DNA of 64,000 nt from Oscillospiraceae bacterium (GCA_009780025.1 WRAV01000001.1:1-64000), one strand, 5' to 3'; numbered from the stretch's first letter, positions 1 to 64,000 are shown. Program-made: numbers and translations. Notes: generated by a model not told the origin, from the sequence alone.

Positions 1-357
1 ATAGCGGTCACCTTCATTGCGGACAACCGCCGCAATCGTGGGTCTGGTTGGGTGGAGAATATTCCATTCATATACGCCCAAATGTTGCGAGTAAACATAC
101 CCCGGCGTGATCGCAAACCAGACACTGAACTCATCAAAGTCAAACGCCGCTGTTATAAGCGAGCCGTGCTCACGCAATTCCTCGTAGAAGTCTGCTTGAC
201 CGGGCCGCACTTCCGGCAGTTGTAGGTCATCGAGATATGCAGGCGCCTCACCATTGTCCGCATATACTTCAAGCTGTTTCGGATGGTATTCACCCGAGCA
301 CCCCGCGAGTACCAGTAATAGTATGGCAGCTATAACAGTAAAGACAAACCTACGCAT
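1..357 (-). CDS. Lipoprotein of unknown function (partial, 3' end beyond window)
   Basis: An open frame of 119 codons runs from an ATG at 357 off the left edge of the window. The protein begins MRRFVFTVIAAILLLVLAGC, a short basic stretch, a hydrophobic segment and a clear lipobox (LAGC), so it is exported and lipid-anchored. The mature part seen so far is acidic and matches no family I recognise. A GGGAGA ribosome site precedes the start. It is the last of three same-strand lipoprotein genes in a row, which suggests a small cell-surface operon. Confidence 0.75.
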   Translation of the reverse strand, partial: MRRFVFTVIAAILLLVLAGCSGEYHPKQLEVYADNGEAPAYLDDLQLPEVRPGQADFYEELREHGSLITAAFDFDEFSVWFAITPGYVYSQHLGVYEWNILHPTRPTIAAVVRNEGDRY

Positions 358-404
358 AATATGTCTCCCTCAAATCAGGTGCAATATATTGTAGTAAGCT
401 AAAG

Positions 405-1658
405 CTACAAAATCGCAATCTCACCGGTGGCATCGTATACAATTATCAGATTAACCTGGCCAAGCCAGATTCCCCAGTCAGTCTCCCTCGGTTCGCGCAA
501 GTAAATGCGGTGAAGCTTCTCGTCGCTATCTTCAATTTGACTTAACATGCCGTGCAGCAATATACGCTCACCGTCCGTGTAAAAGAACCGCGGAACCTCG
601 TAGCCGGAGATAATATCAAAGCTTTCCATGGCCTCTGCTGAGAGCAAAAGTTCAACTCGTGTGAACTCTGGAAAATGCTCATTCCGCACCATGGTAAGCG
701 CCTGCGATGCGTTTATGTTTACCTCACCCAAAACCCGCGAGCCAAAAGGGAACGAGGAGTACATATGCTCTAAAGGTCCCCAGACAAACAACTTCCGTGC
801 GTGTTGCCATTCGATGTCATCCTGCCACCCCCTGCGAACGCTTTCGCGGTGAGCATCGCGGCTGAACTCGTAGATACGGTTTGGGGTGGTGGTGTGGCTG
901 AACAGCACCAGTCGCTCCTCTTCAGATTCGCCTGACCTAATCTGCGTAAAAATCTCGACGCTGCCGGTTTTGGGGTAGTATATCTCGGTGTATTTATTGC
1001 CGGCTGTCGAATGGAAAGCTGAGATCTCTTCGCGTACCAGAATCAGTTCGCTGTCCCTAACCGCGTAGCTGACAATGCCGTGCGCCGAATGCGCACTCCC
1101 CCAGATATGCTCTATGCTGAGTACACCGTCCTCAATCTCCATGCTTGTAAAGCCATCGACGAAACGTCCCGCAGACCTTGCGTGCATCATAACATCGCCG
1201 GAATGCCAGCCAAATTCAAATCCGCCGTCCGGCAGCGCCAGCATAATATACAAATGTCTGCGACCGAGATGCTGTGAGCCATCAGTATCAGAAGTGTCAT
1301 AATACTCGGTGATCACAATGACGAGGTCATCCAGACCATTGCCCGCTAGGTCGCCAACTGCGTTCATATGCGGTTGAAAAATATACCCTAGCGGGAGCGA
1401 TATCTCATAGATAGCATCTGGGAGCAAGTTGCCATACGTGATCAAAAGCTTTGCAAAGTTGGGCAGGGTGATATTGGTATCTGCGATTTCCGGAGCATCG
1501 CTCTCGAGTCCTTGATGCTCGGGTTCTATTTGCGGCTCTGGTACAAAGGGTGATTGCTGTTGTTCCAACTCTAGCGCAGGAACTATTTCTACAGGTGCAG
1601 CACCACAGGCCGCAAACAGCAAGGCCAGGAGAGTAAGTAAAAGTAATAAGTATTTCAA
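405..1658 (-). CDS. Lipoprotein of unknown function, 417 aa
   Basis: The gene starts at a TTG (1658) behind AAAGGAG with nine bases of spacing. The N-terminus has a signal peptide ending in the lipobox FAAC near residue 18, followed by a Gln/Pro/Glu-rich linker to about residue 60 and then a folded domain. The domain contains AVGDLAGNGLDDLVIVI (about residues 100-116), which resembles an FG-GAP/VCBS-type Asp-rich calcium-binding loop, but I see only one such loop. Function is unknown. It lies 47 bases downstream of another lipoprotein gene and 47 bases upstream of a third, all on the minus strand. Confidence 0.75.
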   Translation of the reverse strand: MKYLLLLLTLLALLFAACGAAPVEIVPALELEQQQSPFVPEPQIEPEHQGLESDAPEIADTNITLPNFAKLLITYGNLLPDAIYEISLPLGYIFQPHMNAVGDLAGNGLDDLVIVITEYYDTSDTDGSQHLGRRHLYIMLALPDGGFEFGWHSGDVMMHARSAGRFVDGFTSMEIEDGVLSIEHIWGSAHSAHGIVSYAVRDSELILVREEISAFHSTAGNKYTEIYYPKTGSVEIFTQIRSGESEEERLVLFSHTTTPNRIYEFSRDAHRESVRRGWQDDIEWQHARKLFVWGPLEHMYSSFPFGSRVLGEVNINASQALTMVRNEHFPEFTRVELLLSAEAMESFDIISGYEVPRFFYTDGERILLHGMLSQIEDSDEKLHRIYLREPRETDWGIWLGQVNLIIVYDATGEIAIL

Positions 1659-1695
1659 GGCTGTTCACTCCTTTGCAAAAATAGCAAACTGTGGC

Positions 1696-2514
1696 TTACC
1701 TTTGCTCCATGTCCAGCAGTCGCAAAAACGCCCGCTGTTCATCACGCATTAGTTGAAAAGTAATTGTATGTCGACCACCATATGCTAGGCCGGGGTCGCC
1801 GTCAATGCTTGTAGGATAGAGCAAATCAAAGCTGACCGCAACTCTGGTAGGATTTTCAAGCAATTTGGCAGTCATTCCTCTCCATCCGTGGTTGAAAGTA
1901 TTGATACAAAACCCCAGACTAGTTTGGAAGACCTTCTGTTCCTCGTCAAGCAAAACATCTGGGCCTATAAGCACCCATGATTCTTCCCCAAACACTTCAT
2001 AGACTATGCGATTAACGCTTTCTACGGGGCAAAAGAATTCGTACTCTTCCCACTGTGACGATGGCTCACGGACAAAACCGAATGAATCAAATAGGGTGTA
2101 CTCAGGGTTGCCGATAGAAATACTGTCAGCGAGGCGCCCTTGTCCCAACTCAAGGCTTGCCCCTGCAATCAGCACAAAAGTGTTTCTACAAAACTCTCCT
2201 CTAAAGTACGATAAAGTTATCAAGTGGTCAGCCAAAAATTCGGCTTGGCGTATAAAGTATCCAACTTCTTCTGCTGAAAAGACGGTCTCAGTGAGTGCCT
2301 GCTCGGTTGATGTCGGCAGCTCTTCCACCTCAACAAACTGTAAATCGTCTTCTAGCGGCTGGGTCAGACCACCGTCTTCAGGCTGAGTCTCTTCTACTGC
2401 TTGCGCTGGGTATATATTACTTTGTTCTTTCGACACCACTTCCGCGGGAGCGGCCTGGCAAGCACTCACCAGTAGCACAGCGCCTAACAACACAATCAAA
2501 ATACAGCGTTCCAC
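1696..2514 (-). CDS. Lipoprotein of unknown function, 272 aa
   Basis: The open frame extends to 2703, but the start is placed at the GTG at 2514. That codon has a strong GAGGAGGAG site just upstream and gives a normal lipoprotein signal: a hydrophobic core followed by VSAC at about residue 18. The upstream extension has no signal sequence or ribosome site. After the lipobox comes a low-complexity Glu/Gln/Thr/Pro linker (about residues 20-65) and a mixed domain with no family I recognise. It is first of the three lipoprotein genes in this strand. Confidence 0.72.
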   Translation of the reverse strand: MERCILIVLLGAVLLVSACQAAPAEVVSKEQSNIYPAQAVEETQPEDGGLTQPLEDDLQFVEVEELPTSTEQALTETVFSAEEVGYFIRQAEFLADHLITLSYFRGEFCRNTFVLIAGASLELGQGRLADSISIGNPEYTLFDSFGFVREPSSQWEEYEFFCPVESVNRIVYEVFGEESWVLIGPDVLLDEEQKVFQTSLGFCINTFNHGWRGMTAKLLENPTRVAVSFDLLYPTSIDGDPGLAYGGRHTITFQLMRDEQRAFLRLLDMEQR

Positions 2515-2797
2515 GCCTTCTCCTCCTCTACATATCACGACAAAGAACATTTTGAAGGCGACGAAGTTTTCAAACACGCTCAGGTACCAGTCTTTGTTGT
2601 GGACGTAAAGAAAGCGGGCAGTCGTAGTCGGAGTTTGTGGCAGCAAATCCACAGCCACGGCTGCCTGATTCAATAGCCAATGGTATTTTGACTTGGTAGT
2701 CAACTTCCGTTTAATGCAGTTTGTTCGTTATGTTTTGAACTATTTCGCTGTTCATTGTATACACTCCGTTATTGTGAAATATTGCCAACCCGCCTGT
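2515..2797. other. Intergenic stretch with nothing recognised
   Basis: Between the lipoprotein start and the degraded methylase fragment I see no gene with a ribosome site, no hairpin with a T-run and no repeat. Open frames here continue the lipoprotein frame upstream or run antisense, and none has coding character. Confidence 0.4.
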
Positions 2798-2851
2798 CTA
2801 GAGCATCTCCCAGAGTTTATCGACTTTGCTTTTAAGCCCGCCTGTAATCAC
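2798..2851 (-). pseudogene. Remnant of a type I restriction-modification methylase (HsdM) N-terminus
   Basis: On the minus strand a GGAGGGA site is followed by a GTG at 2851 and a reading frame VITGGLKSKVDKLWEML that ends in TAG. After the stop the same frame reads TGGL. The pattern MITG-LKSKVDKLWE-(F)W-TGG is the usual N-terminus of the class of HsdM methylases that begin with a bromodomain-like helical region. The stop sits where that family has Trp, so TGG has probably become TAG. Similarity fades straight after TGGL, so only a 5' stub of the gene remains. The match is from memory of the family and rests on about 20 residues. Confidence 0.45.
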
Positions 2852-2990
2852 AGCGTTCCCTCCGTCTCCGATTGGGCATTTTGTGTAAAGTTTATCACAC
2901 AAGCTGTCGAAAGTCTACGCTACGCAGATAATCGTGCCGCCAACACCAATTTGTTAGCCCTTGCTACTGTCGCGCCTCTTCCTCCTAATC

Positions 2991-3131
2991 CTACCACTGT
3001 TCCAACCATTCCAATGGCAACGTACCCTCCATACACTCATCCCTAAGCTTCCGTGCTTGCTCCGACCAGGCTAGGAACTCCCCCTGTGTCATTTTCTTGG
3101 CACGGGTGCGACAATTAAACCGCTTATACAC
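2991..3131 (-). pseudogene. Orphan 46-codon fragment, probably the tail of a lost gene
   Basis: A minus-strand frame (GTG at 3131 to TAG at 2991) reads RAKKMTQGEFLAWSEQARKL and continues with a charged, Trp-rich tail. It looks like a real protein sequence: amphipathic, with balanced composition. It has no good ribosome site and is stopped just upstream in frame. I think it is the C-terminal end of a deleted mobile-element or accessory protein, but I cannot name the family. It lies beside the hsdM remnant. Confidence 0.3.
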
Positions 3132-3143
3132 CTTTGTTCAGCA

Positions 3144-3177
3144 TGCAATAATGCAGAAGCGATTCTGCATTATTGCA
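3144..3177. repeat. Perfect 15-bp inverted repeat (hairpin with GCGA loop)
   Basis: TGCAATAATGCAGAA is followed by GCGA and its exact reverse complement. The arms are long and free of mismatches. The T-rich run needed for a terminator lies on the wrong side for either flanking gene, so this looks like a repeat or protein-binding palindrome and not a simple terminator. Confidence 0.6.
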
Positions 3178-3340
3178 CAATAAAAAAGAGGGGGCATACT
3201 TGTCTCCTCTCTTGCTTATATAAACTTCTATTTTGACAATTATCTTGAGATTTTTTGCCAAATTTCTTGGCCGCCTACAGGTTTTGACTTGCACTATTTA
3301 TAGTATTTTCTGTTATTTCATAATGCGCGACGAAAAATGC

Positions 3341-3382
3341 GAAAGAGAAAACCCGCACAACCATGCGGTTTGATGCGGGTTT
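3341..3382 (-). terminator. Terminator downstream of tRNA-Pro
   Basis: On the minus strand AAACCCGCA pairs with TGCGGGTTT and is followed by a T-rich run, immediately after the tRNA 3' end. Confidence 0.7.
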
Positions 3383-3386
3383 CCCT

Positions 3387-3463
3387 TGGTCGAGGCGACA
3401 GGACTCGAACCTGCGGCATCTTGGTCCCAAACCAAGCACTCTACCAAACTGAGCTACGCCTCG
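3387..3463 (-). tRNA. tRNA-Pro (anticodon TGG)
   Basis: A 77-base cloverleaf is readable on the minus strand. The acceptor stem is CGAGGCG/CGCCTCG with discriminator A and an encoded CCA end. The anticodon stem CTTGG/CCAAG holds the loop TTTGGGA, which gives anticodon TGG. The T-arm contains GGTTCGAATCC. A short open frame on this strand across the region is only a shadow of the tRNA. Confidence 0.95.
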
Positions 3464-3480
3464 CCGGCAGCACAAAGCTC

Positions 3481-3509
3481 ATTATAAAATAAATCTGGAG
3501 AAATTGCAA
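3481..3509 (-). promoter_or_regulatory. Promoter of tRNA-Pro
   Basis: On the minus strand TTGCAA, a 17-base spacer and a perfect TATAAT lie about 18 bases upstream of the mature tRNA 5' end. Confidence 0.75.
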
Positions 3510-3569
3510 GTGTTTTTACGCAGCGTTGTCAAGATTGTGTTCATGGAGCCCGGGCCACATGCCCGCCCC

Positions 3570-3598
3570 TTGATTTATTTGTGTCTTCGTAGCATAAT
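3570..3598 (+). promoter_or_regulatory. Probable promoter of rmuC
   Basis: TTGATT, 17 bases, CATAAT, ending 38 bases before the rmuC start codon. Confidence 0.5.
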
Positions 3599-3636
3599 GG
3601 TAAGTATAACATATAAATAAAGGAGGCTCCACGATT

Positions 3637-4953
3637 GTGGGAATAGTAGCGATTCTGATTGCTGTTATAATCTTTTCGCTGGCTCTAAATGTGATAATCC
3701 TGCTCAAAGTTAAAAAACAAACCGACCTCAGCGAGATTACCGCTCTGCTTAGCCGTTCCGGAAACGAACAGCGAGAGAGCGTAGCCAGGCAAATTAATGA
3801 TGGTGCTACCGAGCAATTCCGGCGGTTTGGGATTATTCAGGAGAGCATCAACAAAACCCTTGGAGAAAACCGCGCCGAGACAAACGAGCAGCTATCGAAG
3901 TTTTCGGTGCAGCTGGACGCCCGCTTGTCCGCTATACAGGACAAGCTCGATGGCCGGCTGCTGTCGGTGCAGCGGGCCGGAGCCGAGAGCGTCGAGAAAA
4001 TCAACGCCACTCTTGAATTCAAGATGAAGTCGTTGCAGGAGAGCAATGAAAAACGCCTGGAACAAATGCAGGGCGTGGTGGACGAGAAGCTGCAAAAGAC
4101 ACTGGAAGCGCGTCTGGCGCAATCTTTTGAGCTCGTGAGCAAGCAGTTGGAGAGCGTACAGCAGGGCCTGGGCGAAATGAAAAACCTTGCCGCAGACGCG
4201 CGAAGCTTAAAAAACGCGCTCACCAATGTAAAGGAGCGTGGCACCTACGGCGAAGTGCGTCTGGAAAAACTGCTCAGCGACATCTTGGCGCCCAGTCAGT
4301 ACGAAGTCAATGCCGAAATCTCACTGGGCAGGCGAGTAGAGTTTGCGATCAAGCTGCCCGGTAACGGCGACGCCCCACTGTTGCTGCCCATCGATTCCAA
4401 GTTCCCAATAGAGGACTATAACCGCCTGCTCGACGCCGAAGACAAATCCGGCATGGACGAGGCCCGTCGCGCCATTGCGCAGAAAATACGCGCCTTCGCA
4501 AGGGATATCTACGAGAAGTACATACTCCCGCCTAAGACGACCGACTTTGCACTCATGTTTCTGCCAACTGAAGGACTGTATGCCGAGGTTGTGCAAAACG
4601 CTGCCCTCTTTGAAGAGTTGCGCGACAAATACAAAGTAACCGCAGTGGGCGCGACTACGCTGTCAGCGTTCTTGAGCTCGCTGCAAATGGGGTTCAAAAC
4701 CCTCGCTATCGAGCAGCGTTCCCAGGAAGTGTGGGACACACTGCGGGCGGTAAAGTCCGAGTTTGTGAAGTTCGGCGATATACTCGACCGGGCACACAAG
4801 CAGATTCAAACGGCGGACAAGACGCTTGAAGAGATTGTTGGTCGGCGGACGAGGGCGATTAACCGGACGCTGCGCTCGGTGGAGGAGTTGACGGGAGCAG
4901 AAGCCGCGCCGTTGCTAATTGAGCCGGACAGGCCGGAGTACGAGGAGGAGTAG
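3637..4953 (+). CDS. rmuC: DNA recombination protein RmuC
   Basis: The 438-residue protein has the full RmuC layout. There is one N-terminal membrane helix (residues 1-25), a long coiled-coil with many Glu/Lys/Gln (about 30-200), and the conserved RmuC nuclease-like domain (about 205-400). That domain carries the family motifs LPIDSKFPIEDYNRLL and ALMFLPTEGLYAEV. RmuC limits recombination at inverted repeats in E. coli and is thought to act as a membrane-tethered nuclease-like factor. The start is a GTG preceded by AGGAGG ten bases away. It stands alone, convergent with folE. Confidence 0.93.
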   Translation: MGIVAILIAVIIFSLALNVIILLKVKKQTDLSEITALLSRSGNEQRESVARQINDGATEQFRRFGIIQESINKTLGENRAETNEQLSKFSVQLDARLSAIQDKLDGRLLSVQRAGAESVEKINATLEFKMKSLQESNEKRLEQMQGVVDEKLQKTLEARLAQSFELVSKQLESVQQGLGEMKNLAADARSLKNALTNVKERGTYGEVRLEKLLSDILAPSQYEVNAEISLGRRVEFAIKLPGNGDAPLLLPIDSKFPIEDYNRLLDAEDKSGMDEARRAIAQKIRAFARDIYEKYILPPKTTDFALMFLPTEGLYAEVVQNAALFEELRDKYKVTAVGATTLSAFLSSLQMGFKTLAIEQRSQEVWDTLRAVKSEFVKFGDILDRAHKQIQTADKTLEEIVGRRTRAINRTLRSVEELTGAEAAPLLIEPDRPEYEEE

Positions 4954-4964
4954 GGGAGTGATGC

Positions 4965-5528
4965 TTACCCCTCCCGAATCAGCGCAAACGCCTCCGCCCT
5001 TGTAGCCTTGTTATTACGGAAGATACCCCGCAGCGCACTTGTCACCGTTTTCGACCCTGGCTTCTTTATCCCGCGGATTGTCATACACATGTGCTCTGCC
5101 TCAATCACCACCAGCACCCCAATTGGATCCATAACCTCTACGATGGTGTCCGCTATCTGGCCGGTCAGGCGCTCTTGCAGCTGTGGACGTCTTGCAAAGG
5201 CTTCCGCTACTCGGGCAAGCTTGGAGAGCCCGGCGACCTTCCCGCCCCTGGGTATATAAGCTATGTGGGCGTGCCCTACGAAGGGCAGTAAGTGATGCTC
5301 GCACATCGAGTAGATGGGGATGTCCTTTACCAGCACCATCTCTTCGTGATTTTCGGTAAACATCTTCGACAAAATTTCAGTCGGGTCTTGGGTTAGCCCG
5401 GCAAAGGCTTCCTCGTAAAAACGGGACACCCGCTCCGGCGTCCCGACAAGACCTTCCCTGGCTGAGTCCTCACCTATAGCTTCCAAAATATCGCGCACAG
5501 CGTTTTCTATCTTCTTTTTATCAATCAC
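4965..5528 (-). CDS. folE: GTP cyclohydrolase I (FolE)
   Basis: FolE converts GTP to dihydroneopterin triphosphate, the first step of folate synthesis. The 187-residue length is normal. The zinc ligands are visible as Cys76 and His79 in [10 protein letters not shown] and Cys148 in EHMCMTIRG. The start is GTG at 5528 behind GGAGG. It is the last gene of a four-gene folate operon and its ribosome site overlaps the stop of the flavoprotein gene just upstream. Confidence 0.96.
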
Positions 5529-5531
5529 GGT

Positions 5532-6095
5532 TTAGCCTCCCGTTATTTTTGATTGTGCATCCGGGCCCGGCCAGTTTGAGATAACCTCCGCCAGCTGATT
5601 GGGGCTATGGACTACGCGAACGCCCTCGAAACTAGCCAGAGCCTCAGTGTTTTGCTGGTCAATTGGCCTTACGTGCACGCGGATTTCCTTGCCCTTGTGG
5701 GTGGTCGAGACAACCTCTCCGGACACATCACATGGCAAGATTACCGCCGGAATTTTACACTTGCCGGCAGTGGCGAATAAGCTGGTCACCAAGCCGTCGG
5801 CAATCGCTGCTACCATCTTGGCCACGGTGTTCGAAGTAGCCGGCGCTATTACCACAAGGTCATACCTGCCACCGTACAGCCGCGTGGCCCTAAAACCGGC
5901 CGCGTCTTCATCCAAGAATATTTCGTGCCCGCAGTCCTGTAATTCGCGGTACAGGCCATGCAACTTAAGCACTTGGAGCCCTGCGCGTGAGAGAAAAACA
6001 TCACACTGCTCGTGGGCTAGAATCAGCTTAACACAGTCCTCTAGAAAATGCCCCGCGCCGGTGATACCCCAGGCGATTCGTGCGCGCCTGCTCAT
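5532..6095 (-). CDS. Flavoprotein of the DmrB/archaeoflavoprotein (AfpA) type in the folate operon
   Basis: This 187-residue protein begins IAWGITGAGHFLED, the signature start of the HFCD-like flavoproteins that include dihydromethanopterin reductase DmrB and archaeoflavoprotein AfpA. APATSNTVAKMVAAIADGLV and ILPCDVSG fit the flavin-binding loops of that fold. DmrB reduces a pterin (dihydromethanopterin) using FMN. Here the gene is co-translated with folP, folB-folK and folE, and no folA-type dihydrofolate reductase is in the operon. I infer that it may reduce dihydrofolate or another pterin. It overlaps the upstream gene by four bases (ATGA). Confidence 0.8.
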   Translation of the reverse strand: MSRRARIAWGITGAGHFLEDCVKLILAHEQCDVFLSRAGLQVLKLHGLYRELQDCGHEIFLDEDAAGFRATRLYGGRYDLVVIAPATSNTVAKMVAAIADGLVTSLFATAGKCKIPAVILPCDVSGEVVSTTHKGKEIRVHVRPIDQQNTEALASFEGVRVVHSPNQLAEVISNWPGPDAQSKITGG

Positions 6096-6925
6096 GCTTC
6101 GCCACCCGTGATATCATCTAGGATATCACGCATTGTCCTGCGTAAAATCGGGTGCACAGCATAGGGCGCGAGTTGACAGAGCGGCTGCATGACAAACAAC
6201 CGCTGCGCCATGTGTGGGTGAGGAATGGTGACGTATGGGTCGGGCGAAACCAAGTCGTCGTAAAGTAGTATGTCCAAATCGATAGTGCGCGGGCCCCAGT
6301 GGATTGTACGCTCTCGCCCCAAGGACGCTTCGATTTCGAGTAAAAGCTCCATTAATTCGGTGGGGGAGCAGGTGGTCTCTATTTCCGCCACACCGTTCAG
6401 GAACTTGCCCTGGTCTTCATACCCTATAGGGTCGGTCTCACAAAAGTCCGAATGATCGATAATCTCGCAGCACGGGTGATTTTCCAGAGTGGTCAGGGCG
6501 TCGCGCAGGTTCTTTTCCCGATCTCCCAGATTGGAACCTAGAGCGATATACACGAGATGCCGGCCGCGCTCCACCTCCACCCCCACAGACGTAAGGTGCT
6601 GATGAATTGGCGCCCACGGCTTTTTTAGGTAAACTTTAAGTTTTTTCACCAGCGGATATTCAAGCAGCAGCTGCTCGCAGAGACCCTGAGCGGCGGCCTC
6701 GATTAAATCGTAGCTTTTGCTCTTAAGAAAGGCGCCGACAGACCTGCAAAACTCCCCGTAGTGGATAGTGCTCTCGATCTTATCTTCAGCCGCGGCCCGC
6801 CCCATCTCGAACCATATTTCCAAGGAAACGACGAACTTTTGCCCCAGCTTCTTTTCTTCAGTATGCACCCCGTGGTGGGCAAACACCTCAAGATCCTCTA
6901 TAATCAGCTTGGAAAGCGCACTCAT
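6092..6925 (-). CDS. folK: Bifunctional dihydroneopterin aldolase / HPPK (FolB-FolK fusion)
   Basis: The start is placed at the ATG at 6925, which has AGGAGG seven bases upstream and overlaps the folP stop (ATGA); the longer open frame upstream lacks a site. Residues 1-120 are FolB (dihydroneopterin aldolase: LIIEDLEVFAHHGVHTEE and a C-terminal KPWAP segment). Residues 125-277 are FolK (HPPK: VYIALGSNLGDREKNL near the start and WGPRTIDLDILLYD later). The fusion carries out two consecutive steps that deliver hydroxymethyl-dihydropterin pyrophosphate to FolP, its operon partner. FolB-FolK fusions are known in Bacillota. Confidence 0.95.
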   Translation of the reverse strand: MSALSKLIIEDLEVFAHHGVHTEEKKLGQKFVVSLEIWFEMGRAAAEDKIESTIHYGEFCRSVGAFLKSKSYDLIEAAAQGLCEQLLLEYPLVKKLKVYLKKPWAPIHQHLTSVGVEVERGRHLVYIALGSNLGDREKNLRDALTTLENHPCCEIIDHSDFCETDPIGYEDQGKFLNGVAEIETTCSPTELMELLLEIEASLGRERTIHWGPRTIDLDILLYDDLVSPDPYVTIPHPHMAQRLFVMQPLCQLAPYAVHPILRRTMRDILDDITGGEA

Positions 6926-7743
6926 TGCCGATCCTCCTGTTTTAGCACGGTGTCCGCAAGTTTTGCGGCTTCTTTGTTCATGGCCACGTTGTGCACGCGG
7001 ATTATCTGACATCCCTTCATTATTCCGATTACGGTCGTTGCCACAGTGGCGACGTCCCGCTCGGCGGCGTTTGTGTTGCCTGTAGCAAGGCCTATAAAGC
7101 TTTTGCGCGAAGCACCCAGCAGTATGGGGTAACCCAAAACGTGTAGTTTTTCCAGGTTATTCATAAGAATCAGGTTGTGCTCGTATTCCTTTGCGAAGCC
7201 CAGCCCTGGGTCGACGATAATTTTGTCTGTGCTTACCCCGGCACCGGTGGCTATCTCTACACTCTCGCGCAGGTCGTCTATCACGTCTTGTACGAGGTTG
7301 GGGTAGTTTTTGTTCTGCTTGTTGTGGCTCAGGCAGCAGGGGACGCCGTGCTTTGCCGCCACACGGGCGATTTCCGGGTCGGCTTTAAAGCCCCAGACAT
7401 CGTTTATCATGTCCGCGCCGGCCAGAACTCCGGCCTCAGCCACCTGGGCCTTGTAGGTGTCAACAGAAATGGGTATGTCAAATCTTTGTCGGATTGCCTC
7501 GATTACCGGAGCAACACGCTCGAGCTCCTCCTGGCCACTTACCGGTTGGTGGCCAGGGCGGGTAGATTCACCGCCTACGTCTATTATGTCCGCGCCCTCT
7601 TCAACCAAAGTCTGCGTTTGCGCGAGGGCGGCGTCCAGGTTGGCGTATAGCCCGCCGTCTGAAAAGGAATCCGGTGTCACGTTTAAAATTCCCATGAACA
7701 TTGTTCCTTGAGAAAAATCGATTAGCCTACTGCCTATTTTCAT
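6922..7743 (-). CDS. folP: Dihydropteroate synthase (FolP)
   Basis: The 273-residue protein has all the DHPS motifs: FMGILNVTPDSFSDGG, DVGGESTRPG, NDVWGFKADPEI, DPGLGFAKEYEHN and LLGASRKSFIG. It joins p-aminobenzoate to the pterin pyrophosphate made by the next gene's product and is the sulfonamide target. It is the first gene of the folate operon, with a promoter 50-80 bases upstream and a GGAGTG ribosome site. Confidence 0.97.
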   Translation of the reverse strand: MKIGSRLIDFSQGTMFMGILNVTPDSFSDGGLYANLDAALAQTQTLVEEGADIIDVGGESTRPGHQPVSGQEELERVAPVIEAIRQRFDIPISVDTYKAQVAEAGVLAGADMINDVWGFKADPEIARVAAKHGVPCCLSHNKQNKNYPNLVQDVIDDLRESVEIATGAGVSTDKIIVDPGLGFAKEYEHNLILMNNLEKLHVLGYPILLGASRKSFIGLATGNTNAAERDVATVATTVIGIMKGCQIIRVHNVAMNKEAAKLADTVLKQEDRQ

Positions 7744-7792
7744 GGCGAATCACTCCATTCGTGGGTTTAAAGCGGCGCTGCGCGCTCATATA

Positions 7793-7821
7793 ACTGTACC
7801 ATATAACGTTGTGCCTTGCAA
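7793..7821 (-). promoter_or_regulatory. Promoter of the folate operon
   Basis: On the minus strand TTGCAA, 17 bases, TACAGT, about 50 bases before the folP ATG. Confidence 0.6.
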
Positions 7822-7880
7822 TAAGAGACGGCCCCCTACAACACGGCAATCGCATGAACATACAAAATGCCCAAAACTTT

Positions 7881-7960
7881 GCAGGGGCGGCCATTGGCCG
7901 TCCGCGATTAACCGTATACGCTTGTCATGCCACACGGACGCGCAACGCGTGCCCCTACAA
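7881..7960. repeat. Short palindromic repeat element overlapping the transporter stop codon
   Basis: The segment is bounded by GCAGGGGC and its near-inverted copy GCCCCTAC. Inside are two small hairpins, CGGCCATTGGCCG and ACGCGCAACGCGT. The outline (inverted ends, internal hairpins, about 80 bases, between two genes) is that of a REP- or MITE-like element. The TAG stop of the transporter gene at 7955-7957 lies inside its right end, so an insertion may have replaced the original 3' end of that gene. Confidence 0.45.
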
Positions 7961-9379
7961 GACCCCCACAAACTGCCAATAGAAGTAGCAGAAGACGAGA
8001 AACACGACCGCTAGTCCCGCATACAGAATAGAGGCAGTTGCCAAATGCCGTGGGTTCCAGCCGGAGCTGCCACAGACCGATTCTACCTGGACTATCCATG
8101 GCTGGTGATACCGGAAGAAAAATAGGCACGACGCGCAGATAAACACCATAATAGAGATAAGCGGATGCAGACCAAAATCGGCCAGCAGCATGGGGGTTGC
8201 CATCGCTAGTATGGCCGAGCTTATCCAGCCCTGAGATACGTCGATAAACCGGATAACCAGGCAGATTATATAAAGCGCGAGTATAAACAAAAGTGGCGAG
8301 AAGGCAATCGGCCTTATAAGCAAGACAAGGTATGGGGTCAGCCAGGCGGTGATCCCGGAAACGTAAAATATGTGCACAAAGCTGAGTATAACGCCAAAGA
8401 ACATAATAGTGTCCCAACTGACGCCAGACGATATATCCTTAGCTGTGAGCACACCCAAAAGCAGCAGCAATACAAACGCGGCGAGAATCGCCTGGTTTGT
8501 GGTAAAGGGGAAAAAGCGCTGCAAAACCAAGGAGACCACCAAGAACACAAAGACAACAAGGCAACCTTTTTCGGCTTTAGTGATGGGGCCCAATTCATTG
8601 TACATTTTGGAGACTTGCTCTCTGGTTATCGAGATCGGCTTCTCGGGCTTGAGCACGAAGTAGAGTGCGATTATAAAAACTACCCCAAATAGCAGCCAGG
8701 GCGCCATTACCCTAAACCACATTTCAGGTGTGGCCATCTCGCGCATAGCTCCTTCAGGTAAAAACGATGAGAACATCGGCCCAAAAAGGGAGCCGTTTAT
8801 CCAGGCTATTGACGGAAAAATGCTGAGCATACACGCCGAGATAACGATAAGTGAGCGGCCCCGACAGCCATTTTCCAAATGACAAGCGTCGGCAACACTG
8901 ACAGCGATTGGCGTCGCGATAAGAAAGCGTACGGTAGCCGAAGGGGTAATAAGAGCGAAGAGAATGCACACCACAAACCAGCCTAGTAGAATTTTGGGGT
9001 ATGTAAGGTTAAATTGCCTAAAAAGCGCGTAAACCATCCGCTTGCCAAGGCCGGTTTTCATAAGCGCTGCCCCAAGGAACATAGCCGGAACAAGCAGCCA
9101 AAAGGCTGGGCTGGAAAACCCAACCGCAAGGTCGGACATTGGCATACCGGCGAGTGTGCCGCCCAGAAAAATAATTCCGGCACCAATGACAAATGTCCCA
9201 CTCTCTGGGCGGAAGATCCAAGTGGCGAGGGCAGCTATCATAGTGCCGAGAACTTTGTTCCCCACCTCATCCAGCCCATAAAAGGGCTGTGCGAGGGCCA
9301 CTGCCAAGCCGACAACCAGAAAGAGCAACAACATAATAAGCTTGACCGGCGGGCCATTAAGGCTACCCCATGGCTTCAC
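7955..9379 (-). CDS. SLC13/DASS-family anion:sodium symporter
   Basis: The start is taken at the GTG at 9379, which has AAGGAGG eight bases upstream; the frame reaches 9412 without a site. The 474-residue protein has about 11-12 membrane helices in two halves. SPAFWLLVPAMFLGAALMKT and ALITPSATVRFLIATPIAVS, the latter a hairpin-type SxT motif, point to the divalent-anion:Na+ symporter superfamily. A second re-entrant region lies near the C-terminus. Likely substrates are di- or tricarboxylates or sulfate, but the sequence does not settle which. It is monocistronic, with its own promoter and a tRNA gene divergent from it. Confidence 0.85.
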   Translation of the reverse strand: MKPWGSLNGPPVKLIMLLLFLVVGLAVALAQPFYGLDEVGNKVLGTMIAALATWIFRPESGTFVIGAGIIFLGGTLAGMPMSDLAVGFSSPAFWLLVPAMFLGAALMKTGLGKRMVYALFRQFNLTYPKILLGWFVVCILFALITPSATVRFLIATPIAVSVADACHLENGCRGRSLIVISACMLSIFPSIAWINGSLFGPMFSSFLPEGAMREMATPEMWFRVMAPWLLFGVVFIIALYFVLKPEKPISITREQVSKMYNELGPITKAEKGCLVVFVFLVVSLVLQRFFPFTTNQAILAAFVLLLLLGVLTAKDISSGVSWDTIMFFGVILSFVHIFYVSGITAWLTPYLVLLIRPIAFSPLLFILALYIICLVIRFIDVSQGWISSAILAMATPMLLADFGLHPLISIMVFICASCLFFFRYHQPWIVQVESVCGSSGWNPRHLATASILYAGLAVVFLVFCYFYWQFVGVL

Positions 9380-9466
9380 AACGCGACCTCCTTGCCGATT
9401 TAAGCTGTACATCCTAAACTTGTTTGCGCAAGTGCTTGAAGATACACTCTAGCATTGTGCATACCA

Positions 9467-9495
9467 ATCATAGTCTACCAAGAATTTGTTGTCAA
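9467..9495 (-). promoter_or_regulatory. Promoter of the SLC13-type transporter
   Basis: On the minus strand a perfect TTGACA, a 17-base spacer and TATGAT lie about 88 bases upstream of the GTG start. Confidence 0.7.
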
Positions 9496-9542
9496 GTGGG
9501 GCGAGCGCCTTGTCTGGCAGGCAAAAAAAGAAATTTGCCATA

Positions 9543-9571
9543 TTGCATTCGCATCCCATTTCTGTTACAAT
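9543..9571 (+). promoter_or_regulatory. Promoter of tRNA-Gly
   Basis: TTGCAT, 17 bases, TACAAT, ending 21 bases before the tRNA 5' end. Confidence 0.7.
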
Positions 9572-9592
9572 ATTCCTGCCGATACAAAATAC

Positions 9593-9666
9593 GCGGGTAT
9601 GGTTTAGTGGCAGAACATCAGCTTCCCAAGCTGAGAGTGTGGGTTCGATTCCCATTACCCGCTCCA
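9593..9666 (+). tRNA. tRNA-Gly (anticodon CCC)
   Basis: A 74-base cloverleaf: acceptor stem GCGGGTA/TACCCGC with discriminator T (as usual for glycine) and an encoded CCA. The anticodon stem TCAGC/GCTGA encloses TTCCCAA, so the anticodon is CCC. The T-loop region reads GGTTCGATTCC. Confidence 0.95.
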
Positions 9667-9689
9667 CCGGTAAGCTGCCGGAATTTTTT

Positions 9690-9720
9690 CACGCTCCCAG
9701 TTTTGGGGGCGTGTTTTACT
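9690..9720 (+). terminator. Terminator after tRNA-Gly
   Basis: CACGCTCCC pairs (one bulge) with GGGGCGTG and is followed by TTTT. It could also slow transcripts arriving from the dhaL side. Confidence 0.55.
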
Positions 9721-9827
9721 GTACCCGGAAATTCCCGACACAGCCGGGGGTTTCGGGGCACAATAACAGGCGAGAAGGCTCCCGCGCCTCCCCGCCTGCT
9801 AAGAAGTTTGGTGACTACAGCTGTCTG

Positions 9828-10463
9828 CTAACCGGCAACCGCGTCTCTGATGCCCTCGATGAATAAGGCTCCGGCAAGCGCCCCCTGGTCGATTTTCCCT
9901 TGTGCGGAGGCGACGAATACAGCCGCTTTTCCGTATTTGGGCAGCATATCTTTTGTTGCTTCCAGGCCGTTTTGGGCTCCCGCAAGTGCAGCTGAGGCAA
10001 TTCCGGCGATGCCTGCACCATCTAAAAGCGCTTGTGCAGCAGTGTCCGCCGCAGGATACAAAGTGTCCAGCACTGTTCGCTCTCCTCTTTGGGCTTTGCC
10101 GCGAGCGGCCACGCCGTCCGCAAACAACATGTATAGCTTCGCAAAATCGTCCGCACTCAGCGCGGTTTTACCGGCCAGTGCTTTTCCCGCGTAGACAAAA
10201 CCAGAGGACATTAGCGTTCCCATAGTGGAGGGAGCTGCCGAGTTCATCTTCATACCGCATTTCATCATTAGCTTGCCAAGGTCGGTTTCGTCGCTCTCGA
10301 TCGCTTCTTTTTCAGCGGCGGGAAAAGCTTTAGACATTGTAAGCCCGAGGTCACCGTCGCCCATTTCAGCATCCAGCTTACACAGCAAGTCGCGATTTTC
10401 CGTCATGACCTTTGCGACGCAACCGAGAATTTTTATCAGTCCATCTTTATCAACCTGAGTCAT
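9828..10463 (-). CDS. dhaL: Dihydroxyacetone kinase subunit DhaL-like
   Basis: The 211-residue helical protein carries the Mg-ATP-binding acidic motif DAEMGDGDLGLTM near residue 30 and the SAAPSTMGTL loop of DhaL. DhaL passes phosphate to the substrate held by DhaK. No DhaM or PTS partner is in the window, so this pair is probably ATP-dependent. It is the last gene of the minus-strand sugar operon. In such operons DhaK/DhaL pairs act on dihydroxyacetone or on longer ketoses such as erythrulose; the sequence does not decide between these. Confidence 0.88.
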   Translation of the reverse strand: MTQVDKDGLIKILGCVAKVMTENRDLLCKLDAEMGDGDLGLTMSKAFPAAEKEAIESDETDLGKLMMKCGMKMNSAAPSTMGTLMSSGFVYAGKALAGKTALSADDFAKLYMLFADGVAARGKAQRGERTVLDTLYPAADTAAQALLDGAGIAGIASAALAGAQNGLEATKDMLPKYGKAAVFVASAQGKIDQGALAGALFIEGIRDAVAG

Positions 10464-10475
10464 TCCGCCTGCTCC

Positions 10476-11480
10476 TTATAGTTGAGGGTTGCTGTAAAAA
10501 GGTGTATGCGCGGGTTTGGATAGCAGCGCCTTTATCTCTTCATCCATCCGCAGGACTGAGATAGACGCGCCTGCCATTTCCATTGAGGTGGCGAATTCAC
10601 CGGCCCAAACCTTGAACACGTCGATGCCTTTTTGCTCTAGAATCTGCGCCACGTCGTTATAAAGAATATAAAGCTCATCCAGAGGCGTGGAGCCAAGACC
10701 GTTTATTAACACAGCTGCCTGCTCACCGGGTTGGAAGGGCATATCCTGCAAAATAGTATCCAGGGCCTCTTGGGCAATTTCCTTGGAGGTCATCATTGAT
10801 TGCACCCGGATACCGGGCTCGCCATGAATCCCCATGCCTATGGAGATATCGCTCTCTCCTACCGTAAAGTTCGGGTGGCCAACCTCCGGTATAACGCAGG
10901 GCGAGAGCGCGAAGCCCATCGTCCGCACACGGGAGCCAACTTTTTCGGCCAAGATTTTTACTTCCTCAAGGCTCGCCATCTGCTCGGCCTTTGCGCCCGC
11001 GCATTTATACATGAAGAATATCCCGGCAACCCCGCGCCGGACAGATTCGTTGCCCTTTGCTGCGGAGGCCACGTCATCGTTGCCGACAACAATACATGTC
11101 TTAATACCATCCATGTCTGCGAGCTCACCGGCCATTTCAAAGTTGAGAATATCGCCCGAATAGTTACCGAAAAGGTAGAGCACACCCGCGCCGCCGTCAA
11201 CAGCTTTGGTCACTTCGTACATTTCCTCGGCGCTGGGGGACTGGAATACACCGCCGACAGCGCATCCGTCCAACATTCCCTGGCCGACATAGCCCAAAAA
11301 CAGCGGCAGATGTCCGGAACCGCCTCCCGTGACGATTCCCACCTTGCCCGGCGTTTTTTTGACCGCATGGTAGCAGCGCAACTTATCACTAACCGGCGCG
11401 ACCATATCCTTGTGCGCTTTGTAGATGCCGCTAAGCATATCGTCGACATAGCCTTCCGGCGTGTTTAAAATTTTCTTCAC
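10476..11480 (-). CDS. dhaK: Dihydroxyacetone kinase subunit DhaK-like
   Basis: This 334-residue protein has the substrate-binding signatures of DhaK: TGGGSGHLPLFLGYVG near residue 55, YSGDILNF (the catalytic Asp) and GMGIHGEPGI, whose His forms the covalent hemiaminal with the ketose carbonyl. It lies 12 bases upstream of dhaL and is the seventh of eight genes in the operon. The usual GSGHEP reads GSGHLP here, a change in the substrate pocket that may go with a different ketose. Confidence 0.92.
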   Translation of the reverse strand: MKKILNTPEGYVDDMLSGIYKAHKDMVAPVSDKLRCYHAVKKTPGKVGIVTGGGSGHLPLFLGYVGQGMLDGCAVGGVFQSPSAEEMYEVTKAVDGGAGVLYLFGNYSGDILNFEMAGELADMDGIKTCIVVGNDDVASAAKGNESVRRGVAGIFFMYKCAGAKAEQMASLEEVKILAEKVGSRVRTMGFALSPCVIPEVGHPNFTVGESDISIGMGIHGEPGIRVQSMMTSKEIAQEALDTILQDMPFQPGEQAAVLINGLGSTPLDELYILYNDVAQILEQKGIDVFKVWAGEFATSMEMAGASISVLRMDEEIKALLSKPAHTPFYSNPQL

Positions 11481-11513
11481 TTTTATGTCCTCCTCAAAAT
11501 ATTTGTTTTGGCG

Positions 11514-12584
11514 TTATGCAGAAGCGTCGCTGCTCGCGGCACGCGTTGCTTTTATCTGTTTTTTTTCAGAAATTTTATTACCGTAGTAGTTTATTAGCAG
11601 CATTGCAACCAGAAGCGCACCCCAGATAAAGGTCCTGAAATATGCATCCACGCGGAGAATGTTGAATCCGCTGGCAAGGAACTGAATAGTCATAATCGAC
11701 ATGACCACGCCCATTACTTTGCCAAAACCACCAAATGGGTTGGTGCCGCCAAGCACGGCAACCAGAATGGCCATGATCGTATACGACGAGCCGTAATCTG
11801 CCTTAGCGGACACCGCGCGGGATGACATGATAATCCCACCCATGGCGGCGAGGACTCCGCTCATAATGTGAGCTTTGATTATAACGCGCTCGGTGAGAAT
11901 TCCGGTAAACGTTGCAGCTTTCTGGTTGGTGCCCATCAGGTAAACTTCCAGCCCAAATTTTTTGCGCTGGAGAACTATGATGCAGAGAGCAACAATCCCG
12001 GCGAATACTATAAGTGGCATTGGCACCGGCCCGATCCTGCCGGAACCTATATACGCGAACTGTGCGGGCAGCCCAAAAACAGCGGAACCGCCGGTTATGT
12101 ACACCGCTATACCTGTGAAAATTTCCATTGTGCCGAGCGTGGCTAATATAGCAGGAATACCAACCCATGCAATCAGGGCGCCGTTAAGTGCGCCACAAAC
12201 CACACCGATCGCAAGGGCGGTCGCGATTCCAAGAAAAGTAGCGCCCCAGCCGCCAATATGAGGTTCGGTAGCAATCATAACATAAGCCGCTATAATAGTG
12301 CTGAGATTAGCTATACCGAGCACCGAAAGGTTGATGCCGCCCATAAGCATGGCAATCATAACAGCTATGGACATAAGCCCTATCTCCGGAAACTGGAAGG
12401 CCATCGACTGGAAGTTTCTCACAGTCAAGTAGAGCTGAGGATTGAGAACTGCCATTAGAGTGAACGCCCCCACCATGATAAGGGCCAGCCTTACAAGATT
12501 GGAATCGGCCAGCAGGCCATTAAGCTTGCCATCCGTCATCATAGCGAGCTTGCCGTCTCTACCCAAAAGTTTATCCTTTTGCAA
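11514..12584 (-). CDS. ABC sugar transporter permease (RbsC type), second copy
   Basis: The start is set at the TTG at 12584, eight bases after AGGAGG; a GTG three codons earlier abuts that site too closely. The protein (356 residues) has about nine membrane helices and the BPD_transp_2 permease pattern (GINLSVLGIANLSTIIAAY, then GLEVYLMGTNQKAATFTGI). It overlaps the first permease by 14 bases. Two unlike permeases with one fused ATPase, as here, is the layout of Lsr- and Rha-type importers. Confidence 0.88.
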   Translation of the reverse strand: MQKDKLLGRDGKLAMMTDGKLNGLLADSNLVRLALIMVGAFTLMAVLNPQLYLTVRNFQSMAFQFPEIGLMSIAVMIAMLMGGINLSVLGIANLSTIIAAYVMIATEPHIGGWGATFLGIATALAIGVVCGALNGALIAWVGIPAILATLGTMEIFTGIAVYITGGSAVFGLPAQFAYIGSGRIGPVPMPLIVFAGIVALCIIVLQRKKFGLEVYLMGTNQKAATFTGILTERVIIKAHIMSGVLAAMGGIIMSSRAVSAKADYGSSYTIMAILVAVLGGTNPFGGFGKVMGVVMSIMTIQFLASGFNILRVDAYFRTFIWGALLVAMLLINYYGNKISEKKQIKATRAASSDASA

Positions 12585-13617
12585 CAGTGCCACCTCCTGC
12601 GTCAGCGGTTTTTTCCAAGATGCGTGGCAGCTTGTTGGCCTTCTTCATCGCCTGGTAGGCCGATATTCCTGTGCCGATAACTATGATGACCCCAACCACC
12701 AGAGTTTGCGCAGTGGATGGAACTCCCATCATAACCAGGTTGTTGCGCGCGATTGTAATCAGTGCGAGACCGAGAATACTTCCCAGTACCGTGCCTCTGC
12801 CGCCGCCAATGTGTGTTCCCCCAAGCACCGCTGCCGCGATAATAAGCAGCTCCGAGCCGATGAGGTCGGTGGGGATACTCAGGCGGCTGTGTATGGTGTG
12901 CAGTATACCCGCCAGCCCAGACGCAAAGCCGATAAATGCGTACACGAATATGGTGATGCCCTTGACCGAAAACCCCGCGCGCTCAGCCGAAACCCTATCG
13001 CCGCCAATGGCGTAAATACCCCGCCCAAGCATAGTATAGTTAAGAATGAAGTAAACAACAGCGATGATCCCTAAAAGGAAGAGGACGGTAACCGGCACAC
13101 TTGATACGTGAACCTCGCCGGTTATGCGGATAAGTTCGGCGCGGCTCATGTCCTCCATTGGGGGAGGCAGACGGTGGACAGGCCTCGCGCCGATAAGCCA
13201 GACAAACACCCCATGAAAAAGATGCGCCGTCCCCAAGGTGACGATAAAGGCCGGCAATTTAAAAAACGCAATGATAACACCATTGAACAGGCCAAGTGCC
13301 GTACCTATGGCAATCGACATCAAAATCGGCAAGATTACCGGGCCAGTGAATTCAATAGATTCAAAGAATCGGCTTGTTAAAAACATCGACGATACGGCGA
13401 TAGCGGGGAAGGAGACATCTATTCCGCCGGCGATAATTCCGAGCATTACAGCAAACACCATTATACCGGGAACAACTGCCGCTCTGGTCAGGTTAAACGC
13501 CGTGTGAATGGTAAAGAACGCGGGGTTTCGCATCCCAATTATTAGGCACAAAATAACAACCGCCAGGGCTACGTAAAACTCGTTGGATCTCACGGCTTTA
13601 GTTAGCGCTGTTTTCAT
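12571..13617 (-). CDS. ABC sugar transporter permease (RbsC type), first copy
   Basis: A 348-residue integral membrane protein of the ribose-type permease family. It shows IIAGGIDVSFPAIAVSS, then KLPAFIVTLGT, and the cytoplasmic coupling segment GRGIYAIGGDRVSAERAGFS near residue 215. The start codon overlaps the ATPase stop (ATGA). It pairs with the next permease to form a heterodimeric channel. Confidence 0.9.
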   Translation of the reverse strand: MKTALTKAVRSNEFYVALAVVILCLIIGMRNPAFFTIHTAFNLTRAAVVPGIMVFAVMLGIIAGGIDVSFPAIAVSSMFLTSRFFESIEFTGPVILPILMSIAIGTALGLFNGVIIAFFKLPAFIVTLGTAHLFHGVFVWLIGARPVHRLPPPMEDMSRAELIRITGEVHVSSVPVTVLFLLGIIAVVYFILNYTMLGRGIYAIGGDRVSAERAGFSVKGITIFVYAFIGFASGLAGILHTIHSRLSIPTDLIGSELLIIAAAVLGGTHIGGGRGTVLGSILGLALITIARNNLVMMGVPSTAQTLVVGVIIVIGTGISAYQAMKKANKLPRILEKTADAGGGTVAKG

Positions 13618-15116
13618 CGGGCCACCTCCTCAACCACGTCGGTAAGCTTGCGAGATAGCGCTTCTTCTGTCAATCCCTCGCATGACATCTTTTCGATTAT
13701 TTGGCCCTTTTTCATCAGTAGAACTCGGTTACAGTTCTCCAAAACCTCGGGTATATCATCGGAGATAATTATTACACCCATGCCTTTTTTTGCGAGCTCC
13801 CTGGTGTAGCTGTGTATGTCGGTCTTTGAGCCTATGTCCACGCCGACGGTGGGCCCGTTGAGTATCAGAATCTTAGGGTGAGAGGAGAGCCACTTGGCCA
13901 GCACCACCCGCTGTTGGTTCCCTCCGGACAGTGTCTGTGCGGGCATATTGCCTGACGGCGTCACTATCTTAAGCTCTTCAATCCACGAACTGGAGAGCGT
14001 TTTTGTCTTTTTGGCGCTTAGCATTCGCTGTTTGTTGAGAACACCATCGATAGTGGCTGAAATCACATTGTTATCGATACTGTGTGGTAAAAACAAGCCT
14101 TCTGTCAACCTGTCCTCGGGTACGTAGGCAATGCCGCTTTCTATAGCGTCTTTGACGTTGCCCAAGGTAATTTGTTTGCCCTCAATAAATATACGTCCGC
14201 TGGTCAGCTTATCCAGTCCGAACAGCGCCCTCGCAAGCTCGCTGCGCCCCGAGCCGAGCAGCCCTGTTATAGCCATCACTTCACCGGCATAAAGCTCAAA
14301 CGATATGTCATCGAACAGGTCAGTTATGCCAATGTTTTCAACCTTCATCAGTGGCTCACCAGAAGTGACGGGGCTCTCAAACTGTGTGGGCTCTATCGTG
14401 CGTCCGGTCATGTGGTAGATAAACTTGGCCCGGTCGAACTCTTTCATCGGTCCTTCTATGACCTTTGCGCCGTTGCGCAAGATAGTCAACTCTTCGGCAA
14501 TCTCAAACACTTCCTCCAGCTTGTGGCTGACGAATAGGATCGAAATCCCCTTTGCCTGCAAATCTCTAGTAACAGCAAATAGAGCGTCGACCTCTTTGCG
14601 GGTAAGGGCTGTGGTGGGTTCGTCCATCACCAGCAGCTTGGCGTCCTGCAGCAGGGCGCGGCAGATAGCGACGAGCTGTTTATCGGCTACCGATAGACTG
14701 CCCACCAGCGCGTCGAGATCCATTTGCACGCCAATCATATCTAGAGCACGCTGTGCGTTTTCGCGAATACTTTTCCAATTGACCAGCCACTTGCCGAGCA
14801 ACCTTTCGTGGTTGAGCGCAATATTTTCCGCAACAGTAAGATTGGGGAACACCGAAAAGTCCTGGTAGATTATCTGTATGCCTTCCTTGATGGCCTGCTG
14901 TGGCGTTAGCTTTTTGTACAGCTTGCCGTTTATTTCAATTTGACCTTCGTCGGGGGTATAAAAGCCCGAGATAACTTTGATAAGCGTGGACTTGCCTCCA
15001 CCGTTTTCGCCGGCGAGGCAGCGGATCTCTCCTTTGTTGATGACCATATCAACATTTTGCAACGCCCTGACTCCGGCAAAAGATTTTGAGATGCCGGTTA
15101 GTGTAATAAATGCCAT
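13614..15116 (-). CDS. ABC sugar transporter ATPase with two nucleotide-binding domains (RbsA/MglA type)
   Basis: The 500-residue protein is a tandem ATPase. Domain 1 has Walker A GENGGGKST, a degenerate signature LSVADKQ and Walker B LLVMDEPTTAL. Domain 2 has the usual weak A-loop GLLGSGRSE and an intact LSGGNQQ signature. Where most relatives have LDEPTRGVD this one reads LNGPTVGVD, so the second site lacks the catalytic Glu and probably does not hydrolyse ATP. It powers uptake of the sugar delivered by the binding protein encoded just upstream. Confidence 0.93.
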   Translation of the reverse strand: MAFITLTGISKSFAGVRALQNVDMVINKGEIRCLAGENGGGKSTLIKVISGFYTPDEGQIEINGKLYKKLTPQQAIKEGIQIIYQDFSVFPNLTVAENIALNHERLLGKWLVNWKSIRENAQRALDMIGVQMDLDALVGSLSVADKQLVAICRALLQDAKLLVMDEPTTALTRKEVDALFAVTRDLQAKGISILFVSHKLEEVFEIAEELTILRNGAKVIEGPMKEFDRAKFIYHMTGRTIEPTQFESPVTSGEPLMKVENIGITDLFDDISFELYAGEVMAITGLLGSGRSELARALFGLDKLTSGRIFIEGKQITLGNVKDAIESGIAYVPEDRLTEGLFLPHSIDNNVISATIDGVLNKQRMLSAKKTKTLSSSWIEELKIVTPSGNMPAQTLSGGNQQRVVLAKWLSSHPKILILNGPTVGVDIGSKTDIHSYTRELAKKGMGVIIISDDIPEVLENCNRVLLMKKGQIIEKMSCEGLTEEALSRKLTDVVEEVAR

Positions 15117-15156
15117 AAGTCACCTTCCCTTGAAAGCGAAAACTCCACTTTGTGCT

Positions 15157-15193
15157 AACGGGAAACGCACCGGTGAGCGATGCGTTTCCCGTT
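15157..15193 (-). promoter_or_regulatory. Perfect 13-bp stem-loop between binding-protein and ATPase genes
   Basis: AACGGGAAACGCA and its exact complement flank an 11-base loop, with no T-run following on the minus strand. Stem-loops at this spot in ABC operons usually protect the 3' end of the binding-protein message and raise its amount over the membrane components. That role is inferred from position. Confidence 0.6.
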
Positions 15194-15213
15194 GTACGTA
15201 CAGCGTTCAAATA

Positions 15214-16284
15214 TTAGAAGTCGAATTCATGCATGTTCTCTCTTGTTACAAACACCCAGCCCGAACCGAATAGGAACTGGTCATCAACAAGGGTGAGGTT
15301 TTGGTACCCTTGGGCACGCAGGCTCATGCCATCATAGATAGGCTCGCCCATCAGAACACGAAGTGCTAGCTCGTTCATCGCGTAGCCGGCCTCGGCGGGA
15401 TCCCAAAAGCCGATCATATTAATGGCGCCGGACTCGAGGAACTGACCCGCAACCGACACGACGGAGGTGCCGACTACAAAAGTTGTATCCTCGCGGCCAA
15501 GCTCTTCGACAGCTCTGCCAATGCCGGCAACGTCGGTCGAAGCCGAACCCTGGAAGCCAACAAGGTCGGGGTACGCCATGAACAGCTCGAGTGCTCTGTT
15601 GTAAGCGTTTGTGGCATCTTCAGCCGACTCGTTTCTGTCGGCTACAAGAACCATTCCGGGGTGGTTGGCGGCGAGATAGGCGAGGGAGCCGTCCACCCAC
15701 TCATTGTGGGAGGTGGCTGTCAGCGAGCCGACAAATGTGGTGAACTGGCCTTCGCCGCCCATCATCTCGGCAAGTGCGCGGCCGAATTGCGCGCCGTAAT
15801 CTTCGTTGGTAAAGGCTTCAATGTTAAAGTCGGCGTTGATGATGTCGGTAGCCTCGTGGGAGATGACCACGATGCCCTCTGCACGTGCTCTTGCAAGTAC
15901 TGCCTCAAGTGCCGGAGTGGAGTTGGGAACTACGGTTATCGCATCCACGCCTTGGGCGATAAGGTCTTCGATGATCCTGACCTGCTCGGCCGGATCGGCA
16001 GTGATGTGGCCGGTCTGGAAGGCGTCGTGGCCGGTGTCGGCGGCGAACCTTCTAACACCCTCTTCCATGCGATCAAACCATGCTACGCCGGTCAGCTTTA
16101 CGACAGTCGCGATTGTAAATACTTGGTCGCTGTCTGGTGCAGTGGCGGGAGCGTCTCCTCCGGGTGTGGTGGCAGGGGGTGCAGCAGCGGGAGGTGGTGT
16201 GGTGTCGCCGCCAGCGCAGGCGACAAGCACGAATACTAGGACCAGAGCGAGCATCGGTTTTAAGTATCTCTTAAACTTTTTCAT
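15214..16284 (-). CDS. Sugar ABC transporter substrate-binding lipoprotein (LsrB/RhaS-like)
   Basis: This 356-residue protein has a signal peptide with lipobox LVAC near residue 23, a Pro/Ala/Thr linker to about residue 50, and a type I periplasmic-binding fold (Peripla_BP_4). GQFTTFVGSLTATSHNEWVD and the C-terminal ENMHEFDF tail resemble LsrB (autoinducer-2) and RhaS-like binding proteins more than ribose binders. Ligand is unknown. It follows the kinase gene and precedes the ATPase. AGGAG lies nine bases before the ATG. Confidence 0.9.
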   Translation of the reverse strand: MKKFKRYLKPMLALVLVFVLVACAGGDTTPPPAAAPPATTPGGDAPATAPDSDQVFTIATVVKLTGVAWFDRMEEGVRRFAADTGHDAFQTGHITADPAEQVRIIEDLIAQGVDAITVVPNSTPALEAVLARARAEGIVVISHEATDIINADFNIEAFTNEDYGAQFGRALAEMMGGEGQFTTFVGSLTATSHNEWVDGSLAYLAANHPGMVLVADRNESAEDATNAYNRALELFMAYPDLVGFQGSASTDVAGIGRAVEELGREDTTFVVGTSVVSVAGQFLESGAINMIGFWDPAEAGYAMNELALRVLMGEPIYDGMSLRAQGYQNLTLVDDQFLFGSGWVFVTRENMHEFDF

Positions 16285-16372
16285 GATAACCGTCTCCTTT
16301 TGTTAGTGTATTATGTCATCCGTATTTACGGTCAACACACGCTATGGAGTTAGGGTATACCTGGAAACATGC

Positions 16373-18022
16373 CTAGAGACTTTTCAGTTTTTTCATTATC
16401 GCGCCGCCGCCATCGCCAAAATAGTCGTGGAGCTGCTTATAAAGGCCAAATAATTCGCTGTATTTTGCAGCGTTGCTTGAGTTGGGTTTGTACTCTATGG
16501 CCGGGCTCGGGATCATATTTGCCGCAGCTGTCTTGTGGTCGTCGTACACCCCCGCGGCAACCGCCGCAAAGAGTGCCGAAGCCAGCGCCGATGTGTGTTT
16601 ATAAGCGGATATCTTGATAGGGAACCCCAGGATGTCCGCGTACATTTGCATCAGTACAGGACTTTTGTGCGCAAGACCGCCGCAGGCGTACGCTTCGTTG
16701 ACTGCAATACCATATTCGACAAACCTGTCAATTATGATCTTTGTTCCAAAAGCGGTCGATTCCAGCAACGCACGGTAGATTTCTTCCGGTTTGGTGGCCA
16801 GGGTAAGCCCGACAATCAGTCCTGACAAATCAGAGTCTTGCAAAAGGCAGCGGTTGCCGTTCATCCAGTCCAGCGCTACCAGGCCGCTTTGACCGACCCT
16901 GAGCGCTGCCGCCTTCTCATCCATGAGAGTCAGAGGGCTTATGCTACGCCGCTTGGCTTCATCTGCGTAACCCGCGGGCAGATAGTGCTTGCAAAACCAC
17001 TCAAAAATATCGCCAACGGCACTCTGCCCGGTTTCGTAAGTGTAGTAGCCCGGCAAAACACCCTCGTAGAACACGGCGCTTATGCCCGGAATAATAATCT
17101 TCTCTTTCGACATCATGATGTGGCAGGTGGAAGTGCCCATGATAAACGTCATGATATTGGGTGTTACAACGCCGCACCCAGGAAGCGCGACCGCCGCGTC
17201 GGCATGGGCTACGCAGACTACGGTGTCGGTAGTAAGGCCCAACAACCGCGCCATTTCAGGCTCTAGATTGCCGGCGGGCGACCCGACGGGCAGCACACCT
17301 GTCAAATGTTTATCCGCTACAACATTTTCAAATCCCGGCTCAAGACCGCCAAAAAACGCTTTGTCCGGGTAGCTCATAGTCTCGTTGTCGTGGAAACCCT
17401 TGGCTCCGGCTGTCACACCGCCGCGTACTGGTTTGCCGCACAGCTTGGAAACGACAAAGTCGCCGCCTTCCATGTATGTATGCGCCGCCTCGTACGCCTC
17501 CCGGTCTTTGCGAAAGATTTCCAGCACTTTTGGGAAAAAGTACTCCGACGAGGCCCGCAATCCGTTGCCATCGAGCACGCTGAGTTTATTGCTCTTCACA
17601 TAATCTGTTATATCGTCGGCTTCTTTTTGCGCGGTGTGGTTTTTCCACAACTTCACCCAGGCATGTGGGTGGTCGCGAAAAGTAGGGTTTTTGCAGAGCG
17701 CATCGCCGTTTTTGTCCATCGGCACAACGGTGCAGGTGGTGAAGTCCACACCAATCCCCACAACTTGCTCGGGGTCTATACCGCCTTTGCGCACAACCGC
17801 TGGGATGCACTGCACAAGCGCACTCAAGTAGTCGTCCGGGTTTTGCAGCGCCCAGTCCGGCCCCTCCAATATTATGTCGCTGTCCGGTAGGTGATCGGTA
17901 ATTACGCCGCCACTGTAGGTGTAAGTATCTTCAGCCAGAGTGCGGCCATCAACAGCATCGACTAATACGGCACGCATTGAGAGCGTACCAAAGTCGCATC
18001 CGATTACATATTTCTTTTCCAT
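16373..18022 (-). CDS. araB: AraB-like ribulokinase (FGGY family)
   Basis: The 549-residue length and motifs fit ribulokinase more than xylulokinase or glycerol kinase. The start reads IGCDFGTLSMRAVLVDA (phosphate-binding loop), followed by VGIGVDFTTCTVVPMD, MGTSTCH and LDWMNGNR. AraB phosphorylates L-ribulose, and tolerates D-ribulose and related ketoses. No araA or araD is in the window, so the natural substrate may be another ketopentose or a ketotetrose. Its ATG overlaps the stop of the BtpA gene (TAATG), so the two are translationally coupled. Confidence 0.85.
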   Translation of the reverse strand: MEKKYVIGCDFGTLSMRAVLVDAVDGRTLAEDTYTYSGGVITDHLPDSDIILEGPDWALQNPDDYLSALVQCIPAVVRKGGIDPEQVVGIGVDFTTCTVVPMDKNGDALCKNPTFRDHPHAWVKLWKNHTAQKEADDITDYVKSNKLSVLDGNGLRASSEYFFPKVLEIFRKDREAYEAAHTYMEGGDFVVSKLCGKPVRGGVTAGAKGFHDNETMSYPDKAFFGGLEPGFENVVADKHLTGVLPVGSPAGNLEPEMARLLGLTTDTVVCVAHADAAVALPGCGVVTPNIMTFIMGTSTCHIMMSKEKIIIPGISAVFYEGVLPGYYTYETGQSAVGDIFEWFCKHYLPAGYADEAKRRSISPLTLMDEKAAALRVGQSGLVALDWMNGNRCLLQDSDLSGLIVGLTLATKPEEIYRALLESTAFGTKIIIDRFVEYGIAVNEAYACGGLAHKSPVLMQMYADILGFPIKISAYKHTSALASALFAAVAAGVYDDHKTAAANMIPSPAIEYKPNSSNAAKYSELFGLYKQLHDYFGDGGGAIMKKLKSL

Positions 18023-18828
18023 TACTTACGGAAAGATTTGACTTTGTCCATAAACTCGGTTACGCGAGCTTTATCTACCGGGTTCGCGAATTTGCCGTCG
18101 ACCTTAAATGTGGTGCCCACCACCGCGCCGTCAGCGATAGATAGCTGTCTTTCTATGTTGTCTGCACGGCAGCCGGTGTTGGCCAGTACCATAGTGCCTG
18201 GTACGGTGTCCTTAACTTTTTTAAGTATAGCGCTGTCGGTTTCGGCGCCGGCGGTCAAGCCGGAAACGCAGAGAGCGTCTGGTTTGTTGTTGAAGACAGT
18301 GGAGCGCGCAATGTCTGTAATCTCGCGCTCGGATAGATACTTCGCGGCCTCCGGCACGATATTGAAGAGCAGCTTAACGTCATCTGCGCCGATTGCCATT
18401 TTGTGGCGCACCACTGCGCCGCAATTGGTGTTCCATATGCCGAAGTCGCTGGCGTATGCTCCCGTGAATATCTCCCGCACGAATTTAGCGCCTACCGCCA
18501 TAGCGAGGTCTATGGACTTGCAGGGGTCCCACAGCACGTTTACGCCGAAAGGCACTTTTATGTACGGCATAAGCTGACCGATAACCCGTGCCATAGCGGC
18601 CACAGTCTCGGTTTTGACATCAGTGAGGTATGGCAGGCTGAACTCGTTGGAGAACATCACGCTGTCCACGCCGCCCTCTTGCAGGGCGGTCAGCTCTTTG
18701 TAAGTGTACTCGTACACTTTGTCCATACCCGCCGCCTTGTCAAAGGAGGGGTCGCCGGGCATTGCCGGCATATGGCACATGGCTATGATTGCCTTTTCGG
18801 TTCCGATTACAGATTTCAACCACGACAT
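18022..18828 (-). CDS. BtpA/SgcQ family protein
   Basis: The 268-residue protein has the BtpA-family TIM-barrel pattern: AIIAMCHMPAMPGDPSF at residues 13-29, VPFGVNVLWDPCKSIDLAMA, FVREIFTGAYASDFGIWN, and a C-terminal GAVVGTTFKVDG phosphate-binding-type loop. Members occur next to sugar kinases and transporters (SgcQ in the E. coli sgc operon), and an aldolase-like or isomerase role is often assumed but not established. It is first in the operon, ahead of the AraB-like kinase, which suggests it acts on the phosphorylated sugar. Confidence 0.85.
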   Translation of the reverse strand: MSWLKSVIGTEKAIIAMCHMPAMPGDPSFDKAAGMDKVYEYTYKELTALQEGGVDSVMFSNEFSLPYLTDVKTETVAAMARVIGQLMPYIKVPFGVNVLWDPCKSIDLAMAVGAKFVREIFTGAYASDFGIWNTNCGAVVRHKMAIGADDVKLLFNIVPEAAKYLSEREITDIARSTVFNNKPDALCVSGLTAGAETDSAILKKVKDTVPGTMVLANTGCRADNIERQLSIADGAVVGTTFKVDGKFANPVDKARVTEFMDKVKSFRK

Positions 18829-18869
18829 AGTTGCTAAAACCTCCCCGTGTAATAGTTATATGCTTTGAT

Positions 18870-18904
18870 AATGTTATTTAATAAACAAACACATTATTCA
18901 ACTA
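18870..18904. promoter_or_regulatory. Possible operator for the LacI-type regulator
   Basis: Between the promoter and the BtpA gene an AT-rich inverted repeat is visible: TTGATAATGT on one side and ACATTATTCAA on the other, flanking GTTATTTAATAAAC, itself a partial palindrome. The regulator gene stands beside the site, upstream on the same strand. The assignment is positional. Confidence 0.35.
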
Positions 18905-18935
18905 AACTTATTTGGGGGTCTCGCTTTTACTTGTG

Positions 18936-18964
18936 ATTTTGCCATATATTAAATGGGAAGTCAA
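18936..18964 (-). promoter_or_regulatory. Promoter of the BtpA-kinase-ABC-dhaKL operon
   Basis: On the minus strand TTGACT, 17 bases, CAAAAT, about 110 bases upstream of the first gene. The rest of the 228-base gap to the regulator gene is AT-rich with no further gene. Confidence 0.55.
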
Positions 18965-19056
18965 TGATATTTAGTGAAAATTTTAAAATGAATTTCTAGT
19001 AAAAACGACAAAGAAATTAATCTGGCCATTGCACAACTATGATTTTTCAATAAACA

Positions 19057-20067
19057 TTAGCCTTGATTTAATAAATTCAAAACGCTGGAACGGACTATTA
19101 GAGTTCCTGATATTCGGGTCTTGACGTTTCCGTAGGCGGGGTTGTTTAGCAGTGTGAAGAGCTGTGAGACAGCGATCTGCCCAATCATTTCCTTTTGCAC
19201 GCGTACCGTTGTCAGTGCGGGGGAGTTTACTGACGCGAACGGAATATCGTCCATGGCAATCACCGACACATCTCCGGGGACTCTGTAGCCGTGCTCCTTG
19301 AGTGCCTTTATTGCACCGATTGCGATGGTGTCGTTGTCAGCATACAGGCAGGTTGGCAGGGCCATACCGCTTTTAAGTTCAATGCACATGTCTTTGTAAG
19401 CACCTTCAAGTGTCGGAGTCAGGAAAAATTGTGCTTGTTCGACAAAGTCAAAGCCAAGGACTTTAGTCCATTTGCTAAAAGCCTCGCTTCTTTCCGCGAA
19501 GTTTTCTATCATGGTAGAGCTTCTAAGGTATCCGATTTGCTTGTGCCCATTTTCTTTTAGGTAGGCAAGGGCGATGTAAACGTTTGAGGAGTTGTCTATG
19601 CTGACGCTGTTGCAGTTTACTCCAAAAACCGCGTTATCTACCATGACATATGGGATGGGGATTTGGTCGAGCACTTCGTACAGCTCGCGCGTAATCTCGG
19701 TGGCGACCACAATAGCAGAGCAAAAGCTGTCGAAGTCGATTTCTTTGAGAGCCTCTCTGAGCGAATCTTTTACGATATGCATTGTCAGCCTGTGGTTATG
19801 CAAAAAGAGTTCACTGCTAATCGCGTCTATGATTGTCGAGACGAAGCTCTGGTTTTCCTCTACAATCATTCCGCTACCCCAGTATTTAAGGAGCAAAACG
19901 CCCTTCATCTTCTTTCGGTTGCTTTTGTTTATGCTGTAGCCGTTTTCTTTTGCGGCCTGTAAAACCCGCGCCCTGGTTTCTTCGCCTACTCCGCCTTTGT
20001 TGTTAAGTACGATAGAAACTGTCGCAGGTGATACACCTGTGATTTTTGCTAACTCCTTATTGGTCAT
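19057..20067 (-). CDS. LacI-family transcriptional regulator
   Basis: The start is set at the ATG at 20067, where GGGAG lies seven bases upstream and the protein begins MTNKELAKITGVSPATVSIV, the standard LacI helix-turn-helix. An in-frame TTG five codons earlier would put the ribosome site inside the gene. Residues 1-55 are the DNA-binding domain with hinge helix; the rest (336 residues total) is a periplasmic-binding-type sensor domain. It lies between the two sugar operons and is the natural candidate regulator of both. Confidence 0.93.
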   Translation of the reverse strand: MTNKELAKITGVSPATVSIVLNNKGGVGEETRARVLQAAKENGYSINKSNRKKMKGVLLLKYWGSGMIVEENQSFVSTIIDAISSELFLHNHRLTMHIVKDSLREALKEIDFDSFCSAIVVATEITRELYEVLDQIPIPYVMVDNAVFGVNCNSVSIDNSSNVYIALAYLKENGHKQIGYLRSSTMIENFAERSEAFSKWTKVLGFDFVEQAQFFLTPTLEGAYKDMCIELKSGMALPTCLYADNDTIAIGAIKALKEHGYRVPGDVSVIAMDDIPFASVNSPALTTVRVQKEMIGQIAVSQLFTLLNNPAYGNVKTRISGTLIVRSSVLNLLNQG

Positions 20068-20153
20068 GGTGAGCTCCCTCAATCCTGGTTTGCTAAGATA
20101 TTATGAAAATGTTAAGCAAAAAATAAGCAAGACGGTGCCGAACAGCTAAAAAA

Positions 20154-21251
20154 TCACATATGCTTGCGCAAGTTTATCTCAGGATTCCATGTGTCTGTGA
20201 AGGCGCAGAGTAGCTTTGTGGTCGCGGCGATGTCATCAAGGCAGGCTGCTTCTACAGGGGTGTGCGCGTACCGGGTGGGTATGCAAACGCTTGCGGTGGC
20301 CACGCCCTTTTCGCCGGAGATGGCAATGTAAGCGGTTTCGTTGAGCACCCCGCGACAGACTTCGCGCTGGAAGGTGATGCTCTCCTTATTGCAGGTGGCC
20401 TCGAAGAACTGCACAAGCTTTTCGTTTGGAATTATCCCGTTAAGGGTGCCCCTGCCGTGGTAGTTGTAATAAGTCAGCGCGGGGCCGCCGCCCAGCTTTG
20501 ATTCGTTGAATCCGGCAAGGTCTGGGGTGTCGGCCGCCGGGGTTATGTCGATACCTATGGCGATGTCGGGGTCTATTTTGCGCACTGCCGGCATTATACC
20601 GCGGATGCTGAACTCCTCCTGCACGCTCGCGGTCAAGTAAACGTCAAAGGGGAGTGATTTGCCCTTTAAGTGGTCGGCAAGCCCGAGGAGAACCACAAGC
20701 CCGACTCTGTCGTCCAGGCTTTTGGTGGCCACGATGTTGCCCGGCATCTCGACAAACTGGTGCTCAAAGGCGACCACACACCCGGCGGTGACGCCCAGCT
20801 CTTCTGCCTCGCGCGCACTGCGGCAGCCTATATCCAGGAAGAGCTGTGAGATTTCCGGCAGCCTGGATTTTTCTTCAGCGCTCATGACATGGTGTGCTTT
20901 GGCCCCGATAACACCCTTGATCAACTTGCCGTTGTGGGTACGAACATTGTAGACAGCACCCAACAAAACATGACTATTGACGGCCGAAAGGCGCTCAAGC
21001 CGTAGGAAGCCGTTGTCCTCGACTTTCTTTACCATCATGCCCACTTCGTCCATATGCGCGAAAAATATTATCTTTTGCGCGTCTACGTGCCCGCTCAAAA
21101 AAGCTGCTGTCACATTGCCAAGCATATCAACTTCAACATTGTCGGTGCACTGCAAAAACGCGCCGGCCATATACTTTACCACATCGTCCTCCCGGGATGA
21201 AATGCCGACCAGGGCTGTGAGCTTACGCAGCCGCTCTCTAATCTCGTTCAT
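20154..21251 (-). CDS. M42-family metallohydrolase (SgcX/FrvX-like)
   Basis: A 365-residue M42 peptidase-fold protein. All metal ligands and catalytic residues are present: HMDEVG, KSLDDR (bridging Asp), QEEFSIRG (catalytic Glu and ligand), GIDIT and TRYAHTPVE. M42 proteins are annotated as glutamyl aminopeptidases or endoglucanases, yet SgcX and FrvX sit in sugar operons and their substrate is unsettled. Here it lies between an epimerase gene and the LacI regulator gene, so deacylation or deamidation of a sugar derivative is as plausible as peptide cleavage. Confidence 0.88.
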   Translation of the reverse strand: MNEIRERLRKLTALVGISSREDDVVKYMAGAFLQCTDNVEVDMLGNVTAAFLSGHVDAQKIIFFAHMDEVGMMVKKVEDNGFLRLERLSAVNSHVLLGAVYNVRTHNGKLIKGVIGAKAHHVMSAEEKSRLPEISQLFLDIGCRSAREAEELGVTAGCVVAFEHQFVEMPGNIVATKSLDDRVGLVVLLGLADHLKGKSLPFDVYLTASVQEEFSIRGIMPAVRKIDPDIAIGIDITPAADTPDLAGFNESKLGGGPALTYYNYHGRGTLNGIIPNEKLVQFFEATCNKESITFQREVCRGVLNETAYIAISGEKGVATASVCIPTRYAHTPVEAACLDDIAATTKLLCAFTDTWNPEINLRKHM

Positions 21252-21289
21252 TTGTCAGGCCCCTTTCGTTTACTGGTAGTTTTGTGGTT

Positions 21290-22135
21290 TCACTTATCGA
21301 GCAAGCCGCGCAGGAATTGTCCCGCGTGTACGGCCTCTTTTTCCCAATTGATGCCGGGCTGCCAGAACAGCTCGGCTGTGAATATCCGCACCCCGAGCTC
21401 CAAAAGCTTTGGAACGCAAGCCCCAAAGTCCACGTGGCCCTTGCCGTAGCCCACATACCGCCACTCGCCGGGCAAACTGTCTTTGAGGTGTACCGCCGCT
21501 ATCCTACCCATGCCGCACTCAAAATCCCTGATAGCCAGCGGGGTATCGCCACCTACCGCGTTGTAGGTGTTGCCGGTATCGGCGTAAACGCAGATGTAAG
21601 GGCTGCCAGCGCGCGCGGCCCAATGCGCCGCCTTTTCGACCGAATCAATGAATGGCATCTCAGCGTTCTCGACGCCGATTATGACCCCGTTCGCGGCAGC
21701 TATCAGTGATGTCTTTTTCAGATTTAGCTCAAAGCGCCGGATGGTCTGCGGGGTAGAGGGCTGGTCGTAAACATCGTAGCCGTTTATCAGCATCACCCGT
21801 GCTCCTACGGCGGAGGTGAATTCAACACCGCGCCTCAGTATATACAACGCTTTGGCGTTTTCGCTCTCGCACAGAACCCCGAGCGGACAGCTGCGCAGCA
21901 GGCTGAGAGATACCGTATACACCCGTATATCGTGCTGCGACAGCTGTGCGGCAAGTTCCATTACTTGGCGCTCGCTCCAGAAAAGCCGCTGTTGCCTGGC
22001 CTCGTAGGCGTCTATGCATATTTCAACGCTGTCGAAGCCGCACCGGCGCGCTTGCAAGAATTTTTCCACAAGATCCATTTCATCCGGCATGGCCTTTTCG
22101 TACAGGTTTAGCCGGTACCGGATATCACTTTCCAT
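21290..22135 (-). CDS. L-ribulose/L-xylulose-5-phosphate 3-epimerase-like (UlaE/SgbU type)
   Basis: This 281-residue protein is a xylose-isomerase-like TIM barrel. YRLNLYEKAMPDEMDLVEKF at the N-terminus matches the LGIYEKALP start of UlaE, and later segments GYDVYDQPS, GVENAEMPFIDS, YADTGNTYN, AVHLKDSLPG and GKGHVDF match the metal and substrate positions of the family. UlaE epimerises L-xylulose-5-P to L-ribulose-5-P. The gene overlaps the FGGY kinase stop by 11 bases, so kinase and epimerase are coupled. Confidence 0.85.
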   Translation of the reverse strand: MESDIRYRLNLYEKAMPDEMDLVEKFLQARRCGFDSVEICIDAYEARQQRLFWSERQVMELAAQLSQHDIRVYTVSLSLLRSCPLGVLCESENAKALYILRRGVEFTSAVGARVMLINGYDVYDQPSTPQTIRRFELNLKKTSLIAAANGVIIGVENAEMPFIDSVEKAAHWAARAGSPYICVYADTGNTYNAVGGDTPLAIRDFECGMGRIAAVHLKDSLPGEWRYVGYGKGHVDFGACVPKLLELGVRIFTAELFWQPGINWEKEAVHAGQFLRGLLDK

Positions 22136-23657
22136 AGGCTAAACGTGTCTCCTTCATCCACCGGCCGAATTCGGGGTAGGCCTTTTGGTACTGCGCAAAT
22201 ATCGCTTTATACTTTTCGTGGTTTTCGGGGTTTGGCCGGATAGTTTTGGCGTAGCGCACCATGGCCGTGGTGGCCTGATCGACAGTGTCGTAAAAGCCCG
22301 CCGCTTTAGCTGCCAGGATAGCCGAGCCCAAAGTGGGTGCCTGCGGGTTTTCGGGCACGTGAATCGTAACGTTAGAAACGTCCGCGTGTATCTGCATGAA
22401 CAAGTCGGAATTTGTGGTGCCGCCGCCCATGTATATTTCATCTACCGGGTAGCCTGCCTGCCTGAACGACGCGAAAACATTCTCGGTGCCAAAGGCCACG
22501 CCCTCCATTATTGCGCGGAAGAGATGCGCCTGGGTGTGGCTCAGCGAGAGCCCGTAAATTATTCCGCGCAGATCGGGTTCGGTGTAGGGCGTGCGGTTGC
22601 CCTGCCACCAGTCCAAGACAAGTAAACCGTCGGCGCCGGGCGGAATTTTTGTGGCCTCCCGGTTTAAGACAGCGTAGGCTCCGCCGGGCAAGGTATCCAG
22701 GTCTTTGCAAAAATGCTTAATATACCAACTCAAAATTGACCCGGAAGAGGTCTGCCCGCCCTCCACCAGCCCAAGCCCTTTAATGACAGAGTCGGGGTAG
22801 GGGCCGAACACGCCGCCCTTCCTGTAATTGAAGACATCGGTCAGGCCGAGAATGAGATGGGATGAACCGGTTATCAGCCCGATTTTGCCCGGAGCAGTAA
22901 CTCCCAGGCCCAGTATACCGACATAAGCGTCAACCCCGCCCTGTCCCACGATGGTGTCCTCGCTGAGGCCGAGGTGCGCTGCCGCCTCCTTGGTTATTTT
23001 GCCAAGCACGTCACCGATATGGTGTATCTTTTGCGGGAACTTTCCGAGCGCGTCGCCCAGCCCGATCTGCTCGTAAAAGTCTATTGGAAACCCGCCATTT
23101 CTCGCGTCATAGTACCACCGGGTAGACATGTTGCAGAGGTTGGCTGTCCACTGGCCGGCCAGCTTGAATGTAATCCAGTCGGCGTACTCGCAGAGCTTTT
23201 CGGCCCGGGCGTAGCTTTCGGGCTCGTTCCTTTTCAGCCAGAGGGCTTTGCAGGGCATCCACTCGGCGGAGACATTGCCGTAGCCGTTGAATTTAAGCGC
23301 CGGGTTGCCCGTAGAGGCGAGAAAAGCGGCCTCCTGCGAGGAGCGCACGTCCATCCAAATCAGCGAGTTGCGCAGGGGCGTGCCGTCATTCATGCAGAGC
23401 ATCACACTGCAACAAGTAGTTTCGTAGGAGACCGCCACAATTTCTTCCTTGGTTACCCCCGCGGCCTTTATCGCTTTGCCTACGCTTTGGGCAAGACAGC
23501 TCCACCAATCGGCCGGGTCTTGCTCAGCCCAGCCCGAATGTGGGTGATAAGTCGGGTACTCGGTCGAGGCGAAGGAAATCTCGTTGCCCTGCTTGTCATA
23601 AATACCGGCCCTCACTCCGCCCGTTCCTCCATCAAAGCCCAGCACATATTTCTTCAT
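22125..23657 (-). CDS. FGGY-family carbohydrate kinase
   Basis: Chosen start is the ATG at 23657 (MKKYVLGFDGGTGG); a TTG three codons upstream is the alternative. The 510-residue protein has the FGGY N-domain (phosphate loop GFDGGTGGVRAG, AVSYETTCCSVMLC) and C-domain (ITGSSHLILGL, LVLDWWQGNRTPY, MGGGTTNSDLFMQIHADV). It belongs with pentulose kinases, but I cannot name the sugar. It is the first gene of the second sugar operon, followed by the epimerase, M42 and LacI genes. Confidence 0.88.
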   Translation of the reverse strand: MKKYVLGFDGGTGGVRAGIYDKQGNEISFASTEYPTYHPHSGWAEQDPADWWSCLAQSVGKAIKAAGVTKEEIVAVSYETTCCSVMLCMNDGTPLRNSLIWMDVRSSQEAAFLASTGNPALKFNGYGNVSAEWMPCKALWLKRNEPESYARAEKLCEYADWITFKLAGQWTANLCNMSTRWYYDARNGGFPIDFYEQIGLGDALGKFPQKIHHIGDVLGKITKEAAAHLGLSEDTIVGQGGVDAYVGILGLGVTAPGKIGLITGSSHLILGLTDVFNYRKGGVFGPYPDSVIKGLGLVEGGQTSSGSILSWYIKHFCKDLDTLPGGAYAVLNREATKIPPGADGLLVLDWWQGNRTPYTEPDLRGIIYGLSLSHTQAHLFRAIMEGVAFGTENVFASFRQAGYPVDEIYMGGGTTNSDLFMQIHADVSNVTIHVPENPQAPTLGSAILAAKAAGFYDTVDQATTAMVRYAKTIRPNPENHEKYKAIFAQYQKAYPEFGRWMKETRLAYGK

Positions 23658-23745
23658 AATCAGCAACTGCCTTTGCTTAGTAATTTTGTCGTGGAAATCT
23701 GCTCATGCAAAAGCCCTTATGGACCCGCTAGAAACCATTTTTTTC

Positions 23746-23775
23746 ATTGTAGCGGATTGGTTTAGTAAAAGTCAA
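23746..23775 (-). promoter_or_regulatory. Promoter of the FGGY kinase-epimerase-M42-LacI operon
   Basis: On the minus strand TTGACT, 18 bases, TACAAT, about 90 bases before the kinase start. Confidence 0.65.
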
Positions 23776-23842
23776 TTGACGTTAATCTGAAATTTATACA
23801 TTGCGCATGTGAAGTATGACCAAAGCGCTATATCGGTGTAAC

Positions 23843-23887
23843 AAAAAGGAAGCCTACAGAGGCGTTTTATCGCGTCTGTAGGCTTCC
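23843..23887 (-). terminator. Terminator of the alcohol dehydrogenase gene
   Basis: On the minus strand GGAAGCCTACAGA pairs over 13 bases with TCTGTAGGCTTCC and is followed by TTTTTG. Confidence 0.85.
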
Positions 23888-23906
23888 GTATGCACGTTAT
23901 ATCAAT

Positions 23907-25091
23907 TTAGCGGTTGGCGAGCTTTAGCACTTCGTAAATATCCTCACTGCTCAGCTTCTTAAAGTTTCCGATGGCCTGGCGCGCCCCCCGGAACAAACAG
24001 TTATCGACCAGCTTGCGCAGCACACCGTCGCTGACAACGCCCATTTCCTTGACTTCGCCCAGGCATGTCGGCATGTCTATCGCCTTAAAGTATTCCACAG
24101 TCTTCTCGATGGCTGCGAGCGCGATCTCTTCGTCACCGCCGCCGGTGAGACCCCACACATTGCGACCGTACCGAGCAAAGCGGGCCGGGTTTGTCTTGTA
24201 GACATAGGTTGCCCACGATCCCCATATTGCTGAGAGCGAGGCGCCGTGAGCCACGTCAAACATTGCCGAGAGTTCGTGGCCGAACTGGTGAGGGGCGAAG
24301 TCTCCCACGTTGCCAAGCCCGGTCATGTCGTTATGCGAGACACTGCCTGCCCACATAAGTTCGCTGGCTGCGTCGTAATCCTTAGGGTTTTGTACAGCAA
24401 CCTTGCCATACTCGAATGTCACGCGCATAACCGCTTCGGCTATCTGGTCGGTCAGCTCGTTGCCCTTCGAGGGAGTGAAGTAGCGATCAAGCGTGTGCAT
24501 AAGTATGTCGACTACGCCGCACGCGACCTGATAAACCGGCAAAGTGTATGTTAGCTCGGGGTTGAGTATAGCGAATTTAGGCCGCTGAAAAGTGCTGGTA
24601 AGACCACGTTTAGAATCGGTTTCATCGTTTGTTATAACGGCGGACGAGCTTGTCTCGCTGCCCGCGGCGGAAATGGTGAGAACGACACCAACCGGCAGAG
24701 CGCTTGTCAGCGGCGTTTTTGCCGACCAAAAATCCCAGATGTCAGTTCCGGGGTTAGCGGTCCCGTTCGCGACCGCTTTTGCAGTGTCGATAACACTGCC
24801 GCCGCCCACCGCCAGCACAAAGTCTGCCTTAAAGGCGAGGGCCTTCTTAACGGCGTCTCTTGCGAAGGACAAGCGCGGGTTGGGGAGCACGCCTGTGCAC
24901 AGTTCATAGGTCAGTCCATTTTGCTCGAGTGATTTGGTAACGCGGTCAATCAAGCCGCTCTTCTTTGTGCTGCCGCCGTAGATTACAAACACGCGGCTGC
25001 CGCCGAATACCTTAATCTCGCTGCCGGCACGCTCTTCGGTACCTTTACCGAACACCACTTTGGTTGGGGAATAAAAATCGAACGTCTGCAT
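23907..25091 (-). CDS. Iron-containing alcohol dehydrogenase (butanol dehydrogenase/YqhD-like)
   Basis: The 394-residue protein starts with FDFYSPTKVVFGKGTEERAG, typical of the butanol dehydrogenase branch. The cofactor loop VGGGSVIDTAKAVANG lies near residue 100. The metal ligands are in VDILMHTLDRYF, FGHELSAMFDVAHGASLS and nearby. These enzymes interconvert aldehydes and alcohols with NAD(P)H. It stands alone with its own promoter and terminator, so it may be a general aldehyde sink or may serve the neighbouring sugar pathway. The ATG has AAGGAGG upstream. Confidence 0.93.
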   Translation of the reverse strand: MQTFDFYSPTKVVFGKGTEERAGSEIKVFGGSRVFVIYGGSTKKSGLIDRVTKSLEQNGLTYELCTGVLPNPRLSFARDAVKKALAFKADFVLAVGGGSVIDTAKAVANGTANPGTDIWDFWSAKTPLTSALPVGVVLTISAAGSETSSSAVITNDETDSKRGLTSTFQRPKFAILNPELTYTLPVYQVACGVVDILMHTLDRYFTPSKGNELTDQIAEAVMRVTFEYGKVAVQNPKDYDAASELMWAGSVSHNDMTGLGNVGDFAPHQFGHELSAMFDVAHGASLSAIWGSWATYVYKTNPARFARYGRNVWGLTGGGDEEIALAAIEKTVEYFKAIDMPTCLGEVKEMGVVSDGVLRKLVDNCLFRGARQAIGNFKKLSSEDIYEVLKLANR

Positions 25092-25182
25092 ATCTTCTTA
25101 TCCTCCTTAATATTTTTGAGGTTTACTGTTTTGTTTCTTAGTACACGTGCCTATTGCGGAATATTTTGCTTATCTCCAAATC

Positions 25183-25212
25183 ATCTTAATACCCGCGGCT
25201 ATGTTTTGTCAA
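25183..25212 (-). promoter_or_regulatory. Promoter of the alcohol dehydrogenase gene
   Basis: On the minus strand a perfect TTGACA, 18 bases, TAAGAT, about 92 bases before the ATG. Confidence 0.6.
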
Positions 25213-25319
25213 GTTGTTCCAGCACCATAATTGAGTAGTTGCGCTTTAAAGTGTGAGCTCTGCCTTAGCCAAGACAAAACGTAAGGCAAAAAAGCTTAGG
25301 CAGTACACTTAACGATAGC

Positions 25320-25348
25320 TTGCAATGCACGCTGGATAATGCTACAAT
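25320..25348 (+). promoter_or_regulatory. Promoter of the HAD phosphatase gene
   Basis: TTGCAA, 17 bases, TACAAT, ending 57 bases before the start codon. The rest of the 314-base gap between the two divergent genes shows nothing else. Confidence 0.65.
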
Positions 25349-25405
25349 GGAGCCGTTGCAAGCGGGCCTGCTGTTCGTTAAAGCCGCAGCGTTTGGAGGG
25401 GTAAT

Positions 25406-26056
25406 ATGAAAGCTGTATTGTTCGATATGGACGGAGTCTTGCTGGATAGCGAAATCCCTTCTTTCAGCCTGCTGAGAAACACGCTTGTGAAAAAAGGAGC
25501 GGAAATAACGCTCGAAGATTTGCTGGAGCGTTACACCGGTGTGACCAGCAATGATATTTATGCCGAGCTTATTGAAAAGTATAGCTTTGGGCAGAGTGTC
25601 GACGAGTTCCGCTTGGAGCATAGGCGACTCAGTGGCAATTATTACATGGAGGGCCCGATGTCGCCCATGCCGGGGGTCGTAGAATTATTGGAGCACCTGT
25701 GCGACCATGGCAAACGCATGGCTGTTGTGTCGTCCACGCACTCGCAAAACGTCTTGTTTGTCCTAAACCGACTCTCTATACTGAGATACTTTGACGCGAT
25801 AGTGTGCGGCGACATGGTGGAAAAGACAAAGCCATCGCCGGAAGGATACTTAAAAGCTACCGAATATTTGGGGCTAGCTCCATCGGACTGCTTGATTGTA
25901 GAGGATTCGCCAATTGGAATCAGGGCGGCGAAAAACGCAGGGATCATGGTCGCAGGGTACAAAGGGTCCGAGCATGTGCAGGACACCTCGCAGGCGGATA
26001 TTCAAGTTGCTTCTCACGGCGAGCTTCTGGAATGGTTGCTCGCGAGGGGAATGTGA
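25406..26056 (+). CDS. HAD-family hydrolase, beta-phosphoglucomutase/phosphatase subfamily
   Basis: A 216-residue HAD protein. Motif I is FDMDGVLLDSE (nucleophile and acid Asp 8 and 10), motif II is the Ser-Thr in VVSSTHS, motif III the Lys in MVEKTKPSPEGY, and motif IV IVEDSPIGIRAAKNAG. The helical cap between residues 17 and 85 places it in the subfamily of sugar phosphatases and beta-phosphoglucomutase. Substrate is unknown; the sugar genes nearby make a phospho-sugar plausible. It is monocistronic. Confidence 0.9.
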   Translation: MKAVLFDMDGVLLDSEIPSFSLLRNTLVKKGAEITLEDLLERYTGVTSNDIYAELIEKYSFGQSVDEFRLEHRRLSGNYYMEGPMSPMPGVVELLEHLCDHGKRMAVVSSTHSQNVLFVLNRLSILRYFDAIVCGDMVEKTKPSPEGYLKATEYLGLAPSDCLIVEDSPIGIRAAKNAGIMVAGYKGSEHVQDTSQADIQVASHGELLEWLLARGM

Positions 26057-26078
26057 CCGAACGATATACATAGAGATT

Positions 26079-26117
26079 AAGCCGCAGATACTGCACTCCC
26101 AGGGTCTGCGGCTTTCT
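26079..26117 (+). terminator. Terminator of the HAD gene
   Basis: AAGCCGCAGA pairs with TCTGCGGCTT, followed by TCT and a weak T-run. Confidence 0.7.
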
Positions 26118-26139
26118 AACGTTTTGACCCAGATAACGA

Positions 26140-26168
26140 TTGAGTTCGGCACCCAAAGGTGCTATAGT
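26140..26168 (+). promoter_or_regulatory. Promoter of the DUF4132-MoxR-DUF5682-VWA-SWIM operon
   Basis: TTGAGT, 17 bases, TATAGT. The -10 ends 61 bases before the ATG at 26230, which rules out the upstream in-frame TTG at 26140 as a start, because it lies in the -35 box. Confidence 0.6.
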
Positions 26169-26229
26169 TAACTATATAATTGCAGCACGGCATGACGATT
26201 CTATTTTGCTTAAAAAGGTGGGCGCTCAA

Positions 26230-29200
26230 ATGAACGCGATGATTGATCAACTAATGGAAGTGGCAAACCGGAAGTTTACCGACGAGCAAATTCGGCTGAT
26301 TGGCGGGTATCTGACAGGGCAGGAGAAGTTGGGGAAGGTATCGCCCATATTCAGCGGGGTAAAGCTAAAGTGGTACAGTGTTACACGCGGCTTGCGAGAA
26401 ATTGCACGGGAGTGCGCAAAGGAGCCCAAACTGCTCCCACGTGTCGGGCGGTACCTAGTGCTGATACACGGCATAGATGAGCGACTTTACATCAATGTTA
26501 TAGCCCAGCTACAAAACGCCGGCATGAGCTTTGAGCAGCTCTTTCTCGAAAGCGAGCTGGACGAGAGCTGGCTGCTTGAATATATATTCTGTCTCCGCCA
26601 TATGGTGCTCACGTCGCAGGAAACGCTGAGGTACTTGGAGATTATTGCGGAGCGCAACCCCAGGGCTTTGCGCGAATTTGCGAAGGATAAATCTTCGCCT
26701 GGGCGGTTACCGATACTGGGTTTTCTGGCGGGGCGCAGTGAGCTTCCAAAAGCCGGGCTTTTTGGCGATACGCTAAACAGTTTTACCAAAGAGGTGGTAG
26801 CCGCGGCCACCGCGATGACAAACAGATGGGCGCTTGAGGCCAAGGACGGTCGCAATCGAGGACATGTCAAGGGTGAACTGCACGACTCCGTCGTGTTTGA
26901 TGCGATTTTGCTGGCCGGCTCTAGGGTTCCCGCAGTAAACGCGCTGGCCCGACATATATCCGACGCCCACATGGAAAGGTTCATCTTGCTGCTGTTGACC
27001 ATGATGCACAGAGGTAACGTGGCCACATTGCTTACCAACAGTTTTGCGTATGAGCGCGCAAGCGAGAAGGAAAAGCGAGAATGCGAAGAGTGCTTCGCAC
27101 AGACGGAGGCGGCCTGCCAAAAAATGGGTATAATGCGGGGGCGTATGTGCGCCTATATCGCGAATCAGATGCTGTTTGCCAAAAGGCCTTGGCGAAGTGT
27201 ATGGGAAGCCCGCTACAAGGATACGACCCGCGCGGCCCTTGAGTTTGCCGACCCTGCCACCCAAGTACAGCTGAATATCCTGCTCGAAGAGCTTGGGGAA
27301 CCGATGCCGGCGGAGAAGTGCGAGGAGCTCTGTATGTCGGAGTTGCGGGAGAGGATGAGTATGTACGAGTCAGCTGCGGATGTAGACGCGGTGCTCGAGT
27401 GGTTCATTCATGGTGGCGGCAGGCCAGATGAACTTCCGCGCCTTGAAAAATACCATCAAAATGCATATCGTGGTTATCAAGGCCCGGCCGTGCATTCCGC
27501 CATTCTCAGTCTGCCTGTGTCTTCGGACTTGTGGGTGCGGTACCTGTGGTATATCGCGACGCTAAATTCCGGGTTTGCCAGGGTCACTACAGCGCTGCAG
27601 TATATGGGCGAGATGCGTGGGCAGTACGGTGCTGCGATAGCAGGCAGAGTTGTAGAGCTTGGCGGAGGATATGACATTCTGTGCGGCGCGGCTGAATCCT
27701 ATTTTTACAACGTCTCCGAGCCGCCTGTTATAACCGATTGTTTGCAAACACTCGCATTGCACAATCCCGACTGGGTGGCCCAGGCAGTGGGAGATAAGCA
27801 GCTAAGCATTGAGGTCCGCCTGCGCATTCTCAGCGCTATGTACGATGCCGCGCCTGGCCACGACCCAGCTATCCTGATTGCAGCTCTGGGCGATTCCTCG
27901 AAAAAAATCCGAGAGTGTGCGCTTGATTATCTGCGGCCCCGCAGCGAGCTGATTGACCAGATGCGTCCGCTGACCGAGGCTAAAAAGAAGGGTGTTCGAG
28001 AGGCAGCGGAGCAGCTTATCGTTGCATACGAAGGGGGCGTTGGTTCGGGCGGTACCGACAGTGGCGACGCCAGCAGTAGTGAGATTGCCGCTTACTGCAC
28101 CCGAAACCTCCCCAAGAACGCTGCAAACGCGCTGGTTTGGGCGCTGCCTGGAGGAATACCGACCATTCGCTTGGCGAGCAGCTCAGCTCCCGCGGATGAG
28201 AAAATAATATTGTTCTACTTGCATAGCATCCTTGCGAGCAAGAGTTTTGACCTCCCGCCGAAAATATTAGAGATTCGCGCCGAACTAAACGCGGACGACC
28301 TGAACGCGCTGGCGATTGATATATACGAAGCCTGGCTGGCCGAGGGCGCCCCCGCAAAACAAAAGGCAGCAGTGCTCTTTTACGGTCTCCACGCTCGAGA
28401 TGCCCAGGTCACGACGCTGGTGAAGCAGATTGAAGCCTGGGCAGGTGCCTCTCGTGGGGCGCTTGCCTCCGACGCTGCTCGCGCTCTGGCTCTTGGCGGC
28501 AGCGACCTCGCGCTGATGAGCGTGGACGCTATGGCCCGCAAATTCAAAAACAAAGCGGTGCGCAAGGCTGCGGGAGAGACGTTCGGTGTGGCAGCGGCAG
28601 CTTTAGGCGTTACGCCAGAGGCTCTGGGTGACCGCATAATTCCGACGCTGGGCTTTGACCTGCGCGGCGAGAAGATTATTGACTATGGAACACGACAGTT
28701 CACCGCATTGCTTACCCCCGCGCTGAGTGTCGAACTGCGCGACGCTACGGGCAAGAAAATAGCCTCCCTGCCAAAGCCCGGAGTCAAGGACGACGCTGAG
28801 GTCGCCGAGCGCGCAAAGGCCGAGTTTGTCGCGCTCAAGAAAAGCCTAAAGGCAGTTGTGCAGGCCCAGAGCGCCCGCCTGGAACAGGCGCTGGCTGCTG
28901 GGCGCTACTGGGACGCCACTGCCTGGGAGCAGCTGTTTGTGCGCAACCCGATTATGCACAGCTTTGCCACCGGCCTTGTTTGGGGCGTGTACGAAGGCCA
29001 TGCCCTGCGCGAGACCTTCCGTTACATGGAGGACGGCACGCTCACCACATCCGACGAGTGCGAGTTCTCGTTTGACGAGGTTGACGAGTGCAGGGTCGGC
29101 CTTGTGCACCCGCTTGATATGAACGAAAAATTACTCGCACTCTGGCGACAGCAGTTTGACGACTACGATATAAAGCAGCCACTTGTCCAGCTGGGCCGCC

Positions 29201-29637
29201 CTGTATTTCTGCCTCAGCCCGGCGAAACTCGGGTTATAGAACGATTCGCGGGCAAGCGCTTGCTCGGTGTCACGCTGCTGGGAAAGCTGCAAAAGGCCGA
29301 CTGGTTCAAAGGCAGCGTACAGGACGCTGGCGGCTTCAACACCATGTACCGCGAGATCGGCGAAATTGGCGCGCAGCTGTACTTTACGCACATGTATGTC
29401 TCGCCCATGCCGGATGAAGTTATCACGGTGGGTCAACTCGGATTCTATAAGGCCGGCAGCATCGAGCGCGGCAGCTACGTCTACGATGATGTGAAGGCAG
29501 ATGATTTGTTTGAAATAAGTACACTACCACGCCGCCTCTTCTCGGAGATTATACTCGACCTGACAAACGCGACCGGGAAGTCAACTGAGACAGACGACAA
29601 CTGGCGTAGTGAATGCGAAGGGTGGAAGATTAAATGA
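26230..29637 (+). CDS. DUF4132-domain protein with helical repeats (YehI/MolR-like)
   Basis: Start is the ATG at 26230, nine bases after AAGGTGG. The 1135-residue protein is almost all helical. Residues 1-600 look like HEAT/ARM-type repeats, and residues 560-780 show clearer HEAT-like units such as AALGDSSKKIRECALDYLR. The C-terminal 250 residues contain the DUF4132 pattern WEQLFVRNPIMHSFATGLVW. DUF4132 is named MolR/YehI in E. coli, where it stands with a MoxR ATPase, a VWA protein and a SWIM protein. The present gene heads the same set, and its stop overlaps the ATPase start (ATGA). No enzyme motif is visible; a scaffold or client-recognition role is my inference. Confidence 0.88.
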   Translation: MNAMIDQLMEVANRKFTDEQIRLIGGYLTGQEKLGKVSPIFSGVKLKWYSVTRGLREIARECAKEPKLLPRVGRYLVLIHGIDERLYINVIAQLQNAGMSFEQLFLESELDESWLLEYIFCLRHMVLTSQETLRYLEIIAERNPRALREFAKDKSSPGRLPILGFLAGRSELPKAGLFGDTLNSFTKEVVAAATAMTNRWALEAKDGRNRGHVKGELHDSVVFDAILLAGSRVPAVNALARHISDAHMERFILLLLTMMHRGNVATLLTNSFAYERASEKEKRECEECFAQTEAACQKMGIMRGRMCAYIANQMLFAKRPWRSVWEARYKDTTRAALEFADPATQVQLNILLEELGEPMPAEKCEELCMSELRERMSMYESAADVDAVLEWFIHGGGRPDELPRLEKYHQNAYRGYQGPAVHSAILSLPVSSDLWVRYLWYIATLNSGFARVTTALQYMGEMRGQYGAAIAGRVVELGGGYDILCGAAESYFYNVSEPPVITDCLQTLALHNPDWVAQAVGDKQLSIEVRLRILSAMYDAAPGHDPAILIAALGDSSKKIRECALDYLRPRSELIDQMRPLTEAKKKGVREAAEQLIVAYEGGVGSGGTDSGDASSSEIAAYCTRNLPKNAANALVWALPGGIPTIRLASSSAPADEKIILFYLHSILASKSFDLPPKILEIRAELNADDLNALAIDIYEAWLAEGAPAKQKAAVLFYGLHARDAQVTTLVKQIEAWAGASRGALASDAARALALGGSDLALMSVDAMARKFKNKAVRKAAGETFGVAAAALGVTPEALGDRIIPTLGFDLRGEKIIDYGTRQFTALLTPALSVELRDATGKKIASLPKPGVKDDAEVAERAKAEFVALKKSLKAVVQAQSARLEQALAAGRYWDATAWEQLFVRNPIMHSFATGLVWGVYEGHALRETFRYMEDGTLTTSDECEFSFDEVDECRVGLVHPLDMNEKLLALWRQQFDDYDIKQPLVQLGRPVFLPQPGETRVIERFAGKRLLGVTLLGKLQKADWFKGSVQDAGGFNTMYREIGEIGAQLYFTHMYVSPMPDEVITVGQLGFYKAGSIERGSYVYDDVKADDLFEISTLPRRLFSEIILDLTNATGKSTETDDNWRSECEGWKIK

Positions 29638-30743
29638 CGAGAGACCAGATAAAGCCGCCGGTTGAAGTTTTATATCGGCAGGAGCTCGCGGCACTTGAGA
29701 AGAGTGATGAGGGCAACCCAAAGCCCCAAGGCTGGCGGCTCTCGCCCAAGGCGGTACGCACCTTTATTTTGGGCAGCGCGGGGCCGCTCAAGGTGGACGG
29801 CGAAAAGATTGTGATCGAGAAGAAGTTCTACGGCGACGATACCCTGGTCGAGCGCTGCATTATCACGCTTGCGGGCAGCCGAGGGCTTATGCTTGTAGGC
29901 GAGCCGGGTACCGCCAAGACTATGCTCTCGGAGCTGCTGTCCGTGGCGGTTAGCGGGGTGTCGACCAACACTGTGCAGGGCACAGCCGGTACCACCGACG
30001 ACCTAATTAAATACAGCTGGAACTATGCCTTGCTGCTCGCGCGCGGCCCGGTGCCCGAGGCTCTTGTTCCCGCCCCGCTCTACCACGGGATGAAAAACGG
30101 TATCATCACCCGGTTTGAGGAGATAACCCGCTGCCCAAGTGAGGTGCAGGATACCCTCATCTCGGTGATGAGCGACAAGGTGCTGAACATTCCCGAGTTT
30201 GGCGAGGACGGCGTGCTTTTTGCAAAACCCGGATTTAACATCATCGCGACCGCGAATATACGCGATCGGGGCGTTAACGAGATGTCCTCTGCCCTCAAGC
30301 GGCGGTTTAACTTTGAGACAGTCAACCCAATCTCGTCTGTCCGACTGGAGTGCGAGATCATCGAGCGCCAGTGCCGGATGCTGCTCGACGACACGGCCTT
30401 GGGCATACCAATCGACACCGATGTGGTCGAGCTGCTGGCCACAACCTTCCACGAGCTGCGCGAGGGGCAGACGGCCGAGGGCGTCAAGATCGAATCCCCC
30501 GCGGCCGTTATGAGCACGGCCGAGGCCGTCAGTCTTTACCACCAAACTGCGCTTTCCGCCCACTTTTACGGAGAGCGACTCTCGATGGACACACTCGCTC
30601 AAAACCTGTGCGCGGCTGTCCTAAAGGAGAGCAAGGACGACCTGCCCCGCCTGCGAAGTTACTTCTCCTCAGTAGTCAAGAAGCGCGGGGAAAAAGACCG
30701 CTTGTGGCAGGCGCTTTACGAGGCTCGCAAGTGGATACGTTAG
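29634..30743 (+). CDS. MoxR-type AAA+ ATPase (YehL-like)
   Basis: The 369-residue ATPase has Walker A GEPGTAKT at residues 89-96, sensor 1 IIATANIRDRG with Asn208, and the arginine pair of ALKRRF at 223-224. The Walker B region reads IITRFEEITRCPSEVQ, with Glu-Glu where most AAA+ proteins have Asp-Glu. MoxR ATPases remodel client proteins together with a VWA partner, as in RavA-ViaA, CbbQ-CbbO and NorQ-NorD. The VWA partner is encoded two genes downstream. It overlaps the DUF4132 gene by four bases and the next gene by 13. Confidence 0.93.
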   Translation: MTRDQIKPPVEVLYRQELAALEKSDEGNPKPQGWRLSPKAVRTFILGSAGPLKVDGEKIVIEKKFYGDDTLVERCIITLAGSRGLMLVGEPGTAKTMLSELLSVAVSGVSTNTVQGTAGTTDDLIKYSWNYALLLARGPVPEALVPAPLYHGMKNGIITRFEEITRCPSEVQDTLISVMSDKVLNIPEFGEDGVLFAKPGFNIIATANIRDRGVNEMSSALKRRFNFETVNPISSVRLECEIIERQCRMLLDDTALGIPIDTDVVELLATTFHELREGQTAEGVKIESPAAVMSTAEAVSLYHQTALSAHFYGERLSMDTLAQNLCAAVLKESKDDLPRLRSYFSSVVKKRGEKDRLWQALYEARKWIR

Positions 30744-33076
30744 CGGGAAGTGGCTACGACCTCACTGCTCCCGTGCTGTTTTTCCCGGTGCGCCACCACA
30801 GCCCGGCCTGCGCCTGGCATCTCGAGCGGACACTGCGAGACTACCAGCCGGACGCGATTCTGGTGGAAGGACCGTGCGATTCAGACCATCTTATCGCGCA
30901 TATAAGCGCTCCCGATAGCCTTGCCCCACTCAGCATATACTACCAGTGTACCAGCGAAAACGAGGACGGTGCCACCCGCCGCCATGCCTGCTACTTCCCG
31001 CTGATGGACTACTCGCCCGAGCTTGTGGCAATCCGCTATGGTGCGGCGAACAGTATATCCACAAGTTTCATAGACTTGCCATATGGCGAGCTTGCTCGGA
31101 TTGACGCGCGTGCAGTCGGCGAAGAGGGCAAGGAGTCCTACTTCGACGACTATTACATCTCGCGCAGTCGCTATATCGAACGCCTGTGCGAGAAGCAGAA
31201 CTGCCGCCACTACAGCGAACTCTGGGAGAAGCTCTTTGAGATTGGCGGGCTGAGCCTGGACACATCGGCTTTTGTAGCCAATATGCGAGCCTTCTGCCAT
31301 TTCTCGCGGGTGGAGTATCCGGACGAGCTTTTGCAGAAGGATGGCTGTGCCGCACGCGAGGACTTTATGGCGGAGAAAATCCGCGAGGCGATGAAGGTGC
31401 ACTGCAAGGTGCTGGTAGTCACCGGCGGGTTTCACACCGAGGTGCTTGAGAGGCTAATAGCACAGCCAAGTTCTCCTGCAAGGGGAAAGCGGAGCCTTGC
31501 AACCTCCGACAGTTACTTGATTGCCTACTCAATGGCCGAGTGCGACCAACTTATGGGCTACTCTTCCGGAATGCCGTACCCTGCGTATTACCAAGCGGTG
31601 TACGAGAACTTGGATGAGCCCGAGACCGCGTCCCAGCACGCCATAACGCAGTACCTAGCCAAGATTGGCGGCGCACTCCGCAGACGAGGTCAGCCGGTCT
31701 CAATCGCAGATGAGGTGGCCTCGGTTATACAGGCGCGGGGGCTGGCCGGGCTGCGCGACAAGGCCCAACCCGGAGTGTACGAGCTGTTGGATGGCGTTCT
31801 CAGCGCGTATATGAAAGGCGAAGCAAACGCTGCCTCATCCACGATTTTTGCGGTTACGACCGAAATACTGCGCGGCGACAAGATGGGCAAGGTCTCGGCA
31901 GGTGTGGAGAAAATTCCGCTGCTGCTTGACTTTGAAAAGCAGCTCAGCAACTTTAAGTTAAAGCAGTCAACTACCCGCCGCGAGGTGACGCTTGAGATTC
32001 TAAACAGGCAGAGGCACCGAGAGATGTCGGCGTTTTTCTACTGCCTTGCGTTTTTGGACGTGGGCTTTGCCGAGCGCTGCTACGGGCCGGACTACTCCTC
32101 CCTCGATACCTCGCGGGTGCGCGAGAAGTGGAGTTACGCAGGAAGTGCTCGGGTGATCGGCGCACTTGTCGACGTCTCGCACCTGGGCGGTACCATCCGC
32201 GAGGCGGCGCTGACAAAACTGCTTGGGCAGCGCGCGGGGCAAACCTCATCTGGGGCGGCAACACGCCTGCTGATTGATGCCGTAGTCATGGGGCTGACCG
32301 AGCAACTTGTGCCGATGGCAGCCGGACTCGGCGAGGTCATCGCGCTAGATAGCTCGTTTTTTTCTCTGACCGGGGCGGGCGCGCACCTCTGTTTCCTTGA
32401 GAACGCATGCACTCTGCTAGAGCTGCCGGCAATCCCGCAGGCGGAGGAGCTGCTGTTACAGGTGTACGAGAAATCCTGCGCCGAGCTCTGTTCGCTCAGC
32501 ACTGCCAACCCGGATGAAGACGCGGAGTTTGCGCGGGCGCTCAAATCGCTCTACCAGATCTCGCGCCGGTCCGGCATGGATACAGGTCTCTTTACCGACG
32601 CCTTACTCCAGCTTGTCTCGCAGGATGAGCCGCCCGTTATTTTGCATGGGGCAGCGGTAGGCTTTTTGTACAGCGCTGGGATTTTAGACGCCGAACAGGC
32701 CATCGGCTACGCAAAGGCATACCTATTCGGGTCAGGTGAGATTGTGCGTAAGGCGGGCATGTTCTTCACAGGTCTGCTGATGAGCGCGTGGGATTTGCTG
32801 TTCTCGCACAGCGGCTTTGTTGAGGGCCTTTCGGATATGCTCTCTCGCCTTTCCCATGAAGACTTTTTGGTTGCGCTGCCTGATTTGCGGTTGGCGTTCT
32901 CGGTCCTTTCTCCCTCGCAGACCGACAGGCTGGCCCGGGTGGTGGCGGAGTTGCTGGGCGTCACTACCCGCGAGCTCCAAAAGAAGGCCGTACCCGAAGA
33001 GCTTTTGCTGCTCGGGCGCGAGCTCAACGCATACGCCGAGGGGAGGAGGAGCGCATGGATAAAGAGCAACAGCTAG
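30731..33076 (+). CDS. DUF5682 protein (YehM-like), possible EreA/TraB-superfamily domain
   Basis: The long open frame begins inside the ATPase gene, but the only sensible start is the GTG at 30731, which gives MDTLAGSGYDLTAPVLFFPV. The 781-residue protein has an N-terminal domain with VRHHSPACAWHL (Arg21, His22, His23, Ser24), DAILVEGPCDSD (Glu46) and a later VVTGGFHTEV (His235). Paired His, a Glu-Gly after a strand and a GGxH motif recall the erythromycin-esterase/TraB/TIKI hydrolase superfamily; that link is inference. The second half is helical. It overlaps the VWA gene by 22 bases, so all components are made together. Confidence 0.8.
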   Translation: MDTLAGSGYDLTAPVLFFPVRHHSPACAWHLERTLRDYQPDAILVEGPCDSDHLIAHISAPDSLAPLSIYYQCTSENEDGATRRHACYFPLMDYSPELVAIRYGAANSISTSFIDLPYGELARIDARAVGEEGKESYFDDYYISRSRYIERLCEKQNCRHYSELWEKLFEIGGLSLDTSAFVANMRAFCHFSRVEYPDELLQKDGCAAREDFMAEKIREAMKVHCKVLVVTGGFHTEVLERLIAQPSSPARGKRSLATSDSYLIAYSMAECDQLMGYSSGMPYPAYYQAVYENLDEPETASQHAITQYLAKIGGALRRRGQPVSIADEVASVIQARGLAGLRDKAQPGVYELLDGVLSAYMKGEANAASSTIFAVTTEILRGDKMGKVSAGVEKIPLLLDFEKQLSNFKLKQSTTRREVTLEILNRQRHREMSAFFYCLAFLDVGFAERCYGPDYSSLDTSRVREKWSYAGSARVIGALVDVSHLGGTIREAALTKLLGQRAGQTSSGAATRLLIDAVVMGLTEQLVPMAAGLGEVIALDSSFFSLTGAGAHLCFLENACTLLELPAIPQAEELLLQVYEKSCAELCSLSTANPDEDAEFARALKSLYQISRRSGMDTGLFTDALLQLVSQDEPPVILHGAAVGFLYSAGILDAEQAIGYAKAYLFGSGEIVRKAGMFFTGLLMSAWDLLFSHSGFVEGLSDMLSRLSHEDFLVALPDLRLAFSVLSPSQTDRLARVVAELLGVTTRELQKKAVPEELLLLGRELNAYAEGRRSAWIKSNS

Positions 33077-34200
33077 GCCGCTGGCGGCTGGTTCTGGGCA
33101 AGTACGCCGAGCAGGGACTTGGCGGCGGGCTGTCCGCCCGGTTTGCCGAAATTGACGAGCTGATGGACTTCCTGTACGGACGCGAATACGGCGAAGGCCG
33201 CGGTATCCGTGGGGAGGAGCAAGACGGCGAGGCGGAAAGCAGGGAAGGCGGCAAAGGCCCTTCGCAGCTCACCGTGCCGTCGTGGATAAACAAGATTCAA
33301 GAGCTGTTCCCCAAGGAAACAGTCGAGCGGTTGGAACGCCACGCCCTCGAAAAATACGATCTCACCGAGCTGCTGACAGATGCCCGTGTGCTCGAAAAGC
33401 TCGAGCCGAATATGGCGCTGCTAAAGCAGATATTGTCGTTCAAGGGGATGATGAGCCCTGAGGTTCTGGCGACCGCCCGCGGCATCGTCGCGAAGGTTGT
33501 TGACGAGCTCACCCGCAAGCTCGAAAACCAAGTGCGCAACGCAGTCATGGGCAGGAGAAACCGCAACACATCCACAACAATGGGGAGTTCGCGCGACCTC
33601 GATTTCAAGCGCACTATCCGCAAAAACCTGAGGCACTACGACCCGGAGACACACACCCTCGTGCTCGAGCGAGTCTACTTTTTCCGGAACCTGCAGCGCT
33701 ACAACCCGTGGAATGTAATCCTCTGTGTGGACGAGAGCGGCAGTATGCTCGAAAACGTGGTACACGCCGCCGTAATGGCCGGAATATTCGCAAAGCTGCC
33801 AGCCATTACGACCAAGCTTGTGATATTCGACACCGAGGTGGTTGACCTCAGCGGGCACGCGAGCGACCCAGTGGAAGCGCTTATGAGCGTTCAGTTGGGT
33901 GGCGGCACCGATATAGGTAAAGCCCTTGCTTACTGCGAGAGCTTGGTAGTCACGCCGGCCCGAACAATACTGGTGCTGATTTCGGATTTGTTTGATGGCG
34001 GCGGTTACCAGCCGATGTACGCGCACATAGCCTCTATGATTGAAGCCGGCGTTAAGATAATCTGCCTGACTGCCCTAGACCGAGATTGTGTCGGCAGTTA
34101 CGACAAAACCGCCGCTAAACGCCTCACCGCTATGGGTGCCTCGGTGGCGTCACTCACACCGGGCGAGCTGGCAAACTGGATTGGCGAGGTGATCAAATAA
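33055..34200 (+). CDS. VWA-domain protein, CoxE/YehP-like partner of the MoxR ATPase
   Basis: A 381-residue protein with a charged helical N-terminal half (residues 1-215) and a C-terminal von Willebrand A domain. The metal-ion site is complete: DESGS at 226-230, the Thr of GGGTDIG, and Asp in ISDLFDGG. The start ATG follows GGAGGAGG and lies inside the DUF5682 gene. VWA proteins of this type dock the client and the MoxR hexamer through the metal site. It ends in a one-base stop/start overlap with the SWIM gene. Confidence 0.92.
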   Translation: MDKEQQLGRWRLVLGKYAEQGLGGGLSARFAEIDELMDFLYGREYGEGRGIRGEEQDGEAESREGGKGPSQLTVPSWINKIQELFPKETVERLERHALEKYDLTELLTDARVLEKLEPNMALLKQILSFKGMMSPEVLATARGIVAKVVDELTRKLENQVRNAVMGRRNRNTSTTMGSSRDLDFKRTIRKNLRHYDPETHTLVLERVYFFRNLQRYNPWNVILCVDESGSMLENVVHAAVMAGIFAKLPAITTKLVIFDTEVVDLSGHASDPVEALMSVQLGGGTDIGKALAYCESLVVTPARTILVLISDLFDGGGYQPMYAHIASMIEAGVKIICLTALDRDCVGSYDKTAAKRLTAMGASVASLTPGELANWIGEVIK

Positions 34201-35870
34201 TGTCGCTAAATGCGGCCATTCAACACGCGGATGAAAACTTCCTCATTGCCCTCAGCAATAAGGGCTTGCTGGCCCGCGCCCTGCGTGAGCTGCCCAGTGC
34301 CGGTGTCAGCGTTTCTTGGGAGGGGGATCGCCTGATCGTCGCCTTTGCGGACGAGACCTCGCTTACAATTGAAGGCACGGTTCAGAATTACAGCTGTAGC
34401 TGCCCCTCGCGCGCTGTGTGCAAGCACCTGCTTATGGCTGTGCTCACCGCCCAGAATGAGCCGCCGGGCGAAAGCGAGCCCGAAGCCGCCCCACCGCCCG
34501 ACTTCTCGTATATAGCGGCGACCAGTGCAGACGCCCTCGAAAAGCTGGCTGGCAAGCGGGTCTTTACCGCCGCGGTAATAGCTGTAGGGTGTGGGCAAGA
34601 ATCCGAGGTCGAAGAGGGCAGCACCCTGACCGTGCGGCTTCGCGATACTGGCCATGTTGTACGCTTTCTCCCATCCGACGGCCTTGAGGGGGCGGGATGC
34701 AGCTGCAAGTCGTCGGATTTTTGTATCCATAGGACGCAGGCTGTGCTGCATGTTATGCTGCGGGACGGCGGCTCGCTCGATCCATCATTTGCTTTGGATA
34801 CGGCGGAAGCTGAGCCTGTTTTCAGCGACGCGCCCGCACCTTTAGTGCGCGACTTTGTCTGCCAGACGCTGGAGATTGGCCTTGCCCGCCTGCCTGATGA
34901 CATGCCCGGCCGATTTTTGCAGCTCGCCACCATCTGCCACGGTGCGCGCCTGCCACGACTTGAGCGGCTTTGCAACCGCGTAGCGGGCCAGCTCGGGCTG
35001 CTTTCCGCGAAGAATGCGGCCTTTGAGCGGGAGGCCACGCTTGGCGACCTTTCGGATATTTACTCGCTCTGTCTGGCAATAGAGGCGGGCGCCCGCGACA
35101 AAGAGACGCTAGGCGTCTTCCGAGAGAAATATCAGCGCCAGGCCAGCCTGACACTGCATGGTCTCGGTGCGTATCAGTGGCACTCTACGGGCGGGTATAC
35201 CGGCGTCACGCTGTTTTTCTACGAGCCACAGGGGGCGCAGACGCTGCGCTACACGCTGGCACTGCCCGACAGCGCGAACCCAGCACCCGAGCGAATGTTA
35301 GATTCAAGCGCGCCGTGGGGGATTCCCGGTAACCTGCGGGCTATCTGCCACGTGTCTCTGGCCCTTACCAGTGGCAAGCTGAACGGTTATGGACAGCTAT
35401 CATCGTCTGACGAGGGCCGCGCCCGCGTTCTAGGGAGCGTGGACTACACTAGCCTGGAGTTTGCACCCATCCTTTTCCAAAAATTCGCGGGCCTTGCGTC
35501 CGCACTCTGGGACGCCAGGGAGCGCGGCCAGCAGGAAATGGTAGCTATTTTGCACCCAAGCACTTGGTCGCAGAGCCGGTTTGATCAGATAGATCAGATT
35601 TGGAGTTGTATCATCTACGACCAGGACGGCTGCCCGCTGACGCTACAAGTGCGCTACGAACCCAGCACAAAAAAGCTCATTGAGAACCTTGCGAAGTATC
35701 TGCCAAAAGAGCGTGAAAACGGCGTGGGCCTGCTTGCGCGCATATGGATGGACAAAGGCCGGCTTGTGGCATTTCCTGTCACACTTTACGCGGAGAGCAT
35801 TATAGAGCTCGGCTTTGAACGGGAGAGGGCAAAGCGCGGCAAAAAAGATTACTACGACTGGAGCGTCTAG
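34200..35870 (+). CDS. SWIM zinc-finger protein (YehQ-like) with two CxCxnCxH clusters
   Basis: The 556-residue protein contains a canonical SWIM motif (Cys66, Cys68, Cys74, His76; CSCPSRAVCKH) and a second cluster of the same spacing at Cys167, Cys169, Cys175, His177 (CSCKSSDFCIH). SWIM fingers bind DNA or protein. The remaining 370 residues form an alpha/beta region with no family I recognise. It is encoded directly after the VWA gene (TAATG). Two SWIM-like clusters 100 residues apart suggest a duplicated binding unit. Confidence 0.88.
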   Translation: MSLNAAIQHADENFLIALSNKGLLARALRELPSAGVSVSWEGDRLIVAFADETSLTIEGTVQNYSCSCPSRAVCKHLLMAVLTAQNEPPGESEPEAAPPPDFSYIAATSADALEKLAGKRVFTAAVIAVGCGQESEVEEGSTLTVRLRDTGHVVRFLPSDGLEGAGCSCKSSDFCIHRTQAVLHVMLRDGGSLDPSFALDTAEAEPVFSDAPAPLVRDFVCQTLEIGLARLPDDMPGRFLQLATICHGARLPRLERLCNRVAGQLGLLSAKNAAFEREATLGDLSDIYSLCLAIEAGARDKETLGVFREKYQRQASLTLHGLGAYQWHSTGGYTGVTLFFYEPQGAQTLRYTLALPDSANPAPERMLDSSAPWGIPGNLRAICHVSLALTSGKLNGYGQLSSSDEGRARVLGSVDYTSLEFAPILFQKFAGLASALWDARERGQQEMVAILHPSTWSQSRFDQIDQIWSCIIYDQDGCPLTLQVRYEPSTKKLIENLAKYLPKERENGVGLLARIWMDKGRLVAFPVTLYAESIIELGFERERAKRGKKDYYDWSV

Positions 35871-35872
35871 CC

Positions 35873-36205
35873 ATGCCTTACGAAAGCATGCTCGAGATTT
35901 TAGAAGAAGCGCGAGACCTGCTGGGCGTTTTGTTCGAACACGGCCTGGCAAGCACCGGCCCCATAAGCAAAGAACTCGAAGAGCAAAGCCGTACCTTCGC
36001 TTTGGCCGGACTTGAACACGGCGGCAAACTGCTCGCGGACTTGGCCGGCGAGCTCACTGCTACTCGCTTAAACTCCGCCGGAGACTACGAGCGCGCGGTC
36101 GCATTGCTAACCGAGCTTTGGCGGTACATTGCCGCCTGCCTGTACAGGCTTGACTTTGTATGGGCGCAAAGCGATTGCAATACACCCTCGGCTCCCACCG
36201 AATAA
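35873..36205 (+). CDS. Small helical protein of unknown function, 110 aa
   Basis: The gene starts three bases after the SWIM stop and clearly belongs to the operon. The protein is acidic and wholly helical by composition, with regular Leu/Ala spacing (LEILEEARDLLGVLFEHGLA). It has no signal sequence and no cysteine or histidine cluster; its only cysteines are scattered. I do not recognise the family. Given its place it may be a small accessory subunit of the ATPase-VWA system. Confidence 0.65.
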   Translation: MPYESMLEILEEARDLLGVLFEHGLASTGPISKELEEQSRTFALAGLEHGGKLLADLAGELTATRLNSAGDYERAVALLTELWRYIAACLYRLDFVWAQSDCNTPSAPTE

Positions 36206-36271
36206 CCGCAAGCGATCATACGCACAATATAGATTATGGCACTGCATTTATAAACCGGAGGGAATATCACT

Positions 36272-37711
36272 ATGCCGACAGAGGGCTGGAACTTCGAGCA
36301 CACTTACGCGGAGCTTCCGCAGATGTTTTACTGCAACCAAAGGCCGGCGGCCCCACGTGCTCCCCAAATGGTCGTTTTCAACCACACTCTCGCGGGGTCT
36401 CTGGGCCTGAATCCAGGCGCGCTGGAAGATTCCCCAGAAGTGTTTGCGGGCAGTGTTTTGCCCCAGGGTGCGAGCCCCATATCCCAAGCTTATGCAGGGT
36501 ATCAATTCGGCCACTTTGCCATGCTGGGGGATGGCCGGGCGGTTCTGTTGGGAGAGCACTCTGCCCCGGATAGCCGCAAGTTTGACATACAGCTCAAAGG
36601 CTCGGGGCGCACGCCATATTCACGCGGCGGCGACGGCCTTGCAGCCCTCTCGCCCATGCTGAGGGAATACATCATCAGCGAGGCGATGTTTGCTTTGGGT
36701 ATCCCGACAACCCGCTCTTTGGCGGTGGTGCTTACCGGCAGCAACGTCAATCGGGGAGAAGCCTTGCAAGGTGCCATTTTGACACGTGTTGCCTCAAGCC
36801 ATATAAGGGTGGGAACCTTCGATTATGCCTCCGCATACGGCTCGAAAGAAGATTTGCAGGCACTTGCCGACTACAGCATCCTCCGCCACTTCCCGCGACT
36901 TGCAGGAGAGAAGAGCAAATACCTTTTGCTCTTGCGGGAGGTTTGCCGACGTCAAGCATCTCTGATAGCCAAGTGGCAGCTAGTTGGCTTTATACATGGA
37001 GTAATGAATACGGATAATATGACAATTTCGGGCGAGACAATAGATTATGGCCCCTGCGCTTTCATGGACACTTACAGCCCGGACACCGTTTTTAGCTCTA
37101 TTGACACCTATGGGCGCTACGCTTACAAAAACCAGCCGGCTATCGGCGCTTGGAATTTATCCAGGTTTGCCCAGTCGCTGTTGCCGTTAATAGATGAAAA
37201 TCAAGACAGGGCTATAGAACTTGCAGAAGCCGAAATTTCAGGTTACCTGGAGCTCTATGATGAATTTTGGCTTGCCGGTATGCGCGCTAAGCTAGGGCTT
37301 GTCAGCGAGAGTGGGGAAGACCTTCAACTCGTCACGGAGTTATTGGGGTTGATGGAGATGCATAAGCTGGATTATACAAACACCTTCCGCTGGCTGGCGC
37401 TTGCAGGTCGTGAAGCCAAAGCACCGCTTGAAGTAGCCGAATTTGCCCCCTGGCTGGAAAAGTGGCGCAGCAGGCTGAGCCGAGAGTATCGAAACCTAGA
37501 GCACGCGGTGGAGCTGATGAAAAAGCACAACCCGGCTGTTATTCCGAGAAACCACAGGGTCGAAGAAGCTTTGGCTGCAGCCGAGCACGATGACTTGACC
37601 GTTATGCAAAGTCTGCTCAGCGCCCTAATCAAGCCATATGAAGATTCAGAGGCGTATTCTTCGCCCCCCGAGGACACCTTGCGGGAATACAAGACATTTT
37701 GCGGAACCTAA
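36272..37711 (+). CDS. selO: Protein adenylyltransferase SelO (YdiU family)
   Basis: SelO is a pseudokinase-fold enzyme that transfers AMP from ATP to Ser, Thr or Tyr of target proteins. The 479-residue protein has the family residues: Lys in QLKGSGRTPYSRGGDG, Glu in REYIISEAM, Arg in TRVASSHIRVGTF, HGVMNTDNM and the metal-binding Asp in DYGPCAFMD. It ends in TFCGT, and the Cys is at the position of selenocysteine in animal SelO. It follows the small helical gene by 66 bases on the same strand with its own GGAGGG site, so it may be part of the same operon. Confidence 0.95.
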   Translation: MPTEGWNFEHTYAELPQMFYCNQRPAAPRAPQMVVFNHTLAGSLGLNPGALEDSPEVFAGSVLPQGASPISQAYAGYQFGHFAMLGDGRAVLLGEHSAPDSRKFDIQLKGSGRTPYSRGGDGLAALSPMLREYIISEAMFALGIPTTRSLAVVLTGSNVNRGEALQGAILTRVASSHIRVGTFDYASAYGSKEDLQALADYSILRHFPRLAGEKSKYLLLLREVCRRQASLIAKWQLVGFIHGVMNTDNMTISGETIDYGPCAFMDTYSPDTVFSSIDTYGRYAYKNQPAIGAWNLSRFAQSLLPLIDENQDRAIELAEAEISGYLELYDEFWLAGMRAKLGLVSESGEDLQLVTELLGLMEMHKLDYTNTFRWLALAGREAKAPLEVAEFAPWLEKWRSRLSREYRNLEHAVELMKKHNPAVIPRNHRVEEALAAAEHDDLTVMQSLLSALIKPYEDSEAYSSPPEDTLREYKTFCGT

Positions 37712-37889
37712 GCTAAGTGCAGTTTGTTAGACTACGGTGTGAGGCTGGTGTTAAAGCTTTACGAAACTATAAAAACATGGAAACAGTCCGCAAATGACAC
37801 TCTTAGCGCACCCATCAAACATGGGCTTGCATTTTGTTGTTTATCTATAATAAATAGAATTATTGTGCGAAATATGTGAAATTTTAGAA

Positions 37890-37918
37890 TTGACTTTTTG
37901 AGGATAAGGGTCTAAGAT
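37890..37918 (+). promoter_or_regulatory. Probable promoter of the amino-acid fermentation operon
   Basis: TTGACT, 17 bases, TAAGAT, 187 bases upstream of the dehydrogenase start. The 394-base gap between selO and the dehydrogenase (37712-38105) is AT-rich and shows no gene. I looked for a sigma-54 -24/-12 element, as drives bkd-type genes, and saw none. Confidence 0.45.
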
Positions 37919-38105
37919 GCCTACAAAAGGATAAATAGCTACCGGTAAAGATTTATCTGGGTGGTGTGGGAGTCAAAGTGTGCACACTGCACGATACATA
38001 CCTTCGCATCTCGCTTCCAGCTTTGCTTTGGAACCAAGATAGCTCAGGTAGCTTTTATGGTGCGCTAAACAAATATTGTGATAAAAATATGGGGAGGCAA
38101 GTGAG

Positions 38106-39461
38106 ATGGCAAGTTTGTTCAACGTTCTCAAAGCAGAAGGGCTCACAACTCTGAGGATTCGTTATGATTTTCGCACGGACGTATTCCGCTTTGTGGCAGC
38201 AAAGGAGTGGGAGCCCAGCACTGATTTTTCCAAGTATAACAAGACGTTCAATGTGAGGAGCTACTTGACTGATGACGCAGTCTACCTGAACACCGCAGCA
38301 GTTATTGCAATGGTTGAGAAGCATGGGCAAACAGAGCACCTAAATAGGGTTCAAGATCTTGTTCGCCAAGGCAAGCATTTTGGCATCGACATGTTTTACA
38401 ACGACAAGTTTAACATCCGGTTTATCTGCGGTATCCACAGCCCCAAGCGCGGTGTTAACAACAAGAGCCACGCCACAATGGCCGGCGCTACCCGCCGCAA
38501 AGACCTCTCGCTTCCCGAGATCGACGCCATCATTGACGCACTGAACCTTTCCCGCTCGATGGCCTTCAAAAATATTGCCGCCGACATTCCCTTCGGCGGC
38601 TGCAAAACCACTATACAAATGGACACTCCCGACATCAACAACATGGAAGTCATGGGTTTTATGGCGTATGCCTGCGACACCACACGCTGCCTGACCGGCC
38701 CGGACATGGCTTTCCCTAAAGAGATGGTCACAGTCATGAATAAGAACTTCACCATGCAGTATGTCGGTGGCCCCGGTTCCGCTTTGGGCGACACAGCTAT
38801 CCCGACCGCGCTGGGCGCATACCTTGCCCTCAAACAAGCGGTTAAGTTCAAGACAGGCTCCGAGAGCTTGGACGGCATGTCGGTAGCGATTCAGGGACTT
38901 GGCGCCGTTGGTTACGCGATGGCCGAGTGCGTCCTGCAAGAGAAGACAAAGCTGTTCGTGGCCGACATCAACGAGGCGACTCTTGACAAGCTCGTGAAGG
39001 CATACCCTGGCCGCGACATCACAGTTGTGCCCACCGGCGAGATTATCAACGTAGACGCCGATATATTCAGCCCTAGCGCCATGGGCGGTATCCTAGGCGA
39101 AGAAGAGATTAAGGCCGTCAAATTCAAGTACATAATCGGAGCGGCAAACAACCAGCTGCGCGCCACCAACCAAGAAGAAGAACTTAGGCTTGCAAAGCTC
39201 CTGGCAGACCGCGGCATTCTCTTCCAAGTAGACTGGTGGCACAACTGTGCCGGCGTTCTTGCAGCCGCCATGGAGTACGTCCACGGGTTTGATAAGAACA
39301 ACGATGACCTTGTCAAAGCTGTTCGCGAAGTGTTGCCCACCCAAACCTGGAAGAACCTTAACCGCGCTAAGGAGCAGGGCATTACGCCGACAGAGAGTGC
39401 ATACAGAAGCTGCAATGAACTCATTTACGGCGATGTGGCAGACGCATATTGGAAAATATAA
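38106..39461 (+). CDS. Glu/Leu/Phe/Val-type amino-acid dehydrogenase
   Basis: The 451-residue protein has the two-domain layout of this family. The catalytic segment is AFKNIAADIPFGGCKTTI, which holds both active-site lysines, and the NAD-binding loop is IQGLGAVGYAMAE near residue 260. Leucine dehydrogenases usually read GGGK where this has GGCK, and the N-terminus is about 80 residues longer than leucine dehydrogenase. It is therefore a divergent member and may favour aromatic or branched amino acids. It would supply the 2-oxo acid to IorAB, encoded three genes on. GGAGG precedes the ATG. Confidence 0.9.
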   Translation: MASLFNVLKAEGLTTLRIRYDFRTDVFRFVAAKEWEPSTDFSKYNKTFNVRSYLTDDAVYLNTAAVIAMVEKHGQTEHLNRVQDLVRQGKHFGIDMFYNDKFNIRFICGIHSPKRGVNNKSHATMAGATRRKDLSLPEIDAIIDALNLSRSMAFKNIAADIPFGGCKTTIQMDTPDINNMEVMGFMAYACDTTRCLTGPDMAFPKEMVTVMNKNFTMQYVGGPGSALGDTAIPTALGAYLALKQAVKFKTGSESLDGMSVAIQGLGAVGYAMAECVLQEKTKLFVADINEATLDKLVKAYPGRDITVVPTGEIINVDADIFSPSAMGGILGEEEIKAVKFKYIIGAANNQLRATNQEEELRLAKLLADRGILFQVDWWHNCAGVLAAAMEYVHGFDKNNDDLVKAVREVLPTQTWKNLNRAKEQGITPTESAYRSCNELIYGDVADAYWKI

Positions 39462-39476
39462 GGGGGGGGAAAACGC

Positions 39477-40373
39477 ATGTTTGCTAACTTTACAGAGTTA
39501 AAAGACAGCCTTTCGGCCAGTGCAGCTAAGACCCTTGTTGTGGCATCCGCCCACGACAAACATACGTTGGAGGCGGTATACGAAGCCGTGCAGTCGCTGC
39601 CTATGAAGTACATCCTGGTCGGCGACAAGGCGAAGATTCTGGAGATATCCCGCGAGCTTGGCGTGACACCGGCTGAAGGCGATATTGTGGACGCTGCTGA
39701 CGATGCGGCCTGTGCTTGCAAAGCGATTGACCTTATCCGCGAGGGCCGCGGCAATGTACTGATGAAGGGCTTAATCGAAACCGGCACTCTGCTAAAAGCG
39801 GCGCTGGACAAAGAGAACGGCATTCGGGGAACCGGAACAATGTCACACTTGGCTGTGCTTGAAGTTCCCGGTTACCACAAGCTGGTTGCCGTCACCGACG
39901 GTGGGATGATTCCTCACCCCACCTTGGAGCAAAAAGCCGACATCGCCCGGAACGCTATTGGTTTCTTCCAAAAGCTGGGCGTACAAAAGCCACAAGTCGC
40001 GGCGCTTGCCGCCGCCGAGGCCGTAAGCGAAAAAATGCCGGAAACACAGGCTGCTGCTGAGCTGCAAGCCATGTGCGGGCGCGGCGAGCTGGGCGAGTGT
40101 GTCGTAGAGGGTCCGCTGTCTTTCGACATCTCGGTCAGCAAGGAGTCCGCAGCTATCAAGAAACACCCCAGCAAAATCACAGGCGAAGTGGACATTCTGC
40201 TGGTGCCCGGGGTTGCGACAGGCAATATCCTTTGCAAGGGGCTGCTTTACTGGGGTGGCGCCAAAATGGCCGGCTGTGTTCTGGGAGCAAAAGTACCGAT
40301 CGTGCTGGTATCGCGCGGTGCTACCGCAGAGGAAAAGCTGCTCTCCATCACGCTCTGCCTTAAAGCGGGTTAG
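39477..40373 (+). CDS. ptb: Phosphate acyltransferase, phosphate butyryltransferase type (Ptb)
   Basis: The 298-residue protein matches phosphotransbutyrylase: NVLMKGLIETGTLLKAALDK and GTMSHLAVLEVPGYHKL in the first half and DILLVPGVATGNILCKGLLY in the second. It exchanges the CoA of an acyl-CoA for phosphate. With Buk it conserves the thioester energy as ATP. It lies 15 bases after the dehydrogenase with a GGGGGG-rich ribosome site. Its TAG stop is formed at the left border of a repeat element. Confidence 0.95.
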   Translation: MFANFTELKDSLSASAAKTLVVASAHDKHTLEAVYEAVQSLPMKYILVGDKAKILEISRELGVTPAEGDIVDAADDAACACKAIDLIREGRGNVLMKGLIETGTLLKAALDKENGIRGTGTMSHLAVLEVPGYHKLVAVTDGGMIPHPTLEQKADIARNAIGFFQKLGVQKPQVAALAAAEAVSEKMPETQAAAELQAMCGRGELGECVVEGPLSFDISVSKESAAIKKHPSKITGEVDILLVPGVATGNILCKGLLYWGGAKMAGCVLGAKVPIVLVSRGATAEEKLLSITLCLKAG

Positions 40374-40532
40374 AACCTATATTCATAACTCAGCGCACCG
40401 CTACGGCAACGAGTTTTCCGTCGTGCTGCGTCAGTTTCCCTTGGAATACATACAGTATTCCCGCAGAAAATTCCTTGCCCAGCGAAAAACTCGCTGCCGC
40501 ACCGGCACACTTCGTTTATGAATACAGGTTCT
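40372..40532. mobile_element. 161-base palindromic MITE-like element within the ptb-iorA gap
   Basis: The ends are inverted copies, AGAACCTATATTCATAA and TTATGAATACAGGTTCT (16 of 17 pair), and the two arms remain complementary inward (CGGCAACGAGTTTTCCG against CGAAAAACTCGCTGCCG). The whole element can fold on itself around GGAATACATACAGTATTCC. TTA occurs on both sides of GAACC...GGTTC, which could be a target duplication. It has no coding capacity. It sits between two genes that should be cotranscribed, so it will be present in the mRNA as a large hairpin. Confidence 0.7.
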
Positions 40533-40587
40533 TAAGAATACAATTTTAAGATATATTCAAAAACTAAGCGAAAGAGAGGAAAGTCTT

Positions 40588-42363
40588 ATGAAACGATTGT
40601 TGACAGGCAACGAGGCCATAGCCCACGGCGCGTGGGAGGCGGGCGTTGCGTTTGCTTCAGCCTATCCGGGTACGCCCAGCTCTGAAATACTAGCGAATGT
40701 TGCAAGGTACAAAGAAATCAAGTCCGAGTGGGCTCCCAACGAAAAGGTAGCCCTGGAAGCCGCTATAGGTGCTTCGCTCGGTGGCGTGCGCAGCATTGCC
40801 GCTATGAAGCACGTCGGCGTTAACGTGGCTGCGGACCCCTTGTTTACCTACGCGTACATGGGTGTAAGCGGTGGCATGGTGCTTATCTCCGCCGACGAGC
40901 CTGGCCAGCACTCCAGCCAGAATGAGCAGGACAACCGCTGGTACGCGGTATCTGCCAAGCTGCCAATGTTTGAGCCCTCCAATAGCCAAGAGTGCAGAGA
41001 TATGCTTGCCGAGGCTTACGACATCAGCGAGAAGTACGACGCGCCTGTGCTGATGCGTGTTACTACCCGCATCTGCCACTCTAAGAGCATTGTCGACACC
41101 AGCGACAGGAAAGAAGTTGCTGCAAAGCCGTACAAAAAGCAGCCCGAGAAGAATCTGATGGTTCCGCACTACGCGAGAATGCGCCGCGCCGTGGTCGAAC
41201 AGCGGATGAACGACCTTGCCGAGTACACAGAGGTAAGCCCGTTTAACTACATAGAAAAAGGCGGAAAAATTGGCGTAATCGCTTCCGGTATGTGCTACCA
41301 CTTTGCACGGGAAGTATTCGGCGATGACGTAACATACCTAAAACTGGGCTTCACAAACCCGCTGCCGTCAGGCCTTCTGGCAAAGTTTTACGATATGGTT
41401 GACGAAGTCTACATTATCGAAGAGAACGACCCCTACATCGAAAACTGGGTCAAAGCTCAAGGTTACAGCTGCAAGGGCAAAGACACACTGCCGCCGTTTG
41501 GCGAGATGACACCGGATGTTATCCGCAAAGCTGTACGTGGCGAAGAGCTCCCGGTTATCGATTACGACAGGGGCCTTGTCGTGCCAAGACCGCCAACACT
41601 CTGCGCAGGCTGCCCACACCGCGGATTCTTCTACGAGCTGAGCAAGCTTAAGAATGTAGCGATTTCCGGTGATATCGGCTGCTACACCCTTGGCTTTGCA
41701 CCACCGTACAACGCTATGGACACCTGCCTGTGCATGGGCGGAGCCTTCAGTGTGGCCCACGGCATGCAGGAAGCGTTCGACCACAGCGGCCAAAACGTCC
41801 GAGCAATAGGCGTTCTTGGTGACAGCACATTCTTCCACACCGGCATAAACTCCCTCATGGAGATTGCCTACAACGGCAGCAAGGCTATCAGCGTTATTCT
41901 GGACAACCGCATAACCGGCATGACCGGCCACCAGGAAAACCCGGGCTCCGGTCGTCTTCTGGGCGGCGATCCCGCGCCTGTCATGAAGATCATGGATATT
42001 GTTAAGGCGCTTGGCTTCAAGCACGTATTCGAAGTCAACCCCAACGATATTAAGGCTATGAAGAAGACATTTGCCGATGCGTTGGCACTGGATGAAGCCT
42101 CCGTTATCGTCACTGTTTGGCCCTGCCCGCTCAAGAGAATGGACGAAGAAGAGCGCGGACTTTTCGGTAACCCGTTTACAACACGGTGCGTAGTAGATCA
42201 AGACAAGTGCATCGGCTGTAAGCTCTGCATCAAGTGCGGTTGCCCGGCGCTGTCTATGAACAGAGCAATCAAGAAAGCAGAGATAGACGCACCTCAATGC
42301 GTGGGCTGCGACGTATGCGTTCAGATTTGCCCGAAACAAGCAATCGCAAAGGAGGTCAAGTAA
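40588..42363 (+). CDS. iorA: Indolepyruvate ferredoxin oxidoreductase, alpha subunit (IorA)
   Basis: The 591-residue protein has the N-terminal pyruvate-ferredoxin oxidoreductase domain (GNEAIAHGAWEAGVAFASAY), the thiamine-diphosphate domain (GDIGCYTLGFAPPYNAMDTC) and, after residue 525, two 4Fe-4S clusters (CIGCKLCIKCGCP, CVGCDVCVQICPK). It oxidises aryl-pyruvates to aryl-acetyl-CoA and reduces ferredoxin. The stop lies one base before the iorB start. Related enzymes also accept branched 2-oxo acids. Confidence 0.95.
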   Translation: MKRLLTGNEAIAHGAWEAGVAFASAYPGTPSSEILANVARYKEIKSEWAPNEKVALEAAIGASLGGVRSIAAMKHVGVNVAADPLFTYAYMGVSGGMVLISADEPGQHSSQNEQDNRWYAVSAKLPMFEPSNSQECRDMLAEAYDISEKYDAPVLMRVTTRICHSKSIVDTSDRKEVAAKPYKKQPEKNLMVPHYARMRRAVVEQRMNDLAEYTEVSPFNYIEKGGKIGVIASGMCYHFAREVFGDDVTYLKLGFTNPLPSGLLAKFYDMVDEVYIIEENDPYIENWVKAQGYSCKGKDTLPPFGEMTPDVIRKAVRGEELPVIDYDRGLVVPRPPTLCAGCPHRGFFYELSKLKNVAISGDIGCYTLGFAPPYNAMDTCLCMGGAFSVAHGMQEAFDHSGQNVRAIGVLGDSTFFHTGINSLMEIAYNGSKAISVILDNRITGMTGHQENPGSGRLLGGDPAPVMKIMDIVKALGFKHVFEVNPNDIKAMKKTFADALALDEASVIVTVWPCPLKRMDEEERGLFGNPFTTRCVVDQDKCIGCKLCIKCGCPALSMNRAIKKAEIDAPQCVGCDVCVQICPKQAIAKEVK

Positions 42364-42364
42364 A

Positions 42365-42937
42365 ATGACAAAGAGCATTTTGTTGGTAGGCGTAGGCGGC
42401 CAAGGTACCATTTTGGCCAGTAAGCTGCTTACAATCGGCCTTATGCAATCGGGCTACGATGTAAAGATGAGTGAGATTCACGGCATGAGTCAGCGCGGCG
42501 GTTCGGTTTCCAGCCAGGTGCGCTACGGCAAAAGGGTAGAGTCCCCGGTTATCGAACTTGGTGGCGCCGATATTCTGATCTCGTTTGAAAAGATGGAAGC
42601 TTTGCGGTGGCTGGAATATCTGCGCAAAGACGGCAAAGCTGTCGTCAACGATTACCAGATCAACCCAATGCCGGTCGTCTCCGGTGTAGCTGACTACTCA
42701 GATAAGATTGGCGATGAGCTGGCAGCCAAAGTAGCCGACATCACATTTGTTAAGGCATTCGATGAAGCTATGGCTCTTGGTAATCCCAAGGTGCTCAACA
42801 TTGTTCTGCTGGGTACAATCGTGAAGATGATGAACCTTACTGACATTGACTGGAACGCCATTATCGCGGCCGAAGTTAAAAAGAACTTTATAGAGCTCAA
42901 CCAAAAGGCCCTTGCTCGCGGCCTCGAGCTAGTATAG
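42365..42937 (+). CDS. iorB: Indolepyruvate ferredoxin oxidoreductase, beta subunit (IorB)
   Basis: A 190-residue gamma-domain type subunit with the glycine-rich start LLVGVGGQGTILASKLLTIG and the conserved MSEIHGMSQRGGSVSSQVRYG. It forms the complex with IorA, and the genes are separated by one base. Confidence 0.94.
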   Translation: MTKSILLVGVGGQGTILASKLLTIGLMQSGYDVKMSEIHGMSQRGGSVSSQVRYGKRVESPVIELGGADILISFEKMEALRWLEYLRKDGKAVVNDYQINPMPVVSGVADYSDKIGDELAAKVADITFVKAFDEAMALGNPKVLNIVLLGTIVKMMNLTDIDWNAIIAAEVKKNFIELNQKALARGLELV

Positions 42938-42949
42938 CGGGAGGGGAAG

Positions 42950-44011
42950 ATGGATTACAAGATTTTGGTAATCAATCCCGGTTCGACCTCCACGAAGATT
43001 GCCCTCTTTAACAACGAGGAAGAAGTGTTCAACGAGAACGTTGTTCACCCTCAAGAGGAGATTGAGAAGTTCGACAGCCTCATCCAGGAGATTCCCATGC
43101 GCAAAAAGCACGTGATGGCAGCCCTGGAGAAGAATGGCTGCAAGGTCAGCGACCTGTCGATTGTTATGGGTCGCGGTGGGCTGTTCCCGCCGATTAAGGC
43201 CGGCGGCTACAAGGTCAACCAGACCTCGCTGGATTTGGTTATGGGCGAGAAAATTCCACCGCACGCCTCCAACTTGGGGTCGGTGCTGGCGGACGAAATC
43301 GCGAAGGAAGCCGGTGTGGGCGCCTACTTCTACGACGCGGAATCCTCCGATGAACTTCTCGAGATAGCCAAAATCACCGGCATGAAGGAGATCGTGCGCA
43401 GAAGCTTCTGCCATGTGCTAAACAGCAAGGCCGTCTCCAGGTGGTACGCGCAATCCAAGGGCAAGAAGTACGAAGAGATCAGTGTTATCGTTGCGCATCT
43501 TGGCGGTGGTAGTAGTCTGAGCGCACACAAAAACGGCAGAATGGTCGACACTATCTCAGATGACAACGGGCCGTTCTCACCCGAGCGCTCGGGCGGTGTT
43601 CCGGGGCTTGATTTGATTGAGCTGTGCTTTAGCGGTAACTTCACCAAAAAAGAGATGCAGCGAAAAGTCCGGGGCCTTGGCGGAATGCGCGACCTGCTCG
43701 GAACATCCGACGGGCGCGAAATCGCCAAAAGGATGGAAGCCGGGGACGCGCGCGCCGCACTTGTTATGGAGGCGATGGCATTCCAGGTAGCCAAGGGTAT
43801 TGCCTCGCTCGTGCCCTCGCTGGGCGGCAAGTTTGAAGCGGTAATCTTGACAGGCGGCCTTGCCAACAACAAGTTCCTGGTCGAGAAAATCAAGGAATTT
43901 GCCGGCTGGATCGGTCCGATAGAAGTCTTGCCGGGCGAGCACGAAATGACTGCGCTGGCACTTGGCGGACTGCGCATTATCCGCGACAACGAGCCGGTTA
44001 GCGAAATGTAG
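42950..44011 (+). CDS. buk: Butyrate kinase (Buk)
   Basis: The 353-residue acetokinase-family protein opens with ILVINPGSTSTKIALFN (phosphate loop). VAHLGGGSSLSAHKNGRMVD and GGLANNKFLVE are also in place. It makes ATP and free acid from the acyl-phosphate produced by Ptb. It is the last gene of the dehydrogenase-ptb-iorAB-buk unit, and a strong terminator follows. Confidence 0.95.
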   Translation: MDYKILVINPGSTSTKIALFNNEEEVFNENVVHPQEEIEKFDSLIQEIPMRKKHVMAALEKNGCKVSDLSIVMGRGGLFPPIKAGGYKVNQTSLDLVMGEKIPPHASNLGSVLADEIAKEAGVGAYFYDAESSDELLEIAKITGMKEIVRRSFCHVLNSKAVSRWYAQSKGKKYEEISVIVAHLGGGSSLSAHKNGRMVDTISDDNGPFSPERSGGVPGLDLIELCFSGNFTKKEMQRKVRGLGGMRDLLGTSDGREIAKRMEAGDARAALVMEAMAFQVAKGIASLVPSLGGKFEAVILTGGLANNKFLVEKIKEFAGWIGPIEVLPGEHEMTALALGGLRIIRDNEPVSEM

Positions 44012-44050
44012 CCTGCAAGCATATTGCAGGCGTAGGTAGCTAGAGTAGCG

Positions 44051-44095
44051 AAGGGCTTTCATTCATGCACGCACCATGCAAATGAAAGCCTTTCT
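44051..44095 (+). terminator. Terminator of the ptb-iorAB-buk operon
   Basis: AGGGCTTTCATT pairs with AATGAAAGCCTTT and ends in a T-rich tract; a smaller hairpin (CCTGCAA/TTGCAGG) lies just before it. Confidence 0.75.
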
Positions 44096-44159
44096 CCGAT
44101 AAAAAACACGCGGGATTGCTTTTAGAACCTGTGTAGACAATTGGGAGAGGACTAATCAC

Positions 44160-45368
44160 ATGTCGGCAGGAAATAAGCGCTATATATACGTTGCAGCCGG
44201 TACACTCGTGCTTTTGCTCGCAGGTGTCATCTACGCGTGGTCTATTCTGAACGCACCGTTCCAGACAGAGTTTGGCTGGAGTCCGGCGGCTTTGGGGCTT
44301 AACTTTACACTTACGATGGGGTCGTTCTGCGCCGGTTTGATTACAGGTGGGTTTCTGCTGAAGAGATTGCCGTTGCGCGCAATCATGATTTTGGCAGGTG
44401 TTCTGGTCTGCGCCGGTTTTAGTATAACCGGTATGATGAGTGGGAACAACATCTTGGTTCTTTACATAGCCTACGCGGTTTTCTGCGGCCTTGGCATAGG
44501 TATTGTCTACAACTCGCTTATCTCGTCGATTATGGGGTGGTTTCCGGATAAGCGTGCGACCGTGTCCGGCATACTAATGATGGGATTTGGCGCGAGCACC
44601 CTGGTATTCGGCTTCATAGCCAACGCCATAATGAGTGCCGTTGGATGGCGCAGCATGTATATTGGCATAGGCGTCACGATGCTTGTGGTTTTCGCCATAT
44701 GCTCGTTTTTGGTTAGGCCGGCTCCGCCGCCAAAGCCTGCGCCGCCAAAAAGCGAGAGCGAGGCCGCAGCTGCGCAGCCAAATGGTCCGAGGGACTACAA
44801 AACGTCTGAGGTGTTGCGGCTTTCATCGTTCTGGCGTTTTTATGGTTTTGAAGTCTTTATCGCTGCCGTAGGCGCCTGCGTGATAGCGATGGCGCGACCC
44901 ATGGGAATGTATGTGGGCATAGCGGAAGTGACAGCGGTCATGCTGGTGGGCGTGTCCTCAGTCTCCAACGGCTTTGGGCGGATTGTAGCGGGCATGCTCT
45001 TCGACAAGAAGGGTAGCATAGTCACCATGCGTACAGTGGGCGTTTTGGCGCTGCTAACGCCGCTGCTTATGCTTCTTTCCAGCGTAACAAACCAGCCGGC
45101 GCTCTTTGTGCCAGGCATTATGCTGGCCGGTTTTTCCTATGGTTTTACGCCCGTTTTGTCCTCGGGCTTTATGGGTAAAACCTACGGGATGAAGAACTTC
45201 CCGCTCAACTTTAGCGTAGCGTCGACCTTTCTCTTCGTGGCTTCTTTCTCAGCCACGGTTGGAGGTTGGCTATACGGGGCTTCGGGTGGCTTTAACGCGG
45301 TGTTCATCTTTATGGCAGTTCTGGGTGCGCTGGGCATTGTCATGGCCGAAACGCTCAAGTCGGTTTAG
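44160..45368 (+). CDS. MFS transporter, oxalate/formate antiporter (OFA) family
   Basis: A 402-residue MFS carrier with 12 predicted helices. The first helix contains GVIYAWSILNAPFQTEFGW, the mark of OFA-family carriers, and a Pro/Glu-rich cytoplasmic loop lies at about residues 180-215. OFA members exchange or export carboxylates. Directly after an acid-producing operon, export of the carboxylic acid product or uptake of a 2-oxo acid is likely. It has its own GGGAGAGGA ribosome site. Confidence 0.88.
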   Translation: MSAGNKRYIYVAAGTLVLLLAGVIYAWSILNAPFQTEFGWSPAALGLNFTLTMGSFCAGLITGGFLLKRLPLRAIMILAGVLVCAGFSITGMMSGNNILVLYIAYAVFCGLGIGIVYNSLISSIMGWFPDKRATVSGILMMGFGASTLVFGFIANAIMSAVGWRSMYIGIGVTMLVVFAICSFLVRPAPPPKPAPPKSESEAAAAQPNGPRDYKTSEVLRLSSFWRFYGFEVFIAAVGACVIAMARPMGMYVGIAEVTAVMLVGVSSVSNGFGRIVAGMLFDKKGSIVTMRTVGVLALLTPLLMLLSSVTNQPALFVPGIMLAGFSYGFTPVLSSGFMGKTYGMKNFPLNFSVASTFLFVASFSATVGGWLYGASGGFNAVFIFMAVLGALGIVMAETLKSV

Positions 45369-45448
45369 GGCGCGCGGCTGCTAAAAATACACATTGTGAG
45401 CGGCTTAACAAAAAATCCACAAAGTATTAATAAAACTTTCAGAAAGGA

Positions 45449-45478
45449 TTGACAAACGACACGAAAAAGGTGTACTAT
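45449..45478 (+). promoter_or_regulatory. Promoter of the tryptophan transporter-tryptophanase genes
   Basis: Perfect TTGACA, 18 bases, TACTAT. The transcript would start near 45485, so the untranslated leader before the TTG start is about 75 bases. It is too short for a TnaC-type leader gene, and I see no convincing one. Confidence 0.7.
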
Positions 45479-45558
45479 GTATCTGTGGTATTGTTCAGTT
45501 TTCATACCGTGTAGTGTACTTTTGGAATTCCAAACATCTTGGAAGAGGAGTGTTTTCT

Positions 45559-46953
45559 TTGAACAATGGGCGAGAAACGTTTAGCAACAAATTAGGGTTT
45601 ATTATCGTCTCCGTAAGCTGTGCTATCGGCCTTGGCAATATCTGGCTGATGCCCTATCGTGCGGGCACCTACGGCGGTGCGCTGTACATCTTTTTGGTGG
45701 CGGCGTTTATCTTCCTTTTCGCGGTACCCGTTTTGCTCACAGAGTACACTGTTGGCCGCGGCAGCGGACAGTCCGGTGCAAAAGCTTTCGAAGTGCTGCC
45801 TCCCGGCGGTTTTTGGAAGTCTAACGGCTATATAGGCATTATAGGCAACTACGTGCTACTTATGTTCTACGTCATGATTTGTGGTTTTGCACTTGCGTAC
45901 CTGGGCAAGGGTGTTACAGGCTCACTTATCGGCCTGCCACCGGAAGAGATTACAGCCGCATGGGGCGCGCTTACGGGCAGCGCGGGCCAAAGCTGGCTCT
46001 ACATGTTCGTAATAGTAGCAGCGGGTATGGCTGTTACCTACGTGGGCCTGAGGAAAGGCATTGAGCGTATAGGCAAAATTATGATGGCCATATTCTTTGT
46101 GCTTATCGTTATCTTGCTTTTCCGTGCGGTTACTCTGCCTGGCGCTGGCGAGGGTCTTCGCTTCCTGTTTGTTCCCAGCCTTGACGCTATGCGGGAGCAC
46201 GGTACGTTCAGAATTCTCCACATGGCAATGGGTCAGTCGCTGTTCTCCCTGTCCGTCGGCATAGGCTCAATGACTGTTTTCGGTAGCTATGTTAACAGAG
46301 ACCGTAAGCTGTTCAAAGACGCATTCACAGTAGGCGCACTTGACTTAAGCATCATAGTCCTCTGCCTGCTAATGATCTTCCCGGCTGCGTTTGCATTTGG
46401 CATCCCTGCAACTGCCGGTGAAGCACTGCTCTTCGTAACACTGCCGAACATCTTCAACGCTATGCCGGCTGCGTATGTATGGTCGCTGCTGTTCTACGTT
46501 GGCTTGGCGTTCGTTGCCTTCTCTACCGCAGCCGCTGTTATGGAAAACCTCACAGCTATCGGTATGGATAAGTTTGGCTGGACGCGTGGTAAGTCCGCTA
46601 TAGTCAATTTCTTCTTGCTGCTTGCCCTCTGCACACCTTCCGCGTTTACCCGCAACATTTGGTTCGGGTTCTCGCCCGGCCCATTCCCGCACCTGGGCGC
46701 GTTCTTCACCTTCCTGGCCATGGAAATCATCCTGCCCATAGGCGCGCTGCTCTACGTGCTGTTCTGTACCAGCAAGAAGGGCTGGGGCTGGAAGAACTTC
46801 TTCGCGGAAGCTAACGCTGGCACCGAAGGCTGGACATTCCCCGCAGCACTACGTTTTTACATGACCTTCATTCTGCCGATTATCATTGTACTCGTACTCG
46901 TATTCGGCCAGATACAAAGATGGGTTCTCGGCCCCATGGGAATTCTGATCTAA
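45559..46953 (+). CDS. Sodium:neurotransmitter symporter (NSS) family amino-acid transporter
   Basis: Start chosen at the TTG at 45559, eight bases after GGAAGAGGAG. The frame is open to a GTG at 45514, but that codon has no site and is near the transcript start. The 464-residue protein has about 11-12 helices. TM1 carries GLGNIWLMPY; the arginine that follows Trp in most NSS proteins (Arg30 of LeuT, part of the outer gate) is Leu here. It is placed directly before tryptophanase, as tryptophan-specific NSS carriers such as TnaT are, so tryptophan uptake is the best guess. Confidence 0.88.
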   Translation: MNNGRETFSNKLGFIIVSVSCAIGLGNIWLMPYRAGTYGGALYIFLVAAFIFLFAVPVLLTEYTVGRGSGQSGAKAFEVLPPGGFWKSNGYIGIIGNYVLLMFYVMICGFALAYLGKGVTGSLIGLPPEEITAAWGALTGSAGQSWLYMFVIVAAGMAVTYVGLRKGIERIGKIMMAIFFVLIVILLFRAVTLPGAGEGLRFLFVPSLDAMREHGTFRILHMAMGQSLFSLSVGIGSMTVFGSYVNRDRKLFKDAFTVGALDLSIIVLCLLMIFPAAFAFGIPATAGEALLFVTLPNIFNAMPAAYVWSLLFYVGLAFVAFSTAAAVMENLTAIGMDKFGWTRGKSAIVNFFLLLALCTPSAFTRNIWFGFSPGPFPHLGAFFTFLAMEIILPIGALLYVLFCTSKKGWGWKNFFAEANAGTEGWTFPAALRFYMTFILPIIIVLVLVFGQIQRWVLGPMGILI

Positions 46954-46960
46954 CGCTTTA

Positions 46961-47047
46961 AACTTTTCGCGACCTCTTCGGAAATCTCCATTTATCTGCA
47001 TGACAAAATGGACGCCTTGCTGGTATTTGGCTTGATTTCCGGAGGGG
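46961..47047 (+). promoter_or_regulatory. Structured leader between transporter and tryptophanase
   Basis: Two nested stems can form in the 131-base gap: CGGAAATC with GATTTCCG, and inside it TCCATTT with AAATGGA. A GGAGGGG motif directly follows, 37 bases before the true start, where a second site (AAGGAG) drives tnaA. This could be mRNA processing or a simple regulatory fold; the evidence is only base-pairing. Confidence 0.3.
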
Positions 47048-47084
47048 TTTGCTATTTCTAATCTTGATAAGGAGCGAAAATGCT

Positions 47085-48470
47085 ATGGCAATGCGCTATA
47101 TTCCAGAGCCCTTCCGCATTAAAATGGTCGAGACCATTAAAGTGTTGACCAGAGAGGAAAGAGAGCAAAAAATCAAGGATGCACAGTATAACGTGTTTAA
47201 GCTAAAGGGCGAAGACTGCTACATCGACCTTCTCACTGACTCCGGTACTGGCGCCATGAGCCATGACCAATGGGCAGGCATTATGCGAGGAGACGAAGCC
47301 TACGCGGGCGCAAACAGCTATTTTAACCTGCTTAAGGCAGGTCAAGATATTTTCGGCTACGAATATATCCAGCCGGTGCATCAAGGCCGTGCAGCTGAAA
47401 AAGTACTTCTGCCTCTTCTTCTCTGCGAAGGCAAGTTCGCGATATCCAACATGTTCTTTGATACAACCCGTGCCCACGTAATTCTTACAGGTGCAAGACC
47501 GATAGACTGCGTGGTTGCAGAGGCCAAGCAGCCTGCTGCACGCGCACCGTTTAAGGGTAATATGGACAACGCTAAGCTGGAAGCGCTTATCAAAGAGAAG
47601 GGCGCGGACAAAATCGGCGTCATTATCACAACCATCACCAACAACTCCGCGGGCGGCCAGCCGGTTTCCATGCAGAATATCCGGGAGACTGCGGCCATCT
47701 GCAAAAAGTACAATATCCCTTATTGCATTGACGCAGCCCGCTACGCTGAAAACTCGTTCTTTATTAAGCGTGACGAGCCTGAATTCAAGAACAAGTCCAT
47801 GAGAGAAATTATCCGGGAGACATTCAGTTACGCCGACATGTTTACACTGTCCGCCAAGAAGGATGGCATCGTAAACATGGGCGGTCTGTTGGGCGTTAAG
47901 GATGAAAAATCTAAGCTTGTAACCGATATAAAAGCTCAGTGCATTAACTACGAAGGTTTTTACACATACGGCGGGCTTGCGGGACGCGACATGGAAGCCC
48001 TGGCTGTCGGCCTTTATGAGGGCATAGACGAAGACTTCCTGAGATACCGCATCGGGCAGATGGAGTACATTTCATCTCGCTTAGAAGATGCGGGCATAGC
48101 GCATCAAGTCCCAGTTGGCGGCCATGGAGTATTTATCGACGCGGCTGCGATGCTGCCCCACATCCCGTACAACGAGTTCCCTGCCCAGGCTCTTGTAATC
48201 GAGCTCTACAAAGAAGCGGGCATACGCTGCTGTGACATCGGCTCCTACATGCTCGGCAACAATCCCGACACCGGGGAACAGCTCAAATCCGAGTTTGAGT
48301 TCGCCCGCATGGCTGTGCCCCGCCGTGTGTACACTCAAGCACATTTTGATATAGTGGCCGACGCACTGATAGCCGTCAGCAAACGTGCAAAAGAGATTAA
48401 GGGTTACCGCATTACCTGGGAGCCACCGATTCTAAGGCACTTCCAAGCTTCTCTCGAGCCTATACGTTAG
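47085..48470 (+). CDS. tnaA: Tryptophanase (TnaA)
   Basis: Start set at the ATG at 47085 (AAGGAG ten bases upstream) giving 461 residues. The beta-eliminating lyase family includes tryptophanase and tyrosine phenol-lyase. Asp136 in FFDTTRAH and the segment [19 protein letters not shown] fit tryptophanase, where tyrosine phenol-lyase has Thr and an Arg-containing loop. The PLP lysine is in [10 protein letters not shown] (Lys259). It cleaves tryptophan to indole, pyruvate and ammonia. It lies downstream of the NSS carrier, and a GntR gene follows. Confidence 0.93.
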
Positions 48471-48481
48471 TCTGCATAGTC

Positions 48482-48522
48482 AAAAAATACGTGATGCTGA
48501 CAGTCGGCATCACGTATTTTTT
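48482..48522 (+). terminator. Terminator after tnaA
   Basis: A 16-base-pair perfect stem (AAAAAATACGTGATGC and its complement) closed by a 9-base loop and ending in TTTTTT. Its symmetrical A/T ends would let it work on both strands. Confidence 0.9.
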
Positions 48523-48549
48523 GACTTTTTCTTACGATGAATGTATAAT
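48521..48549 (+). promoter_or_regulatory. Promoter of the GntR regulator
   Basis: TTGACT, 17 bases, perfect TATAAT. The -35 box overlaps the T-run of the tnaA terminator. Confidence 0.75.
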
Positions 48550-48584
48550 TATTAAACGTTTTCGAAAGGGGGGACGACTACACT

Positions 48585-49247
48585 ATGGCTAAAGTTGAAA
48601 AATTGAGTATGCGTGCGCAGTGCTACGAGATTATTAAAGAGAAAATTTTGCGCCAGGAATACGGTCTTGGCGAATATATCAATATTGCTTGTTTGTCGAC
48701 CGAGCTGTCTGTAAGCAACACGCCTATACGCGAGGCATTGTCTCAGCTGGAGGCGGATGGCCTTATTACTTCGTCGCTAAACGCTAAGCCACAGGTAATA
48801 TTCTTTACGCCGACCAGCTTTAAGAATATTGTTCAGTCTATATATATTCTCATGAAGGGTGCATATGAGCTCTGTGTGTTGGAAAACCGAATACCGAACC
48901 TTCTGCCAAAAATGGAGAAAAGCCTTGCCTTGCAAGAAGAGTTGATGGCCGATGGTGACCAATATAAATTTGTCGAAGAACTAGTATGCTTTGATCAAAT
49001 CATTTTTGATGTTTTGGAGAACCCACACCTGCTATTCTTGTTCAAGAGACTGTCGCACATACTGTTTCTTATGTATAGCATTAACCTCCAGAGAAGTGGC
49101 TGGAAGCATTCCCGCAGTGTTAGCGAGCACCGCGTAATTGTTGACACGATTGTAAGCGGAGACCACAAGAAGGTTGAGCAGCTGCTTTACGAACACTACC
49201 GCCAATCTTATGAAGGTCCCGCCACGCCACCTGAATTCGGCGTGTGA
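48585..49247 (+). CDS. GntR/FadR-family transcriptional regulator
   Basis: A 220-residue protein with an N-terminal winged helix (residues 5-72, containing VSNTPIREALSQLEADGLI) and an all-helical FCD-type ligand domain. Its own promoter and its place right after tnaA suggest it controls the tryptophan genes or the MFS gene that follows; the sequence does not show which. The ribosome site is a long run of G (AAAGGGGGGAC). Confidence 0.87.
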   Translation: MAKVEKLSMRAQCYEIIKEKILRQEYGLGEYINIACLSTELSVSNTPIREALSQLEADGLITSSLNAKPQVIFFTPTSFKNIVQSIYILMKGAYELCVLENRIPNLLPKMEKSLALQEELMADGDQYKFVEELVCFDQIIFDVLENPHLLFLFKRLSHILFLMYSINLQRSGWKHSRSVSEHRVIVDTIVSGDHKKVEQLLYEHYRQSYEGPATPPEFGV

Positions 49248-49296
49248 GTGAATTTGTTCACCAGAAAGCTTATAAACTAGATAGGAGATGGTACAA

Positions 49297-49323
49297 ATGT
49301 ACACTATTAGACCTCCCTGTTAA
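49297..49323 (+). CDS. 8-residue leader peptide (MYTIRPPC) upstream of MFS efflux gene
   Basis: AGGAGATGG lies eight bases before an ATG that opens an eight-codon frame ending in TAA. The peptide carries Arg-Pro-Pro at codons 5-7. Codons 5-7 are the bases AGACCTCCC, which can pair with GAGGTC (49346-49351) or with AGGTCT (49360-49365) downstream. A ribosome paused at Pro-Pro would cover exactly these bases. This is the layout of drug-inducible attenuation leaders (erm, cat, mef-type). Confidence 0.65.
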   Translation: MYTIRPPC

Positions 49324-49345
49324 ACTCTAAATCAGCCTAGGGTCC

Positions 49346-49396
49346 GAGGTCCTCCAAATAGGTCTATGTAATTTAGATGTAATAAAATTTTGGAGG
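49346..49396 (+). promoter_or_regulatory. Ribosome-site-sequestering hairpin (translation attenuator) of the MFS gene
   Basis: CCTCCAAA (49351-49358) is exactly complementary to TTTGGAGG (49389-49396), which is the ribosome site of the MFS gene. The upstream GAGGTC can instead pair with the leader peptide codons. So two mutually exclusive folds exist, one of which hides the MFS start. The inducer is unknown. Confidence 0.6.
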
Positions 49397-49404
49397 AAAA
49401 GAAA

Positions 49405-50586
49405 ATGGGAACGTTTAATACTAAAGCTTTATATATTTATAAGTTCATAAGTCAATGCCTACCAATATACGCTTTTTATACGATTTTGTTCATCGAAAGA
49501 GGAAAGTCAGTCACTGATATTGCTGTGTTGATTGCGCTTTGGAGCGTGTTCACCATAGTGTTTGAAGTTCCTTCCGGAGTTTTAGCGGATAGATGGAACA
49601 GAAGAAATATGCTTGCCATAGCGGCGGTGTTGCAGGGCGTATGTTTCATCATATGGTTTTTTTCGCATACATTTTTTATGTTCGCCATTGGGTTTGTTTT
49701 TTGGGCTGTCGCGGGAGCGTTTACTTCCGGAACGGAAGAGGGCTTGATCTATGACAACTTGAAAAGCGATGGGTGCGAAGGTGACTTCACCAGAGTGTAT
49801 GGCAAGGCCCAATTCTATGCAAACATTGGTACTATTGTCGGGATTGCCTCAGCGGGTGTTATCGCCAGCTTTATCGAGATAGAAACGATTGCATTGTTAT
49901 CGGCCGCGATATGTTTTGTCAATGTGATATTTGCCTTGCAAATCAGAGAGAGAAACCTTTATTCAGAGCGAGTGCACGAAGTATCTACGGGCTTTTTCAA
50001 GACATTCAAGGAAGCAGGCGTTTTTATCAAAGGGAGCAAGGTTGCTCTTGTATCTATTTTGTTTTTAGTGTTCTTCGCAGGTCTTGGAAACTATCTGGAT
50101 GAATTCGACGCTCTCATTATCAACGATTTAGGGCTCGGCAATATATGGGTTAGCGCTATTTTAACTGTAAGGTTTGCCTTTGTTGCTTTGGGCGACATTC
50201 TCGCGCCGATGGTACAAAAGAAGGTCTCTTCCATTAAGCAGATATTTCTTCTTAACGGATTGGGTTGTGCGCTCCTAGCAATCTTTGCCGCAGTGTGGAA
50301 TCGGTATGCAATTCTGATTTTCGGCATATCTTTTATGGTTATGGCAATAGCGGAGATTTTACTGGTAAACGCGCTGCAAAACGAGATAAAGGAAGAAGGT
50401 CGAGCAACGGTAATGTCGTTTTATAGCATAGGGCAAAATGCAGCAATGATTTGCTTTACCTTGGTCTATGCACTGCTAGCCGGGATATTTACCTTGCAGC
50501 AGGTCTATCTCATGCTTTCTATTTATGGGATTGTAGGAGGGTTGGGCTTTTATTTGTTGCTTAGGGTAATCAGAGTTAGAACCTAG
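49405..50586 (+). CDS. MFS transporter, probable drug efflux
   Basis: Start is the ATG at 49405, eight bases after GGAGG; a TTG five codons upstream is the ribosome site itself. The 393-residue carrier has about 12 helices and the motif-A-like loop GVLADRWNRRNMLAIAAVL between helices 2 and 3. Codon use is visibly more AT-rich than that of all neighbours, which suggests recent acquisition. The leader peptide and sequestering hairpin point to inducible resistance to a translation inhibitor. MFS carriers without a leader could also export metabolites. Confidence 0.85.
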   Translation: MGTFNTKALYIYKFISQCLPIYAFYTILFIERGKSVTDIAVLIALWSVFTIVFEVPSGVLADRWNRRNMLAIAAVLQGVCFIIWFFSHTFFMFAIGFVFWAVAGAFTSGTEEGLIYDNLKSDGCEGDFTRVYGKAQFYANIGTIVGIASAGVIASFIEIETIALLSAAICFVNVIFALQIRERNLYSERVHEVSTGFFKTFKEAGVFIKGSKVALVSILFLVFFAGLGNYLDEFDALIINDLGLGNIWVSAILTVRFAFVALGDILAPMVQKKVSSIKQIFLLNGLGCALLAIFAAVWNRYAILIFGISFMVMAIAEILLVNALQNEIKEEGRATVMSFYSIGQNAAMICFTLVYALLAGIFTLQQVYLMLSIYGIVGGLGFYLLLRVIRVRT

Positions 50587-50911
50587 CTTGTTTGCTTTCG
50601 GACTGTAAATCAGGGCCACCTGCGGGGCGGGTGGTCTGCTCTATACCTATAAGGAGATGATGCCAGTAGTGCTCGAGGGCGCAACAGTAGAGTGTTGCTT
50701 CCTTGAGTAATTGCAATGAGCACGCGCAAACATTTTGTCGAGCTAAAGTGCCATATATACATCGCGTAATAGCTGGTATTTAGTAAGAAGTGCACAGCTT
50801 TACGATAATGTGTAAAAAAATAGTGAATTATAATTGGATTTGTGATATGCTTTGAGACGATAGTACAAATCGAATCATAATAGTTCCCAGAAAAGTATGG
50901 AGGAGATTGCT
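50587..50911 (+). promoter_or_regulatory. Intergenic region with a possible promoter for the Na+/H+ antiporter
   Basis: A candidate promoter TTGAGA (50852-50857), 18 bases, CATAAT (50876-50881) lies just before the antiporter gene. Near the start a hairpin GGCCACC/GGTGGTC (50614-50636) follows the MFS gene but lacks a T-run. No gene with a convincing ribosome site is present in the rest. Confidence 0.4.
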
Positions 50912-52288
50912 GTGTTTGCTTATTTATTTTTTAATCCCGTAACGCTCTCAGTCGCAGTCATGATCACGCTCTGTCTGCTCAAGTTCAACATCATACTGTC
51001 GGTCCTGATAGCTGCTGTTTTCGCGGGTTTGTATGCGGGGATACCACTGAGCGGCACTGCGGCTGACCCCGGTGTTATGCAAAGTTTTATCACCGGCATG
51101 GCTGCAATGAACAACATCGCGCTGGCCTACATTTTGCTCGGAGCTCTGGCCTATGCGCTCCAAGCTTCCGGGCTCGCTACAAAGTTCGCCAATGCCTTAA
51201 ATCGGCTTTTCGGTAAGACCGGGTGGCTGTTCTTGCTGGTTCTTGCAATAGTTGCCAGCTTTTCCCAAAACTTGATTCCAATTCACATCGCATTTGTTCC
51301 GATCTTGGTTCCCCCGTTGCTTGCTATGATGAACAAGCTGAAGATTGACCGCCGGGCCGCTGCCTGTTCGATTGCCTTTGGCCTTAAGGCTCCGTACATC
51401 CTGTTGCCCTTCGGATTTGGCCTAATCTTCCACAATATCCTGCGCGACAATATCACCGAGAGTGGTTTGGATGTGGCGGGTACCGCGATTTGGCCGTACA
51501 TGATCCCGCTAGCCGGTGCTATGTTCCTCGGCTTGCTGATCGCAATTTTCATAACATATCGCAAGCCCCGGGAGTACGAGGACAAACCTCTTCTCGTGGC
51601 TGCAGAAGTTGATGAAGGCGATATCAAGGGCGAATTCAAACTCAAGCATTGGGGTGCGCTTCTCGGTGCCTGTGCCACTTTCGGTATGCAGATCTGGGCC
51701 AACGCCACTTTCCCTGGCTCTCCTCTCTGGGCGCTTTCCCTTGGTGCTACAGCAGCGCTACTGATAATGTTCATATTCGGCACACTCAGCCCGCGCAGAG
51801 AAAAGCTGAACGAGGCGATCAAAGGTGGTATCGGGCTGATGGGCTTTATTGCCTTCATCATGCTGGTAGCTGCCGGTTATGCAGGTGTTCTCCGCGCAAC
51901 CGGAGGCATTCAAACACTTGTTGATGCCGCGCTTTACGTTGCGGGTGGCAATATGCTCCTCTCGCTGATTGCCATGCAAATCATCGGTCTATTGATTACC
52001 ATGGGTATAGGCACATCTTTCGGCACGATTCCCCTCATCGCCGCAGTATTTGTGCCCTTTATGATGGGAATGGGCTTCTCCCCGGCGGCTATCATTGTGA
52101 CTATCGCTGCCGCGGGTGCCACCGGTGACGCCGGTATGCCCCAATCCGACACAGCGCTTGGCCCGACCGCAGGTCTGGACGCCGACGGGCAGCATGACCA
52201 TATTAAAGACACCTGCTTTCCGACCTTTATGCACTTCAACTTCCCGATAAAGATTGTTGGCATTATTGCGGCTATGATTTTGGCCTAA
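50912..52288 (+). CDS. Na+/H+ antiporter family protein (NhaC-like)
   Basis: Chosen start is the GTG at 50912, six bases after GGAGGAG; an ATG at 50897 lies inside that site. The 458-residue membrane protein has about 11-12 helices. IASFSQNLIPIHIAFVPILV and IAAAGATGDAGMPQSDTALG carry the polar residues in membrane segments typical of this ion-transporter superfamily. It would exchange sodium for protons, useful where sodium-coupled amino-acid uptake (the NSS carrier) is used. It is followed by a terminator. Confidence 0.85.
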   Translation: MFAYLFFNPVTLSVAVMITLCLLKFNIILSVLIAAVFAGLYAGIPLSGTAADPGVMQSFITGMAAMNNIALAYILLGALAYALQASGLATKFANALNRLFGKTGWLFLLVLAIVASFSQNLIPIHIAFVPILVPPLLAMMNKLKIDRRAAACSIAFGLKAPYILLPFGFGLIFHNILRDNITESGLDVAGTAIWPYMIPLAGAMFLGLLIAIFITYRKPREYEDKPLLVAAEVDEGDIKGEFKLKHWGALLGACATFGMQIWANATFPGSPLWALSLGATAALLIMFIFGTLSPRREKLNEAIKGGIGLMGFIAFIMLVAAGYAGVLRATGGIQTLVDAALYVAGGNMLLSLIAMQIIGLLITMGIGTSFGTIPLIAAVFVPFMMGMGFSPAAIIVTIAAAGATGDAGMPQSDTALGPTAGLDADGQHDHIKDTCFPTFMHFNFPIKIVGIIAAMILA

Positions 52289-52302
52289 GCGACAACAAAG
52301 CG

Positions 52303-52340
52303 AAGTCCCTCACCGACGTAAAGCGGTGAGGGACTTTTGG
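52303..52340 (+). terminator. Terminator of the Na+/H+ antiporter gene
   Basis: AAGTCCCTCACCG pairs with CGGTGAGGGACTT (13 bp) around an 8-base loop, ending in TTT. It may also serve the convergent lipoprotein gene. Confidence 0.85.
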
Positions 52341-52376
52341 TATTAACTAAGGTTGCGCCTTGCTGGGCACGCTAGC

Positions 52377-52961
52377 TTAGACTTTAGTCAGAACATAATT
52401 GTCGGCCAGCTCGCCGGTTATGGGGTCTCCGGACATATCCAATTGGATGATTCTGCCTTCGCTCACAAAGTAGTATGGCGGCCAGGTGTTCACATCCAGC
52501 CTGATTATATTACCGGTTTCATCCCACTCGAAGGTGCCGCTCGAGTACCCAATGCGCTCGCTCCACTCTTCCCAAGTGCCGTCGCCGATTTCGGGCATCT
52601 CCATATCGCCGATCAGATGCTCATAGGTCAGCGAATGCACCTCTCCCAAGCCTTCGACGTAGCTCAACGATATTTGCACTCTTATACCCATCCCTGACGC
52701 GGAGGGTACGATGCCCTGATAGGTTCCGGCCCAGTCCAGGCTGTTGCGTGCGTTGTGGTGATGATAGGCTGCCTCAGTTTCCTCGTCATCTGCGATATAT
52801 TCCGGTGTAGATTGTTCCAATTCGGGCAGCGGCTCAGGTTGTTCGGTTTGCTCGGGTGCGGGCGTTGCCGGCGGCGGTGTAGGATTCGTATTTGCGGGCG
52901 AGCAGCCGCTAATGGCCACCGCTAGAACGAGAACCGCGATTAACAATAACTTAATTTTCAT
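52377..52961 (-). CDS. NlpE-like lipoprotein without the CXXC motif
   Basis: A 194-residue lipoprotein: signal peptide with lipobox ISGC at residue 20, Pro/Glu/Thr linker to about residue 75, then a beta-rich domain. WAGTYQGIVPSASGMGIRVQ, the Tyr-containing strands, GTFEWDETGNIIRLD and the ending VSEGRIIQLDMSGDPITG follow the NlpE N-terminal beta-barrel. NlpE has PCADC where this has PSASG, so the redox/metal cysteines are gone. A surface-stress role is therefore uncertain. Confidence 0.75.
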   Translation of the reverse strand: MKIKLLLIAVLVLAVAISGCSPANTNPTPPPATPAPEQTEQPEPLPELEQSTPEYIADDEETEAAYHHHNARNSLDWAGTYQGIVPSASGMGIRVQISLSYVEGLGEVHSLTYEHLIGDMEMPEIGDGTWEEWSERIGYSSGTFEWDETGNIIRLDVNTWPPYYFVSEGRIIQLDMSGDPITGELADNYVLTKV

Positions 52962-52982
52962 TTAATTGTCTCCTTTTTGCTT

Positions 52983-53047
52983 AAAGTGTGCCTTGAAACT
53001 TATTGCCACCCCACCGCGGTGCGACAAGTAGTTTCAAAGCACACTTT
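52983..53047. repeat. 65-base palindrome in the 5' leader of the NlpE-like gene
   Basis: AAAGTGTGCCTTGAAACT is matched 17 of 18 by AGTTTCAAAGCACACTTT, and partial pairing continues inward (ACCGCGGT at the centre). It lies between the promoter and the ribosome site on the minus strand. It may be a mobile palindrome or a regulatory RNA fold. Confidence 0.65.
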
Positions 53048-53060
53048 GGTTAATGGATTT

Positions 53061-53088
53061 ATATTACACTATTCCCCCGAAAAAGCAA
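53061..53088 (-). promoter_or_regulatory. Promoter of the NlpE-like lipoprotein gene
   Basis: On the minus strand TTGCTT, 16 bases, TAATAT, upstream of the 65-base palindrome. Confidence 0.5.
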
Positions 53089-53105
53089 TGGTATCGCACG
53101 GAGCC

Positions 53106-54002
53106 CTAAATAAATATAAGCAACGTGACACATAACAGAATAAACGTGAGCGTCGAAAGCATAAAAGCAACGTTTGCAAAGGCGACGTCCTTGTCAAATT
53201 CCTTCGCAAAAATAACTGAAATAAGGCCGGCCGGCAAAGCCGTTATAAAAGTAGACAGAAGAGTGAGTTCTAAACTCATACCAATAGTAATAAATATAAA
53301 AAATACAACCGTGGGTAGCGCGAACGTTTTTACGGCGACAGAAATAATCGCATCGCGGTCAATATTTCTTAGCGCGCTGGTATGCTGGGCGAGCAGGCTG
53401 CCGATGCAGAGTAGGGCCAGTGGAACGGTCATGTTTGCCAGCATGTCAATGGGAGGGCGTATGATATCCGGAATCTCAAGGCGCAGTCCAGCAAGTGCGA
53501 AGCTTACGACTATCGCAACAAAGCAAGGGTTCATAACAACTTTAAGCGTTTGCTTAACACTGCGTGTGCCTGCAAACATCGAGTAGCAAAGAGACCACAA
53601 GAAGACGTCCTGAACAACGCTAAATAGGATTGTAAGCCTTACCCCCCAACTGCCAAAGAAATAAAAAATGAACGGCAGTCCTACAAAAGAGGTGTTACCT
53701 ATTATCATATTGAGAGCGATTGTTTCTTTTCGGGCTGTGTTTTGGTAGCGTCGCAGCGCATAGCGCGCGGCCAGGTAGACCGGAAGGGTGTATGCCACAG
53801 CAAATACCGAGACGAACAAAGTGTCCTGCGAGGAAATCTCGCTGTCCATGCCTGAGAACGAGACCAAAATGAGCGCCGGCATACAAAGGTTGAACAGCAG
53901 CTTGGGGATGTTGTCGAATGCCTTGACGCCAAAGCCCTTCCTGACGAGCAGGTAGGCAATCAGAATCAAGGCTAAAAATGAGAAGTTTTCAGCTTGTGGC
54001 AT
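53106..54002 (-). CDS. AEC (auxin efflux carrier) family transporter
   Basis: Start at the ATG at 54002, six bases after AGGAGG. The 298-residue protein has about 10 helices in two five-helix halves. KLLFNLCMPALILVSF and ALNMIIGNTSFVGLPFIFYF hold the conserved Pro and Asn-Thr-x-Phe-x-Gly-Pro-like positions of the AEC family. Members move small carboxylates such as malate. It is divergent from the EamA gene and shares the short region between them. Confidence 0.9.
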   Translation of the reverse strand: MPQAENFSFLALILIAYLLVRKGFGVKAFDNIPKLLFNLCMPALILVSFSGMDSEISSQDTLFVSVFAVAYTLPVYLAARYALRRYQNTARKETIALNMIIGNTSFVGLPFIFYFFGSWGVRLTILFSVVQDVFLWSLCYSMFAGTRSVKQTLKVVMNPCFVAIVVSFALAGLRLEIPDIIRPPIDMLANMTVPLALLCIGSLLAQHTSALRNIDRDAIISVAVKTFALPTVVFFIFITIGMSLELTLLSTFITALPAGLISVIFAKEFDKDVAFANVAFMLSTLTFILLCVTLLIFI

Positions 54003-54043
54003 AGCCACCCTCCTGTTCCAGCGGGACTGTGGAACTTTTGAAC

Positions 54044-54072
54044 TTGCTTTTACCGGCGCCGTTTTGTATTAT
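54044..54072 (+). promoter_or_regulatory. Promoter of the EamA transporter gene
   Basis: TTGCTT, 17 bases, TATTAT, ending 23 bases before the ATG. Confidence 0.5.
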
Positions 54073-54095
54073 GTAGTAAGGTTAGGGGTGACGAT

Positions 54096-54995
54096 ATGGG
54101 CATTTGGTTTCTTTATGCTGCCGGTGCTGCAGTGTTTGCGGCCATGACAACGATTCTGGCAAAAATTGGCCTCAAGAATGTGGACTCGCATTTGGCTACG
54201 GCAATACGCGTTATAGTGGTCTTCGCGTTCGCTTGGCTGATGGTGTTTATCGTAGGCTCGGCCGGCGAAATACGGCAGGTTGACGGCAGAACATGGGTTT
54301 TTCTTATATTGTCGGGTCTTGCGACAGGCGGGTCTTGGCTCTGTTTTTTCCGTGCTCTCCAGCTGGGGAAAGTCAACCAGGTAGTGCCGATAGATAAAAG
54401 CAGCACCATCATGACCATGATTTTGGCGTTCATCTTCCTTAGAGAGTCCCTGAGCGCCCTTACGGTTGTCGGAATGGTCCTCATGGCCTTGGGAACATGG
54501 ATGATGCTGGAACTAAAAAAAGCGAAAGATATGTCATGTAAAGACAATGAACCGGGCGAAAAAATCAGCCGCCATGGCTGGCTCTTTTTTGCGCTACTTG
54601 CGGCGGTATTTGCCAGCTTGACAGCAATTCTAGGCAGGGTTGGTATCGAGAATATCGAGGCTAACTTGGGTACGGCCATAAGAACAATGGCGGTTATCCC
54701 CATGAGCTGGCTTATGGTATTCATCACCGGCGGGCAGAAGGACATCAAAAAAATAGACCGCAGCAGCTGGGTGTTTCTTCTTCTGTCGGGTGTAGCGACC
54801 GGGGCTAGCTGGCTTCTTTTCTACCGGGCGCTGCAGCTGGGCAATGCAAGCCACGTGGTGCCTATCGACAAGCTGAGCATTGTGCTCACCATGGGATTCG
54901 CCGGCCTGTTTTTGAAAGAGCGCTTCTCTAAGCGAAGTCTCGCGGGGCTGGTGCTTCTGACGACCGGCACCTTGCTTCCGATACTTCTTGCGTAG
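54096..54995 (+). CDS. EamA/DMT-family transporter with closely similar halves
   Basis: The 299-residue protein has ten helices in two EamA repeats (residues 3-137 and 160-297). The halves are unusually alike: both contain a WLMVFI segment, a WVFLxLSGxATGxSWL segment, RALQLG and VVPIDK in the same order and spacing. DMT carriers export metabolites or drugs; substrate unknown. It converges on tcdA with 16 bases between the stop codons. Confidence 0.9.
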   Translation: MGIWFLYAAGAAVFAAMTTILAKIGLKNVDSHLATAIRVIVVFAFAWLMVFIVGSAGEIRQVDGRTWVFLILSGLATGGSWLCFFRALQLGKVNQVVPIDKSSTIMTMILAFIFLRESLSALTVVGMVLMALGTWMMLELKKAKDMSCKDNEPGEKISRHGWLFFALLAAVFASLTAILGRVGIENIEANLGTAIRTMAVIPMSWLMVFITGGQKDIKKIDRSSWVFLLLSGVATGASWLLFYRALQLGNASHVVPIDKLSIVLTMGFAGLFLKERFSKRSLAGLVLLTTGTLLPILLA

Positions 54996-55011
54996 CCATG
55001 CAGTATTGCGC

Positions 55012-55779
55012 TTAGCCGCCCGCAAAGCTCGTCAAATCCTTGACCACTTCCCCTGCGATTATCAGCCCCGCTGCCGAGGGAACAAAGGCGTTGCTCCCCG
55101 GGATCTGTCGCCGGTGGGTGCAGTTTCGGGTAACCCCGGGCGGGCAGACGCAGCCGGTTTTGCAGCTGGCGCGCATATCGCCCTGAGGGGTCAGAGCCGC
55201 CTCTTTGGAATAGACCACCTTCAGCCTCGGGATTCCCCGCCTGCGCAGCTCACTGCGCATAACCCTGGCGAGCGGGCAGGTTGAGGTATCGTATATGTCG
55301 GCGACCTCAAGGGCGGCGGCGTCGACTTTGTTTCCGGCACCCATAGAGCTTATTATCGGTATGTTGCCCTCACTTGCGCGCTGCGCTAGCTCGAGTTTGC
55401 CCGCCACGGTGTCAATCGCGTCGATGATGTAATCGTATGGTGTAAGATTGACTTTTGCCGCGTTCTCAGGTAGGTAAAACACCTTGTAGGTGTTGACCAT
55501 GCAGTCGGGGTTGATTTCGAGCACGCGTTCTTTGGCGGCGTCAACCTTGTAGAGCCCGACAGTTTTTCGGGTGGCGTGCAGCTGTCGGTTTAGGTTTGTC
55601 ACGCAAATTTTGTCGTCGTCGAACAGGTCAAGCCTCCCCACTCCGCTGCGGGCAAGCGCTTCCACGGCGTACCCGCCAACGCCGCCAATGCCGAAAACGG
55701 CGACAGACGATTTATACAGCTGAGACATCCCGTCTTCCCCGAATAAAAGCTCGGTGCGGGAGAATTGATTTAGTGGCAT
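55012..55779 (-). CDS. tcdA: tRNA threonylcarbamoyladenosine dehydratase (TcdA)
   Basis: A 255-residue E1-like ThiF/MoeB-fold enzyme. It has the ATP-binding loop VFGIGGVGGYAVEALARSG, FDDDKICVTNLNRQ, and DYIIDAIDTVAGK. The C-terminal CPPGVTRNCTHRRQIPGS segment separates TcdA from MoeB and ThiF. It cyclises t6A37 in ANN-decoding tRNAs to ct6A using ATP. It is monocistronic. Confidence 0.93.
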   Translation of the reverse strand: MPLNQFSRTELLFGEDGMSQLYKSSVAVFGIGGVGGYAVEALARSGVGRLDLFDDDKICVTNLNRQLHATRKTVGLYKVDAAKERVLEINPDCMVNTYKVFYLPENAAKVNLTPYDYIIDAIDTVAGKLELAQRASEGNIPIISSMGAGNKVDAAALEVADIYDTSTCPLARVMRSELRRRGIPRLKVVYSKEAALTPQGDMRASCKTGCVCPPGVTRNCTHRRQIPGSNAFVPSAAGLIIAGEVVKDLTSFAGG

Positions 55780-55825
55780 ATAAAGCTCCTTGTACTAAAG
55801 ATAAATGCGTTATTAGGCCGCCCCT

Positions 55826-55854
55826 ATCATATCACGCATGCCTGCTAAAATCAA
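55826..55854 (-). promoter_or_regulatory. Promoter of tcdA
   Basis: On the minus strand TTGATT, 17 bases, TATGAT, 47 bases upstream of the ATG. Confidence 0.55.
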
Positions 55855-55886
55855 TCGGAGCTTGTACAGATAGACACAACTCCCCC

Positions 55887-55915
55887 TTGACAAGCCCACC
55901 CATATATGATACGAT
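55887..55915 (+). promoter_or_regulatory. Promoter of the pyr operon
   Basis: Perfect TTGACA, 17 bases, TACGAT. The transcript would start near 55922, just before the leader peptide ribosome site. Confidence 0.75.
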
Positions 55916-55936
55916 TTCCCAGGTGGTGATTGAAGC

Positions 55937-56026
55937 ATGATGTGGATAGGTTTTGACATATGCAGCAATGAAAGAGCGCGGCAGGGAAGCCCGCTCCCTA
56001 CTTCAATTCAATATTTCGTTTTTTAA
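55937..56026 (+). CDS. 29-residue pyr leader peptide
   Basis: AGGTGG at 55921 is followed by ATG-ATG-TGG and a 29-codon frame that runs through a small pause-type hairpin (AGGGA/TCCCT, 55983-55999) and a U-rich stretch. It stops at 56024-56026, overlapping the first base pairs of the terminator stem. This is the arrangement of the E. coli pyrBI leader. There a ribosome closely following polymerase disrupts the attenuator when UTP is low and polymerase pauses at the U-rich run. No PyrR-type antiterminator is visible. Confidence 0.6.
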   Translation: MMWIGFDICSNERARQGSPLPTSIQYFVF

Positions 56027-56056
56027 TCTCCTTTACATGTGGGAGATTTTTTATTT
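56025..56056 (+). terminator. Attenuator of the pyr operon
   Basis: AATCTCC pairs with GGAGATT and is followed by TTTTTATTT, 53 bases upstream of the pyrB start. Because the operon lies downstream, it must be conditional. Confidence 0.75.
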
Positions 56057-56108
56057 GCTCTACGAAGCGTAATAACACAGGCATTTATTACAGAGAGGAG
56101 AATTCAAG

Positions 56109-57038
56109 TTGGAGTTAAAAGGTAGGCATCTCATTGAACCCTCGGATTTAACCGTTGAAGAAATGGAGGGGCTGTTTGACGAGGCGGAGCGAATTGTCGC
56201 AAATCCCGAGTCCTACGCCGAAGTGTGTAAGGGCAAGCTGCTGGCGACGTTGTTTTATGAACCGAGCACAAGAACCCGCTTCTCGTTCGAGGCGGCTATG
56301 CTGCGACTAGGCGGGAAGGTAATCGGCTTTTCTGAGCCGAACTCAAGCGCTGTGGCAAAGGGCGAGAGCATAGCTGACACCATAAGAACGGTGGAGTGCT
56401 ACGCCGACATAGCCGTAATGCGCCACCCCAAAGAAGGCTCGGTGCTGGTGGCCTCAAGACAGTCGGATATGCCTGTCATCAATGCCGGGGACGGTGGGCA
56501 CCATCACCCAACCCAGACCCTGACCGACCTTTTGACCATAAGGCTCGAGAAGGGCGGCTTTGACGGCATCACGGTGGGGCTGTGCGGTGACTTGAAGTTC
56601 GGTCGGACAGTGCACTCGCTGATACAAGCGCTAACCCGCTACACAGGTGTGCGCTTCATAATGATTTCGCCTCAGGAGCTGAGCGTACCCGAATACGTGC
56701 GCGAGAAGATAAGAAAATCCGGCATGGAGTTCGAGGAGACCCACGACTTGCGGCAGTCTCTGCCAAAGCTCGATGTGCTCTATATGACCCGGGTGCAGCG
56801 CGAGCGCTTCTTCAACGAGGAAGACTACATCCGGCTCAAGGACAGGTATATACTCGACGCGGGCAAGCTTAAAGACGCTAAGCCAGACCTTATGGTACTG
56901 CACCCACTTCCGCGTGTGAACGAGATCGCTGTCGATGTGGACAGCGACCCGCGAGCGCACTATTTTAGGCAGGCTAAGAACGGAATGTACGTGAGAATGG
57001 CGCTGCTGATGGCGCTGCTTGGTGTGAAAGGAGAATAA
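56109..57038 (+). CDS. pyrB: Aspartate carbamoyltransferase catalytic chain (PyrB)
   Basis: 309 residues with the carbamoyl-phosphate motif STRTR at 53-57 and [19 protein letters not shown]. The start is a TTG behind GAGAGGAG. PyrB makes carbamoyl-aspartate from aspartate and carbamoyl phosphate. It is the first enzyme gene of a seven-gene pyrBICFKDE operon; the carbamoyl phosphate synthase is not in the window. The next gene, pyrI, starts two bases after the stop. Confidence 0.97.
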
Positions 57039-57040
57039 CC

Positions 57041-57463
57041 ATGGAAGTTAAGAGTATAGCTAACGGAGTTGTTATTGACCATGTGCGCGCCGGGTTCGGG
57101 ATGAAGGTGCTGGAGTACCTGAACGTCGATACAGGGAGCGATACAGTTGCCCTGTTGATGAATGTTGCCAGCAGAAAACATGGGCGTAAGGATATCATCA
57201 AGCTTGAAAATGTCGAGAGCGTAGACCTGAATGTGTTGGGGCTTGTGGACCACAATGCGACCGTGATTCACATAAGGGACAGCAAGGTTGTGGAGAAGGT
57301 AAAGCTTTCGTTCCCGACAAAGGTCAAGAATGTAATAACCTGCAAAAATCCGCGCTGTGTTACATCCATTGAGGCCGTGCCGCATGTATTCCACCTTGCG
57401 GATGATGAAGGCCGGTACCGGTGCGAATACTGCGACAACATAGTAAAAGCCGATGAGAACTGA
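57041..57463 (+). CDS. pyrI: Aspartate carbamoyltransferase regulatory chain (PyrI)
   Basis: 140 residues with the allosteric nucleotide domain (IANGVVIDHVRAGFGMKVLEY) and a C-terminal zinc domain whose four cysteines have the expected spacing (CKNPRC, then CEYC). PyrI makes PyrB sensitive to CTP and ATP. It is common in enterobacteria and archaea and found in many Clostridia. It overlaps pyrC by 11 bases. Confidence 0.96.
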   Translation: MEVKSIANGVVIDHVRAGFGMKVLEYLNVDTGSDTVALLMNVASRKHGRKDIIKLENVESVDLNVLGLVDHNATVIHIRDSKVVEKVKLSFPTKVKNVITCKNPRCVTSIEAVPHVFHLADDEGRYRCEYCDNIVKADEN

Positions 57464-58739
57464 ACAACTGCTAATCGCCGGCGGTAAAGTCGTAGACCCT
57501 TGCGGCAACATATGCCAGGAGCGCGACATACTTGTCGCCGGTGGCGTGATAATGCCGCTCGATGAAAAAGGCTCAGACTGCCGGGTGTTTGACGCCACCG
57601 GGATGATTGTCGCCCCAGGGCTAGTAGACCTGCACGTCCACTTCCGGGAGCCGGGCGGCGAGCACAAAGAGGACATTGCCACCGGGAGCCGGGCGGCGGC
57701 GCGGGGCGGCTTTACCACTGTTTGCTGTATGCCGAACACCTCGCCTACCATTGACTGTCGGGAATTTGTCGAGCGTGTGGCCGGGCGGGGCAGAGAAGTC
57801 GGCCTTGTCAACCTGCTGGTGGTAGGTGCGCTGAGCAAAGGCCTGAAAGGCTTAGAGCTCACCGATTTTGCACAGATGCTGGCAGGTGGTGTATGCGCTC
57901 TCTCGGACGACGGCAAGACGCTGATGGACGACGCGTTGATGCATGAGGCTGCCCACCAGGCAAAAGAGCTGGGTCTGTTCATTACCGACCACTGTGAAAA
58001 CCACAAAACCATCGCAGGCGGCGTTATCAACGAGGGCGAAACTTCGCAGAAGCTTGGCGTGTGCGGAATCCCCAACAGCTGCGAAGCCGACATCGTAGCC
58101 CGCGATATTGAGCTCGCGCGGCGAACCGGTTGCCACATACACTTGCAGCACATAAGCGCGAAGGAAAGCCTCGAGCTTATCCGGGAGGCGAAGGGCCAAG
58201 GACTGCCCATCACCGCCGAGACGGCGCCCCATTACTTCACCCTGACTGATCGGGTGATTCTTACCCGCGGCGCAAACGCGAAGATGAACCCGCCGCTGCG
58301 TACCGAGGCCGACAGGAAGGCTGTAATCGCGGCCTTAATTGACGGCACCATTGACGCGATAGCCACCGACCACGCTCCCCACTCGGCGGAAGAAAAGGCC
58401 CAGCCTCTTGACCGGGCGCCCTTCGGCGTGGTAGGCTTGGAGACAGCATTCGCGGTGGGCTACACGCAGCTCGTGTTGCCGGGTCACCTGACCTTGCCCG
58501 AGCTGCTGCGGCTGATGAGCGCAAACCCGGCAAGAATACTCGGCTTGGGGCGCGAGGGTCTTGCGACAGGCGCACCGGCCAACCTCGTGGTATTTGACGT
58601 TCGCGAGCCGTACACGGTGGATAGCGGCCAGTTCGCGTCCAAGGGCAGGAACACGCCGTTTAGCGGCATGAAGGTGCATGGCCGTACAATGCTCACCGTC
58701 TGCGGCGGCAAAGTAAGCTTTGAGGAGGTAAGCAAGTGA
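57453..58739 (+). CDS. pyrC: Dihydroorotase (PyrC, class I)
   Basis: 428 residues. The metal motif DLHVHFREPGGEHKEDI and CCMPNTSPTID belong to the longer class I dihydroorotases (AllB-like). The ATG lies inside the end of pyrI and the stop overlaps pyrF (GTGA). It closes carbamoyl-aspartate to dihydroorotate. Confidence 0.96.
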   Translation: MRTEQLLIAGGKVVDPCGNICQERDILVAGGVIMPLDEKGSDCRVFDATGMIVAPGLVDLHVHFREPGGEHKEDIATGSRAAARGGFTTVCCMPNTSPTIDCREFVERVAGRGREVGLVNLLVVGALSKGLKGLELTDFAQMLAGGVCALSDDGKTLMDDALMHEAAHQAKELGLFITDHCENHKTIAGGVINEGETSQKLGVCGIPNSCEADIVARDIELARRTGCHIHLQHISAKESLELIREAKGQGLPITAETAPHYFTLTDRVILTRGANAKMNPPLRTEADRKAVIAALIDGTIDAIATDHAPHSAEEKAQPLDRAPFGVVGLETAFAVGYTQLVLPGHLTLPELLRLMSANPARILGLGREGLATGAPANLVVFDVREPYTVDSGQFASKGRNTPFSGMKVHGRTMLTVCGGKVSFEEVSK

Positions 58740-59635
58740 TTGACAGGCTGATTGAGAGAATAGAAGCCCTGGAAGCTCCCATAGTCGTTGGGCTCGATCC
58801 GACCCTGGAGATGATACCCGAGCGCCTCAAGCAGGGTGACTCACTAGAGGCGATAGCGGGGGCGCTGACCAAATTCAACCGAGAGATTATCGATGCTGTG
58901 CACGATCTTGTGCCCGCTGTTAAGCCCCAGATTGCTATGTACGAACGCTACGGCATCGAGGGCCTGCAGGCATACGTTGCCACGGCGGAGTATGCCAAAA
59001 GCAAGGGCCTGCTGGTCATCGGCGATATAAAGCGCGGTGATATTTCCAGCACGGCGGCGGCTTATGCGGCCCACATCGGCGGCACACAGGTGGGGAGACA
59101 GACGCTCTTCCCTTGGGCGGAAGACGCCGTAACTCTGAACCCATATCTTGGTGGCGACAGCGTGACCCCATTCTTAGATGTGTGCGCAGCCCAAGAAAAG
59201 GGAATATTCCTGTTGGTCAAGACCAGCAATCCGGGCAGCGGGGATTTGCAGGATCTGCGACTCGAGTCCGGCAAGTTAGTTTACGAGCACGTTGCCGACC
59301 TGGTGTCGGGCTGGGGAGAGGGTCTTGTGGGTGCGCGCGGTTACAGTAAGGTGGGCGCGGTAGTGGGCGCAACCTTCCCCGAACAGGGCCGTGCGCTGAG
59401 AGCGCGGATGCCTCACACATTCTTCCTGGTGCCGGGGTACGGGGCCCAGGGTGGCTCTGGCAAGGACTTGCGCGGCTTCTTCGACGCGAATGGCCTTGGC
59501 TGCATTGTGAACTCTTCCCGTGGAATTACCGCCGCCTGGAAAAAGAACGAGCGTTTTGGCGAAAACAATGTAGGCGCTGCGGCCCGAGAAGCTGTAATAG
59601 CCATGAAAAATGATCTGCGGGAGGCAATTTCGTGA
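58736..59635 (+). CDS. pyrF: Orotidine 5'-phosphate decarboxylase, type 2 (PyrF)
   Basis: 299 residues, the longer type-2 form. VVGLDPTLEMIPERLKQ, KPQIAMYERYGIEGLQ and GDIKRGDISSTAAAYA (catalytic Lys-Asp) are all present. The start is a GTG overlapping the pyrC stop. It makes UMP from OMP. Confidence 0.96.
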   Translation: MIDRLIERIEALEAPIVVGLDPTLEMIPERLKQGDSLEAIAGALTKFNREIIDAVHDLVPAVKPQIAMYERYGIEGLQAYVATAEYAKSKGLLVIGDIKRGDISSTAAAYAAHIGGTQVGRQTLFPWAEDAVTLNPYLGGDSVTPFLDVCAAQEKGIFLLVKTSNPGSGDLQDLRLESGKLVYEHVADLVSGWGEGLVGARGYSKVGAVVGATFPEQGRALRARMPHTFFLVPGYGAQGGSGKDLRGFFDANGLGCIVNSSRGITAAWKKNERFGENNVGAAAREAVIAMKNDLREAIS

Positions 59636-60384
59636 ACAAGATCGTCACCGCCGAGATAGCTGAGAACAGCGAGATCGCTAAAGAGATGTTCAGGTTGCGC
59701 CTAAAGCTTCCCGGCGACTACCCCCGCCCAAAGCCGGGGCAATTCGTCAACCTCTACCTAAACGACGCAAGCTTGCTGCTCCCGCGGCCAATCAGCGTTT
59801 GCGACTACGAACAGGGCTTGCTGACACTGGTGTGTGCCGTGGTTGGTAAGGGCACCGAGATGATTTCAGGCTATGGCGTGGGTACGAAAATCCGGGTCTC
59901 GACCCCGCTGGGCAACGGCTTTTCCACAGGCGGCTCCGGTCATTACCTGCTGGTCGGTGGGAGTTTTGGTGTAGTGCCTCTGCTGCTCTTGGCTAAGGAG
60001 TTGGCAGCGCAGGGCCGGACAGATGTACGAGCATTTTTGGGTTTTTACGACGAGACCCTAATAGTTGAAGAATTCCCTTGTGTCGTTGAGGTCGCGACAG
60101 ACGTTGGTTCCTGCGGTTTTAAAGGCAATGTAGTTGAACTGTTAGAGTGCAGCGAAATCCCCGTCGGTACGCAGATTCTTGCGTGTGGCTCAAAGCCGAT
60201 GCTGTGCGCGCTCTCAAAGTTCGCCGCCGAGCGTGGGCTATATTTGCAAGTCTCGATGGAAGAGCGGATGGGCTGTGGCTACGGCGCCTGCGTGGGTTGT
60301 GTCTGCAAGACCACCAAAGGCAACCGCAAAGTTTGCGATGACGGCCCGGTATTTGACGCCAGCGAGGTGATTTGGGATGAGTAA
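59632..60384 (+). CDS. pyrK: Dihydroorotate dehydrogenase electron-transfer subunit (PyrK)
   Basis: 250 residues: an FAD domain with PRPISVC, an NAD domain and a C-terminal 2Fe-2S cluster with ligands in CGYGACVGCVCK and a later Cys in KVCDDGP. It passes electrons from PyrD to NAD+. It overlaps pyrF by four bases and pyrD by eight, so the complex is co-translated. Confidence 0.96.
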   Translation: MNKIVTAEIAENSEIAKEMFRLRLKLPGDYPRPKPGQFVNLYLNDASLLLPRPISVCDYEQGLLTLVCAVVGKGTEMISGYGVGTKIRVSTPLGNGFSTGGSGHYLLVGGSFGVVPLLLLAKELAAQGRTDVRAFLGFYDETLIVEEFPCVVEVATDVGSCGFKGNVVELLECSEIPVGTQILACGSKPMLCALSKFAAERGLYLQVSMEERMGCGYGACVGCVCKTTKGNRKVCDDGPVFDASEVIWDE

Positions 60385-61297
60385 CCTGCAAATAGACTTC
60401 TGCGGACAGCAGCTGCAAAACCCGATTATCACGGCTTCTGGTACGTTTTCGGCCAGGGGGAGCGGCAGCTTCTACGATTTTTCGCGGCTGGGCGCTGTCA
60501 CCTCAAAAGGTGTGGCAATCGACCCATGGCCGGGCAACCCAACGCCGCGAGTAGCCGAGACCCGCAGCGGTATGCTAAACTCTATAGGTCTGGAAAACCC
60601 CGGTGCGGTGAGGTTTATCGCCGAAGAGCTGCCGGTTATAAAAAATGGAATCGGCGGCTCTGGCACTAAGATTATCGCCAACCTGGCCGGACGCACAATC
60701 GAGCAGTACGTAGAAGTCGCCCGGCTGCTCGATGCCGCGGATGTGGACATGCTCGAGCTTAACATCTCCTGCCCGAATGTCAAGGAGGGCGGGGTGGCCT
60801 TTGGCACTTCACCACAAGTGGCGGCAAAGGTTACCGAGGAAGTCCGCCGGGTGGTGGCAAAGCCGCTGATAGTTAAGCTGTCACCAAATGTGACCGACAT
60901 CTGTGAGATAGCCAAGGCGGTTGAGGCCGCCGGCGCGGACGCGATCTCCATGATAAATACCCTGACCGGGATGCGAATAGATGTAAAAAATCGCCGACAC
61001 ATTCTCGCTAACAAGGTTGGTGGTCTTTCGGGTCCGGCGGTGTTGCCGGTGGCAATACGGATGGTCTACCAGGTATCCGGTGCGGTCAAGATACCAATCC
61101 TGGGTATGGGCGGCGTCATGACCGGTGAGGACGCTGCTGAGTTCCTGATGGTGGGGGCCAGTGCGGTTGCCGTTGGCACGGCGGCTCTGGTTGATCCCAC
61201 CGCCCCGGTGCGAATACTAGATGAGCTCAGCGACTTTATGGACAAACACGGCTTTGCGGACATACAGGCAATCAAGGAGGTGCGGCATGGATTATAA
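60377..61297 (+). CDS. pyrD: Dihydroorotate dehydrogenase, type 1B catalytic subunit (PyrD)
   Basis: 306 residues. The catalytic base is Cys132 in ELNISCPNVKEGG, the mark of class 1 enzymes; together with PyrK it forms the NAD-linked 1B enzyme. FMN-binding segments VKLSPNVTDI and GMGGVMTGEDAAEFLM are present. Confidence 0.97.
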   Translation: MSNLQIDFCGQQLQNPIITASGTFSARGSGSFYDFSRLGAVTSKGVAIDPWPGNPTPRVAETRSGMLNSIGLENPGAVRFIAEELPVIKNGIGGSGTKIIANLAGRTIEQYVEVARLLDAADVDMLELNISCPNVKEGGVAFGTSPQVAAKVTEEVRRVVAKPLIVKLSPNVTDICEIAKAVEAAGADAISMINTLTGMRIDVKNRRHILANKVGGLSGPAVLPVAIRMVYQVSGAVKIPILGMGGVMTGEDAAEFLMVGASAVAVGTAALVDPTAPVRILDELSDFMDKHGFADIQAIKEVRHGL

Positions 61298-61958
61298 ATC
61301 GGAATTTATAGCGTTTATGGCAAGGGCAGGTGCGCTCACATTCGGTGACTTTGTGACCAAGAGCGGGCGCAACACGCCATACTTCGTGAACACAGGCAAG
61401 TACAGCCAGGGCGAGCAGATCGCGCAGCTGGGTAGCTTCTACGCCGAATGCATCATGGACAATGTAAAAATTGTGCCGGGCGAAAAGATCGTTCTATTTG
61501 GCCCGGCTTACAAGGGTATAACCCTTGCGGTGGCCACAGCGATAGCGCTTGCCGGGCGGGGCATAAACGTCAGCTACAGCTTCAACCGCAAGGAGGTCAA
61601 GGACCACGGTGAGGGCGGCTCACTGGTCGGGCACAAGTTGGTGAAAGGCGACCGGGTGCTTATCATCGAAGATGTAATAACAGCCGGCACCGCCGTGCGC
61701 GAAGTTTTGCCCATACTACGCGGTGCCGAGGTAGAGATAGCTGGCCTGGTAATCTCGGTGGACCGTATGGAACGTGGTACCGGCACGCGCACCGCCATAC
61801 AGGAAGTGTGGGAAGAGCACAAAATCCCAACTTTCCCGATAGTGACCGTGCGAGATATTCTGGCATGCCTGCACAACTCTCCCCTCGACGGGAAAGTGTT
61901 GATAGACGATGAAGTGGCCGTGCGAATGAAGGCCTACATGAGCGAATACTGCGTTTAA
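61287..61958 (+). CDS. pyrE: Orotate phosphoribosyltransferase (PyrE)
   Basis: The start is the ATG at 61287, six bases after AAGGAGG; the open frame upstream is inside pyrD. The 223-residue protein carries the PRPP loop VLIIEDVITAGTA and the flexible-loop segment NRKEVKDHGEGGSLVG. It adds ribose phosphate to orotate, feeding PyrF. It is the last gene of the operon, nine bases from the convergent lipoprotein gene. Confidence 0.96.
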   Translation: MDYKSEFIAFMARAGALTFGDFVTKSGRNTPYFVNTGKYSQGEQIAQLGSFYAECIMDNVKIVPGEKIVLFGPAYKGITLAVATAIALAGRGINVSYSFNRKEVKDHGEGGSLVGHKLVKGDRVLIIEDVITAGTAVREVLPILRGAEVEIAGLVISVDRMERGTGTRTAIQEVWEEHKIPTFPIVTVRDILACLHNSPLDGKVLIDDEVAVRMKAYMSEYCV

Positions 61959-61967
61959 CTTTTGCAA

Positions 61968-63335
61968 TTATCGTGGCTGCAATGCTATCCAGTCGTAGAC
62001 AACCCGCTGATTAACTTCCTCCCAGCCCAGCTCGGGGTCGGTGAAGTATTCCCGCAATGCGGGCGCGAAGGAGTTTGACGCCCAACCGTGCGGGAACTCC
62101 CGATGCCGGCGGGGGAGTGCACGCCCCTGCGCTATATGCGCGAGCAGCTGGGTGTGCAGGGCGTTGCCGGTGGGCGCGGCAGTATCGCGGAAAGGCGAGA
62201 GCGCGCCGAACTCCTCGGCCAAAAAGGCGGCGCCGGTCTGGCTCCGGTAAAGCCAGGTGAGAAACTCGCGGGCAAGCGCCTTTGTGTCCTCGTCCGCGGC
62301 GGCGTTTACCACCCAGTAGGCAGGGGCGTGGGTGTAGACAAAACCCTGCTCGGCCCCTGGCAGAGGGATAGGCATTAGTGCAAAGTTGCCCTCAAGATCG
62401 GGGTTCGCGGCAATCAACCTGGGGTAGACCTCGGTACTCTGTTGGATTACCGCTACCCGCTCGGTGGCGAGGCCGTCTTCCAACTGTCTGGTTCGAGAGA
62501 TGCCCGCAAGGGCCGCCCAGCTGCCTCCATGGGTGGTATACCGGGCCAGCAGGCTGACGTAAAGCCCCATGCCCGGGGCATCCGTGAAGGAGATAAAGGC
62601 TGCCTGAGCTGCAGCTGCTGAGCTCGCGAACTCGCCGCCAAGAGCAATGCTGGCCAGCTGGCGACTTAAAAATTCATCGTCCTGCCCGGGTAGAGAGGTG
62701 ACCGACTCAAGCTCCGGGAACTCGGTGTTTAGCACGTTGCCCAGGGTTATCAGCGCGCGTAGCTCCCGCCAGGCGTCCTCCAGGGCGTCGAAGCTGTCGT
62801 CGGTTTCGGCAAGAGGGATTTCCGCTGCCTCAAAAATCCTGGTATTGACGATTAGCCCTACCCCTTCCACCGAGAAGGGTATCCCGAAAAACCGCTCACC
62901 GACGCTGACCGGCTCCAGGGTATCGGCGATAGCTTCATTTGCCCAGTAAAGGTCGGAAAGGTCATCCAGGTGTTCGGCAAGCTCCAGCATATCTCTGTGG
63001 CCGAAAATATGAAACAGGTCAACCCTGTTGCCATCCAGCAGGCGGGAGCGCAGCGCTGGGCCGTAGTCGCTCTCCCTCTCAACCGTATGCACGCTGACAA
63101 GTACATCGGGATGCTCAAGCATAAACAAGCGGGCTACCTGCAGCATCCGCTGAGAGTCCTCCCCCCTGGCGCTGAGGATAGAGAGCTGTCTTTCGTGCTC
63201 GGGTTCGGGCGGGGGCGGCTCGATTCGCACGGCGTAAACATGGGCCACAGGCGGCGCCGCGCAGGAGCCCATTGCCAAAAATGTATATAAAACGGTCAGC
63301 AGCAGCCAGACCATATGTGCGGCAGTAGTCAGCAA
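61968..63335 (-). CDS. Extracellular solute-binding lipoprotein (sugar ABC type 1)
   Basis: A 455-residue protein that starts at a TTG seven bases after GGAGGG. The N-terminus has a signal peptide with a weak lipobox (MGSC) near residue 25. The mature part is a type 1 solute-binding fold: an acidic N-lobe with VDLFHIFGHRDMLELAEHLD, ERFFGIPFSVEGVGLIVNTR, and a C-lobe with LARE-FLTWLYRS. No permease or ATPase lies beside it, so it is an orphan receptor or serves a distant transporter. Ligand unknown. Confidence 0.82.
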   Translation of the reverse strand: MLTTAAHMVWLLLTVLYTFLAMGSCAAPPVAHVYAVRIEPPPPEPEHERQLSILSARGEDSQRMLQVARLFMLEHPDVLVSVHTVERESDYGPALRSRLLDGNRVDLFHIFGHRDMLELAEHLDDLSDLYWANEAIADTLEPVSVGERFFGIPFSVEGVGLIVNTRIFEAAEIPLAETDDSFDALEDAWRELRALITLGNVLNTEFPELESVTSLPGQDDEFLSRQLASIALGGEFASSAAAAQAAFISFTDAPGMGLYVSLLARYTTHGGSWAALAGISRTRQLEDGLATERVAVIQQSTEVYPRLIAANPDLEGNFALMPIPLPGAEQGFVYTHAPAYWVVNAAADEDTKALAREFLTWLYRSQTGAAFLAEEFGALSPFRDTAAPTGNALHTQLLAHIAQGRALPRRHREFPHGWASNSFAPALREYFTDPELGWEEVNQRVVYDWIALQPR

Positions 63336-63430
63336 TGCTATTCCCTCCAGGTGGAAAAATATATCACCTGATTATGGGAAGGCATCTGTGTGATTATTCG
63401 CACTTCTGGCCAAGACGCAGTTAAATATGC

Positions 63431-63436
63431 TATACT
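63431..63436 (+). promoter_or_regulatory. Extended -10 promoter of the GMP-synthase-like gene
   Basis: TATACT preceded by TG one base upstream, 33 bases before the start codon. I see no good -35 box, which fits an extended -10 promoter. Confidence 0.45.
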
Positions 63437-63469
63437 AAGGAGAAATAAAAGGACAAGGAGTGTTGCGCC

Positions 63470-64000
63470 ATGGGGCGTCAGAGCGTGTTGATACTAAACT
63501 TCGGGGGCCAGCGCGACCAGCTTTTGGCCCGCCGGGTGCGCGGAGCCGGAGTTTTCTGCGAGGTTCGCCCGTGCACCATAAGCCTTGCGGAAATCGCGGA
63601 AAAGAATCCGATAGGTATTATATTTACCGGTGGACAGGGCGCTGCCGGCGAGCAAGGCTCTCCCACAGTTGACCCGGGCATCTATAGCCTTGGGGTGCCG
63701 ATTTTGGGTATTGGCTATGGTGCACGGCTGATTGTACACCAGCTTGGCGGAGAGCTCTATGCTACGCAGAGGCACGAGTTTGCCGAGGCATCGGTAACTT
63801 TTGACAGCGCCAGCCCTCTATTCAAGGGCTTGGGGAGCGACCAGCGCGTTTGGATGAGTTTTGGCGAGCAGGCTGCAAGGTTACCCGAGGGCTTTGCCCC
63901 TGTCGGTGGAGTCTGCACAGATCACGCCGCATTTGAGGACGAGGCGCGTAAAATATTTGGGCTGCAGTTTCTCCCGGAAGCTGAGCAGACAGAGAACGGC
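63470..64000 (+). CDS. guaA: GMP synthase-like protein with inactive glutamine amidotransferase domain (partial, 3' end beyond window)
   Basis: An ATG nine bases after AAGGAG opens a frame of 177 codons that runs off the window. The protein is clearly the class I amidotransferase domain of GuaA: LILNFGGQRDQLLARRVR, GIIFTGGQ, GVPILGIGYGARLIVHQLGG, VWMSFGEQ, FGLQFLPEAEQT. The catalytic Cys (GICYG in active enzymes) is Gly82, the catalytic His (QFHPE) is Leu168, and only the Glu (170) remains. SHGD reads SFGE. The glutaminase cannot work by the normal triad. Either this GMP synthase uses free ammonia or it is a paralogue with another role. Confidence 0.8.
   Translation, partial: MGRQSVLILNFGGQRDQLLARRVRGAGVFCEVRPCTISLAEIAEKNPIGIIFTGGQGAAGEQGSPTVDPGIYSLGVPILGIGYGARLIVHQLGGELYATQRHEFAEASVTFDSASPLFKGLGSDQRVWMSFGEQAARLPEGFAPVGGVCTDHAAFEDEARKIFGLQFLPEAEQTENG

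Follow-up and report, generated by a model that had tools for sequence, protein, structure and literature searches.

We describe a set of six genes that forms a coherent, self-contained and horizontally moving cassette. It occupies positions 26230-36205 of a 64,000-nucleotide stretch of DNA from a gut bacterium of the Oscillospiraceae (GCA_009780025.1, WRAV01000001.1:1-64000), which we refer to in its whole length as the window. The five large genes belong to the families of the E. coli yeh operon and are adjacent, co-directional and in yeh order, which makes this a YehL-type (yehILMPQ) cassette; a small gene, SIX, completes the set. The architecture is established by the gene set and its order, the co-evolution of the proteins, conserved ATPase, MIDAS, zinc and TIKI motifs, two kinds of fusion and a predicted solenoid fold. 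With regard to function we favour, tentatively and at rather less than even confidence, a single cytosolic MoxR/VWA motor joined to a hydrolase of the TIKI type, where the solenoid and the SWIM-SIX pair would choose the client. An earlier interpretation made from the DNA alone (the sequence-only reading), which proposed an uncharacterised five-part chaperone-like machine, is partly supported.

Organization of the locus

ORF calling and translation gave six genes, all on the + strand, with candidate expression signals upstream.

26081..26117, + strand: hairpin GCCGCAGA / TCTGCGGC with T-run TTTCT, read directly from the sequence
26140..26168, + strand: putative sigma-70 promoter with an extended -10 (TG), TTGAGT-17-TATAGT, a consensus match only
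26230..29637, + strand: DUF4132 protein (YehI-like), 1135 aa; Pfam PF13569, 1.5e-42
29634..30743, + strand: MoxR-type AAA+ ATPase (YehL-like), 369 aa; Pfam AAA_5, 1.2e-31
30731..33076, + strand: DUF5682 protein (YehM-like), 781 aa; Pfam, 9e-94; inferred GTG start
33055..34200, + strand: VWA_CoxE protein (YehP-like), 381 aa; Pfam, 3.6e-47
34200..35870, + strand: SWIM zinc-finger protein (YehQ-like), 556 aa; Pfam SWIM, 2.1e-5, over its cut-off
35873..36205, + strand: SIX, the sixth component, 110 aa; homologous to the domain at the C-terminus of longer SWIM proteins

The five large genes (26230-35870) run stop-to-start, as the sequence-only reading had described, with overlaps of 4, 13, 22 and 1 nt between consecutive members. 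The small sixth gene that it placed in the same operon is real and starts after a gap of 2 nt from the SWIM stop. The proposed machine has six parts rather than five. All five large proteins score above their Pfam family cut-offs. No Pfam family was assigned to SIX, and in NCBIfam none of the six proteins gave a match over a curated cut-off.

The hairpin probably terminates transcription of the upstream HAD gene and so isolates the cassette operon. It is absent from the output of our hairpin scan; its loop exceeds the limit of the scan. An alternative start for the DUF4132 gene exists at TTG 26140, but since this codon sits on the promoter-like site the start was taken as ATG 26230. The HAD gene and a SelO gene among the neighbours were considered as cassette parts and rejected, since none of the other loci compared gave a match to either. 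A copy from the same genus sits elsewhere in its genome context, with its SelO gene on a different contig, and comparison with this copy gives dN/dS values of 0.05-0.18 across all six genes, indicative of purifying selection.

The motor components are intact. The Walker A motif of the AAA protein (residues 89-96, 29898-29921), the Walker B EE, the sensor 1 residue N208 and the arginines R223/R224 are invariant in 10/10 sequences. The VWA protein carries a full MIDAS (D226xS228xS230, T285 and D311), invariant in 23/23. This is what is expected of a MoxR/VWA remodelling pair, a type of assembly that remodels client proteins in the case of NorQD (PMC9976466, PMC13036017). The SWIM protein contains a CxCx5CxH motif at residues 66-76 (34395-34427) that is invariant in 34/34 sequences and a second at residues 167-177 (34698-34730) that is present in most homologues. 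Profiles of the VWA, SWIM and DUF5682 proteins found no clear relative among PDB sequences.

Linkage, variation and probable transfer

To define a set of loci, named genomes were scanned with a ten-sequence AAA alignment, a single AAA protein having found nothing as query, and the best 80 of at least 566 relatives were taken with flanks of up to 10 kb. Of these 80 loci, 50 have at least 9.5 kb on either side of the AAA gene; among them, 50 carry DUF5682, 49 VWA, 48 SWIM, 46 SIX (free or within SWIM) and 45 DUF4132. The best 80 are the AAA matches closest to the window, and the counts therefore hold for this branch. Far from being rarely found together, the five families are linked as had been suggested, each partner occurring in 45-50 of the 50 loci. 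In an unbiased set starting from DUF5682, the AAA gene lies beside it in eight of the nine genomes with enough sequence. The order AAA-DUF5682-VWA-SWIM is nearly fixed among the loci compared, and in the 51 loci with all five large proteins their pairwise distances correlate (r 0.88-0.96, Mantel p 0.001). The flanking genes hardly recur, and across the loci compared no gene other than the six parts turned up repeatedly as a neighbour.

The least constant of the parts is DUF4132, which is also encoded outside the cassette. Its gene lies before AAA, after VWA or after SWIM according to lineage, and four of nine genomes having DUF4132 are missing DUF5682. DUF5691 stands in its place in Rhizobium and Hymenobacter cassettes, and in three Bacillota loci the place is taken by proteins, about 608-643 aa long, to which no family could be assigned with confidence. 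Since some cassettes lack DUF4132, it may not be essential to the mechanism. The structure of the window protein was modelled with AF2 (mean pLDDT 84.7, pTM 0.59); this model and the DUF5682 model discussed below were built from alignments without E. coli rows. A HEAT-like solenoid is predicted over residues ~1-800, followed by a conserved alpha/beta C-terminal part, and HEAT-type matches agree with the repeat nature claimed by the sequence-only reading.

One rival explanation is a DNA-damage or nucleic-acid stress machine, in which DUF4132 (often with WGR) and SWIM would act as sensors of DNA or RNA damage and the motor would remodel the bound complex. In its favour, the solenoid is similar to several HEAT proteins associated with DNA or RNPs. 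The Agrobacterium cassette encodes a WGR-DUF4132 fusion, the WGR gene yehF lies near yehI, and a UvrD-type helicase gene is found within two Lachnospiraceae cassette copies. In addition, the Deinococcus DUF4132 gene DRA0166 is upregulated upon DdrO depletion (PMC8533742). However, Pfam detects no WGR domain in the DUF4132 protein of the window, the HEAT matches lack specificity, few copies contain the helicase gene, and DRA0166 is known as a DUF4132 gene, which does not imply membership of a cassette. We regard this explanation as improbable.

The distribution of the cassette in Bacillota is patchy. DUF5682 exceeds its cut-off in five of 61 genomes comprising the window's own genome and its relatives, and in 8/398 genomes of the phylum (Bacillota). 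In a tree of AAA proteins the window protein groups with that of a Gracilibacteraceae MAG (98% SH-aLRT); the next grouping (91%) brings in a Spirochaetes and a Tannerella MAG, not other Oscillospiraceae, a pattern suggestive of exchange across phyla. Judging by the isolate names, these Gracilibacteraceae, Spirochaetes and Tannerella MAGs are presumably termite-gut bins. The E. coli branch is implausibly long in this tree and its placement was left unused. Replicons that are classed as plasmids carry copies of the cassette in Agrobacterium, Rhizobium, Streptomyces, Hymenobacter and Iodobacter.

Such a pattern might be expected of an anti-phage or conflict system akin to the MoxR-vWA ternary systems, in which the solenoid and SWIM would sense invasion and a toxic hydrolase would be released. 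Patchiness in Bacillota, relatives of the window copy that cross phyla, plasmid copies and a MoxR-vWA core of the kind described by Kaur et al. 2020 (PMC7159879) are all consistent with it. Against it, 5341 of the 5426 complete E. coli genomes (about 98%) match the yehK-yehQ stretch, 5162 of them over at least 80% of its length, and all save two places are chromosomal. The cassette parts have so far mainly carried the label of domains of unknown function. The six proteins gave no match in PADLOC 2023 up to E 0.1, and the neighbours in the window are metabolic. A defence-island setting was rejected: flanking genes scored no higher with defence models than random genes, a control that is rough because the random genes were drawn from other genomes. 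A phage defence role is not supported, and we give it little credence. The genome-reduced E. coli strain DGF-298 can do without the yeh region (PMC10652928).

DUF5682, SIX and a possible mechanism

The sequence-only reading had listed DUF5682 as a possible hydrolase, and on profile and motif evidence that suggestion gains substance. The protein consists of a TIKI/TraB-type domain (residues ~1-250) followed by a helical C-terminal region. Aligned by hhalign to TraB proteins (PF01963), the DUF5682 profile matches over residues ~12-246 with a probability of 86.7-89.6 and E of 2e-6 to 4e-6. Controls gave at most 1.1 (60 column shuffles), 0.3 (reversed profile) and at most 6.6 (30 unrelated proteins). 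Half-size DUF5682 subsets reached 66-87% against TraB; TraB subsets aligned alone scored weakly and only the pooled TraB alignment was clear. Four residues, H22, E46, R209 and H235, occupy the positions of the conserved TraB residues His, Glu, Arg and His (GX2H-type histidines) and are invariant in 69/69 DUF5682 sequences, E. coli included.

The AF2 model of DUF5682 is confident (mean pLDDT 88.8, pTM 0.81), and Foldseek alone gave no strong PDB match for it (E values >0.02). VIA-align matched residues 1-248 to a complex IV subunit of Tetrahymena (Z 11.3) and to ChaN (Z 9.2, rmsd 5.5 over 174 residues), both of which rank above helical matches to the C-terminal half. By profile and motif, the N-terminal domain is assigned to the TIKI/TraB/ChaN superfamily. 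Active members cleave peptide or ester bonds by means of His/Glu residues (PMC6254334). The superfamily also includes ChaN, a haem binder according to its PDB title, and the conserved residues do not therefore prove hydrolysis.

Two kinds of fusion suggest which proteins may work together. DUF5682 and VWA form a single polypeptide of 993 aa in a Clostridia relative (L027) and of 1257 aa in a Streptomyces plasmid cassette; as these belong to two phyla, the fusions probably arose separately. A profile built solely from free-standing SIX proteins detects a SIX domain at the C-terminus of SWIM proteins (i-Evalues as low as 2e-23) and a second, weaker one within the SWIM protein (at 17 loci with i-E <1e-3). 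SIX is free-standing at 30 loci and fused to SWIM at 28, and at none is it both. Being either next to the SWIM gene or part of it, SIX very probably encodes a physical partner of SWIM. The idea of an unrelated neighbour was rejected in view of the fusions to SWIM at other loci. That SIX seemed to be missing from the same-genus copy was an ORF-calling artefact; the gene was located at L037 16216-16512, with dN/dS 0.18 against the window copy.

Given the tie between the VWA protein and a TIKI-type domain, the cassette is most simply read as an ATP-driven machine that feeds or switches on a hydrolase. The MoxR-type AAA+ ring (YehL) would act via its VWA partner (YehP), which may dock in the ring by analogy with NorQD, on the TIKI/TraB-type hydrolase DUF5682 (YehM). 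The role of receptor or adaptor, bringing in a specific client, would fall to the DUF4132 solenoid and to SWIM together with its SIX subunit. ATP hydrolysis would move the VWA protein, and the client would be remodelled and presented to DUF5682, which might then cleave it at a peptide or ester bond, or might itself be switched on. We infer the assembly of the cassette proteins into a single complex, catalysis by DUF5682 and this order of events; the chaperone-like and sensing roles suggested by the sequence-only reading are likewise proposals.

The main alternative is a NorQD/CoxDE-type chaperone for the insertion of a cofactor or metal, in which MoxR/VWA opens an apo-enzyme and DUF5682 binds the cofactor in the manner of ChaN or trims the client. 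VWA_CoxE is the best Pfam model for the VWA protein, the NorQD mechanism offers a precedent and ChaN is the named superfamily match by structure. The old molR-molybdate link of the DUF4132 region offers a hint and would fit a molybdoenzyme client: molR is on record as a gene for molybdenum utilisation mapping to this position in E. coli, and DUF4132/WGR proteins have been tied to MolR. Nevertheless, among the loci compared neither an oxidoreductase nor any other client gene is a recurrent neighbour of the cassette, whilst the known insertion pairs adjoin their client and are without DUF5682, SWIM and DUF4132 partners. We consider insertion unlikely, though less so than either the nucleic-acid or the phage explanation.

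The hydrolase-coupled motor remains our preferred reading. It would be bolder to claim a new class of AAA+-controlled hydrolase, namely a six-component MoxR/VWA motor gating a cytosolic TIKI-type peptidase/esterase, with exchangeable solenoid receptors (DUF4132 or DUF5691), a SWIM-SIX adaptor and core parts common to E. coli and at least four other phyla. That claim we hold to be doubtful. The TIKI/TraB-type motif of YehM, the DUF5682-VWA fusion and the SWIM-SIX pairing supply testable residues and protein pairs.

Comparison with known systems

Seven MoxR subfamilies have been named, YehL among them (PMC3893208). Within the open-access library searched, outside which most subscription papers lie, DUF5682 goes unnamed and DUF4132 is named in three papers. 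Although E. coli is the best-studied bacterium, we found there no dedicated study of or experiment on yeh operon function; the three papers naming two or more yeh genes, judged by title and abstract, concern other topics. The cassette thus belongs to a recognised but uncharacterised type. To the extent covered by this search, SIX, the assignment of DUF5682 to the TIKI group and the DUF5682-VWA and SWIM-SIX fusions have apparently not been described.

The MoxR-vWA ternary conflict systems share with the cassette a MoxR-vWA core and further operon proteins (Kaur et al. 2020, PMC7159879). The bpMoxR model, however, scores 19.6 bits, below its cut-off of 27, and Pfam finds no VMAP, inactive STAND, FtsH or beta-propeller third component in the six proteins. 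The text of that paper contains neither YehL nor DUF4132. In line with the hydrolase-coupled motor, jumbo phages are described as encoding, beside MoxR, a VWA protein with a fused metallopeptidase domain (PMC7824862).

NorQ-NorD and CoxD-CoxE likewise combine a MoxR AAA+ protein with a MIDAS-bearing VWA partner. In contrast to them, the cassette has no travelling client-enzyme gene among the loci compared and adds four further proteins, one with a TIKI-type domain. That DUF5682 domain resembles the TIKI/TraB/ChaN/erythromycin-esterase superfamily by profile and by its H-E-R-H positions, but DUF5682 differs in adding a long helical-repeat region and in being encoded beside, or fused to, a MoxR/VWA system.

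The closest known system is the yehI-(yehK)-yehL-yehM-yehP-yehQ set of E. coli K-12, where the same five families occur in the same order, as the sequence-only reading had proposed. Identity between the window and E. coli proteins is 49% for AAA (over the full length of YehL), 42% for VWA, 26% for DUF5682 and 20% each for SWIM and DUF4132. SIX is undetectable in the E. coli yeh region and present in the window, whereas yehK, between yehI and yehL, and the neighbours yehF and yehH distinguish the E. coli locus.

Surroundings of the cassette

The G+C content of the cassette is 0.58–0.59 (window 28001–36000) compared with about 0.52–0.54 on either flank, which agrees mildly with acquisition. The features placed around it are as follows.

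3387–3463 (−), tRNA-Pro(tgg) gene
9593–9666 (+), tRNA-Gly(ccc) gene
36272–37711, gene for the protein adenylyltransferase SelO, 66 nt downstream of the cassette
38106–44011, fermentation genes, downstream of the cassette

The two tRNA genes are the only RNA families found within the window. SelO is probably a chance neighbour, since it is present in only three of 41 related genomes and, among the loci compared, adjoins the cassette in the window copy alone. The fermentation genes encode Glu/Leu dehydrogenase-like and acetate/butyrate kinase-like proteins, as well as phosphate acetyl/butyryl transferase and 2-oxoacid oxidoreductase.

Match in the phage collection

A YehL-like ATPase (45.9% identity) occurs in a single phage-collection record, the 14 kb MT835988, which may not be phage at all. 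This entry is a faecal scaffold without annotation that carries the unverified label 'Bacteriophage sp.'.

Variant architectures in relatives

In two Lachnospiraceae MAGs (L053 and L056) a gene of more than 1100 amino acids lies between the MoxR-type ATPase and DUF5682 genes.

L053:11196–14762, UvrD-type helicase insert; also in L056

Three Bacillota loci (L019, L021 and L022) represent a second architecture of the cassette, comprising SWIM, a single helical protein or a pair of them (about 608–643 amino acids long, without a Pfam family), the ATPase, DUF5682 and VWA. This arrangement lacks DUF4132 and is similar to the version in Rhizobium and Hymenobacter, in which DUF5691 takes the place of DUF4132.
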